Translations under genes and position numbers: made by a program | Virus record (IMG/VR): IMGVR_UViG_3300047552_000487 | Location: 1-35,604 of that record | Direction: 5' to 3' (one strand) | From: a virus | Length of the DNA stretch: 35,604 nt | Shown here: positions 1 to 35,604 of the stretch, piece by piece | Numbering within the stretch: position 1 is the stretch's first letter | How the letters are laid out: the number at the start of each line of letters is the position of its first letter | The notes under the pieces: generated by a model | Databases searched by the model: none | What the model saw: only the letters and a program-made list of their open reading frames with translations | What the model was told of the DNA's origin: nothing

Positions 1-2068
1 GCGTATTTGTCGCGCCGGCCACCGTCGGCGTATTCGTGGGGGTAGCGGTAGGCGTTTGCGTCGGCCCGCCCGGCGTGATGGTCGGCGTCGCGGTTGCAGC
101 TTGGACATAGATGATGTCCAGCGCCGGCCTGAAGCCGATGTTACCGTTCTCGCTCGCGCCGAAGTAGATTGTCTCGGTGAATGTGTCTGAGCCAATCAGG
201 ATCAGGCCGGCATTGGCAAGCGTCCCGGCGTACCAGTCGCCCACAAGCATCGTCATGTCAACGCCGTATGATAGGCCCTCGTCTTCGATGGTGATACCAG
301 CGTAAGGCGCTTCGGCGTTGTAGTCGCCACCGGCAATCCCCCAGGCCGTTGTACCGTCAACGGTTGACCACGTTACGCCGCTCTCCGTCCAGGAGTTGTT
401 ATTGAGCGCGTAGGCTTGCATCAGCATGGCCGCGCCGCCGCTATTGGTGATCGCGGTAAGTCTGAGTGTCGCGATTTTGATGGCTACGCCAGACGGCAGA
501 CTGGATATGTCGAAACGTAGGACGGCGCGCCGCGTGCCGGTGTTGTTGACCTGCAACTGCGTGCCTGCCCCATAGTTTGACGTAGTAGACGCGTAGCTGA
601 GTATAGAGTCGTCAACCGCACTTAACGTCAACAGTTGCTCGATGCCCGTAACTGTTGGCGTTGGCGTGCGCGTCGGCGTAGACGTTGCCGCCGCCGCAGT
701 CCATGTAGGCGTGCGCGTGCGCGTGGGCGTCCGTGTGTATGTCGGCGTTGACGTTGGGCCGCCAGGCGTCGGCGTGTTTGTCGGCGTCCATGTGGGATAG
801 ACTGTCCCGATGTTCGGCGTAGCAATAGCAAGATAGCGCGTGTAGTTCGCTTGCAATGTTGGCACAAACCACGATAGGTATGTCTGCGCGGCCGGCTGCA
901 TAGCGCCAGTCACGCAGGCCGCCGATGCGCCCACGCCGCCGGCCGCGTAGAATGAGTCGTAGGACGGCGCGGCGTCGTGCCCGTTCTCCCAGATGATACG
1001 GGTCTGCGTATCGTACACGTCAAACAGGTAGTTGTATCCGGTACAGCCGTCGCGTCCATCGCCCCAACAGTTCTTTTTGAGCCACAGCGCCTTACCGTAT
1101 TTGCCAAGTCCATAGATGATAGGCATTTGCGCTACGCCGCCGCGATTCGGGGATGTGAAGTTGCGGTCGTAGCAACCGGTCACGCCGTCCCAACTCAGCC
1201 CGCTTCCAAGTTGCAAGACGATGGGTGTGCTGATGAAATGGCGCTTGTACATATCAATGAGTTGCTTGACCTGTTCGGAGATGTAGTGGCATGACTTCTC
1301 AGTCCAAGCCCAACCGGTCGGATCGGTATAGGGCAGCTTAAGCGACGTGACGGTTTCGGTGATATACGTGCCGGCAATCCAGGCGCGTACATCGGCCTTG
1401 CCATTTGTGCAATCTGATGTTTGGCACCAGTTCAGCTCGCCATAGTCACCGATGCTGATGTGGATAGCCGCAACCCGATCATCGTTGTCATAGCGTTCGG
1501 CCATTTCCGCAACGAGGTCTTCCCAAAGGTCAATGAATAGCGGAGAGAAGATATTTGTCCGTCCGTTGGGATACTCCGTGCTATTCGGATAGCCGGCGGC
1601 GGCGTTCGCCGTCGTGAACCACCCCGGCACGACGCTTGCCATCGAGCCTTCGCTGTGCTCGACCTGTAGCCATATCTTGTTTGTGGTATCGGCCTTCGCG
1701 ACTTCAGAATCGAGCGAGTCCCAAACGTATGTCCCCTGCGTCGGTTCAATCTCAGACCAAAACACGTTAGGATAGCCCCATGTCGTGTTATACACTCCCG
1801 GCGAAAATGCTTGACATCGGCCCCAGAATCCCGGCGAAGTGTATTGCTTGAAAGCTACGCGCGTCACGGTTTCAGCCGGCAGTCTGAGCGGCCCGGCCAT
1901 CGGCTCACCAGTTGCAAGCGGATAGGCCGCCTCGCGCGTCGCGGCTGCGTCTTCAGGACTGAGCGCAGGCCGCGCGAAAGCCAGTATCAGCACGACGGCG
2001 AGCAGAAATAGCCCGCCGGCGATGTAGACTCCGTATCGTTGTATCAGGCGTCGGCAATCGTATGCCAT
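1..2068 (-). CDS. Secreted glycosidase-like protein with Thr-Pro linkers and a DNRLRE-type domain (C-terminus cut by window edge)
   Basis: I translated this frame by hand. It is open from ATG at 2068 to base 1, about 689 codons with no stop, so the gene continues beyond the left edge. A short basic N-terminus precedes a hydrophobic stretch at about residues 13-31 (signal peptide or anchor). Residues about 55-410 resemble a TIM-barrel glycosidase of the GH42/beta-galactosidase type, with WSEIEPTQGTYVW near the start. E211 (in GDYGELNW) and E361 (in IIWENG) are candidate catalytic acids. A TPT-rich linker (about 416-473) leads to a beta-rich domain (about 476-660) with the DNRLRE pattern RRAVLRFDISSLP and SWTESGVTW, then a second TPT linker. 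The start overlaps the upstream fibre gene by 25 bases. The signal sequence is odd for a virion protein; it may be exported to the host surface instead. The fold is inferred from sequence patterns, and the substrate is unknown. Confidence 0.75.
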   Translation of the reverse strand, partial: MAYDCRRLIQRYGVYIAGGLFLLAVVLILAFARPALSPEDAAATREAAYPLATGEPMAGPLRLPAETVTRVAFKQYTSPGFWGRCQAFSPGVYNTTWGYPNVFWSEIEPTQGTYVWDSLDSEVAKADTTNKIWLQVEHSEGSMASVVPGWFTTANAAAGYPNSTEYPNGRTNIFSPLFIDLWEDLVAEMAERYDNDDRVAAIHISIGDYGELNWCQTSDCTNGKADVRAWIAGTYITETVTSLKLPYTDPTGWAWTEKSCHYISEQVKQLIDMYKRHFISTPIVLQLGSGLSWDGVTGCYDRNFTSPNRGGVAQMPIIYGLGKYGKALWLKKNCWGDGRDGCTGYNYLFDVYDTQTRIIWENGHDAAPSYDSFYAAGGVGASAACVTGAMQPAAQTYLSWFVPTLQANYTRYLAIATPNIGTVYPTWTPTNTPTPGGPTSTPTYTRTPTRTRTPTWTAAAATSTPTRTPTPTVTGIEQLLTLSAVDDSILSYASTTSNYGAGTQLQVNNTGTRRAVLRFDISSLPSGVAIKIATLRLTAITNSGGAAMLMQAYALNNNSWTESGVTWSTVDGTTAWGIAGGDYNAEAPYAGITIEDEGLSYGVDMTMLVGDWYAGTLANAGLILIGSDTFTETIYFGASENGNIGFRPALDIIYVQAATATPTITPGGPTQTPTATPTNTPTVAGATNT

Positions 2069-3225
2069 GTAGTCCCATCCCATCGCTTCAGAACGTTATT
2101 GTCAATGTCATACCAAATGCCGCGTTCATCCGCGCCCCATGTCGGTTGTTCGGCCCAAGAGCGGTCTATGTTTCCGCCGGTGAAGTTCTTCCAGCGGATA
2201 GCGGCCCCGTACAAGTTTAACGTCGTGCTATCAATCCCCAAGACTAATATCGGGCCGAGACTATCATCAAACACGCCCAACTTTAGTTGTTGATTGGAGA
2301 AAATCTCAGGGTCATAAAAATCATTCTGACCCAAAAAAAGGTTATATGCTTCGCTTGCAACTTTTATTTCTATGCTGTGTCTTGTTATCTCTATCTCTTC
2401 ATCTGAGTCGCTCGATGATATGACCAGAGCGGGCAAATCAGCCAACCCTTCACTACCATTTACTACAAGGTCTAACCCCTGCCTTCTTGTATAAACGGTT
2501 ACTGTGTCATCAAACAAGACACCACCAGAATCGAGAGTAGAACGGAACGTGATGGCGGCCCTATCTGAATTAGACCCATCAGTAGGATTGGCAATTTCTA
2601 TACCGTTCCAATCCAATGATGTGTAGTTTTGTGGGCTCCCAACCTTACCAAGAACAATGTTTCCCGTTGAATTGTTTACCGTCCAGACCGAAGACCCATT
2701 TCTCCATCCGCCAATAGCCGATGACGTTGCGCCGAACCCGCTGAAGTTGACGCCCCATGTGCCCGTGCCAATCTGTATGCGGTCGCTGGTAAGAAGCACT
2801 CTCGATAGCGCCCCAACCAGTGCTATCTTCGTCACCTTGAGCGAGCCATCAATGACAACATCGCCATCAATGTGAACGTCGCCATCTGACATATAGACGC
2901 TAGGTTGTCCCGGAAGCCCCAACCTAAACGATTCGTCAATCCAAGACAAAGCGAACATCAGTTGCTTGGATGAGTTGTACATCTGCATCCCATAGACGAC
3001 ATCGCCAACCGAGATGTGCGCCCCGTCGCGGTCTCCACTGTGCAATGTTCCGCTTTGCAACTCACCAGCATTTACCGTGAGTGCATCAAGCGAACGCACA
3101 GAAATACGGTCGCCGGGGATTGTGCCGCGTCCAATCTCATAGCCCGGAAACGAACCGTCAGCCTGTGGTGTCCAGGGCAACATGCCAAGAACGTCAGCGC
3201 GTGTAACCATTCTGTTCTTTGGCAT
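2044..3225 (-). CDS. Tail fibre / receptor-binding-like protein
   Basis: This 393-residue protein is rich in short beta-strand repeats, Gly, Ser and Asn. Its C-terminus (ERGIWYDIDNNVLKRWDG) matches a pattern common in phage tail-fibre and tip proteins. The middle contains repeated hydrophobic-Asp/Gly segments such as DGDVHIDGDVVIDG, typical of fibrous beta-structure. It starts at ATG 3225, joined to the preceding stop as TAATG. It follows the tail hub and two other tail-tip candidates, the usual place for adhesion proteins. No enzymatic motif is visible. The assignment rests on composition, C-terminal pattern and position. Confidence 0.6.
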   Translation of the reverse strand: MPKNRMVTRADVLGMLPWTPQADGSFPGYEIGRGTIPGDRISVRSLDALTVNAGELQSGTLHSGDRDGAHISVGDVVYGMQMYNSSKQLMFALSWIDESFRLGLPGQPSVYMSDGDVHIDGDVVIDGSLKVTKIALVGALSRVLLTSDRIQIGTGTWGVNFSGFGATSSAIGGWRNGSSVWTVNNSTGNIVLGKVGSPQNYTSLDWNGIEIANPTDGSNSDRAAITFRSTLDSGGVLFDDTVTVYTRRQGLDLVVNGSEGLADLPALVISSSDSDEEIEITRHSIEIKVASEAYNLFLGQNDFYDPEIFSNQQLKLGVFDDSLGPILVLGIDSTTLNLYGAAIRWKNFTGGNIDRSWAEQPTWGADERGIWYDIDNNVLKRWDGTTWHTIADA

Positions 3226-3737
3226 TAGAATATTTCCTCAGCAAAATCGAGAATGGGCGTCATGTCTTCATCGGTAGGATAATCCCCGCTTCCTGAATCA
3301 ATCACTTCCAAGAAGTATTCCTGTCCGTAAGTCAGGTCGCTTATCTCATCCAAGTCCAAGATACGATACTCGTATGTATCGCCAATATCTCGGTCGCAGT
3401 TCTCTAGCTTCTTGCGAACGGTTTCACTGTTGGTATCCGTGTAGACCAACTCAGCATCGAAGGCTCGATAGCGCAAGTAGTTCAACACGCGTCTCAGATA
3501 GATGCGCGTCTTTTGACCAGCCGCGCCTTCGCGGAATCCAGTAATGGTAGCCCTGTTCCTGTAGAAGCAAAGAGCGTAGCCGTGAGGAAAGCCACCCGCA
3601 ACATCGTATCCATCTTGCCCGTATCCGCTTGTATCATCACCAGCAATGATGAGCAGGTTATTCCACAGCAATCGCAGGTCGGTTGTGCCGAGAAAGTAGT
3701 ATCCATGTTCAATGTCAGGTACAACCGCGTATGTCAT
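3225..3737 (-). CDS. Putative tail-tip protein, unrecognised
   Basis: This 170-residue acidic protein shows no family I recognise. It contains aromatic and Tyr-rich stretches (HGYYFLGTTDLRLLWNN at the start) and an acidic C-terminus (DEDMTPILDFAEEIF). The start overlaps the upstream stop as ATGA (3734-3737) and the stop overlaps the next start as TAATG, so it is translationally coupled to both neighbours. Position between the tail hub and fibre suggests a structural or assembly role at the tail tip. That is inference from context only. Confidence 0.55.
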   Translation of the reverse strand: MTYAVVPDIEHGYYFLGTTDLRLLWNNLLIIAGDDTSGYGQDGYDVAGGFPHGYALCFYRNRATITGFREGAAGQKTRIYLRRVLNYLRYRAFDAELVYTDTNSETVRKKLENCDRDIGDTYEYRILDLDEISDLTYGQEYFLEVIDSGSGDYPTDEDMTPILDFAEEIF

Positions 3738-4708
3738 AAGCCTTCACCCAAGTAGTAGACGCGAACATAGGCGTTGCCAGTATAATTAGGTGAGTTGGGA
3801 ATGTTGGTAGATGCAATCACCTGCACGCTCATCAACTCTCCCGGTGATGCTGCAACCGCGCTTATGTCAGCATACCCATCGAAATGTGCCATGTCAGTTT
3901 CGTCGTTGGGGTCTGTTTCAGGCGGGGTATTGTGCCCACCTTCGTACAAGCACTTCGTAGAGTCAATGCGCGTTCCGTTGACATAAACATAGGCTTCAAC
4001 TGCCCCTGGGTTGCTCTGGTCTTTGCCAAGCGCAATATGATAGTAAAGCGTTCCGGCATCGTTGCGAATCATGTACCCATCGAAAACAGTAACGGTATTG
4101 CCGCCGTTATTGGGAAAGTCTGATACTTCACCCATCTTCATAGCCTGATTGGGCGCAACGCTCACCAACTCCAAAGCCGTAACGTTATCCGCAAGGTGTT
4201 GCAGGTCAGTCGCTACGCTTGCGCTTTCGTTCTCAGTAAGAGCCGCCGCGTCGTTCAAGGCGACGTATCCGACTGGCGCGCTGATAATCTCGGATATTTC
4301 GTAGATAAATCCGTTGTTTGCTGCGGTGTTTGTGACACGGATAAGTACAAGTTCTTCGTCAACCGGATGTGTTGGTGCGGTCGGTTTGTCCACGAGCGAT
4401 ACGGCTCCACGTTGTCTTCCCGCTCCAGTAAGCGTTACAATGGCAGTTGTCATGTCCTTGTAATAGATTTTGAGTGTACCACCACCTGCATTGTCAACAT
4501 CGTAGTAAAGGTATTCGTTTGCAGCGAGAGTAGCGTTGTGATAATGCACGATATAGAAATCACGCTCGGAGCCAGTTCCGCATTCTTCTCTTGCATGTGG
4601 AACGCGCAGCGACAGGGAACGGTTGTACAACTCAGCAACCGCCCCCGTGAGTGTATTAACCTGCCTTGCGCTCAGGTATTGACCATCAATGAATGTTGGG
4701 ATATACAT
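3734..4708 (-). CDS. Putative tail-associated structural protein
   Basis: The protein has 324 residues. The N-terminus (IPTFIDGQYLSARQVNTL) resembles the start of phage tail-tip or fibre proteins that dock to a baseplate. The centre has an Ala-rich helical segment around NDAAALTENESASVATDL. The C-terminal third is a beta-rich domain with VEAYVYVNGTRI and VRVYYLGEG, which could be a carbohydrate-binding or jelly-roll fold. It is coupled to the hub gene at 4708 and to the next gene by ATGA. No catalytic motif is seen. Confidence 0.55.
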   Translation of the reverse strand: MYIPTFIDGQYLSARQVNTLTGAVAELYNRSLSLRVPHAREECGTGSERDFYIVHYHNATLAANEYLYYDVDNAGGGTLKIYYKDMTTAIVTLTGAGRQRGAVSLVDKPTAPTHPVDEELVLIRVTNTAANNGFIYEISEIISAPVGYVALNDAAALTENESASVATDLQHLADNVTALELVSVAPNQAMKMGEVSDFPNNGGNTVTVFDGYMIRNDAGTLYYHIALGKDQSNPGAVEAYVYVNGTRIDSTKCLYEGGHNTPPETDPNDETDMAHFDGYADISAVAASPGELMSVQVIASTNIPNSPNYTGNAYVRVYYLGEGL

Positions 4709-6738
4709 TAGTAGAAAGCCCTGCCCTTGCCAGTCACGTTGCCAAGAACGGACGTGCCAAGCAAGAAGTAATCCGAGTAAGCATACAGGTCATCAGCCGG
4801 GAGTAGGTCTAGCGTCATAGTGAACCCGCGTTCGCCATAGTTCCAGTCTAACCTCTGTATATAATGCGAAGCGGAAAGCCCGCCGGGTGCAGTAGTAGTA
4901 ATTCTATCCCCAACTTCCAGCCAGGGCATCGCTTTGACCACGTGAACCTTCTTGGTCAGGCGGTTGGCTGCGTATCGGTCAAGCAGGAACCTTCCAAGAG
5001 CCTCGGCGTGCTCCCTTGTCTGTACGTTGCGGTTGTCAATCGAAATCATGCGCCAGCCGGCTCTAGGCGCACTGTCAGCCGGGTCTTCAATCACAACACC
5101 GGCATCAGTCCGATAGAGGGTTACTTTTTGTTCCTTGCCCGTGATAACCGGACGGCCCCTCAGTTCCAACTTGCGAAGATACAAGTCAGTACCAAGAAGA
5201 TTGATAACCTTGACATAAGCCTGTTGCGCCCACACTTGACGTTCAGCCCCATCATAGAGCGAAACCGTTACATCTGTTGATTCGTTCTTGGCGGCTCCCC
5301 CTGAAGTGGTGAACACGAAGTCCTTGAAGTAATCGTCATTTACCGGGTCAACCACGCTGTATGCGGGATTGTCGAAAGACGCCTTGATGATTTTCGTAGC
5401 GCCAGCAGGTAGCCTGTATTGCTCCGCAGATGACCAGATGATTTGTTCTTGTGCAATCCGAAGCGGGTAGTACCAGACCTCTACTGCGTTCTTGTACTCT
5501 TTGCGTGAAGGCGAAACGCCGCCGCTTAGTTCGGTGTAATCGTCAACTGTAAATATTGGTTCAATGTTGACAATCGTGAGCGCGTGCGTTGCGTTCTCGA
5601 ATACGAGTTTGCTGGAAACAGACGCCGCCCCAGATGGTGAGTAGTACAACCTACCGCCCTCGGCCTCTGCAATCTTAACCATCTCAGACCACAGCGGTTC
5701 ATCGTCCAGCCAAGCAAATGGGATAACGTAGGTTCCCTTGTCCATCACGAGTGTACTTGCCGCGATGGTAGGTCTCTGAGTTGCTGGAAGTGTGTTGACG
5801 TACTGCTCGATGATTTGGTCAGTCCGCATGTTCTGAAGTAAGGTTGTCTTGGGCCGATACTCCAACATCCTCTGTGACTTATCTCTTGCGGTGATAGTCA
5901 CTTCTCTTCCGACGGCATCAATGGCGTAGTCCTCGATATGACCTTTCATCACGTAGACGCCTTCGGAATAGACCAGTGTAACATCATCGTAATAGGCAAC
6001 ACCGCCGTTAGCAACCGGACAGCCAAGAACCAATCTAACAGATGTACAATCGGTTGGTGCGATGAATTGTACGTTTAACGGGGCGTAGTTCGTTCCGGTA
6101 ACGCCCGTGTTCGTTACGGCCACAATATCTGTCGAGTGCGTAGCGTCAACAATTTGGTACTTTCCACAGTTACCAAGACCATCTCCACGCGTGTAGAACG
6201 TCAGCGAGTAGAACGTTCCGGGAACAACCGTGAAGGCTTGGTGCAAGGTGGTATTGCTCGTAGCGCCTGCGGTTAGTTTTGCCGCCGCAGACCCGCCATG
6301 CACGCTAGTCCCTTCAACCGCAATCGCCCCGCTTCCAACCGTGTCAACCCACGTCCCGAAGTCACCGCCCGTAGATGTCTCGAAGTCCCCATTGACGATA
6401 AGTGACGGGCCGGTGTAGTATCCGAGAAGGACGCGAAACGCAAGCCCCAACCAGGAACGCCCACCGATATAACTGTAAAGCGGGCCGGCCGCGTACCAGG
6501 GCGTGAACCTCTCAGTCTGATTGTTCAGTACAATCGTTGCTTCATCCGCGATGCCGTTGCCAATCGCGCTGAGTCCCGCGTCGGTATTCACGGCTTCAAG
6601 TTTGCCGTTTGCGCTTTGGACGTAAGCAGATTCATCTACCCAATTTGTGCCGTCCCATTGGACAAACACCCGGCATAGATGTCCACGCCCAGAAGCCCTG
6701 CTTGCTGCAAGTACAGTTCCAGAGATGTCTTGCGTCAT
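4708..6738 (-). CDS. Tail hub / tail-associated protein with an inserted carbohydrate-binding-like domain
   Basis: I start the 676-residue protein at ATG 6738, not further upstream. This ATG overlaps the preceding TGA as ATGA and has a GAGGAAG ribosome binding site in front. Residues about 1-110 and 258-676 look like a phage tail hub of the gp27/Tal type (DEATIVLNNQTERFTPWY, IDAVGREVTITARDKS, WLEVGDRITTT). Between them, residues about 112-257 form a separate module, LIVNGDFETSTGG through YYDDVTLVYSEG, with the pattern of CBM4/9-type jelly rolls (NGDFE start, F.V.PG..Y.L.F, YYDDV end). It would sit at the tail tip and contact host glycans. The hub role is inferred from position after the tape measure and from this core. 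Confidence 0.65.
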   Translation of the reverse strand: MTQDISGTVLAASRASGRGHLCRVFVQWDGTNWVDESAYVQSANGKLEAVNTDAGLSAIGNGIADEATIVLNNQTERFTPWYAAGPLYSYIGGRSWLGLAFRVLLGYYTGPSLIVNGDFETSTGGDFGTWVDTVGSGAIAVEGTSVHGGSAAAKLTAGATSNTTLHQAFTVVPGTFYSLTFYTRGDGLGNCGKYQIVDATHSTDIVAVTNTGVTGTNYAPLNVQFIAPTDCTSVRLVLGCPVANGGVAYYDDVTLVYSEGVYVMKGHIEDYAIDAVGREVTITARDKSQRMLEYRPKTTLLQNMRTDQIIEQYVNTLPATQRPTIAASTLVMDKGTYVIPFAWLDDEPLWSEMVKIAEAEGGRLYYSPSGAASVSSKLVFENATHALTIVNIEPIFTVDDYTELSGGVSPSRKEYKNAVEVWYYPLRIAQEQIIWSSAEQYRLPAGATKIIKASFDNPAYSVVDPVNDDYFKDFVFTTSGGAAKNESTDVTVSLYDGAERQVWAQQAYVKVINLLGTDLYLRKLELRGRPVITGKEQKVTLYRTDAGVVIEDPADSAPRAGWRMISIDNRNVQTREHAEALGRFLLDRYAANRLTKKVHVVKAMPWLEVGDRITTTAPGGLSASHYIQRLDWNYGERGFTMTLDLLPADDLYAYSDYFLLGTSVLGNVTGKGRAFY

Positions 6739-7103
6739 GCCGGCGCTTCCTCTTTCAGTGTCACAGAAACATCGTAGAAGAATCCAGCCTGGTAGTAAGC
6801 AGGTTTCACCGCGCACGGGCCTGTACAGCGAACGTGCGTATGTTCCCCGGCTACATCAGACGACTCAAACTCCACCGCAGCAAGGACTCCCGCTGCCCAC
6901 GCCGCTTGAATAGTTGCTACTTCAGCCGCAGTCAACCCGCGCCAACGCACCGTCCACACCTTCCTGTATCCAGTCGTTGTGACGGTGTTGAAGATAAGTT
7001 TACCAGAGCCGGCCTCGACGAAGTTTCCTACCATCTCGTAGGAAAGTGAACACTCGAATGGGTTAGCCAACGTAGAGGTGTTCAGTTTGGTTACTACTGT
7101 CAT
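6735..7103 (-). CDS. Putative minor tail protein
   Basis: This 122-residue beta-rich protein contains KVWTVRWRGLTAAEVATIQAAW. That resembles the strand-plus-helix pattern of small siphophage minor tail proteins in which a W.(V/L).(F/W) strand precedes a helix. It lies between the tape measure and the hub, where distal-tail or minor tail proteins are found. Start and stop both overlap neighbours (ATGA on each side). It is too short for a full Dit protein. The exact tail role is uncertain. Confidence 0.55.
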   Translation of the reverse strand: MTVVTKLNTSTLANPFECSLSYEMVGNFVEAGSGKLIFNTVTTTGYRKVWTVRWRGLTAAEVATIQAAWAAGVLAAVEFESSDVAGEHTHVRCTGPCAVKPAYYQAGFFYDVSVTLKEEAPA

Positions 7104-9709
7104 GGCTGGCCCCCTGCGTTCTTGCGCCTGTCTATGTTATCCGACACGGGGCCGGTGAGCTTATCCACCAGAGCCTTCATCACATCAACGTTAGCTCCGT
7201 TGACCAATCCCTTGTAGAAGACATTGCCAACAACCGCGCCAGAATCGTAGACTGGTTTCTGATTGGCAAGCAGTTGGTCTGCAACGATGCGGGTTGTCTC
7301 AGCCGGTAGATTGGCTTCCTTGATGGCTGCGGTGTAACCTTGTGCATACGTCTTGCCCGCCTTCTCACCGCCAGAACTCAGACCAAGAGCAATCTTCACA
7401 TCATCTGCATTACCCTTGAATCCAGCCTTCTCAAGCTCTTTCATGGCCCGGTCGGTCAGTGCTTGCTTCTGAGCATCGTCCATAACAGACTGTCCGTAAG
7501 ACTTGACGAAAGCGCCCCAATCAACATTCTCTGGCATGTAGCCGCCATAGAACTGGTTCTTGGTCTCAGCGAGCCATCCTTGCTTTTGTTCCTTAGTCAT
7601 CTTCTTGACAGCATCAGGAACCATGTGCGCCCATTCCTTGCTGCCGTTTACACCGGCTTCAAGGCGGCGAATGTACTCATCCCACTTGTCCTGATAACCG
7701 CCAAACATACCAGTTTGTGTCTTGAACATATCGCCGGCAGTCACACTTGTGGGGGAGAGAAGGCCAGATATTTTAGAACCCATGTCCTTAAAGGTATCTT
7801 GGTATGACTTCTGAGAGTCCTTAGCTGACTTTTCCCATGCGCTCGCAACCTTCTTGGCGGCGTCTTGCTGCGTCTTAACGTAGGTTTGTACGGCGTCTAA
7901 CGTCAGTGTTCCACTTTCATAAAGCGCCCACGCCTTCTTGTAGATGGCAATATCAGACGTGAGTGTCTGCATTTCTTCACGGATAGCGGCAATCGCATCA
8001 GCCGGAGCGCCAGAAGCAACCGCCTCATTCAGCGCAATCCCCCAAGCGGAAAGAGCGCCTTCCGCGTTGGTGATGTCAGGGGAGAGCAACTTCCAGATGG
8101 CGTCTTGATTAGCAAGGTCTTTGTTGTACAACCCAACGCCGGGCGTGTACTTGTTCATAAACGCACTGGCATCTGTGTTCCACAAGTCTGGTGGTAGTAC
8201 AACCGGAGCGGTCTGTGAAGACTGGCGCGGGATACCCTCGCGCCGATTCTCATATTGCAAGGCAGCCATTCCCAAGAACAGTGAGTTATTCAGACGTGCT
8301 ATGTCTGCCTCAAGCATACCAGCTTCTATTCGCGCCGCTTCCAATTCGGCCCTAATCGCGCTCTTATTGGCTCGCGGCCCGGCGTTGGCTAGTTTCTCTT
8401 GGAGTTGTGTTATCTTTTGATTGGCCGTGTCTAGCTCAAGTTCCATCGCCTTGCCAATGCCATACGATGTCTTGGGGGCAAAGACTGTTTTCCCTAGTGC
8501 TTCGTTGATGACATCTTGAACTGCATTTATGCCAGAGATGCGGATTATTCCCGCAAGCTGCCCTATTCTCGTGAAGAACAAAGACCACTCGCTTTCTGCT
8601 TGCGTCTTTGTTTTATCGAAAAGCTCACCCGTATGCTGTTCTGCTTGTACACCCCTATTTTTTATATCTTCAGGAACTAACTTCTCCCTGTCAGCGGCAG
8701 CCCGAACATCCTGTACAGCTTTCAGCCATTGCGGAAGGTAAATCGTTGCAAACTCATCCAGCATACTACGTATGCCATCGTATGTCGGCTGGAATATTTC
8801 AGAGGCAATTCTGCTCCCATAGTCTACCACGGTCGTCGTAAGCCCGGACATTGACTTGTTCATGGCCTGAGCCATGCCGCCAAAGTCGCGCTGCATGCCG
8901 TAAAGAATACCCTTGATAGCTACTCCAGAGTCAACCGCTCTATCTTCTACCATCTTCATGGCAGTAGCAACATCAACGTTCAGCGTCTCGGCCAGATATT
9001 GCCACGCGTTGACGCCAGCCTCGGAAAACTGAATCATCTCCTGCGTCATTACGTGGCCCTTGTTCTGCATCTGGCCCAAAGCACGAACCAGATGGTCAAC
9101 GGTATACGAATCGCGTCCCAACGCGCTCGCGGCGTCCACGAGCGTTTGAAGCGTTCCTGAAACTTCCTTAGCTGCCCATCCATAAGCTAGAAGTCTTTGC
9201 GCGCCAGTAGCAACCTGCTCGAATGTCGCCGGCGTCTTGGCAGCCAGCAAGAACATATCTTCGACCATCTGACGGCCAGTTCCGATGTCACGCGTCAGGG
9301 TAGTAAACCCCGTGCTCATCTTGAACATGGTATCATTAAACTCTAGCCCGGCCCTTACCGCGCCCATCAAACTATCGGCAATCTGGCGTCCCATGTTAAG
9401 CACGTTGAAGCCAACGGCCATGCCGATGCCCTGCATTACGGACGATGCCACGCGGCCCATGTTGGAAAACGAGTTGGTATGAGCGCGCTCGGCATTTCTG
9501 GCCGCGTCAATGATGGCCCGCTCCTGGGCGCGGGCCGCGTCAACAATTACGCGCATCTGGGCGTTGGCTGCCGATTGTGCAATGCGACTTGAATTGACGG
9601 TGGCATTACTCGACGTGGCGGCAAGTTGTTGCACTTGCTTCATCACATTGTTGATAGCCGCCGTCGCCATGTCGCGTGCAGTTATGATTAGTTCTAGGGT
9701 ATCAGCCAT
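7100..9709 (-). CDS. Tape measure protein
   Basis: This 869-residue protein sets tail length and is ejected or remodelled during infection. Residues about 1-100 are helical and Ala/Arg-rich. Residues about 115-260 match the conserved tape-measure N-terminal domain (FMLAAKTPATFEQV-like segment, then ALGRDSYTVDHLVRALGQMQ and KGHVMTQEMIQFSEAGV). The rest is mostly helical with coiled-coil stretches such as LDTANQKITQLQEKLANA. It is the longest gene here. The ATG at 9709 directly follows the TAG that ends the frameshifted chaperone reading frame, and its stop overlaps the next start. Order (tail tube, chaperones, tape measure) is the standard siphophage one. Confidence 0.9.
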   Translation of the reverse strand: MADTLELIITARDMATAAINNVMKQVQQLAATSSNATVNSSRIAQSAANAQMRVIVDAARAQERAIIDAARNAERAHTNSFSNMGRVASSVMQGIGMAVGFNVLNMGRQIADSLMGAVRAGLEFNDTMFKMSTGFTTLTRDIGTGRQMVEDMFLLAAKTPATFEQVATGAQRLLAYGWAAKEVSGTLQTLVDAASALGRDSYTVDHLVRALGQMQNKGHVMTQEMIQFSEAGVNAWQYLAETLNVDVATAMKMVEDRAVDSGVAIKGILYGMQRDFGGMAQAMNKSMSGLTTTVVDYGSRIASEIFQPTYDGIRSMLDEFATIYLPQWLKAVQDVRAAADREKLVPEDIKNRGVQAEQHTGELFDKTKTQAESEWSLFFTRIGQLAGIIRISGINAVQDVINEALGKTVFAPKTSYGIGKAMELELDTANQKITQLQEKLANAGPRANKSAIRAELEAARIEAGMLEADIARLNNSLFLGMAALQYENRREGIPRQSSQTAPVVLPPDLWNTDASAFMNKYTPGVGLYNKDLANQDAIWKLLSPDITNAEGALSAWGIALNEAVASGAPADAIAAIREEMQTLTSDIAIYKKAWALYESGTLTLDAVQTYVKTQQDAAKKVASAWEKSAKDSQKSYQDTFKDMGSKISGLLSPTSVTAGDMFKTQTGMFGGYQDKWDEYIRRLEAGVNGSKEWAHMVPDAVKKMTKEQKQGWLAETKNQFYGGYMPENVDWGAFVKSYGQSVMDDAQKQALTDRAMKELEKAGFKGNADDVKIALGLSSGGEKAGKTYAQGYTAAIKEANLPAETTRIVADQLLANQKPVYDSGAVVGNVFYKGLVNGANVDVMKALVDKLTGPVSDNIDRRKNAGGQP

Positions 9710-10239
9710 CTATTTATCTTCCGTCCATTCGCCAAAACCTTCGTCCTGATGCACGCCGTTACGGACTTTCGCTTCGATGTTCCACATGCCCCAAGCGCGC
9801 GTGATTTCATCGGCTGGCTGTTCCTCGTATTCAGTGAACAGCCAGCCCATGCGCTCACACATCTTCAACTTCAAGAAGGGGCCGGGTACAGGGTCTTCGC
9901 TATCCTCTTCAAGCGCCCGCCAGAGGCGCTCTAGGAGTTTTTTTCCGGCGTCGTGACCTTTGCTGAGATTTGTTGCACCAGAAGAATCATCAAGTCAAAT
10001 CCAATCTGACTGATGCCCCCCTCTGATGGTTGCGGCAATGGTTCGCCCTGTGCGTCAACGAAGTTCCAGGACTTGACAATCTTGCCAAGCGCGTCGCGAG
10101 TCTCGCTTAAGGCTCCACCCAACATCTGCTCGAACAGGTACATCGGAGGGTTTGTGTGGATTGTAGCTTCCCATCCCTCGTAGTCCCCCGTGAGTGTCAC
10201 CTTAACCGTTTTGATTGGCATAGCGCGTTTCTCAGTCAT
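9710..10239 (-). CDS. Tail assembly chaperone, long form made by -1 ribosomal frameshift (gpGT-like)
   Basis: The short form (9931-10239) ends a few codons after the heptamer A AAA AAC (9937-9943). Slipping back one base there opens a 75-codon frame (9713-9937) that runs LLERLWRALEEDSEDPVPG to EFGEWTEDK-like residues and ends with TAG at 9710-9712, touching the tape measure ATG. The fused product would be about 176 residues. Long-form tail chaperones made this way (lambda gpG/gpGT and equivalents) bind the tape measure during tail assembly. The extension has no start codon near its beginning, fills the only gap in this part of the operon, and is coding-like. Frameshifting is inferred, not measured. 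Confidence 0.8.
9931..10239 (-). CDS. Tail assembly chaperone, short form (gpG-like)
   Basis: The protein has 102 residues when started at ATG 10239; a second in-frame ATG at 10221 (MPIKTVKV) is possible. It begins with a beta-hairpin-like stretch (VKVTLTGDYEGWEATI) and continues into a helical segment with MYLFEQMLGG, a pattern seen in gpG-type chaperones. It ends CCG GAA AAA AAC TCC TAG, with the slippery heptamer just before the stop. It sits between the tail tube and tape measure genes, the expected position. It should be the abundant product relative to the frameshifted form. Confidence 0.75.
   Translation of the reverse strand: MTEKRAMPIKTVKVTLTGDYEGWEATIHTNPPMYLFEQMLGGALSETRDALGKIVKSWNFVDAQGEPLPQPSEGGISQIGFDLMILLVQQISAKVTTPEKNS
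9937..9943 (-). promoter_or_regulatory. -1 ribosomal frameshift site (A AAA AAC)
   Basis: On the minus strand seven A residues are followed by C, placed so that the zero-frame codons are GAA AAA AAC. This is the canonical X XXY YYZ slippery heptamer. It lies two codons before the zero-frame TAG, and the -1 frame stays open for 75 codons to the tape measure start. I did not identify a convincing stimulatory pseudoknot by eye. Confidence 0.8.
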
Positions 10240-10245
10240 CTCTAG

Positions 10246-10647
10246 TTACACAGCCTTTCTGCCCCAAGAGCCATTAGCCGCGAAGTTGCCCTTGACCTTA
10301 ACCGCGTCACCGACGCCGGTCTCGACCGAGGCATCCAACCACGCGGGCCCGTACCAGTAGTATTGCGGGGCATCAGTCGAAGGATACAGGTAAATCTTGC
10401 ATCCATCGGCGCTATCAGCCGCCGCAAAAATCGTGTTCTCACTGTCTTGCCAGAAACCCGCAAAGGTTCCGCTCAAGTCTTTCAACCCCTGGACATACGT
10501 CTTGTTGGCATCGCCAAAAGAAGTGACATCAACCTTATCGGTTTTCATGTCCAATGTCCAGTTTGTCAGCTTCGCAACCGAAGAAGCGTTGCCCGTACCT
10601 GTCGTGGACAGATATACAACGCCATGCCTACCGTGATAAATCGCCAC
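10246..10647 (-). CDS. Major tail tube protein
   Basis: This 133-residue protein would polymerise into the tail tube around the tape measure. The segment NWTLDMKTDKVDVTSFGD followed by TYVQGLKDLSGTFAGFW is characteristic of siphophage tail tube proteins. Length is typical of small tube proteins. The start codon is GTG at 10647, supported by a strong GGGAGG about six bases upstream. It lies right before the chaperone pair and tape measure. A strong ribosome binding site and free 5' flank fit high expression. Confidence 0.85.
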   Translation of the reverse strand: MAIYHGRHGVVYLSTTGTGNASSVAKLTNWTLDMKTDKVDVTSFGDANKTYVQGLKDLSGTFAGFWQDSENTIFAAADSADGCKIYLYPSTDAPQYYWYGPAWLDASVETGVGDAVKVKGNFAANGSWGRKAV

Positions 10648-10730
10648 AGTATCCTCCCAATAACATTCTGTTTGTAGAGGCGTGGCTTAATCGGCGTTGT
10701 TGCCGCGACCGATGCGTTACCGCTTGTGTT

Positions 10731-10823
10731 TTACTGTTGTTCCAACCATTTCTCTAGGGCGGTTAGCATCCCTTTCGCCAGTCGAATAAGCATGGCGATC
10801 AGTTCCTTTGTCGCCTTTGTCAT
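10731..10823 (-). CDS. Small helical protein, 30 aa
   Basis: ATG at 10823 overlaps the TGA of the upstream glycosyltransferase gene as ATGA, the coupling used all along this operon. The product (MTKATKELIAMLIRLAKG then MLTALEKWLEQQ) is a basic amphipathic helix with no recognised family. The following 83 bases to the tail tube gene contain no other gene. Being very short, it could be a chance frame. The exact coupling is the main support. Confidence 0.45.
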   Translation of the reverse strand: MTKATKELIAMLIRLAKGMLTALEKWLEQQ

Positions 10824-11863
10824 TTCAACACTTCCAACATCCCCCTAACGCGTGAGTCGAATGTGTGACCAGATACCTTCTTGGGAAGTTCTTTCGCAAT
10901 CTCCAATCGCTCGTCCTCATGTTCAAGGTAATAAAAGATTGTCTCTCTGAGTTCTTCGGGTGTCTTGAATGTTGGAACCAAGTCGCCAAACACATCTTGT
11001 ATCTCAGGCCGGTAGTCACTTATGAAAAACGTTCCGCAAGCCGCAAGCTCGTAGCAACGTGGGTTTATCGAATAGGCTTGGCTGATGTGTTCGGCGTCAT
11101 CTCCGAATCCCTTAGACGTGCGGTGAAGATTGATGCCGATTTTAGAGTTTCTATACAGGTCGGCGGTGACTTCGTTCTTGACAATGTTGGGCCTGAGATA
11201 CTTCTTACATGGGCTGTTAGGCATCATCAGTTCCCATGTCCCATACAACCCGAAGTCAATCCCCGTCCAATCAGTTGCCTCAAACAGATTCACACGCTCA
11301 ATCCAACCTGTACCGACAAATACAACGTCATGTGATGCTACGCCAGGGTTTACGGCCCCGCCGGGAAAATGCAACTCCGGGTCGTAGGCGTGTTGATAGT
11401 AATAGACATTCTCGATACCCGCCTTCTTGAAAGATTCAACGCTAGACTTATCATTCACCCAACACAGGTCTACCAACCGCGCCCATCTGATTTGATCGTC
11501 GTCATCATTCGGAGATTCGGTGAATAGAATCGCCGTCTTAACATGCGCTCGTTTCAACATGATTAGGACTTCAGCGGAAACGTACATCCCTGAAGTGAAG
11601 ATTACCCAATCAACGTCATTGAACAACGCCCGTTCGATGGAACCAACACCTGCATGGAACAACCATTCTGCGTTTGTCGCTCTGGGCGTAGTACGTTTGC
11701 TATTCTCCCAAAGCCAGTCCATGTACTGTCTGGATTTCTCGATGTGTCCAGTTAGCGAATACTTGAAAACTGTTTGTCCAGCCCGTTCAAGGGCCGAATG
11801 AACTCCCCGGTAAACATCGTGTGTTGACCATCCAGCGCCAGAGTCACTTAGTAGTATTTTCAT
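10820..11863 (-). CDS. Glycosyltransferase, CgeB/GT4-like
   Basis: The 347-residue protein starts at ATG 11863, which overlaps the preceding TGA as ATGA and begins MKILLSDSGAGW, a typical Rossmann first strand; an upstream in-frame start is less likely. The two-domain layout fits GT-B enzymes. The second half contains DVVFVGTGWIERVNLF and the signature INPRCYELAACGTFFISDY followed by an aspartate/glutamate-rich helix, as in CgeB-like and GT1/GT4 transferases, where this region binds the sugar nucleotide. Donor and acceptor are unknown. It sits with a methyltransferase between the tail terminator and tail tube, so glycosylation of virion proteins is a reasonable guess, as is modification of host glycans. 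Confidence 0.8.
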   Translation of the reverse strand: MKILLSDSGAGWSTHDVYRGVHSALERAGQTVFKYSLTGHIEKSRQYMDWLWENSKRTTPRATNAEWLFHAGVGSIERALFNDVDWVIFTSGMYVSAEVLIMLKRAHVKTAILFTESPNDDDDQIRWARLVDLCWVNDKSSVESFKKAGIENVYYYQHAYDPELHFPGGAVNPGVASHDVVFVGTGWIERVNLFEATDWTGIDFGLYGTWELMMPNSPCKKYLRPNIVKNEVTADLYRNSKIGINLHRTSKGFGDDAEHISQAYSINPRCYELAACGTFFISDYRPEIQDVFGDLVPTFKTPEELRETIFYYLEHEDERLEIAKELPKKVSGHTFDSRVRGMLEVLK

Positions 11864-12408
11864 TCTGGCTTGTACCCATCGAATCCGCAGTTGAACCAAG
11901 CGCCAGTAACAATGCGGGTATCCCTGTATCCATCAATCGGAGTCAGGTTCACAAACCCGAACTCTTCCATCGCCCGCTTCAATGTGAATGGCTCGTATGA
12001 CCACTTGTGCGGAGAGTCAATGTTTGACCACGCTGAGTTGTATAGGAAAACGTTGCAGATGTGGTCTAGGTCTTTGATAGACCACCAGACACCCGCCGGA
12101 ACCTGAAACTCATCGTTAGTTTCATTCATCCAGCGCAGCATCACTTCCCGGATATTGGGAACAACAATACCAAGTTTACCGCCTGGAACTAAGGCACGGT
12201 AACATTCCCGCAAGAACTCAGCGGCTTCTGATGGGTCTAGGTGTTCCAAGAAGTGTCCGGCGTAGATTTCGTCTACCGTGTTGTCTTTGTACGGAATCGG
12301 AGGAACTTCAGTGAAAACGTCGGCAAAAGAATCGGGGTCACGGTCGTAATTCACGTATCCCTTCAAAGGATAACGTCCGCAACCGCAGTTCAAGCGTAGT
12401 TTATCCAA
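11860..12408 (-). CDS. SAM-dependent methyltransferase (class I, type 11-like)
   Basis: This 182-residue protein has the SAM-binding motif I LNCGCGRYPLKGYVNYDRD near its N-terminus. The Asp after the second strand fits ribose binding. Next come IPYKDNTVDEIYAGHFLEHL and then LVPGGKLGIVVPN, the standard type-11 methyltransferase order. The start is TTG at 12408, overlapping the tail terminator stop by 8 bases, with GGAGG about 12 bases upstream. It is paired with the glycosyltransferase gene by ATGA. A sugar or glycan methylation step is plausible from the pairing but not shown by the sequence. Confidence 0.85.
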   Translation of the reverse strand: MDKLRLNCGCGRYPLKGYVNYDRDPDSFADVFTEVPPIPYKDNTVDEIYAGHFLEHLDPSEAAEFLRECYRALVPGGKLGIVVPNIREVMLRWMNETNDEFQVPAGVWWSIKDLDHICNVFLYNSAWSNIDSPHKWSYEPFTLKRAMEEFGFVNLTPIDGYRDTRIVTGAWFNCGFDGYKPE

Positions 12409-12829
12409 GATACTCTAAAACCTCCACAGTTACTTCAATCCCAAAATAATCAACGCCGCCATAGGTGAAGTCGCCAATCCTTGAGTAGTTCACAGCCTTC
12501 GCGGATACACAACTTCCAGTCAAGTCATTGTCCGTTCGCAACGCCGCAAGGAAGCGGTCTAGCAAATCAACCGTGCCATCAATGTTCTTGGAGAGAATCC
12601 CCTGCGCGGCCGCTGAGTAAGCGAATTGAACCCTTACTCGGTGTTTCACTTCCCATGTATCGCTGAAGTCCAAGAGCGTGATAGACCCGCCATCAGGGTA
12701 GTACATCATCGCTGGAAGCATGACCGGCTGTAACGACGATGGCATGGCGTCCACATCAAACGACTTCTTGATGCCCGTGATGTTGGCTCCAATCGCCGCA
12801 AGTTTGGTGATGTTGGCTGAAAGGGTCAT
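12401..12829 (-). CDS. Tail terminator / tail completion protein
   Basis: The product has 142 residues. The central segment WEVKHRVRVQFAYSAAAQG and the ending GVDYFGIEVTVEVLEYLG fit the alpha/beta fold of siphophage tail terminators (gpU-like), which cap the tube at the correct length. It follows the head-tail connector gene with ATGA overlap and precedes the tail tube, although a methyltransferase/glycosyltransferase pair is inserted in between. Assignment is mostly from length, fold pattern and gene order. Confidence 0.6.
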   Translation of the reverse strand: MTLSANITKLAAIGANITGIKKSFDVDAMPSSLQPVMLPAMMYYPDGGSITLLDFSDTWEVKHRVRVQFAYSAAAQGILSKNIDGTVDLLDRFLAALRTDNDLTGSCVSAKAVNYSRIGDFTYGGVDYFGIEVTVEVLEYLG

Positions 12830-13647
12830 CGGCCAATCTCCATGCGCTGATAAGGTTTCAGCATGGCGTCAACGTCAGTCGGGATACTTACCGGAATGAC
12901 AATCATGCCAAGTTCACCCTGAGCCGTCCTATCAAACGGGGCTTCTCTCTGCCGGTAGTACCATGTACTCAAACGAACACAGGCGTGTTCAATGTCCAGC
13001 GGCGGGCGATAGATACTGATTGCCACACCGTTCAAGTGGGCCGCAGCGGTTGTGCCATTAAGCCCTCTTGTAACAGTCAGGTTCACGGTAGAGATGGCTG
13101 TGATGAGCATGAGTTCATCTTCGACTTTGATGGTCTGCATCACAGAGAAGTTCGTTGCGCTCGTTACCGTGAGAGTTGTCCCGCTCGCTGAAATCTGTGT
13201 TGCGTTCTGGACGGTCTGCCCGCTTGCCTCATAAGCCTCAGCGTAATTGTCATGCCAACCCCAGATACCAGCGATAGAGACACTTTCCTGGTCAGTATCC
13301 GTCCACTCGAAATAATATCCAGAACCTTTTTTTAGTTCAATCCACTGGTAGGCTTTAGCGTTGGAGGGTTTCAGATAGTATTCAGTAGAGGGGATAACCG
13401 TGCCGTCAACAGTAAGTGAAGTGCATGAAAGCAAGTCTGCCCCGAACGACATCCACTGGACGTTATCAGGATGGTCAAACTTCTTCGTTGCAGTTGTGGG
13501 GTAGAAGCTGCGCCGACAGATACGTTCTATCGCACGGCTGGCGCGCTTAATCACGTCTACCAAGAACGAATCATCGGCGGCTACCGTAATGCCGGTAACG
13601 GAGTTATACGCCTGTAGTTGCGCCAGCGTGCAGTAATAAGATGCCAT
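12826..13647 (-). CDS. Head-tail connector (gp6-like adaptor) with an inserted domain
   Basis: The protein has 273 residues. The N-terminus (CTLAQLQAYNSVTG, then DDSFLVDVIKRASRAIERICRRSFYP) is the hallmark of HK97 gp6-like adaptors that sit on the portal. The C-terminus (DIEHACVRLSTWYYRQREAP) is the matching helical end. Between them, about residues 145-210 hold an extra beta-rich module (SASGTTLTVTSATNFS, LTVTRGLNGTTAA). That pattern is common in phage structural proteins, and it makes the protein longer than a minimal adaptor. A GAGGGG ribosome binding site precedes ATG 13647. Confidence 0.75.
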   Translation of the reverse strand: MASYYCTLAQLQAYNSVTGITVAADDSFLVDVIKRASRAIERICRRSFYPTTATKKFDHPDNVQWMSFGADLLSCTSLTVDGTVIPSTEYYLKPSNAKAYQWIELKKGSGYYFEWTDTDQESVSIAGIWGWHDNYAEAYEASGQTVQNATQISASGTTLTVTSATNFSVMQTIKVEDELMLITAISTVNLTVTRGLNGTTAAAHLNGVAISIYRPPLDIEHACVRLSTWYYRQREAPFDRTAQGELGMIVIPVSIPTDVDAMLKPYQRMEIGR

Positions 13648-13656
13648 TCTACCCCT

Positions 13657-14694
13657 CTATAGCGCCAATACGTAGTTGCTGTACACCGTGCCTAGCGCAG
13701 TTAGGTCATACGGCGTGTCTTTGGAAACAATGTCGTTATAGTCCGTAACCCAATCGGTCACGGCAAACACGTACATCGAGTAGCCCATATTCCGGCCTTC
13801 CAGCAGGTCGCAGATGTCCGTAATCTGCTGTCCCTCGTTGGCCGATGTTTCGACTTCCCCAAACTCACCAACCCACACGCACGCGCCGGCGGCCTGATGC
13901 GGGTCTAGGCGCACTTCCATCCAATCCTCAAGTTGTGTCTTGGCAGTAGCCAGACTACCCGCCTCGTATGACGCGCCCCACGGGAAGTTCTCAGCGCGAT
14001 AGATATGTTCCGAGTAGATGACCTTATTCGCAGCCAGCCACGCCTTGTCCGTCCAGCCGATGTTCGGCCACACTTCCACGATGTAGAGCAGTTCGGGCCG
14101 ATGCCCCTGCAAGTCAAGGATGGTGGACTTCAGTAGCGTTTCCATCGCCGCGCTGCGCGTCGCGTCGCTCTGCCCGTTGGCCGCGATCAGAAACGGCTCA
14201 TTCATCATGTCGCAGCCGATGACCGTGCTGTTGTAGCGGTATCGCTCGATGAGCGTGTGCCACATCGCAATCCACTCGGCTTGCAGGGCGGCGTCTGTGG
14301 TGAAGGCTTGCGGCGCGCTAGGCGTCGTTGTGTCCCAAGTGTGCTGGTCTAGGATGACTTTAAGTCCAGCCTCGCCCGCCCACTCGATAGCGCGGTCAAG
14401 CGCCATCAGCCCGGTTCTGTCTTGTCCAGCCGATGGGACTGGCGTGAGGATGTCAACCTTGTGCAAAGCCAACCGTACCGAGTCGAAGCCATAGTCCTTG
14501 ATGGCCTGAAACTTGGCGCGCTCGTTGTTCAGGCGCACGAAGGTGTTGACCCCGTGCCACCTGATTTCATTTCCCAGGTGGTCGTAAATCTTCGTGCCCG
14601 TGACGTGGTAGAAGCCCGTGCGCCCGCTGGCTGTGCGAGAGCCGGCCCCGCGTCCCGATGATGCTGTTCTGCCCGTTGCGGCTTCGCGTGTCAT
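13657..14694 (-). CDS. Glycoside hydrolase family 5 (endoglucanase-like) enzyme
   Basis: The 345-residue protein starts at ATG 14694, which overlaps the upstream TGA as ATGA and has AGGAG about 8 bases before it; longer starts are unlikely. After a short basic, Gly/Ser-rich leader (about 30 residues, no signal peptide) comes a full GH5 barrel. It begins IYDHLGNEIRWHGVN and includes RLALHKVD and LDQHTW. The acid/base motif MMNEP has E166, His230 lies in SEHIY, and the nucleophile motif is VGEFGE (E277). All key GH5 residues are present, so it should be active on a beta-glucan or beta-mannan type glycan. It lies among head and connector genes and lacks an export signal, so a virion-bound depolymerase or an enzyme released at lysis are both possible. 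Confidence 0.85.
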   Translation of the reverse strand: MTREAATGRTASSGRGAGSRTASGRTGFYHVTGTKIYDHLGNEIRWHGVNTFVRLNNERAKFQAIKDYGFDSVRLALHKVDILTPVPSAGQDRTGLMALDRAIEWAGEAGLKVILDQHTWDTTTPSAPQAFTTDAALQAEWIAMWHTLIERYRYNSTVIGCDMMNEPFLIAANGQSDATRSAAMETLLKSTILDLQGHRPELLYIVEVWPNIGWTDKAWLAANKVIYSEHIYRAENFPWGASYEAGSLATAKTQLEDWMEVRLDPHQAAGACVWVGEFGEVETSANEGQQITDICDLLEGRNMGYSMYVFAVTDWVTDYNDIVSKDTPYDLTALGTVYSNYVLAL

Positions 14695-15341
14695 GCGCCA
14701 ACTCCTAGCAGCGTGGCGAACTTTCGCCCGCCCGTCGCCGTCGCTTGCTTGAACGTGGCAATCAACCCGGCGGCTCTCTGCGAACCCGTCCACGAGCAAG
14801 TGCTTTCTTGCGCGCCCGTGCTACTCACAACAAGATAGCCTTCCCACATCACCCCGCCGTTAAGGTCTAGCAGGGTGTATGAGTTCGACCAACTTGGGGC
14901 GGTCTGCGCGGTCAGGACGCGCACGACTGCAAAGCACAGTTCATTGGCGACGGTGGTCGCTGCCGTCGTACCAGATGACCGGCTCGTTACGCTGGACGTG
15001 GTATCCGCGACGTATGCCGTCTTGTCCAGCGGCGTCGCGTCCGTGCCGCTGAATTCGACAGCGGCCATGTTCACAGACGAGGCCCCGGTGATGGTGGCAA
15101 TCAACTCAGTCGGCTCCGCTGCGCCGGCCACGCGGTAGCAGATAGACACGAAACCCGAAGAACCCGCGGTAGTCCACACCGCTTCCGCGAAGTTTGTCGG
15201 CGGTGTGAAGCCCGTGTGAGCAGACGGGCAACACACCGCAGCGACGATAAGGTTTCCGACAGCGGCAGTAGCATCGAGTATCACATGCACATGGTCTGCC
15301 GCAGCCGCAGCCGCTTTGTGCTGGACTTTGGTGATTGCCAT
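14691..15341 (-). CDS. Putative virion surface protein, beta-sandwich
   Basis: This 216-residue protein is rich in Ala, Thr, Ser and Val. The alternating strand pattern (GNLIVAAVCCPSAH, SICYRVAGAAEPTEL, MAAVEFSGTD, ELCFAVVRVL) suggests a lectin-like or concanavalin-like beta-sandwich. Its stop overlaps the GH5 start, so the two are translationally coupled. Between a decoration-like protein and the GH5 enzyme, it could carry or present the enzyme on the capsid. That is inference; no diagnostic motif is seen. Confidence 0.5.
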   Translation of the reverse strand: MAITKVQHKAAAAAADHVHVILDATAAVGNLIVAAVCCPSAHTGFTPPTNFAEAVWTTAGSSGFVSICYRVAGAAEPTELIATITGASSVNMAAVEFSGTDATPLDKTAYVADTTSSVTSRSSGTTAATTVANELCFAVVRVLTAQTAPSWSNSYTLLDLNGGVMWEGYLVVSSTGAQESTCSWTGSQRAAGLIATFKQATATGGRKFATLLGVGA

Positions 15342-15342
15342 G

Positions 15343-16269
15343 TTACGCCGCCGTGAAGCCTACCGCAGAAACGTAGACCTCCGCAGAAGTCGTTCCGCAA
15401 ATGGCATTGAGCGCCTTGTTGGCTGTCGTCGAGGGCGGCGTCGGGAACGTGATTGCGAACCCGCCACCGGCGGGGGCTGCGTAGCCCTTGCACAAGACGA
15501 TGGGCGTATCCGCGCCGTCCTGGATTGTGACCAGCGTGCCAACGGTCGCGTCTGAGTTGGTGACGACAAGCGATGTCAGATAAATCTTGACGCCCGCACC
15601 CTGGGCCGCGATGACCGCCGTCGCGTTGGTATCCGCAATCGCAGCCGTGTGGCCCGTGACGCACGCGCTATTGACCGCGCCGGCGACCGTCTTGACCGAA
15701 TCGTTTGTCGAGTCAAGTTTCGTGCCAAGCGAGACGAGCAAGTTCCCCGATGCATCAACGTCAGCCGCTTTGCCAGAAGGCCCAACCAGTTGGCCCGGCA
15801 GCACCAGCGTACCAGTCGTGCGCGCCGTATTCGCAGCGTTCATATCCGCGATAGCGCCGGTTGCGATAGCTCCAGAAGCAACGCCGCCGCTTGCAACGGT
15901 GGCGCGCACCAGGAAACTCCCTGCCGTGATTGCCAGTTTGACTAGTCCGCGTAGGTATTGCTGCAACGTGCCGGCCGCGTCGGTGATGACCGCCGCTCCA
16001 GTGGTAGCGCCCTGTGCCACGTCTGCGCCATCGGCAACGGTAACAGCACCGCCTCCAGATGTACCCGTCACCCAGAGCTTGCCGTCAGCATCGAAGATTG
16101 GCGCGGTGTAATCCCCATCGGAACCAGCCAATGACGTGGCTGTATCCTTGCGAACGCCGAGGGATACAATGCCGAAGTCACCAGAAGCGTGGGCGGCGTC
16201 TTCGGCCTTTGCGAGTTGAGTTTCAGCGCCTAACGCACCGCTAACCCACAGAGAAACTTGTTCAGCCAT
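15343..16269 (-). CDS. Phage structural protein, decoration/fibre-like
   Basis: This 308-residue protein is very rich in Ala, Thr, Gly and Val and poor in aromatics. The N-terminal segment SLGVRKDTATSLAGSDGD followed by YTAPIFDADGKLWV is a recurring pattern in phage structural proteins of unknown exact role. The C-terminal part (KIYLTSLVVTNSDATVG, then PIVLCKGYAAPAGGG) looks like a beta-jelly-roll. ATG at 16269 has AAGGAG upstream and overlaps the previous gene by 8 bases. Position downstream of the capsid gene suggests head decoration or head fibres. Confidence 0.6.
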   Translation of the reverse strand: MAEQVSLWVSGALGAETQLAKAEDAAHASGDFGIVSLGVRKDTATSLAGSDGDYTAPIFDADGKLWVTGTSGGGAVTVADGADVAQGATTGAAVITDAAGTLQQYLRGLVKLAITAGSFLVRATVASGGVASGAIATGAIADMNAANTARTTGTLVLPGQLVGPSGKAADVDASGNLLVSLGTKLDSTNDSVKTVAGAVNSACVTGHTAAIADTNATAVIAAQGAGVKIYLTSLVVTNSDATVGTLVTIQDGADTPIVLCKGYAAPAGGGFAITFPTPPSTTANKALNAICGTTSAEVYVSAVGFTAA

Positions 16270-16450
16270 TTACATGCTCCTTCGGCGGTCTACCGCGTTT
16301 CTTTGGTTCATCCAATTTCTCAAATCTATCCGGCCATGTCGCCAAAAGGACAGCGGCATTTTCATCGCTAACTTCAACTTCCTCATCAGGAAGCCAATGC
16401 TTTTCGTTGCTCAGAATCCCCCGAAAGGGTTTAAGCACCTTAAGTTTCAT
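16262..16450 (-). CDS. Small protein with an AT-hook-like tail
   Basis: The 62-residue protein starts at ATG 16450 (MKLKVLKPFRG), preceded by AGGTGGA; an upstream start at 16489 would run through a strong hairpin. The middle is acidic (LPDEEVEVSDENAAVLLATW), and the C-terminus PKKRGRPPKEH contains the RGRP core of AT-hook minor-groove binders. Small proteins of this architecture occur in phage head cassettes, but I cannot assign a function. DNA contact is suggested only by the short basic motif. Confidence 0.65.
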   Translation of the reverse strand: MKLKVLKPFRGILSNEKHWLPDEEVEVSDENAAVLLATWPDRFEKLDEPKKRGRPPKEHVNG

Positions 16451-16465
16451 ATTCCACCTTTGCGG

Positions 16466-16496
16466 AAGTGGGGTGGGGAGTAGTTCCACCCCACTT
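16466..16496 (-). terminator. Strong hairpin between small head genes
   Basis: An 11-base arm (16466-16476) is perfectly complementary to 16486-16496 with a 9-base loop. It follows the stop at 16509 and precedes the next ribosome binding site. No U-run follows, so it may act as an attenuator or RNA-end protector rather than a classical intrinsic terminator. Confidence 0.55.
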
Positions 16497-16508
16497 AATC
16501 CGCGTTAC

Positions 16509-16652
16509 CTAGTGTTCTTCTTTTTGCAGAGCATCCCTAAGTTCTGTCAGGGCCATAATCCCGCCCTGAAGCCGAAGAATCCCATTCTGCAATTCCACGA
16601 TGGCTTTCTCGTAGTTCAGCAGTTTTTCCTCGACCAGTTCCAGATTATTCAC
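16509..16652 (-). CDS. Small helical protein, 47 aa
   Basis: The proposed start is GTG at 16652, overlapping the TAA of the upstream gene; no good ribosome binding site is visible, so initiation would be by coupling. The product is a regular amphipathic helix (NNLELVEEKLLNYEKAIVEL, then GIMALTELRDALQKEEH), likely coiled coil. It fills the gap between two head genes and ends in TAG just before a hairpin. No family recognised. Confidence 0.5.
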   Translation of the reverse strand: MNNLELVEEKLLNYEKAIVELQNGILRLQGGIMALTELRDALQKEEH

Positions 16653-17475
16653 CGGTTACGCTCGCGGCGGCCACAATCGGGATGTAGTAAGCCGTTCCAG
16701 CCACGTCAATCTTGATGAGTCCGTCCGCTGTCCCCGCAACGCCAGAAGTTCCGATTGCTGTCATTGAGCCAATCTTGACGCCACACTCGTAAGCCGTTCC
16801 AGTAGCGAACTTCACAAACTTGTCCGCAGCGCCAATGTACAACGCTTGGGGCCACTGATACGTAGAACCCTGAGCCGCCTTGCCGATGTAAACACCGGAA
16901 ATAGAGCCGGTCTCTGTGATCGCTGCGTTGAACACACACTCAGCCCGTACCGCGGCCAAAGCCGTCGAAACCGTGATGGCATTGGAACCAGCGTCCACAC
17001 AAGAGCGAGTGGCCTGTGCCGAACCGATAGTTGCAGCAGCCGCAATCTCAAGATAGTCATACGCGCCAGACATCGGAGATGTCGTGGTGGGAGCAGTAGT
17101 GGCAATCTTAAGCTGGTTCTGGCAACCTGAAATCGTCACGTCCGCGCCAGCCGCGTGCAACAGCAGGAAGCGGTTCACTGTCGTGCGGACATTGTTTCCA
17201 GTTACGATAGCCGCGTTGCCATCGTCAGCGTAGAAGCTGACAGCCTTCGTGCGACTAGCCGACAACACGGTTCCGCCAACCGCAGCGGAAGCGAACGTGC
17301 CAACATTCAGTGTGGCCCCCGTTCCAGGAGCAGTAACCGCGCCCGTAGACGCGTCCAAGCTCCATTTCAACGTGTCACCCGTATCCGAGTACGCCTTGAT
17401 GTCGCCGCCATTGTAAATCACCAGGGCGTCGTCACCGTCCGTACTCAGAATATTCGTTCTATCATTCTGAGGCAT
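16645..17475 (-). CDS. Putative head-associated structural protein
   Basis: The 276-residue protein starts at ATG 17475, since GGGAG is well spaced from it but too close to the ATG at 17481. It begins PQNDRTNILSTDGDDALVIY and is rich in Ala, Gly, Thr and Val with repeated strands (GGTVLSASRTKAVSFYADD, ALYIGAADKFVKFATG). Composition is like phage decoration or fibre proteins. It directly follows the major capsid gene across a hairpin. The specific role is unknown. Confidence 0.55.
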   Translation of the reverse strand: MPQNDRTNILSTDGDDALVIYNGGDIKAYSDTGDTLKWSLDASTGAVTAPGTGATLNVGTFASAAVGGTVLSASRTKAVSFYADDGNAAIVTGNNVRTTVNRFLLLHAAGADVTISGCQNQLKIATTAPTTTSPMSGAYDYLEIAAAATIGSAQATRSCVDAGSNAITVSTALAAVRAECVFNAAITETGSISGVYIGKAAQGSTYQWPQALYIGAADKFVKFATGTAYECGVKIGSMTAIGTSGVAGTADGLIKIDVAGTAYYIPIVAAASVTGE

Positions 17476-17488
17476 TTTCATTCTCCCT

Positions 17489-17512
17489 GGGGAGCAGATT
17501 GCTCCGCTCCCC
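17489..17512 (-). terminator. Hairpin after the capsid gene
   Basis: Arms 17489-17495 and 17506-17512 (GGGGAGC / GCTCCCC on the plus strand) pair perfectly with a 10-base loop. It lies between the capsid stop (17531) and the next ribosome binding site. No U-run is present. It may partly terminate or stabilise the capsid mRNA end, a way to raise capsid output over downstream genes. Confidence 0.55.
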
Positions 17513-17530
17513 TTGTATCATAGAATTACG

Positions 17531-19717
17531 TTACGCTACGGTAACATTATACGTGTACCCAATCGCGTCATACGTGGACAGGTCGAAGTCCAGCATCATG
17601 TGAGCCACAATCTCGTAGCTGTCCGAGCGGGCGATGCGCTGCGTCTCAACCTTCATGCGGCGGCCAAAGCCAACCACAGCCTGGTCGGGGCGAACACACA
17701 GGAACGAGCCGAGTGTGTTCGAGCCGGTCGTGTTGTTGATGTAGCCGCTGGAGTCGGTCAGGCCGTACTTGTCCGAGACAATCACGGGGCTGCCGAAGAT
17801 ACGTTCCAGAACACCACTCTGGAAGGTGAAGCCGGGGCCGAACTTCTCAAGGGTCAAAGCCTCGCCCAAGCTCTGCATCTTCCAGTAGATACCGGGGTCA
17901 ATCACCCAGACCAACTTCGACGGGTCAAGAGCGTAGGAACCGTTTGTACCCATCAGTTTCTTGGTCAGCAGGAAATCTTCCGCAGTCAGGGTAGAGCCAG
18001 AGCGAGCGTTCGCAGCCGAGCCGTCCAAGAGAGCATGAGCGCGCAAGCCCTTCGCCAGAAGCAGATGCCAACTGGTGCTGATAGAGCCGTCGCCATAGTC
18101 CGAGACGTTCGAGCTTGTCGTGACCGTATCGCCAGAGATGAGGATTTCGTCAATCACTTCAGCGCCGGAGATAGCCATTTCGCTTTGCAGGAAGGGCAGC
18201 ATCGGAACCAAGCTCTGCTCGTCCATTTCACCCGTCCACATAGCGATAGCGGACAGTTTCTTGGGCGTCAAGGTGATGTTCGATGTGCTGGGTTTGCTCA
18301 CGCGGGCGGTGATGAAGGCATTGTCATAAGCACTCTCAGCCGTGTCGTCTGTCTGAGCCGTCTTGTACCAAGTCACAGAACCAGTCTGAATCGGGATGAC
18401 CAGACTTTCGCCCTGCACTTCCAACTGGCGGAACAGGCCCAAGACTTTCGCCTGATTGCGAATCAGAGGAATCAACTCACGGCTGTAGTAAACCGGAATC
18501 CACTCGTCGCCGTAGGTCGAAACGTCCGAACCCATCAACTCATCGGCCTTCGTCGCCAGAGTCCGTTCAAGATAAGCGTCGTGCTTGTTGCCGAAGGTTA
18601 GGGGAGCGCCCATGCCCTTCAGCGCGGCTCCGGTAGGCATGTATTCCTTCGTCCGCAGAGCGCCGTTCTTGAAGGACTTGCTCACCAAGTCAATCAGGGT
18701 GCGACTGTAAGCCACCGAGGGCTGAATACCGATGCTCTTCATCACCATGTGGCCGAGAGCCAACTGAGCCGGGTCAACGTGGTCATAAGCGCCGGCCACT
18801 TCGATGCGGTCTTCCTGAGCGCCAAAGGCAATCTTGCGATTAACCTGCTTCTTGGCAATCTCTTCCTCGACCTTCTTGGCTACGGCATCGCTAAAAGCCT
18901 TCTCAGCCAAAGCCTTATCAGAGGCTTCCTTTTCCTTCGCGGCAATGGCATCAGCAACAGCCTTGCCAATAAGTTCGTTCATGTTCTCTTCCATTTTCTT
19001 AACTCCATCAGACTTGTTTTTAGTATCTTCCAAAGCCTTGCTCTCACTTGGGACATCTTCGCTTTTGGCCTCTATGTCCAAGTCTTCAAGCCCAATGGCT
19101 TTCACAAAACCAGGCATCATCTCTTTCACGATTTGGAACCTTGCCATCGGATTGGCCGAGAAGGGGGCGACTGAAATCTCCACCAGGGGCCATTCAGTAA
19201 TCCGATTGCCCATCTTCCGAACCAGAGAAGCCGCCGCTCCAACGCTGAAGTTCTGCGCGCCCTGTTTAACCAGGTTCCACGCGGCCTCAGCGTACCTATC
19301 GCCCTTGTAAATCTGCGCTCTAACCCACAAACCCATTTGGGTTACTTTCGCTTCCAGCACCCGGCCAATAGCGTTGAGTTTGATGTCTTCGTGCTGGCCG
19401 TGCGAGAACAAGAGTACGGGCCGGTTCATGTAGCGGTTCAACGAGTTACTGAAAGCTTTCGGGTCGAAAGCCTCACCTTCATCGTCCACGTCCCAGGTTG
19501 CGGCGTAGCCCTCGATGATGCGTTCCTCGTCGTTGACAGACTTGATTAGCAGCCCTTTTTCTTGGCTTTTTTCTTCTGACTCCATCAACGCGCCGATTTG
19601 AGCTTGCGCTTCATCCGCTGAGTCGTGGCAATGGATTGCTTCTCCCATTGGCATGTCATCGTCGCCTTTCTTGTACACGCAAAAGCGACCATCTTCTTCC
19701 TTGATTGTGTAAGGCAT
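17531..19717 (-). CDS. Fused prohead protease and HK97-type major capsid protein
   Basis: The 728-residue protein starts at ATG 19717 with AGGAAG six bases upstream. Residues about 1-45 form a small domain (YTIKEEDGRFCVYKKG, HCHDSADEAQAQIGAL) often seen before phage proteases. Residues about 50-200 are an HK97-family (S78) protease: IIEGYAATWDVDDEGE, His106 in LLFSHGQH and Ser158 in QNFSVGAA. A Lys/Glu/Ala-rich helical segment (about 245-300) resembles a scaffold/delta domain. The rest is an HK97-fold capsid protein (WIPVYYSRELIPLIRNQAKV, TPKKLSAIAMWTGEM, GSPVIVSDKYG). Protease and capsid are usually separate genes. An internal start near 18994 could also make the capsid part alone. Confidence 0.85.
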   Translation of the reverse strand: MPYTIKEEDGRFCVYKKGDDDMPMGEAIHCHDSADEAQAQIGALMESEEKSQEKGLLIKSVNDEERIIEGYAATWDVDDEGEAFDPKAFSNSLNRYMNRPVLLFSHGQHEDIKLNAIGRVLEAKVTQMGLWVRAQIYKGDRYAEAAWNLVKQGAQNFSVGAAASLVRKMGNRITEWPLVEISVAPFSANPMARFQIVKEMMPGFVKAIGLEDLDIEAKSEDVPSESKALEDTKNKSDGVKKMEENMNELIGKAVADAIAAKEKEASDKALAEKAFSDAVAKKVEEEIAKKQVNRKIAFGAQEDRIEVAGAYDHVDPAQLALGHMVMKSIGIQPSVAYSRTLIDLVSKSFKNGALRTKEYMPTGAALKGMGAPLTFGNKHDAYLERTLATKADELMGSDVSTYGDEWIPVYYSRELIPLIRNQAKVLGLFRQLEVQGESLVIPIQTGSVTWYKTAQTDDTAESAYDNAFITARVSKPSTSNITLTPKKLSAIAMWTGEMDEQSLVPMLPFLQSEMAISGAEVIDEILISGDTVTTSSNVSDYGDGSISTSWHLLLAKGLRAHALLDGSAANARSGSTLTAEDFLLTKKLMGTNGSYALDPSKLVWVIDPGIYWKMQSLGEALTLEKFGPGFTFQSGVLERIFGSPVIVSDKYGLTDSSGYINNTTGSNTLGSFLCVRPDQAVVGFGRRMKVETQRIARSDSYEIVAHMMLDFDLSTYDAIGYTYNVTVA
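18992..19006 (-). promoter_or_regulatory. Possible internal translation start for the capsid part
   Basis: Inside the fusion, GGAG (19003-19006) sits 8 bases before an in-frame ATG at 18994 (MEENMNELIGKAV). Starting there would give a 487-residue delta-domain plus capsid protein, the normal size for an HK97 capsid precursor. Such motifs also arise by chance, so this is a candidate only. Confidence 0.45.
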
Positions 19718-19727
19718 AAGTAACTTC

Positions 19728-20165
19728 CTATATGTGCTTTGCTTCAATACCGCCGAAGATGCCACGAATGGGAGAACCGTATTCCTGGCTCATTGTTCCG
19801 AGGATGAACCCTCTGCGACTCTTGGCGATGTCTTGAATCGTAGTCCAGCGGCCCGCATGATAGCGCCTGTTCTGGTAAACCCTGTCTTGCACCCACTTGG
19901 CATAGGGGGTATCCCTGTTGAAGAGGATGCCTTTGACCTCGTTGCCGTGGTCAACAATCTCCCATCCCCAATTATGTCCTAGCCGGTAGGTTCTAACGTA
20001 CTTCTGGCCCTCTCTAGGCGGAGGATATATGGTAACATCTTCTAGCAGGGTGGTTAGCACTCGGTTCATGCCAGCTATGCTTCTCTGACGAACGATACCA
20101 GAAGCGTTGCCCCACTTCTTGATAACGTTTTCCAGGCCCTTAAGTTGGATGTCTACTGCAATCAT
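19728..20165 (-). CDS. HK97 gp10-like head/neck protein
   Basis: The 145-residue protein starts at ATG 20165 (MIAVDIQLKG), overlapping the upstream TGA as ATGA, with AAGGA about 7 bases before. The order is a short strand (IQLKGLENVIKKW), a helical region, then PYAKWVQDRVYQNRRYHAGRW. That order, with Y..WVQ, matches small gp10/neck-type proteins of siphophages. It lies between the gpF-like gene and the capsid rather than after the connector, a somewhat unusual position. Role in head closure is inferred. Confidence 0.6.
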   Translation of the reverse strand: MIAVDIQLKGLENVIKKWGNASGIVRQRSIAGMNRVLTTLLEDVTIYPPPREGQKYVRTYRLGHNWGWEIVDHGNEVKGILFNRDTPYAKWVQDRVYQNRRYHAGRWTTIQDIAKSRRGFILGTMSQEYGSPIRGIFGGIEAKHI

Positions 20166-20836
20166 AGGTAGTCCTTTCCAACTTGAAGCACCATAGCGAT
20201 GCACTTGCAAGAAACGTGGGCAGGCGGGAAGTACCCGCCTGGGAATGGCATACCCAAGATGGTGGTTTTACCGTGCAACGGGGCGCAAATCCCCTGGCAT
20301 ACCATTTCATCGGCAGCAGTTACCCACACCAACTCGTTGACCATCTTAGAGCGTTTCCAGACCTCTTCTTCACCCTTGTAGAAAAGTTCCGTAACTTCAG
20401 TGACCCCGATAGCCTCAGCCCTTGCCTCGCCTAGAATCACTTCCAGCCGAAGCTCCAAGTCCTTCGTCGAACCCCCGCTTTTACGCCACAGTTCCAAAGC
20501 CCTTCTGAGCTTCCTCTCTGTGTTGACGTTCAAGTCTCCAGCCCGTTTAATCGCATGGGCTAGAACCAACTGAGCGGCCCACTCTTCCAGGCTGTCTTGT
20601 TCGTCCTCGTAGGACTTGCCCGTGTTAATCTGTGATAAACCAGCCGCAAACCCCAACCTGACAGTTTCTTCGAGAGAAGGAATCAAGGCTCTCTGAATCA
20701 GTTCAGACTCTTTATCCCAATCTACATTATGTGGGTTATCCCAAATGTTGGATTGGGAAAAGGCTTTCTTCATTCTTGCGGATAAAACAACGGACAGTTG
20801 TTTTCTTTGGGGAATACAATCAGGGGTAACTTTCAA
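20162..20836 (-). CDS. Phage head morphogenesis protein (Mu gpF-like)
   Basis: The product has 224 residues if started at TTG 20836; a shorter start at ATG 20773 (MKKAFSQSN) is possible, and neither has a good ribosome binding site. The C-terminus has the gpF signature: VWVTAADEMVCQGICAPLHG, then FPPAHVSCKC, with paired Cys and the His-x-x-Cys metal-like site. The N-terminal half is helical. Proteins of this family are minor head components made next to the portal. It overlaps the portal gene by 17 bases. Confidence 0.75.
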   Translation of the reverse strand: MKVTPDCIPQRKQLSVVLSARMKKAFSQSNIWDNPHNVDWDKESELIQRALIPSLEETVRLGFAAGLSQINTGKSYEDEQDSLEEWAAQLVLAHAIKRAGDLNVNTERKLRRALELWRKSGGSTKDLELRLEVILGEARAEAIGVTEVTELFYKGEEEVWKRSKMVNELVWVTAADEMVCQGICAPLHGKTTILGMPFPGGYFPPAHVSCKCIAMVLQVGKDYL

Positions 20837-22280
20837 GTCGAAAGGGGTTGACTGCGAAAGCAGCCTTTACCTCTTCTGGCGTCCGAGCCTCAGCCAGCTT
20901 CATGGTGATAGCCAGTCTTTCGTCTGGAGCCAACTCATTTGTCTCGAATGGGACTGCTGGAGACTTCCCCTTCTTCAGGGCTTTCAGGGCTTTCCTTTGC
21001 CATAGAGCCTTAGCTGGTTCGCCGGGTGGAACCTCATCCGCGTCGTCCCCGGTGTAGCCGTGAGCCTCTTCGGTCATAATGGGGTCGCCGGTTTGTTCTT
21101 CGGGTTCATCCACAGCGTCTAGCGGCGGCAGCTTGAAGTATTTGTTACGGATTTCGTTGACGGTCATAATGGGAATCCACTGGCCCATCGAAGAAACCGC
21201 GCCCCTAGCTACAATCTGAAGCTCGTTGAGAAGTTCCTGTCTCTTAACGGTTCTGACATCGCTAAACCTAGCTTCGTACTGCGGGCCGTAGACAGGTTGA
21301 ATCAGGTGGGCGGTGAGTTCTTCTGCCACGCGAACCAGCTTGGGCCAAAGGGTGTCATTGAGGAAGGTTTGTTCGGCAACCTGGGCGTTGGCTTCAGTAG
21401 CGTTCTCAGACCACTTTCCAATCGGAACCCCAAAGACCTGGAAGATTTCTTCCCGCGTCCATTTCCGCATCTCCAAGAACTGCATATCTTCCTGGGTGCT
21501 GGAAATCGGAACCCACTCCATATCGCTGCCACGAATGAACGCCGTCTTTCGCTGCCCGTCACCATAGGCGTCCCTCCACTCCTTGACGATACGTTTGTAG
21601 GTATCATCGTCAATCATGGACTTAATCGCAACCACACCGGCAGGAATGGCGTTGTCCTTGTTGAAGAAGCCGGAGTTCCACTTCACCGCCGCCTGATCCC
21701 CAATCAACTGATTGCTCAAGGCTCTAATCGGTGAAAGCCCCCGGTAGTCATCAAGGGGATGGAACCACTTGAAATGTACCACGTCGTTGACTTCGAGGGG
21801 GACTTTCGTTCCCTCTACTTCATAGACGTAGCCCTTGATGAAGTTCGTGCGGTCTGGAACGACGGTAACTCTTTCCGGGCGTAGGGGCCACAACTCAGCC
21901 GGCATCCCGGCCTGGTCGTAGGCTACGTAGAGAAAGGCATTGCCGGTCAGTTCCATTTGAGAAAACAGGGTTTCGAGAAGGCTGAAGCGGGAATACACAT
22001 GATTCGGGCGCTTGAGTAGTTTCAGGAAAGGGTGTTCGAGCGAATCCATTGCTTCGGGGCCGCCAGTGTCAATGATTTTAAGCTCGGCCTGGGCTGCCGA
22101 CTGCGCGATTTGACTCACGCAGAAATGCACCCAAGAAAAGACCATATAGGTCTTGGCGTCGCTCTCTTGCTCGACAGAGACATTTTGTCCAAAGCCGGGA
22201 TTGGGGTTGATGGAAATACGCCGCAACTGCGGCTTTTTCCTCATGTACTTTTCAAGCGCCTGAAATATACCCATCACCAC
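20820..22280 (-). CDS. Portal protein (HK97 family)
   Basis: The 486-residue protein forms the dodecameric vertex ring through which DNA enters. Recognisable segments are SWVHFCVSQIAQSAAQ, HPFLKLLKRPNHVYSRFSLL, ELTGNAFLYVAYDQAGMPAE, the LWPLRPERVTV strand, HFKWFHPLDDYRGLSPIRAL and EEIFQVFGVPIGKW, in the order typical of HK97-type portals. The C-terminal 80 residues are acidic then Lys-rich and probably disordered. The start is GTG 22280 or ATG 22274, right after the terminase TAG. Confidence 0.9.
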   Translation of the reverse strand: MVMGIFQALEKYMRKKPQLRRISINPNPGFGQNVSVEQESDAKTYMVFSWVHFCVSQIAQSAAQAELKIIDTGGPEAMDSLEHPFLKLLKRPNHVYSRFSLLETLFSQMELTGNAFLYVAYDQAGMPAELWPLRPERVTVVPDRTNFIKGYVYEVEGTKVPLEVNDVVHFKWFHPLDDYRGLSPIRALSNQLIGDQAAVKWNSGFFNKDNAIPAGVVAIKSMIDDDTYKRIVKEWRDAYGDGQRKTAFIRGSDMEWVPISSTQEDMQFLEMRKWTREEIFQVFGVPIGKWSENATEANAQVAEQTFLNDTLWPKLVRVAEELTAHLIQPVYGPQYEARFSDVRTVKRQELLNELQIVARGAVSSMGQWIPIMTVNEIRNKYFKLPPLDAVDEPEEQTGDPIMTEEAHGYTGDDADEVPPGEPAKALWQRKALKALKKGKSPAVPFETNELAPDERLAITMKLAEARTPEEVKAAFAVNPFRLESYP

Positions 22281-23582
22281 CTACCCAAACATGATAATCG
22301 TTGAAAACATATTGCGCGACGCATAGAGAGCCAAAGCCCTCGCAATCACGGTATCATCGTGCATCCCCTCTGGCGCTGAGAATGACGACCTACCCAACTG
22401 CGAGATGGTTCTTTCGTAAGCCTCTAGTTCAATCGTCCAAGACGAGTCGTTTTGCCACTGGTACTCGGCCTTTTCCATCGCCAAAGACAGGGCCTCTACA
22501 ATCATTGTTTTCGACTGCGAAGAAGTAGCGAACCCTGGAAGGCCGTCCGTCCAGCACATGACCGGAACTCCATCCCTCTGCAAGCGTTCGATAATCGGAG
22601 CGCCGGCAGAGTTCCTCTCCGGGAGAATGGCTTTAATCGTCCACTTCTGGATCATGGCCTTCAACCGCTCGACCTGGAAGTCATAGTCAATCTTGTTGAA
22701 CCTATCCCGGTCAACTTCCTTCTTGCAGGTTTTACAGACAACCGAGATAGCCGTGAAGTCGTTCTGTTTGCCCCAGTCCACACCAGCCACTAAAACGTGC
22801 CCGGCGTGGTCATCCGGTTTAGCGGGATTCTCAGCGAACATACAACGATCTAGGTTCCTGAATACCTGTCCGTCAGACTCAACGAACTCGGCCATGATTT
22901 CTTGCTTGAAGGTATCGGAAGGCAGGGTCTTGAACAGGAACTCGATATTGGGATTCTCTAATGGATTGGGAACCCTGAAGATTTCGTTGCCGATGATTTG
23001 GCAACCCAAAGTTGGTACTTGCCAAGAAACGGAGTCGGCCCTGTCCTTGACATTAACCCACTCCCGATGAAACCAATTCCTGCCTCTCGGAGTCCCGATA
23101 GCCCACAGAACACCGTTGGTGTCAATCAACATGGGTCTCATGACTTCGTACCAAGCCGTAGGGCTAATATCGGCCACTTCGTCCAGAACCACCCCGTCTC
23201 CGGTGTAGCCACGAGCGTTGTCCGGGTTGTCCAGGGAGATGTAGTGGATACGGCCCCCGGAGGGAAAGTGGGCGGTCATCTCGGCGACCTTGAACTCAGC
23301 GATAGAGGCCGCAGCGTGCTTGGATTCTTCCCAGGCAATCCTAACTTGCTTGAAAGTCGGAGCGCCCCAAATCCAAACCTGCTTTCTCGCGGCCCCTTCC
23401 ACCGCTATGCTCATAGCCAGAGTGGTTTTCCGCCACCTCCGACCAGCCGAAAGCCAGTTGAAGCGTTTCGCTTGTTCACGGATAGCTATTTGACCCGGAT
23501 GAGGAACAGGAAGAACGATAGTAGGAACGGGGAGGTGTTTCGTCCGTTCCTCTTTGTGCGCTCTAACGCTCGCTATCGGCAT
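22281..23582 (-). CDS. Terminase large subunit
   Basis: This 433-residue protein is the packaging ATPase and nuclease. The Walker A variant AGRRWRKTT is at 46-54, Walker B VVLDEVAD at about 131-138 (D134/E135), and the coupling GTP motif follows in WAIGTPRG. The RNase H-like nuclease has D269 (AGVDWGKQND), E322 (ILPERNSAG) and D409/D410 (GMHDDTVIARAL). All expected residues are present. It overlaps the small-subunit gene by 20 bases and ends in TAG directly before the portal. Confidence 0.95.
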   Translation of the reverse strand: MPIASVRAHKEERTKHLPVPTIVLPVPHPGQIAIREQAKRFNWLSAGRRWRKTTLAMSIAVEGAARKQVWIWGAPTFKQVRIAWEESKHAAASIAEFKVAEMTAHFPSGGRIHYISLDNPDNARGYTGDGVVLDEVADISPTAWYEVMRPMLIDTNGVLWAIGTPRGRNWFHREWVNVKDRADSVSWQVPTLGCQIIGNEIFRVPNPLENPNIEFLFKTLPSDTFKQEIMAEFVESDGQVFRNLDRCMFAENPAKPDDHAGHVLVAGVDWGKQNDFTAISVVCKTCKKEVDRDRFNKIDYDFQVERLKAMIQKWTIKAILPERNSAGAPIIERLQRDGVPVMCWTDGLPGFATSSQSKTMIVEALSLAMEKAEYQWQNDSSWTIELEAYERTISQLGRSSFSAPEGMHDDTVIARALALYASRNMFSTIIMFG

Positions 23583-23958
23583 CGGTTTCCGTTTCTACGT
23601 CTGCCACACCACGCCAGTCATTGACGTAACGAATAGTGATAGGCTGGCCGTCCACACCGCTAATCTCAGTCCGAGTCGCGCTAGAGTAGCCCCGGTGCTT
23701 GCCGTGAGTGGTAAGGACGAACTTCACAGCACGGAAGTCCTTGTCCTCTACAAGCTCCATCAGGGACTTCTCAGCCCGGTCAACTACCGTCTCATTCTCA
23801 GCCTCAAGCATATCCTGAAGCTCGGGGTCGTCCTTGAAGTAGGCGGCAACTGTTCGCCAGCCAACGCCCAAGCGCCGCGCCACTTCAGCCCGGTTGCCAA
23901 AGGAACCAGGAATAGCGGCAGCGATTTCTTCTTTTGTACACTTTTTTTCTCGTGGCAT
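23563..23958 (-). CDS. Terminase small subunit
   Basis: This 131-residue protein has an N-terminal helix-turn-helix (NRAEVARRLGVGWRTVAAYF) for recognition of the packaging site, a helical middle (AENETVVDRAEKSLMELVED) and AVKFVLTTHGKHRGYSS. That last pattern is widespread in small terminase subunits. An AGGAG sits 6 bases before ATG 23958. It overlaps the large subunit start, as terminase pairs often do. Confidence 0.85.
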   Translation of the reverse strand: MPREKKCTKEEIAAAIPGSFGNRAEVARRLGVGWRTVAAYFKDDPELQDMLEAENETVVDRAEKSLMELVEDKDFRAVKFVLTTHGKHRGYSSATRTEISGVDGQPITIRYVNDWRGVADVETETDADSER

Positions 23959-23967
23959 ATCAGTCTC

Positions 23968-24150
23968 CTAGAGCGGCGCTCCACACTGCGTACAGCAACA
24001 CGCCTCGATGCTATTACGTGAACCGCAGAACGAACACTTAATCCCGTTAGGCTTCATAAACTCGCCGGGGATGTAGTAGGGTTCACTTTCCCCAAAGTGC
24101 GTGACATCAATGGGAACACGTCCCATGGCAATCACTTCATCGTAGGTCAT
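23968..24150 (-). CDS. Small zinc-ribbon-like protein
   Basis: The 60-residue protein starts at ATG 24150 with GAGGT 8 bases upstream. The C-terminus KCSFCGSRNSIEACCCTQCG has two CxxC pairs, a likely zinc ribbon. The N-terminus has no recognised domain. It overlaps the upstream 44-residue gene and sits just before the terminase small subunit. Function unknown. Confidence 0.65.
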   Translation of the reverse strand: MTYDEVIAMGRVPIDVTHFGESEPYYIPGEFMKPNGIKCSFCGSRNSIEACCCTQCGAPL

Positions 24151-24271
24151 CAAACGTTACCTCAACCGCTTCCCCCGCAATGAAGTCGTGCTGGCAATCC
24201 TCCACCACTACAAGCAGGGCTTTGCGTTCTTCTTCGATGGGGTATAAGACGATGGCCTTAACCGTTGTCAT
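24137..24271 (-). CDS. Small protein, 44 aa, paralogue of the 24838-25041 product
   Basis: ATG 24271 overlaps the upstream TGA as ATGA. The product (TTVKAIVLYPIEEERKALLV, then HDFIAGEAVEVTFDD) aligns along most of its length with the 67-residue product at 24838-25041 (ATVLYPHYDTHAVLLV, HDFVAGEKIEVVLDE). That similarity argues it is real despite its length. It is likely a small beta-barrel fold. Function unknown. Confidence 0.6.
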   Translation of the reverse strand: MTTVKAIVLYPIEEERKALLVVVEDCQHDFIAGEAVEVTFDDLR

Positions 24272-24561
24272 GGCAACTTCACCCCACAGAACGGGCAATG
24301 GGAAATATACGCCACTTCTACGGAATCACCCGTAGCACTGTCTATCAGCTTCCACTTGCCTTTTTCATTACGCTCGCAATGAAAGTCTACCCTGCATCTG
24401 TGTTCCGTTGGCTCCTCCCAGGACAACTCTACAACACCAACCCCAGGCGATAGGCGGTCATTAACCACTACCGTTACCGTGTGCTCAATCGCTCTGTCAA
24501 AACTTCTCCCACCAAATACGGTGTCAACCTTGATTACGCGCCCTGTAACACTCTTCTTCAT
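24268..24561 (-). CDS. Small Cys-motif protein, paralogue A
   Basis: The 97-residue protein starts at ATG 24561 (MKKSVTGRVIKVD), overlapping the preceding TGA as ATGA. It shares the shape of its upstream neighbour: an initial M(K/R)KS.TG.V, a central ELSWEEPE/T segment followed by H.C, and the identical ending HCPFCGVKLP. The CxxC plus nearby His could bind zinc. The pair arose by tandem duplication. No known family. Confidence 0.65.
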   Translation of the reverse strand: MKKSVTGRVIKVDTVFGGRSFDRAIEHTVTVVVNDRLSPGVGVVELSWEEPTEHRCRVDFHCERNEKGKWKLIDSATGDSVEVAYISHCPFCGVKLP

Positions 24562-24845
24562 GGGAGTTTTACCCCGCAAAACGGGCAATGCGTTACGCTG
24601 AATGGCATGAAGAACGACCCGTCTGAATCTCGCTCCATGCGCCACTTGTCAAACACCTTGTGGCAATGCCAACCATCTGTCGGATTGCAGTCGTGAATCT
24701 CTGGTTCTTCCCAGGATAGCTCAATCTCAACACCGGGAACGTGGGGGACAGCACGATCAACCAGCAACGTCACTACAGCACCAGTCCCGGCGCTAGGATG
24801 AAACTCTAGATACTTCGTTACTTGACCAGTTGCACTCTTACGCAT
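24558..24845 (-). CDS. Small Cys-motif protein, paralogue B
   Basis: This 95-residue protein (MRKSATGQVTKYLEF) is related to the next gene downstream. It has matching IELSWEEPEIHDC and THCPFCGVKLP segments and a central GWHCHKVFDKWRM. It overlaps the upstream stop by 8 bases. Conserved Cys/His positions between the two copies suggest a shared metal-binding fold. Function unknown. Confidence 0.65.
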   Translation of the reverse strand: MRKSATGQVTKYLEFHPSAGTGAVVTLLVDRAVPHVPGVEIELSWEEPEIHDCNPTDGWHCHKVFDKWRMERDSDGSFFMPFSVTHCPFCGVKLP

Positions 24846-25041
24846 GGTTGTCGTCCCACTGGATACTCTTCTTCCAGGCGTCTAAATCAAGCGGGGGAAC
24901 AACAATCTCCTGCTCATCAAGCACCACCTCAATCTTCTCGCCGGCTACGAAGTCGTGCGCTTGGTCATCTATCTCCACGAGCAACACAGCGTGTGTGTCG
25001 TAGTGCGGGTAAAGTACAGTGGCACTAACTATTCTTTTCAT
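24838..25041 (-). CDS. Small protein, 67 aa
   Basis: ATG 25041 has AAGGAG upstream. The first 45 residues match the 44-residue product at 24137-24271; the acidic, Trp-containing tail (VPPLDLDAWKKSIQWDD) is extra. Together with the two HCPFCGVKLP genes it forms a duplicated pair-of-genes arrangement. No recognised family. Confidence 0.6.
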   Translation of the reverse strand: MKRIVSATVLYPHYDTHAVLLVEIDDQAHDFVAGEKIEVVLDEQEIVVPPLDLDAWKKSIQWDDNHA

Positions 25042-25071
25042 GTTTACTCCTTGTGTGGCCCGAAGGCGAGA

Positions 25072-25383
25072 CTAGGATTGTTTGTAAAAGATTACCGCAT
25101 CGTCAGACAGTCGCTTCACCTCGTACACGGGTGGGTCAAAGTCCATGTGAACGGCACACGCAACGTAGTAGTCACCCTCATACCCGTCATACGTGTGAAC
25201 CCCGTAGAGAGCAGCCCTACCACACCAGTCACACTCAACCTCGCCAGGAAGAGCAAGCTCATCTTGGGGGATAACATCAGCCTCTCTTACAACTAACTCC
25301 TTGCTAGGCGTTACCCTTATCCACCGATGGCATGTGTCACCAAGCATGGTCACGTTTATGAGGACACTATCTTCCACGGCCAT
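25072..25383 (-). CDS. Small Cys-containing protein, 103 aa
   Basis: The protein has CDWCG at its centre plus HTYDGYEGDYYVACAVH, a possible zinc site (CxxC then C and H). ATG 25383 lies very close to its AGGAG; a GTG two codons later (25377) has better spacing and may be the true start. It is the second gene after the HNH nuclease in the late-strand run. Function unknown. Confidence 0.6.
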   Translation of the reverse strand: MAVEDSVLINVTMLGDTCHRWIRVTPSKELVVREADVIPQDELALPGEVECDWCGRAALYGVHTYDGYEGDYYVACAVHMDFDPPVYEVKRLSDDAVIFYKQS

Positions 25384-25451
25384 TCTCCTGTGAGGTTACT
25401 AACGAGACAGGGAACTTGACATAATGTTATAGTGAAAAGAATCTAGGAATA

Positions 25452-25841
25452 TTATTTGTCGTATTGTGCAGCATGGGCTATGGCGTGGCAGTTAGCGCAC
25501 AAGAGAAGTAGATTGTCGCCATCGTTAGTGCCACCCTGAGATACAGGCACAATATGATGCAGCCTGGTAATAGGGCGGGTGAGTACATAGCCACAATGAG
25601 CACAAGCGTGAGGACGAGTCTCCCATAGCATATCGCGTAGTTTAACTTGGTCTACACGAGCCGGTATATGGTAAGTCCCATTCGCTATATGCTCACCACG
25701 TAATGCCAGTATCGTATCCCATGCGTCATCCAGCGCCATACGTACATCAGGCCCGTATACACTCCATAGGGCAGGGGAGTCATCTAGGGTATCCAAGACG
25801 TTCGACAGACGACGATGGGTTGTTATCGTGTATCTAGGCAA
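25452..25841 (-). CDS. HNH endonuclease
   Basis: The 129-residue protein starts at TTG 25841 with GGAG 8 bases upstream. Its C-terminal half is a complete HNH domain: CAHCG, ITRLHHIVPVSQGG, DNLLLLCANCHAIAH. The Asp-His metal ligands and structural zinc cysteines are in place. HNH proteins are often encoded next to terminase genes and can aid packaging-site cleavage. Here it is the first gene of the leftward operon, separated from the terminase by six small genes. The N-terminal 70 residues are unrecognised. Confidence 0.85.
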   Translation of the reverse strand: MPRYTITTHRRLSNVLDTLDDSPALWSVYGPDVRMALDDAWDTILALRGEHIANGTYHIPARVDQVKLRDMLWETRPHACAHCGYVLTRPITRLHHIVPVSQGGTNDGDNLLLLCANCHAIAHAAQYDK

Positions 25842-26034
25842 TCTATTGTCTCCAAAAATGTGAACCCAATATTTGCGGGACTAACGGCCCTATTTGCTTG
25901 ACATAACAAGGGCAAACACCCCTACTGGTACGTATGTAGCACGCATGTGTTAGTGCGCACTATGTCCCTTATGCAAACTTAACACTGTTAACTATGATGA
26001 CCGCCTGCTCACAATGCGCCACTATCCCACGTCC

Positions 26035-26063
26035 ATTGCATAGCATGCCCTACAAGGCGTCAA
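26035..26063 (-). promoter_or_regulatory. Candidate leftward sigma-70 promoter
   Basis: Reading the minus strand, TTGACG (26058-26063), a 17-base spacer and TGCAAT (26035-26040). An ATGCCCTA copy lies within the spacer. It is about 190 bases before the HNH start, so it could drive the late operon. The -10 is a moderate match. Confidence 0.35.
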
Positions 26064-26274
26064 ATAGACTCACCACGCGTAGTATTGCCATTACGTGCCA
26101 TATCCTATGGTCATCACGCTATGAAGGCTGTTTGAGCGTCACGATAGTAGAACAAATGTGCTATCATCAGCCTGTATAGACAAGTACACAAGTAAACATG
26201 ATTGCGTATGCGCGCGAGTAAGCCATAATCGCTGCTACTGGACAATGACTACTACTTGACAATCAATCCTTATG

Positions 26275-26287
26275 GATAATGATTATC
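26275..26287. repeat. Perfect 13-base palindrome GATAATGATTATC
   Basis: A 6-1-6 dyad in the AT-rich part of the control region. It resembles a Fur half-site pair but is too short for a full Fur box. It could be a regulator site or part of an origin. Confidence 0.4.
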
Positions 26288-26333
26288 AGTTGCACATAGT
26301 TGCAACTACCACAATATGCAAGTGTAATCTATA

Positions 26334-26347
26334 AACTGTTAACAGTT
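26334..26347. repeat. Perfect 14-base palindrome AACTGTTAACAGTT
   Basis: A 7-7 dyad. Its core ACTGTTAAC also occurs at about 25984-25992, suggesting a protein-binding motif used twice in the control region. Confidence 0.45.
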
Positions 26348-26419
26348 AGACAACGCGCGTGCTGCGATGAACCGATGGTATATGGCATACTGCTAACAGA
26401 AGCTAGTACACACTATAGC

Positions 26420-26447
26420 TTGACGCGTTATCGGCATGCCCTATAAC
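26420..26447 (+). promoter_or_regulatory. Candidate rightward promoter overlapped by ATGCCCTA
   Basis: TTGACG (26420-26425), 16-base spacer, TATAAC (26442-26447). The second ATGCCCTA copy runs into the -10 box, so a protein bound there would block it. Confidence 0.45.
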
Positions 26448-26613
26448 GTGCCACAATGCCCTATAGAGTACACTTCATCCATTACGATAGATTTATACCA
26501 TGGGCCAGTTTGCGTTGATCGTAGGCCATCCTGGACGCAGAACATGCGTGTTAGTTTGCGGCGCAAAGTGCTTTGAAAATAGTACGATCTGAAACGAGTT
26601 TGGGAAATGGCCG

Positions 26614-26629
26614 ATTTTGGGCCCAAAAT
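26614..26629. repeat. Perfect 16-base palindrome upstream of the main early promoter
   Basis: ATTTTGGGCCCAAAAT is a perfect 8-8 dyad ending 23 bases before the -35 box at 26653. It overlaps the fourth ATGCCCTA copy by two bases. The size suits a dimeric regulator. Confidence 0.55.
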
Positions 26630-26652
26630 GCCCTAAAAACGCCCACGAGAAT

Positions 26653-26681
26653 TTGACAAGCTGGCCACAACCTGCTATACT
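26653..26681 (+). promoter_or_regulatory. Near-consensus sigma-70 promoter for the rightward early operon
   Basis: TTGACA (26653-26658), exactly 17 bases, TATACT (26676-26681). This is the best promoter match I found in the control region. It faces the small-gene operon that begins at 26956, leaving a leader of about 270 bases. Confidence 0.8.
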
Positions 26682-26708
26682 AAGATTGTACGAAAGAAAG
26701 AAAACAGA

Positions 26709-26744
26709 CCTGACCACAAGCGCTCACACAATACACAGGTCAGG
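26709..26744 (+). other. Leader RNA stem
   Basis: CCTGACC (26709-26715) pairs with GGTCAGG (26738-26744) across a 22-base loop in the predicted 5' leader. A second hairpin at 26763-26776 (TCGTC, GGGA loop of the GNRA type, GACGA) follows. They could regulate or protect the leader. Confidence 0.4.
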
Positions 26745-26955
26745 CGCCTTTACAACATACGCTCGTCGGGAGACGATGCACAAGTATACCCCAGCTAGGC
26801 CAAGTCTGCTACTCTTGAGTAGTGATCCCGCAGACAACATTAACAGTATTAGGCGGGCATCGGCACAGCACGATAGCGGGGAGTCCAGCATCAGATAGCA
26901 ATGATACGCTGGACGCATACACGCGATGCACACCAAAAGAAATGGAGTGTGTATC

Positions 26956-27198
26956 ATGTATACTGAACCGAAGTTCTACGAAGCTAATGGAGAATTGACC
27001 CGCTATGCTATGGCCTGCGGGTATATCATGCGTACGGAACGCGGCGCGGATAGCGTAGAGTTTTGGATGGAACACAATACTTATCATGTGCGCCACCATA
27101 GCACGGAAACGGGCCGCGTGTTCTGGTCTGTCTTCGACACTATTGGCAAGGCGCGCCGGTGCTACCGCAAGACTGCTAAGAAGATTGAAAAGCTATAA
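26956..27198 (+). CDS. Early protein, 80 aa, unrecognised
   Basis: Start chosen at ATG 26956 with GGAG 8 bases upstream; the earlier ATG at 26926 has none. The product has a beta-rich first part (RADSV-type strand, VEFWMEHNTYHVRHH) and a basic C-terminus (GKARRCYRKTAKKIEKL) that could contact nucleic acid. First gene of the rightward operon. No family recognised. Confidence 0.7.
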   Translation: MYTEPKFYEANGELTRYAMACGYIMRTERGADSVEFWMEHNTYHVRHHSTETGRVFWSVFDTIGKARRCYRKTAKKIEKL

Positions 27199-27223
27199 TC
27201 GCCCCGCGTCGCGTGTATACGTC

Positions 27224-27242
27224 TGCGTACCATTACTACGCA
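27224..27242 (+). other. Intergenic hairpin
   Basis: TGCGTA (27224-27229) pairs with TACGCA (27237-27242), loop 7, just before the GAGGAG ribosome binding site of the next gene. Confidence 0.4.
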
Positions 27243-27265
27243 AGATTAAGCGAGGAGATGAAACA

Positions 27266-27502
27266 ATGGAAAAGAAAAACGACCGCAATAATTTGCTTTC
27301 CTATACGTCGTCGATTTTCGGCGTTGCCATGCGCGATATTGCGCGCGGCCGAAGAGATGCCGCGTTGGGATCAATCCATGAATTGTGGGCAATCGTCGGC
27401 GCGCTGATCGCGTGCAACTATAGCGACTCCCAAACTATCATCAAGCTAAACGACGCGACCGGCGAACTTGTAAACATATGGCACGCGCACTTTTCGCTTT
27501 GA
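27266..27502 (+). CDS. Early protein, 78 aa, unrecognised
   Basis: ATG 27266 is 8 bases after GAGGAG. A different-frame ATG at 27258 is too close to that site. The product starts with a charged segment (MEKKNDRNNLLSY) then a helical, mildly hydrophobic stretch (LGSIHELWAIVGALIACNY). It may be a small helical domain; not clearly membrane-spanning. Confidence 0.65.
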   Translation: MEKKNDRNNLLSYTSSIFGVAMRDIARGRRDAALGSIHELWAIVGALIACNYSDSQTIIKLNDATGELVNIWHAHFSL

Positions 27503-27535
27503 CTGCTTGACCGTTGACGCTTGACCGCCGACATC

Positions 27536-27559
27536 TTGCCCACTATCACTAGTGGGCAA
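27536..27559 (+). terminator. Strong intergenic hairpin
   Basis: TTGCCCACT (27536-27544) pairs perfectly with AGTGGGCAA (27551-27559), loop 6. A second small stem follows (27564-27568 with 27574-27578). No U-run, so it may be an attenuator or processing element. Several TTGAC motifs lie just upstream (27500-27526). Confidence 0.5.
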
Positions 27560-27602
27560 TAGTCAGCCGTCAAGGCTGAAATAACTGACAGGGAGATTGA
27601 CC

Positions 27603-27779
27603 ATGCGTAAAATCATCAGCATTTCCGTAAACGGCGACCCCTATGGGCGCGGCTTTGTCGGCTCAGAATCAGACGACAATGGCAAGACGTGGTACTATCG
27701 TGGTGATATTGGCGCTGCGCCGCGTCGGTATTGGCGCATGATTGCCAGAAAATACAATGCGATTCTGCGGTATGCTTGA
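27603..27779 (+). CDS. Early protein, 58 aa, unrecognised
   Basis: ATG 27603 follows GGGAG by 7 bases. The product has a beta-rich N-terminus (RKIISISVNGDPYGRGFVG) and a basic, Tyr/Arg-rich C-terminus (RRYWRMIARKYNAILRYA). That composition would suit an RNA or DNA contact, but no family is recognised. Confidence 0.6.
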   Translation: MRKIISISVNGDPYGRGFVGSESDDNGKTWYYRGDIGAAPRRYWRMIARKYNAILRYA

Positions 27780-27864
27780 CCGCCCCGCTCCACTGACCAT
27801 GCGCCGGCCACAATTTGACCGACGCGCACGCGCTTATGCACTGCACGTATGAAGGAGATGTACC

Positions 27865-28110
27865 ATGTACCAATACCGTCTGACCGTCAACGGAAACGCC
27901 GTTATCTGGGATACATACCCTGGCGCTCGTTGGTCTGCTATATGTCGTCAAGCGGAAGCGCGCGGCGGGATTGTGGCGCGCTTCGAGGAGCGACTCATTA
28001 CCACGCCCGACATTCTCAAACTGCTGGTCAATCCCGCCGGCTACATTAAGATTGACGATAATACTGTAGTCTGCCCGTGGGAGATTGTAGCCGAATGTGA
28101 CTCCCGCTAA
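27865..28110 (+). CDS. Early protein, 81 aa, unrecognised
   Basis: AAGGAG precedes ATG 27865. The product begins with a beta-hairpin-like stretch (YQYRLTVNGNAVIWDTYPG), then a helix (ICRQAEARGGIVARFEERL), then strands (YIKIDDNTVVCPW). It resembles a small alpha/beta fold. No family recognised. Confidence 0.65.
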   Translation: MYQYRLTVNGNAVIWDTYPGARWSAICRQAEARGGIVARFEERLITTPDILKLLVNPAGYIKIDDNTVVCPWEIVAECDSR

Positions 28111-28205
28111 TTGCCCGCCCGCCAGTAGGCTTTATATGCTGGCCGCAGAACGCCGACTCCAACCGCGTGGAGCCGGGCCAATCATAACCGAAAGGAAAAA
28201 TAATA

Positions 28206-28298
28206 ATGGAAAAAATCCTGTTTGCCTTCGGCCTGTTTGCGTATTCGTGCATCGTCGTGATCGCGCTAGTCGGCGTGCTTATCGCCGGCCTAGCATAA
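28206..28298 (+). CDS. Membrane mini-protein, 30 aa
   Basis: ATG 28206 follows AAAGGA. Nearly the whole product is one hydrophobic helix (ILFAFGLFAYSCIVVIALVG), so it should insert in the membrane. It precedes the next gene by 11 bases. Function unknown. Confidence 0.6.
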   Translation: MEKILFAFGLFAYSCIVVIALVGVLIAGLA

Positions 28299-28309
28299 GG
28301 GGAGAAAAC

Positions 28310-28519
28310 ATGCGATACATCATTACCAACGGAAAGCGTAAACTTGACCGCTTTCAAGAAGCGCCCTATTGTGGCGCTGAGCTTCACTACTCTTCGCGCA
28401 GCTATATCATGTTTCAATCCATCGAAGAGGCTGAGAAGTATATCGGCCTCATCCAGACGCGTTGCGCCGCCAGAACAAGGACGGAAGCATTACGCCTTCG
28501 CGTTGAAGTTGACGCTTGA
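28310..28519 (+). CDS. Early protein, 69 aa, unrecognised
   Basis: ATG 28310 follows AAGGGGAG. The product runs RYIITNGKRKLDRFQEAPYC, then IMFQSIEEAEKYIGLIQTR, giving a strand-helix pattern and a basic C-terminus. The -35 of an internal promoter overlaps its stop codon. No family recognised. Confidence 0.6.
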   Translation: MRYIITNGKRKLDRFQEAPYCGAELHYSSRSYIMFQSIEEAEKYIGLIQTRCAARTRTEALRLRVEVDA

Positions 28520-28544
28520 CCATCCCGTGAAAGTGTGCTACAAT
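28516..28544 (+). promoter_or_regulatory. Internal early promoter
   Basis: TTGACC (28516-28521), exactly 17 bases, TACAAT (28539-28544), 24 bases before the next start codon. A strong sigma-70 match within the operon. Confidence 0.65.
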
Positions 28545-28567
28545 CTAAGCAAGAAAGGAAGTGTACC

Positions 28568-28681
28568 ATGACCACCCGCAAACACGTTGACGCCGCCCTT
28601 GACCCAGACAGCTTGTCCGGGCGCTATACCGGCGGACTCGCACGCGACTATCGCTCAATCGTTGCCAAGCACGCCAACTAG
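28568..28681 (+). CDS. Small protein, 37 aa, ending at an in-frame TAG
   Basis: ATG 28568 follows AAGGAAG. The product TTRKHVDAALDPDSLSGRYT then GGLARDYRSIVAKHAN ends at TAG (28679-28681). The same frame stays open for 34 more codons to TGA 28784-28786. It may be a separate short gene, the first half of a gene broken by a nonsense mutation, or a readthrough gene. Confidence 0.55.
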   Translation: MTTRKHVDAALDPDSLSGRYTGGLARDYRSIVAKHAN

Positions 28682-28786
28682 CAACTGACGGCGCATGACC
28701 TGAGTATGGACACCGATACGCGCCTTGCCGCCGAGAGAATGGCAAGGGCCGCCCGCGCCGCAATCGCAAAAGCGAAGGGAGAATGA
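28682..28786 (+). pseudogene. Continuation of the preceding frame after TAG
   Basis: The frame continues QLTAHDLSMDTDTRLAAERM then ARAARAAIAKAKGE, an Ala/Arg-rich helix like a natural C-terminus. Its TGA overlaps an ATG at 28783 as ATGA. The only internal ATG (28706) has no ribosome binding site. Real coding past TAG is suggested, not proven. Confidence 0.4.
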
Positions 28787-28788
28787 CA

Positions 28789-28983
28789 ATGCTAAAGTAC
28801 ATGAAACCGACGACGCTGGCCGCAATGGCCGCCGACATGCTGGAAACCGATGGTGACACTGACCAGCGCATCGCCTACAATGCCATTATGGACGCGGGTA
28901 TCGCCATCTTGGGCGAGGAGACGTTTGGCCGCATGGTAGACTTTGCCCGCAGACATCCGCTTGGATGGCCGGATCGAAGCTGA
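28789..28983 (+). CDS. Early protein, 64 aa, unrecognised
   Basis: ATG 28789 is well spaced from GGGAG; the ATG at 28783 is too close. The product is helical and acidic at first (TTLAAMAADMLETDGDTDQR), then IMDAGIAILGEETFGRMVDF and a basic end. It fits a small helical fold. No family recognised. Confidence 0.6.
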   Translation: MLKYMKPTTLAAMAADMLETDGDTDQRIAYNAIMDAGIAILGEETFGRMVDFARRHPLGWPDRS

Positions 28984-28993
28984 CAATCGCGCT

Positions 28994-29020
28994 GGCCTAC
29001 TCGTGACTTGACGGTAGGCC
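28994..29020 (+). other. Intergenic hairpin
   Basis: GGCCTAC (28994-29000) pairs perfectly with GTAGGCC (29014-29020), before the AAAGGA of the next gene. Of the same kind as other gap hairpins here. Confidence 0.45.
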
Positions 29021-29050
29021 GGCCCACTCATAAGCGAAAGGACATAACCC

Positions 29051-29332
29051 ATGAAAGGCTACAGATTCTATCTTGAGTACGAGACCCCGAAAGACAAGCG
29101 CGCCCGCAAAGATACGGGTAACGTGCTGGCCGTCAACGTTGCCGACGAAATGTGGTTTGACGCCGAAGATGGATGGCAACGCGACGCTATTGGAGCCGTT
29201 TACCATCATCAGAATAGCGCCGTCGCGTCCACGTCCGTATCGCTCAATCTTCTCGCCAAGCACACCCGCCGCATCTCAGAAGCACAAGCGCGCCAGATTC
29301 ACCCGGCGCTATTCGAGTACCTTGACCAGTAG
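29051..29332 (+). CDS. Early protein, 93 aa, unrecognised
   Basis: AAAGGA precedes ATG 29051. The product starts with a strand (KGYRFYLEYETPKDKR), has an acidic middle (VADEMWFDAEDGWQRDAIG) and a helical end (EAQARQIHPALFEYLDQ). Its last codons and TAG are part of the repeated element at 29322. No family recognised. Confidence 0.65.
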   Translation: MKGYRFYLEYETPKDKRARKDTGNVLAVNVADEMWFDAEDGWQRDAIGAVYHHQNSAVASTSVSLNLLAKHTRRISEAQARQIHPALFEYLDQ

Positions 29333-29377
29333 CATACAGCCGAGGCCGGCGGCGAAACCGGCCAGAAAGAGGACACG
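29322..29377 (+). repeat. Repeated gene-junction element, copy 1
   Basis: TTGACCAGTAGCATACA, then a GGCCGG/CCGGCC stem (29344-29349 with 29358-29363), then GCCAGAAAGAGGA. Nearly identical to copy 2 at 29608-29664. It contains the upstream stop codon and the downstream ribosome binding site. Confidence 0.75.
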
Positions 29378-29611
29378 ATGAAAAACAAATGGTTACACGT
29401 CGAGTGGAAAGCGAATTACACCAACATGCCCGGCCTGGTATTGGTCGGGACGCGGTATGGCATCGAGTACCATCGTGAGGTCTCTGAAGGCGATAACTCA
29501 GGGTCGCGCGAACGGTCGAATCAACGGCAAGCGATTTCTGCGATGGAGGCATGGGCAACCGCGAACGGGTATGCAGGTCTCGTATGGGATAACTACCGTC
29601 TACCGTTTTGA
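29378..29611 (+). CDS. Early protein, 77 aa, unrecognised
   Basis: AGAGGA lies before ATG 29378. The product has strands at the start (KWLHVEWKANYTNMPGLVLV), then RYGIEYHREV, then a helix (RQAISAMEAWATANGY) and GLVWDNYRLPF. It may be a small alpha/beta protein. It is flanked by both copies of the junction repeat. No family recognised. Confidence 0.6.
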   Translation: MKNKWLHVEWKANYTNMPGLVLVGTRYGIEYHREVSEGDNSGSRERSNQRQAISAMEAWATANGYAGLVWDNYRLPF

Positions 29612-29664
29612 CCAGTAGCATACAACCGAGGCCGGCGGTATATCCGGCCAGAAAGAGGAGTACG
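29608..29664 (+). repeat. Repeated gene-junction element, copy 2
   Basis: TTGACCAGTAGCATACA, a GCCGG/CCGGC stem and GCCAGAAAGAGGA, as in copy 1 at 29322. A shorter relative, TTAGCATACAAG followed by a different stem, is at 30752. Confidence 0.75.
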
Positions 29665-29970
29665 ATGGCAACGAAGGTTTACGAGGTAGTTATCACCCCC
29701 AGCGCGGCAGGATTTGGCGAGTGGGATACGGAGAGCGATAGCTGCGACGCCTGGGACGATTTGGGCGATATGATGAGCGACATTCATGCCAATGTCGGCC
29801 CCATTACCGTGCTCACCGGCCATCAGTTCATCGGCCAATACAGCACCCCGGACGAGGATATCCCTAATATCACGGGAGCGATCCACAACTGCCCGCCCAT
29901 TGTGTACGCGTTTCGCGACCGCGAAGGAGAGTTGCACTATGCTGGCATCGGGATGTACCACGTAGATTGA
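29665..29970 (+). CDS. Early protein, 101 aa, unrecognised
   Basis: ATG 29665 follows AGAGGAG. An acidic protein: TKVYEVVITPSAAGFGEWDT, DAWDDLGDMMSDIHANVG, VYAFRDREGELHYAGIGMY. The pattern suggests a compact alpha/beta fold. Its Asp/Glu richness is shared by DNA-mimic proteins but is not diagnostic. No family recognised. Confidence 0.65.
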   Translation: MATKVYEVVITPSAAGFGEWDTESDSCDAWDDLGDMMSDIHANVGPITVLTGHQFIGQYSTPDEDIPNITGAIHNCPPIVYAFRDREGELHYAGIGMYHVD

Positions 29971-29994
29971 TTTCGCGACTAAGCGACACAGCCT

Positions 29995-30015
29995 GCCGGC
30001 GGGCGATACACCGGC
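29995..30015 (+). other. Intergenic hairpin before the clamp gene
   Basis: GCCGG (29995-29999) pairs with CCGGC (30011-30015), just ahead of the GAGAGGAA ribosome binding site. Confidence 0.4.
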
Positions 30016-30029
30016 GAGAGGAACAACAA

Positions 30030-30755
30030 ATGAACATCGCGACCTTGCCCGCAAAGGAACTCAAGAATCGTCTGGACGCGCTTATCCTTGCCGCGTCGAA
30101 GGACATTACCCGCCCTATCCTGAATACCGTCAAGCTCACAGCCAACGGCAAGCTAACCCTTGTCGCTGTTGACGGCTTCCGCTTGCATCTTACTGAATAC
30201 CCCGTAAAATGCGCTTGGCAAGGCACGCTATTGATTGACGCCAAGAGCCTTAAAGCCGCCCTACCCAAAGCGCCTAAGAAGGCCGATGTTATCTCGCTTG
30301 ACCTGGGTGAATCCTTCACTGTCAACGGAACCGCAGTCCCGACCGGAAAGAAGGACTGGCAATACCCCGACTACACGGCCATTGTACCAAAGTATTCTGC
30401 TGTTAAGGTGAAGGTCTCAGCCGTCGAACTTCAGCGCATCGCCAAGATGCAATACGCCTTCTGCCGTGACAATGACAATAAGACGCGGCTCACTTTCCAC
30501 AAGGATGGCCGCATCATTATGTCGAGCCGTGACCCTGAAACCGGCGACGTGGAAAGCACGCTCACTTGTACCGTGATAGACTGGACGGCGGAAGATGATG
30601 CCCTGCCGGTCGCCGTCAATAACAAGTATCTTCGTGAAGCTCTGGACAATGAGACCGGCGACGTGGAAATCGAGGCGCTACATCCAGCCCGCCCTATCTC
30701 ATTCACATCGCCCACCATGTACCGGCTTATCATGCCGATGAACCTTGAGCGTTAG
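30030..30755 (+). CDS. DnaN-like sliding clamp, two-domain form
   Basis: The 241-residue protein starts at ATG 30030 after GAGAGGA. It carries clamp hallmarks: RPILNTVKLTANGKLTLVAV followed by DGFRLHL, the YPDYTAIVP linker motif before the last domain, VNNKYLREALDNETGDVEIE and the ending PISFTSPTMYRLIMPM. These match bacterial beta clamp domains two and three. A full DnaN has about 370 residues and three domains, while this has room for two. A two-domain chain could assemble as a trimer, like T4 gp45 or PCNA. It likely tethers a polymerase, perhaps the host's. It is the only replication gene seen here. Confidence 0.8.
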   Translation: MNIATLPAKELKNRLDALILAASKDITRPILNTVKLTANGKLTLVAVDGFRLHLTEYPVKCAWQGTLLIDAKSLKAALPKAPKKADVISLDLGESFTVNGTAVPTGKKDWQYPDYTAIVPKYSAVKVKVSAVELQRIAKMQYAFCRDNDNKTRLTFHKDGRIIMSSRDPETGDVESTLTCTVIDWTAEDDALPVAVNNKYLREALDNETGDVEIEALHPARPISFTSPTMYRLIMPMNLER

Positions 30756-30766
30756 CATACAAGGGG

Positions 30767-30785
30767 CCGCGCATCTTACACGCGG
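30767..30785 (+). other. Hairpin abutting a ribosome binding site
   Basis: CCGCG (30767-30771) pairs with CGCGG (30781-30785), and AGGAG follows at once (30786-30790). It could affect translation of the next gene. Confidence 0.4.
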
Positions 30786-30795
30786 AGGAGATAAC

Positions 30796-31023
30796 ATGAA
30801 CCGCTATCCCGACTTGCCGCCCGGCTGCACTCCTATGATGATCGAGGACGCGATGGGCGACTGTGAGTGCTTCGGCTCACCGTCACGCGACAATCCCGAC
30901 TGTTCACTGTGCCATCCTGAAGCACGGAAAGACTGCCAGGACAATTTCAACGAGTACACCGACGGGCCGGGTGTCTACTGGTCTGATACTATGGGATGGG
31001 TGACTATCCCGGAAGGGAACTGA
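30796..31023 (+). CDS. Small Cys-rich protein, 75 aa
   Basis: AGGAG lies before ATG 30796. Cysteines in CTPMM, GDCECFGS, DCSLCHPEARKDC could bind zinc. The C-terminus GVYWSDTMGWVTIPEGN is beta-like. No family recognised. Confidence 0.65.
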   Translation: MNRYPDLPPGCTPMMIEDAMGDCECFGSPSRDNPDCSLCHPEARKDCQDNFNEYTDGPGVYWSDTMGWVTIPEGN

Positions 31024-31024
31024 C

Positions 31025-31216
31025 ATGAACACTAACACGCCCGCAATCGAACGGGCGCTAGTCAGATTTATGACCGCGCTGGTAAATCACGACGCTCATG
31101 GAAGATACACTCACGCAATGGAGACAATGGACTTGGTACAAGATACCCCACTATGGGATAACCTAACCGATGCTATGGTGGCAATGCTGAACGAATACCA
31201 CAGGAGACAAGACTGA
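31025..31216 (+). CDS. Small helical protein, 63 aa
   Basis: ATG 31025 is two bases after the previous stop. The product is helical (NTPAIERALVRFMTALVNHD, YTHAMETMDLVQDTPLWDNL). It overlaps the next start by one base (TGATG). It resembles the next protein in general make-up. No family recognised. Confidence 0.6.
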   Translation: MNTNTPAIERALVRFMTALVNHDAHGRYTHAMETMDLVQDTPLWDNLTDAMVAMLNEYHRRQD

Positions 31217-31446
31217 TGCACATTAAAAGCCCAGAGACGCGTGATATTGTGGAGCTATTCTTTGCCGCCGTGCTTAATCGCAGCAACTTAAAGTTCAAGT
31301 ACGCCCATGACATCGACATGGCGATAGTAGCCGCGAAGGATAACGGGCAATGGGAATACGTTGACGAGCTAGAGGAGCTATCCTATGCTATGTTCTATCT
31401 GGTATGGGGTATCTTCGTCGGCCCATTCAGAAAGTGTGAAATCTGA
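31216..31446 (+). CDS. Small helical protein, 76 aa
   Basis: TGATG coupling to the previous gene. The product HIKSPETRDIVELFFAAVLN, KYAHDIDMAIVAAKDNGQWE, ELEELSYAMFYLVWG shares the layout (N-R-S/H-x-x-KY.HD/M pattern) of its neighbour, so the two may be distant paralogues. Function unknown. Confidence 0.6.
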   Translation: MHIKSPETRDIVELFFAAVLNRSNLKFKYAHDIDMAIVAAKDNGQWEYVDELEELSYAMFYLVWGIFVGPFRKCEI

Positions 31447-31514
31447 TGCACACTATCCTGATGATCCTTGTCGCCCTATGGGTATGCTCATGGCTCAAGC
31501 CAAAGAAATCGTGA
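31446..31514 (+). CDS. Membrane mini-protein, 22 aa
   Basis: TGATG coupling at 31444-31448. The product HTILMILVALWVCSWLK then PKKS is one hydrophobic helix with a basic tail, a typical tiny membrane protein. Very short, so support is mainly coupling and composition. Confidence 0.45.
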   Translation: MHTILMILVALWVCSWLKPKKS

Positions 31515-31527
31515 AAGGAAAAATAAA

Positions 31528-31671
31528 ATGACTTACGCCATCTACACCTACGACCACAACATGAACCGCCACTTGCTTGCCTACGGTTTCAACAAACCTA
31601 TGGCCGAGCGAACCGCCTACAACCTGACAATGGCCGGCTATCCAGCAGTCTATGAGGAGTATGAGAAATGA
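31528..31671 (+). CDS. Small protein, 47 aa
   Basis: AAAGGA before ATG 31528. The product TYAIYTYDHNMNRHLLAYGF then PMAERTAYNLTMAG has a strand-helix pattern. Its stop overlaps the next start as ATGA. No family recognised. Confidence 0.6.
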   Translation: MTYAIYTYDHNMNRHLLAYGFNKPMAERTAYNLTMAGYPAVYEEYEK

Positions 31672-31883
31672 TTGAGAAGTACAATTACTATGTTGTCATG
31701 GGCCACCATCGTGGCGTGCTAGTTAGTTCCAAGATACTGTCCAGACCAGACGCTATTGACGCGGCCAAGTTCTGCGCCGATATGATGGGCCTCGTGCAAG
31801 AAAAGGGACTGTGCATTTGGAAAAGCGAAGATACTACCGTTAAGGTAGTGCAGCAAGTAACCGGCAAAGTCGAGACACTTTAA
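31668..31883 (+). CDS. Small protein, 71 aa
   Basis: ATGA coupling to the previous gene and GAGGAG upstream. The product YNYYVVMGHHRGVLVSSKIL, then a helix (DAIDAAKFCADMMGLVQ) and strands. A small alpha/beta pattern like its upstream neighbour. No family recognised. Confidence 0.6.
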   Translation: MIEKYNYYVVMGHHRGVLVSSKILSRPDAIDAAKFCADMMGLVQEKGLCIWKSEDTTVKVVQQVTGKVETL

Positions 31884-31895
31884 GGAGCATGAGAA

Positions 31896-32276
31896 ATGAA
31901 CACGTACTTTGAGAAAGGCAAGCTGTACACGCGCCGCTTACGGTCTGACATCGAGTTCTTCTACCCGACTGAGGACGTACCAAAGGATTATACGGTCTTC
32001 AGTTGCAAGCATATCGCAAGAATCCGTTGGGGCAATGGCGAACCGGAGTTCGGGGGCTGGACTGATACCGGCAAGCATGGAGAGCGTACCGGAAGCGGCG
32101 ACCCCGTAACGTTCGGACGCGCAACCTATGAGGATGTGATGATGCTCATGCGCCTGTGGGGATCGCGCCTCACAATCGAGGAATGGATTGATGAGGTCAA
32201 CGATACCGACCTGGGTGATGGAGAGAAGTCATTTATTGGAACCGTCTATGAACACTACAAGGAGAAGTACAAATGA
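31896..32276 (+). CDS. Early protein, 126 aa, unrecognised
   Basis: AAGGAG precedes ATG 31896. An N-terminal strand and basic segment (YFEKGKLYTRRLRSDIEFFY), a Trp/Gly-rich middle (RIRWGNGEPEFGGWTDTGKH) and a helical C-terminus (DVMMLMRLWGSRLTIEEWID). It is coupled by ATGA to the next gene. No family recognised. Confidence 0.65.
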   Translation: MNTYFEKGKLYTRRLRSDIEFFYPTEDVPKDYTVFSCKHIARIRWGNGEPEFGGWTDTGKHGERTGSGDPVTFGRATYEDVMMLMRLWGSRLTIEEWIDEVNDTDLGDGEKSFIGTVYEHYKEKYK

Positions 32277-32443
32277 CCACCAAAACCGTACAGACGAAAG
32301 CCCGCGTGCAGGCGTGGCTCAACGAGGGCACGCCTGCCTTTGACAGATGGGTGCAACGCAAGCAAGAACACCCCGGAGAATCAGACCGTGAAACAATCGA
32401 GTGGCTGCTGGAAGTGGAGGAGAAGTACCATGACCATCTATGA
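32273..32443 (+). CDS. Small protein, 56 aa
   Basis: ATG 32273 overlaps the preceding TGA as ATGA, with AAGGAG upstream. The product KTVQTKARVQAWLNEGTPAF, RWVQRKQEHPGESDRETIEW is helical and charged. It overlaps the next gene by 14 bases. Function unknown. Confidence 0.6.
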   Translation: MTTKTVQTKARVQAWLNEGTPAFDRWVQRKQEHPGESDRETIEWLLEVEEKYHDHL

Positions 32444-32591
32444 CAGCCTTGAGGAATGGGGCGAACGCGAGGCGGGGTATGTAGACCCGCTGACAGCCGC
32501 AATCGAACTTCTGCAAGCGCGCCTTGACAAAGCCGAGGCGCAAATCAAGGAACTGCAAAAGATCACCATGTACCTTCCGAGGGAGGACTGA
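32430..32591 (+). CDS. Small coiled-coil protein, 53 aa
   Basis: ATG 32430 follows GGAGGAG. The product TIYDSLEEWGEREAGYVD continues into a regular heptad helix (AIELLQARLDKAEAQIKELQ). A dimerising helix is likely. No family recognised. Confidence 0.6.
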   Translation: MTIYDSLEEWGEREAGYVDPLTAAIELLQARLDKAEAQIKELQKITMYLPRED

Positions 32592-32593
32592 CC

Positions 32594-32899
32594 ATGTACT
32601 TCTACTGCACGCACGTTACAGAACACAAGTGTCAATATGGCAAGCGCGGCGAAGAGTGTACGTACTGCGCTCCCGCTGACTGCCCGTTTGCAAGGATGGG
32701 TGTTGACCCGCTGGAGAAGCGAGTCGCGGAACTGGAGCAAGTTGTTAAGGAACTGAAGACGCTGGCTGAAACGCTCGCAATTGCCAGTATGGCGTCAATG
32801 GATGCGACAGTGAGAATCAATAAACGGGTACGCGCGCTAGAGGTTGACGCCCAGATTCACGAGTGGTATACCGAATATCGTAGGCCATCGGAGGATTGA
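32594..32899 (+). CDS. Zinc-knuckle plus coiled-coil protein, 101 aa
   Basis: ATG 32594 follows GGGAGGA. The N-terminus has Cys/His (YFYCTHVTEHKCQYGKRGEE, CTYCAPADCPF), a likely metal site. The C-terminal half is a long helix (LEKRVAELEQVVKELKTLAE). The helix resembles that of the previous small protein. Function unknown. Confidence 0.65.
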   Translation: MYFYCTHVTEHKCQYGKRGEECTYCAPADCPFARMGVDPLEKRVAELEQVVKELKTLAETLAIASMASMDATVRINKRVRALEVDAQIHEWYTEYRRPSED

Positions 32900-32901
32900 A
32901 C

Positions 32902-33054
32902 ATGCGATACTCATACGTTTTCAGCCACGGCGATTGGTTGGTAATGGACAATAAACTAAGAATTATGGCTACATGCTTCCATGAGTACGATGCCATTCTA
33001 ATCGCCGCCGCACTCAATGACAAGAACGCAAGGGAGATTAACAATGGCAAGTAA
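32902..33054 (+). CDS. Small protein, 50 aa
   Basis: GGAGG lies before ATG 32902. The product RYSYVFSHGDWLVMDNKLRI, then a helix (YDAILIAAALNDKNAREINN). It overlaps the next gene by 11 bases. The strand-then-helix form is seen in several neighbours. No family recognised. Confidence 0.55.
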   Translation: MRYSYVFSHGDWLVMDNKLRIMATCFHEYDAILIAAALNDKNAREINNGK

Positions 33055-33280
33055 CCTGTTACGCATGGAAGTGCGAATTGATGATGAATCTGTTTGCTAT
33101 TACCGCGCGTCGCAAATCCCAAGAGTCGGCGATAACGTGACAATTCTCGGAGAAGGTCTTGATTGTCGTGACGACTACATCGTAACGAGTGTAAACTGGC
33201 TGTGGACTGATGAGCCTGGCGACGATGGCGCTGACTGCGTTATCGTTTACCTGTCACGCATAGGAGATGACAATGACTGA
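33044..33280 (+). CDS. Small beta-rich protein, 78 aa
   Basis: ATG 33044 follows AAGGGAG. The product has strand-rich segments (NLLRMEVRIDDESVCYYRAS, PRVGDNVTILGEGLDCRDDY, DCVIVYLSRI) and an acidic end. It may be a small beta-barrel. No family recognised. Confidence 0.6.
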   Translation: MASNLLRMEVRIDDESVCYYRASQIPRVGDNVTILGEGLDCRDDYIVTSVNWLWTDEPGDDGADCVIVYLSRIGDDND

Positions 33281-33482
33281 AAAGAAATGCTGCGGTAATT
33301 GCGGGCGCTTCGAGCCGTCCTATGGCGGCATCGTAGTCTTTGACCCGCCCATCGTTGGTCTATGTGATTGGGAAGGGCCGATGCCACGATGGTTGCGCGT
33401 GCCGCGTGCTGAAGTCATGGTTTCCGTTGGAGACGGCGGCGACTGTGAAACTTGGGTGAAACGAGAGGATGACAATGGGTAA
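33273..33482 (+). CDS. Small Cys-containing protein, 69 aa
   Basis: ATG 33273 is correctly spaced from AGGAG; the ATG at 33267 is too close. The start TEKKCCGNCGRFEPSY has a CxxC zinc-ribbon half, with later Cys at GLCDWEG and GGDCETW. It likely binds zinc. No family recognised. Confidence 0.6.
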   Translation: MTEKKCCGNCGRFEPSYGGIVVFDPPIVGLCDWEGPMPRWLRVPRAEVMVSVGDGGDCETWVKREDDNG

Positions 33483-33597
33483 GCCAATCATCAAAACGCC
33501 AAAGGCGAAAGACCTGCCTAGCAGTCACATGGCCGGCTGCTGGACGCTCGCCCTGGGCGTGATGCTTGTGATTGCTACTATCGTGGTGATTCTGTAA
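33475..33597 (+). CDS. Single-pass membrane protein, 40 aa
   Basis: ATG 33475 overlaps the previous gene by 8 bases, with GAGAGGA upstream. A basic N-terminus (GKPIIKTPKAKDLPSSHMAG) precedes one membrane helix (CWTLALGVMLVIATIVVIL). The topology is likely N-in. It is too short for a usual holin, and the context does not suggest lysis. Function unknown. Confidence 0.6.
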   Translation: MGKPIIKTPKAKDLPSSHMAGCWTLALGVMLVIATIVVIL

Positions 33598-33613
33598 AAG
33601 AAAGGAAACTACA

Positions 33614-34075
33614 ATGGGCCTTGACATGTACCTCTACCGCAAAACTTACGTCAAACGTTGGGACTTCCAGAAACCCCAAGAACAATTCTCTGTTAGCGCC
33701 AAGCGAGGTGGGGAACACTACCCAGACATTGACCCTGAGAAAGTCGCCTACATCGTCGAGGAAGTCGGCTACTGGCGCAAGGCGAATCAGATTCACAACT
33801 GGTTTGTCAAGAATGTCCAGGAAGGCAAGGACGAGTGCCAGGAATCGTATGTCGAAACCGACCAACTCAAGGCGCTTCTTGACGCTTGCGAACGCGTGCT
33901 GGATAACCACAAGCTCGCTGATGAACTGCTGCCTACCACCGGCGGGTTCTTCTTCGGCTCAACTGACTACGATGAATGGTACTATAACGACCTGCGTAAT
34001 ACCGTTAATATCCTGAAGCCAATCCTAGTACGCGAAAACGAACGTGGCGAATACTACTATCACGCGTCATGGTGA
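33614..34075 (+). CDS. Conserved phage protein (MGLDMYLYRK family)
   Basis: This 153-residue protein has AAAGGA before ATG 33614. The start GLDMYLYRKTYVKRWDF and the segments YWRKANQIHNWFV and TGGFFFGSTDYDEWYYNDL recur in many phage proteins of this size. The family has no established function to my knowledge. It is aromatic-rich and probably one compact domain. Last gene of the rightward operon, before a hairpin. Confidence 0.75.
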   Translation: MGLDMYLYRKTYVKRWDFQKPQEQFSVSAKRGGEHYPDIDPEKVAYIVEEVGYWRKANQIHNWFVKNVQEGKDECQESYVETDQLKALLDACERVLDNHKLADELLPTTGGFFFGSTDYDEWYYNDLRNTVNILKPILVRENERGEYYYHASW

Positions 34076-34081
34076 ACACAT

Positions 34082-34104
34082 GGGGCCGGCGTGGAACCGG
34101 CCCC
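34082..34104. terminator. Perfect hairpin between converging operons
   Basis: GGGGCCGG (34082-34089) pairs with CCGGCCCC (34097-34104), loop 7. It lies between the plus-strand stop (34075) and the minus-strand stop (34110), a likely two-way terminator, though no U-run is seen. Confidence 0.7.
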
Positions 34105-34109
34105 TACAA

Positions 34110-34340
34110 TCAATCCCCTAGAGCCTTGCGTTTGCTTCTCAGAAGTGACTGCAAGCATCCGCGCACCTCGCCAAGTCCTTTAAGTTCGCCATCCAGCGCC
34201 TTGTATTCAGCAAAGGCATCCTGAAGTTTGGTCTGCTCTTGTGATACGCGGATGGTCTCAACCGTCACGCGCGAAAGCATTTCCTCAAGTCGGTCAATGT
34301 CCAACTCTAGCAGGTCTGTCGTGTCAATCCCTAACGGCAT
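34110..34340 (-). CDS. Coiled-coil protein, 76 aa
   Basis: ATG 34340 overlaps the upstream stop as TAATG. The product is almost all helix (LELDIDRLEEMLSRVTVETI, then SQEQTKLQDAFAEYKALDGE) with a basic end (LLRSKRKALGD). Likely oligomeric. No family recognised. Confidence 0.6.
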   Translation of the reverse strand: MPLGIDTTDLLELDIDRLEEMLSRVTVETIRVSQEQTKLQDAFAEYKALDGELKGLGEVRGCLQSLLRSKRKALGD

Positions 34341-34519
34341 TACTTTCGCTCCGATTCAAGTCTTAGCATAGCGTCCAAATCAGTACCACAGAATAACTTC
34401 TCTAGGCGTGCTTGCAAAATCTCATGCGCCACGTCAAGAGCATCTCTGGCAATGGGTATAGGCCATACCTCAATCAAGGCCAGGAAATCCCTGAAGATGT
34501 GACAATCGTTATCCGTCAT
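34340..34519 (-). CDS. Small helical protein, 59 aa
   Basis: Start chosen at ATG 34519 because it overlaps the HNH gene stop as ATGA, as elsewhere in this genome; an ATG at 34594 would overlap the HNH gene by 79 bases. The product TDNDCHIFRDFLALIEVWPI, then DALDVAHEILQARLEKLF. Function unknown. Confidence 0.55.
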   Translation of the reverse strand: MTDNDCHIFRDFLALIEVWPIPIARDALDVAHEILQARLEKLFCGTDLDAMLRLESERK

Positions 34520-34797
34520 AGGTATGGCGTGAACTCCACAGGCACGGAATAATTGTGGCGCGTTGCCAATAATGCGATGAGTCTGCTCGTCCATAGCTTA
34601 GGCGATTTGTGGGCCTCGTCGTGATGCTGAAGGCACAAGCACGCGAGATTCTGTGGGCTGTTCAATAGCTTCTTGGGCAGACCAGACGACCGGTGTATGA
34701 CATGATGCACAGCGGCCATTTGCCTGCCGCAGATAACACAAAGTCCATCGTCTCGCTCAATCACTTGTTCGTAGACACTAACCTTCAATGGCGTCAT
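34516..34797 (-). CDS. HNH-type nuclease
   Basis: This 93-residue protein has the HNH order LCVICGRQMAAVHHVIHRSS, then NLACLCLQHHDEAH: two Cys pairs and the His residues of the beta-beta-alpha metal site. It is small, with no extra DNA-binding part. Coupled to its neighbours by ATGA on both sides. Encoded beside a second nuclease gene. Its target is unknown. A homing role is possible. Confidence 0.8.
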   Translation of the reverse strand: MTPLKVSVYEQVIERDDGLCVICGRQMAAVHHVIHRSSGLPKKLLNSPQNLACLCLQHHDEAHKSPKLWTSRLIALLATRHNYSVPVEFTPYL

Positions 34798-34880
34798 TTA
34801 GACTTCTTGGGTTTCTTCTTTTTCAGCTTCTCATCATCGGCGGTTAGCTTGCTCAGATGGTTTTTCCAGTTGCGTCCCAT
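34794..34880 (-). CDS. Small basic protein, 28 aa
   Basis: ATG 34880 follows AGGA by 7 bases; the stop overlaps the HNH start as ATGA. The product GRNWKNHLSKLTADDEKLKK then KKPKKSK is highly basic at its end, perhaps binding nucleic acid. Very short; coupling is the main support. Confidence 0.5.
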   Translation of the reverse strand: MGRNWKNHLSKLTADDEKLKKKKPKKSK

Positions 34881-34923
34881 TGTCTATCCTAGTAGGATGT
34901 GATTCTCTTTCATGTTGGCGGTT

Positions 34924-35364
34924 CTACATCTCTGGCATGAGCTTGCACTTAAGCGGCTTGCCACGACCATTGAGACGCTTGGCCTTCTGTTTTATCGCTC
35001 CGATTATCCCACACGCCTTGTTCCTGGTAAATGTGGGATACTTGCCCCATAGCTTGTCGAAGTCTACCGTATCAACATCTTCATTGCGAACCCTAATCAC
35101 TCGTAGACCGCACGCCTCGATAAACTCAGTGCGCCTTGCATCGTATTCGCGTTGCGCCGGATCATCGTGATACCCGCCGTCTACTTCCAGAACAACCAGC
35201 TTCCTGATGATTAAAAAATCAGGAATATATTTTTCTAGCGGAGTCTGGAAAAGGTAGTCAATGCCGATCCTGTCGAGCCTGTCCTTGAGGCGTTGCTCCG
35301 CAGGTGTGGGATTGCGCCTGTGTTGCTTGGCGTATTTGTTTATCAGGCGACCCTTGTCTGTCAT
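34924..35364 (-). CDS. DUF559 / Vsr-like PD-(D/E)XK nuclease
   Basis: The 146-residue protein starts at ATG 35364 with GGAG upstream. It shows the family pattern: RRNPTPAEQRLKDRL, FQTPLEKYIPDFLIIRK, VVLEVDGGYHDDPA, then RRTEFIEACGLRVIRVRNED. The D (PDF) and E-x-D (LEVDG) fit the catalytic triad of Vsr-like nucleases. The specificity is unknown. Such proteins occur in phages and mobile elements. It ends in TAG. Confidence 0.8.
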   Translation of the reverse strand: MTDKGRLINKYAKQHRRNPTPAEQRLKDRLDRIGIDYLFQTPLEKYIPDFLIIRKLVVLEVDGGYHDDPAQREYDARRTEFIEACGLRVIRVRNEDVDTVDFDKLWGKYPTFTRNKACGIIGAIKQKAKRLNGRGKPLKCKLMPEM

Positions 35365-35410
35365 TGAACTCCGAGAGTTTGTCAACTAAGCGCAAGCGAA
35401 AGCGACGCGC

Positions 35411-35439
35411 GAAGTTTTAACGCTTGTCGTTAAAACTTC
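35411..35439. other. Long perfect hairpin upstream of the nuclease gene
   Basis: A 12-base arm (35411-35422) pairs perfectly with 35428-35439, loop 5. It lies between the partial gene at the right edge and the DUF559 gene. It could end transcription of the partial gene. No U-run follows on either strand. Confidence 0.55.
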
Positions 35440-35515
35440 TCTGGGATGGTGGGTACTTAGTTCTCTTTACTTTCTTGTGGGACGGTTTCCGCCAGCACGC
35501 CACCGCGGGCGGGAA

Positions 35516-35604
35516 TCAACCTCCGGTCACTTCAGGATACCAAAACACTTCTGTTTCAATCTTGAAGCGCCCGTGTTCATCCTGATACTGCCTGCGCTTG
35601 ACGT
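35516..35604 (-). CDS. C-terminus of a gene cut by the right edge
   Basis: A minus-strand frame enters from the edge and reads VKRRQYQDEHGRFKIETEVF, then WYPEVTGG and TGA (35516-35518). The residue mix looks like coding sequence and the strand matches its neighbours. Too short to identify; between it and the hairpin I see nothing else. Confidence 0.4.
   Translation of the reverse strand, partial: VKRRQYQDEHGRFKIETEVFWYPEVTGG

Follow-up and report, generated by a model that had tools for sequence, protein, structure and literature searches.

A predicted GH5 beta-glycanase gene in the capsid-connector interval of a siphovirus-like phage genome

The stretch of viral DNA analysed here (the window, 35,604 nucleotides, positions 1 to 35,604 of IMG/VR record IMGVR_UViG_3300047552_000487) carries a gene for a GH5 enzyme between its capsid and head-tail connector genes. 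Is such an enzyme a part of the phage particle, or is it cargo that acts elsewhere? The initial annotation, made from the sequence, had described an intact endoglucanase-like protein inside a head-tail cassette and had offered both answers, a capsid- or neck-bound depolymerase and a cargo enzyme for the breakdown of host or biofilm. We examined the gene, the predicted structure of its product and the corresponding interval in related viral contigs.

The GH5 gene within the late gene run

The gene lies in a minus-strand run of late genes in which TerS, TerL, portal, a Mu-F-like protein and a fused prohead protease/capsid protein are followed by an interval of five ORFs that ends in GH5; connector, neck protein, methyltransferase, glycosyltransferase, tail tube, tape measure and tail proteins come after it (Table 1). 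TerS, portal and the neck protein were named by homology to genes of the contigs together with position and gene order. The tape measure protein, with no sheath gene identified, suggests a siphovirus-like phage. One of the tail proteins (4708-6816, minus strand) has a CBM4/9-like insert at residues 139-262 (PF02018, E 3.6e-5, just under cut-off), and a sliding-clamp-like protein with the central and C-terminal domains of DNA polymerase III beta is encoded at 30000-30755 on the plus strand.

Table 1 Features at and around the GH5 gene, in positions of the window
Feature	Position	Strand	Evidence or remark
Fused prohead protease and HK97-type major capsid protein, upstream border of the slot	17531..19765	-	PF04586 E 7.4e-12; PF05065 E 5.6e-4, below cut-off
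278-aa ORF after the capsid gene	16645..17481	-	No family match (Pfam, PHROG, further profile search)
308-aa ORF in the capsid-connector slot	15343..16269	-	tblastn, partial match to Manatee Spring contigs: MW202647 E 2e-7, MW202554 E 2e-11
216-aa ORF overlapping the GH5 start	14691..15341	-	Family-less
Shine-Dalgarno-like TAGGAG ahead of the GH5 ATG	14702..14707	-	Read from the sequence
GH5 beta-glycanase gene	13657..14694	-	345 aa + stop; PF00150, PDB, AF2, Foldseek/VIA-align, residue check
Low-complexity N-terminal arm of the GH5 protein, ~25 residues, TASSGRGAGSRTASGR	14620..14694	-	Predicted disordered; AF2 pLDDT, hydropathy
Head-tail connector, downstream border of the slot	12826..13647	-	phrog_442 E 5.5e-17; PF05135 E 3e-4
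SAM-dependent methyltransferase, second accessory site (neck/tail tube)	11860..12408	-	PF08241 E 1.4e-7; phrog_6636 E 5.4e-11
Glycosyltransferase, second accessory site (neck/tail tube)	10820..11899	-	PF13524 E 1.2e-20

The first ORF after the capsid gene is, by its position, a possible decoration protein. At the other end of the interval, the annotated placement of GH5 beside a head-tail connector is borne out by the profile matches of the latter, but the label of virion surface candidate given to the preceding 216-aa ORF finds no footing: searches of Pfam, PHROG, NCBIfam and phage, plasmid and IMG/VR sequences returned no relative, and its AF2 model, made without an alignment, was unusable (pLDDT 33). 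This ORF shares four bases (ATGA) with the GH5 ORF, an overlap that may reflect translational coupling. The TAGGAG motif together with the ATG supports the start codon of the GH5 ORF. A programmed frameshift joining the two ORFs was also considered; the sole XXXYYYZ heptamer lies ~460 bases upstream of the overlap, and given this distance and the gene's own Shine-Dalgarno sequence, a frameshift fusion was rejected. Searches for a promoter or terminator belonging to the GH5 gene gave matches no more than expected by chance.

The 345-aa product is a member of GH5, far above chance on its profile match: Pfam PF00150 was matched at E 2.6e-21 (76.8 bits against a cut-off of 23.5) over profile positions 3-266 of 272, which is the whole barrel. 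A phmmer search of the PDB returned the endoglucanases CelE2 (8fc0, E 2e-13) and E1 (1ece, E 6.6e-13), and the description of an intact endoglucanase-like enzyme in an open reading frame thus stands. So does the reported absence of a signal peptide, since hydropathy revealed no hydrophobic N-terminal stretch. Close relatives were not found when IMG/VR was searched with the protein as a single sequence; plasmid and phage matches were below 35% identity throughout, and a genome search gave one weak, unconfirmed match in Ereboglobus. The GC3 of the gene is 0.725 against 0.567 expected (z 5.6), but because the capsid gene likewise has a raised GC3, codon usage is only suggestive of a foreign origin.

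Predicted fold and active site

An AlphaFold (AF2) model built from 29 related viral sequences had a mean pLDDT of 78 and a pTM of 0.83. Residues 1-23 appear disordered (pLDDT ~40), and from about residue 26 the chain is predicted to form a (beta/alpha)8 barrel. Foldseek placed CelE2 first (E 5.9e-20), and VIA-align gave Z scores of 30-31 over 302-307 residues to three endo-beta-1,4-glucanases, with mannanases next at Z ~26. The lower scores of the mannanases favour a glucanase, and going by the model the protein is most likely an endo-beta-1,4-glucanase.

The predicted acid/base, E166, lies in the motif MMNEP and the predicted nucleophile, E277, in VGEFGE, while H230 and Y232 belong to SEHIY. 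R74, H118, N165, E166, H230 and Y232 are invariant in all 29 aligned rows and E277 is kept in 27 of them. The three motifs are as annotated, but the statement that all catalytic motifs are visible was slightly overstated, as position 308, at the end of strand 8, is Tyr in the window's protein and Trp in 27 of the 28 other rows (the remaining row has a gap). A Trp after strand 8 is usual in GH5 and is not family-defining. Trp315 lies near Tyr308 and might take the place of the usual Trp, and the exchange could alter activity or specificity. Taking residues and model together, the protein is probably a catalytically active retaining beta-glycanase.

The capsid-connector interval in related contigs

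To see what else occupies this position, 80 IMG/VR contigs were fetched with an alignment of four connectors, and the length of the slot was measured in the 68 that have both a major capsid protein and a connector. The slot is shorter than 700 bp in 41 (~270-340 bp in 38 of these), 0.7-1.1 kb in four and longer than 1.3 kb in 23. Most slots are either empty, at ~300 bp, or span 1.3-4 kb; that of the window is ~3.9 kb. The relatives are distant, with connectors roughly 25-37% identical, some contigs are near-duplicates of one another, and those with an empty slot belong to another lineage, in which protease and capsid protein are encoded by separate genes. The longer slots hold a sulfotransferase (L020), GT4 and GT2 glycosyltransferases with a cytidylyltransferase (L094, L100, L104 and their near-copies), a glycosyltransferase with an NAD-dependent epimerase (L098), a GT4-GT2 fusion (L105) or a hexapeptide acyltransferase with other genes (L131), and in L089 a methyltransferase adjoins the connector. 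Beta-helix proteins occur in L073 and, by appearance only, in L077; the beta-rich slot proteins of L071, L073 and L077 may be virion decorations, so that structural occupants occur as well. A recurrent slot family of 320-365 aa, which starts LAIVGS..P..R and is without a Pfam match, was seen at L010:12388-13347, L072:4451-5548 and L076:3918-4982.

None of 65 related records searched contains GH5, the search of the newly fetched relatives having taken in 39 of 79 contigs. GH5 is thus absent from these records where the flanking genes are kept, and other non-structural genes are found at the site, although the relatives are distant. The pattern suggests that the capsid-connector interval is a variable insertion hotspot for cargo, including non-structural glycan enzymes. 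Because such enzymes fill the slot in relatives, the position of GH5 is poor evidence for a role in capsid or neck, and the step from position to a capsid- or neck-bound enzyme was a weak one, the more so as the protein lacks the extra regions of most phage GH5 proteins.

Related contigs also carry genes similar to the methyltransferase and glycosyltransferase at the corresponding region (10820-12408, minus strand, in the window). At the edge of the window, an ORF open at its 3' end (2-2083, minus strand) encodes at least 694 aa with an N-terminal membrane segment, Thr/Pro-rich linkers, a CBM96 match (E 1.7e-17) and a GH42-like region (PF02449, E 1.4e-4, just over cut-off), and is a candidate membrane-anchored GH42-like/CBM96 glycan-active protein. 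A relative 54-56% identical is present in L151. Thr/Pro-rich linkers are frequent in Chloroflexota, and those of this ORF are a weak hint of a Chloroflexota host. In a further contig that shares the GH42-like protein, the late region includes glycosyltransferase, methyltransferase and radical-SAM-like genes, named by sequence appearance and, for the methyltransferase, also by a weak match to that of the window.

Possible roles, and comparison with known GH5 enzymes

The reading to which we give slightly better than even weight is that the GH5 gene is an accessory, moron-like cargo gene whose product is a soluble beta-glycanase, made late and released at lysis. As an insert between capsid and connector genes in a siphovirus-like phage, it would be co-expressed with the late genes, and its product, lacking an export signal, would build up in the cytosol until lysis of the cell sets it free. 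Outside, the enzyme would cut a polysaccharide of beta-glucan type in the surroundings of the burst cell, be it exopolysaccharide, sheath, biofilm or plant polymer, which may help progeny to spread or to reach new hosts; its activity, its substrate, its release at lysis and the benefit to the phage are what we infer here. The single-domain, anchorless architecture counts for cargo, the better half of the annotation's guess, the capsid- or neck-bound half being weak. A glycan theme in the window seems strengthened by the CBM4/9-like tail insert and the GH42-like/CBM96 protein.

Foremost among the alternatives, though unlikely in our estimate, is a virion-bound depolymerase, in which GH5 would be held on the head or neck by its 25-residue arm or by the 216-aa protein and would digest exopolysaccharide as the particle nears the cell. 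The gene does lie inside the head-connector run with an ATGA coupling to the 216-aa ORF, yet this slot carries non-structural enzymes in relatives and no programmed frameshift site lies near the overlap. Its N-terminal arm is oddly composed; an extra domain is lacking, whereas most phage GH5 domains sit within proteins of ~500-1000 residues. A precedent is offered by Erwinia phage S6, for which cellulose is the first receptor and whose gp095 has a C-terminal GH5 domain with cellulase activity verified experimentally on a carboxylated cellulose substrate (PMC9544554). In Klebsiella phage LASTA and Erwinia phage PEp14, too, the GH5 gene comes after the capsid region and ahead of tail-fibre or depolymerase genes. 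We think it doubtful that the head or neck bears a complete single-domain GH5 glucanase, attached via a short disordered arm or the coupled 216-aa protein, that would serve the particle as a polysaccharide cutter other than a tail spike.

We consider it improbable that GH5 is an auxiliary metabolic gene which lets the infected host or its neighbours break down plant or microbial polysaccharide from the environment and so feeds the infection, as has been proposed for soil-virus glycoside hydrolases. A peat-virus GH5 has been expressed and assayed as an endomannanase (PMC6786970), but without a signal peptide the enzyme would not reach an extracellular polymer before lysis, and its gene is placed with the late structural genes, not with the early ones. 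There is only a slender chance that the protein works in the cytosol together with the methyltransferase and glycosyltransferase and trims or transfers sugars of a surface glycan, on the virion or the host: both genes are found 1.2-2.8 kb downstream, oriented like GH5, and relatives pack glycan-building genes into this late region, but the closest GH5 matches are endo-acting polymer hydrolases and no searched relative pairs the glycan-building set with GH5. A catalytically impaired GH5 serving as a sugar-binding module, which the Trp to Tyr change at position 308 might indicate, is very improbable, as the two catalytic glutamates are retained along with five other conserved residues, the change is from one aromatic to another and Trp315 is nearby.

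Free of the particle, the enzyme would be a plain example of a biofilm enzyme released by lysis; carried on the particle, it would be a head- or neck-borne depolymerase. The gene adds to the known phage-carried beta-glycanases an anchorless form, encoded by a siphovirus-like genome, and indicates that the capsid-connector interval is a place where glycan-active cargo recurs.

Among characterised enzymes, CelE2 (8fc0), Acidothermus E1 (1ece) and the Pyrococcus horikoshii EG (3qho) share the TIM barrel, the catalytic pair and the active-site residues with the window's protein. The latter is 20-24% identical to them over the structural alignment and differs in having several shorter loops, Tyr at the Trp position, no signal peptide and a phage gene as its origin. 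Phages and viruses have already yielded GH5 enzymes whose activity was demonstrated, and a phage GH5 is less unusual than had been claimed, given S6 gp095 with its Klebsiella, Pseudomonas and Serratia relatives (PMC9544554) and the permafrost viral endomannanase (PMC6786970). That soil-virus enzyme is likewise a GH5 encoded on a viral contig among phage genes.

In annotated phage records, weak GH5 matches were found in Erwinia, Klebsiella, Serratia and Pseudomonas phages, whose proteins also gave the best viral fold matches. Phage GH5 proteins related to S6 gp095 occur in phiEaP8, PEp14, Klebsiella LASTA, SJM3 and SopranoGao, Pseudomonas Skulduggery and Serratia Parlo. Of the 32 viral GH5 loci found, the majority code for larger proteins (~500-1000 aa) in which extra regions precede or follow the barrel, and in several a Calx-beta-type partner protein follows, like the S6 gp094 arrangement. 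The window's GH5 has neither the extra regions nor the partner: at 345 aa, with the barrel starting near residue 26, it is not of gp095-type architecture, in which GH5 forms the C-terminal part of a larger protein, and its neighbours, the 216-aa ORF and the connector, have no hydrolase family match (Pfam, PHROG) that would supply a second, GH48-type enzyme. In S6 gp095, the GH5 domain is part of a large multidomain protein with a GH48 protein beside it, whereas here a lone GH5 domain occupies the capsid-connector slot.
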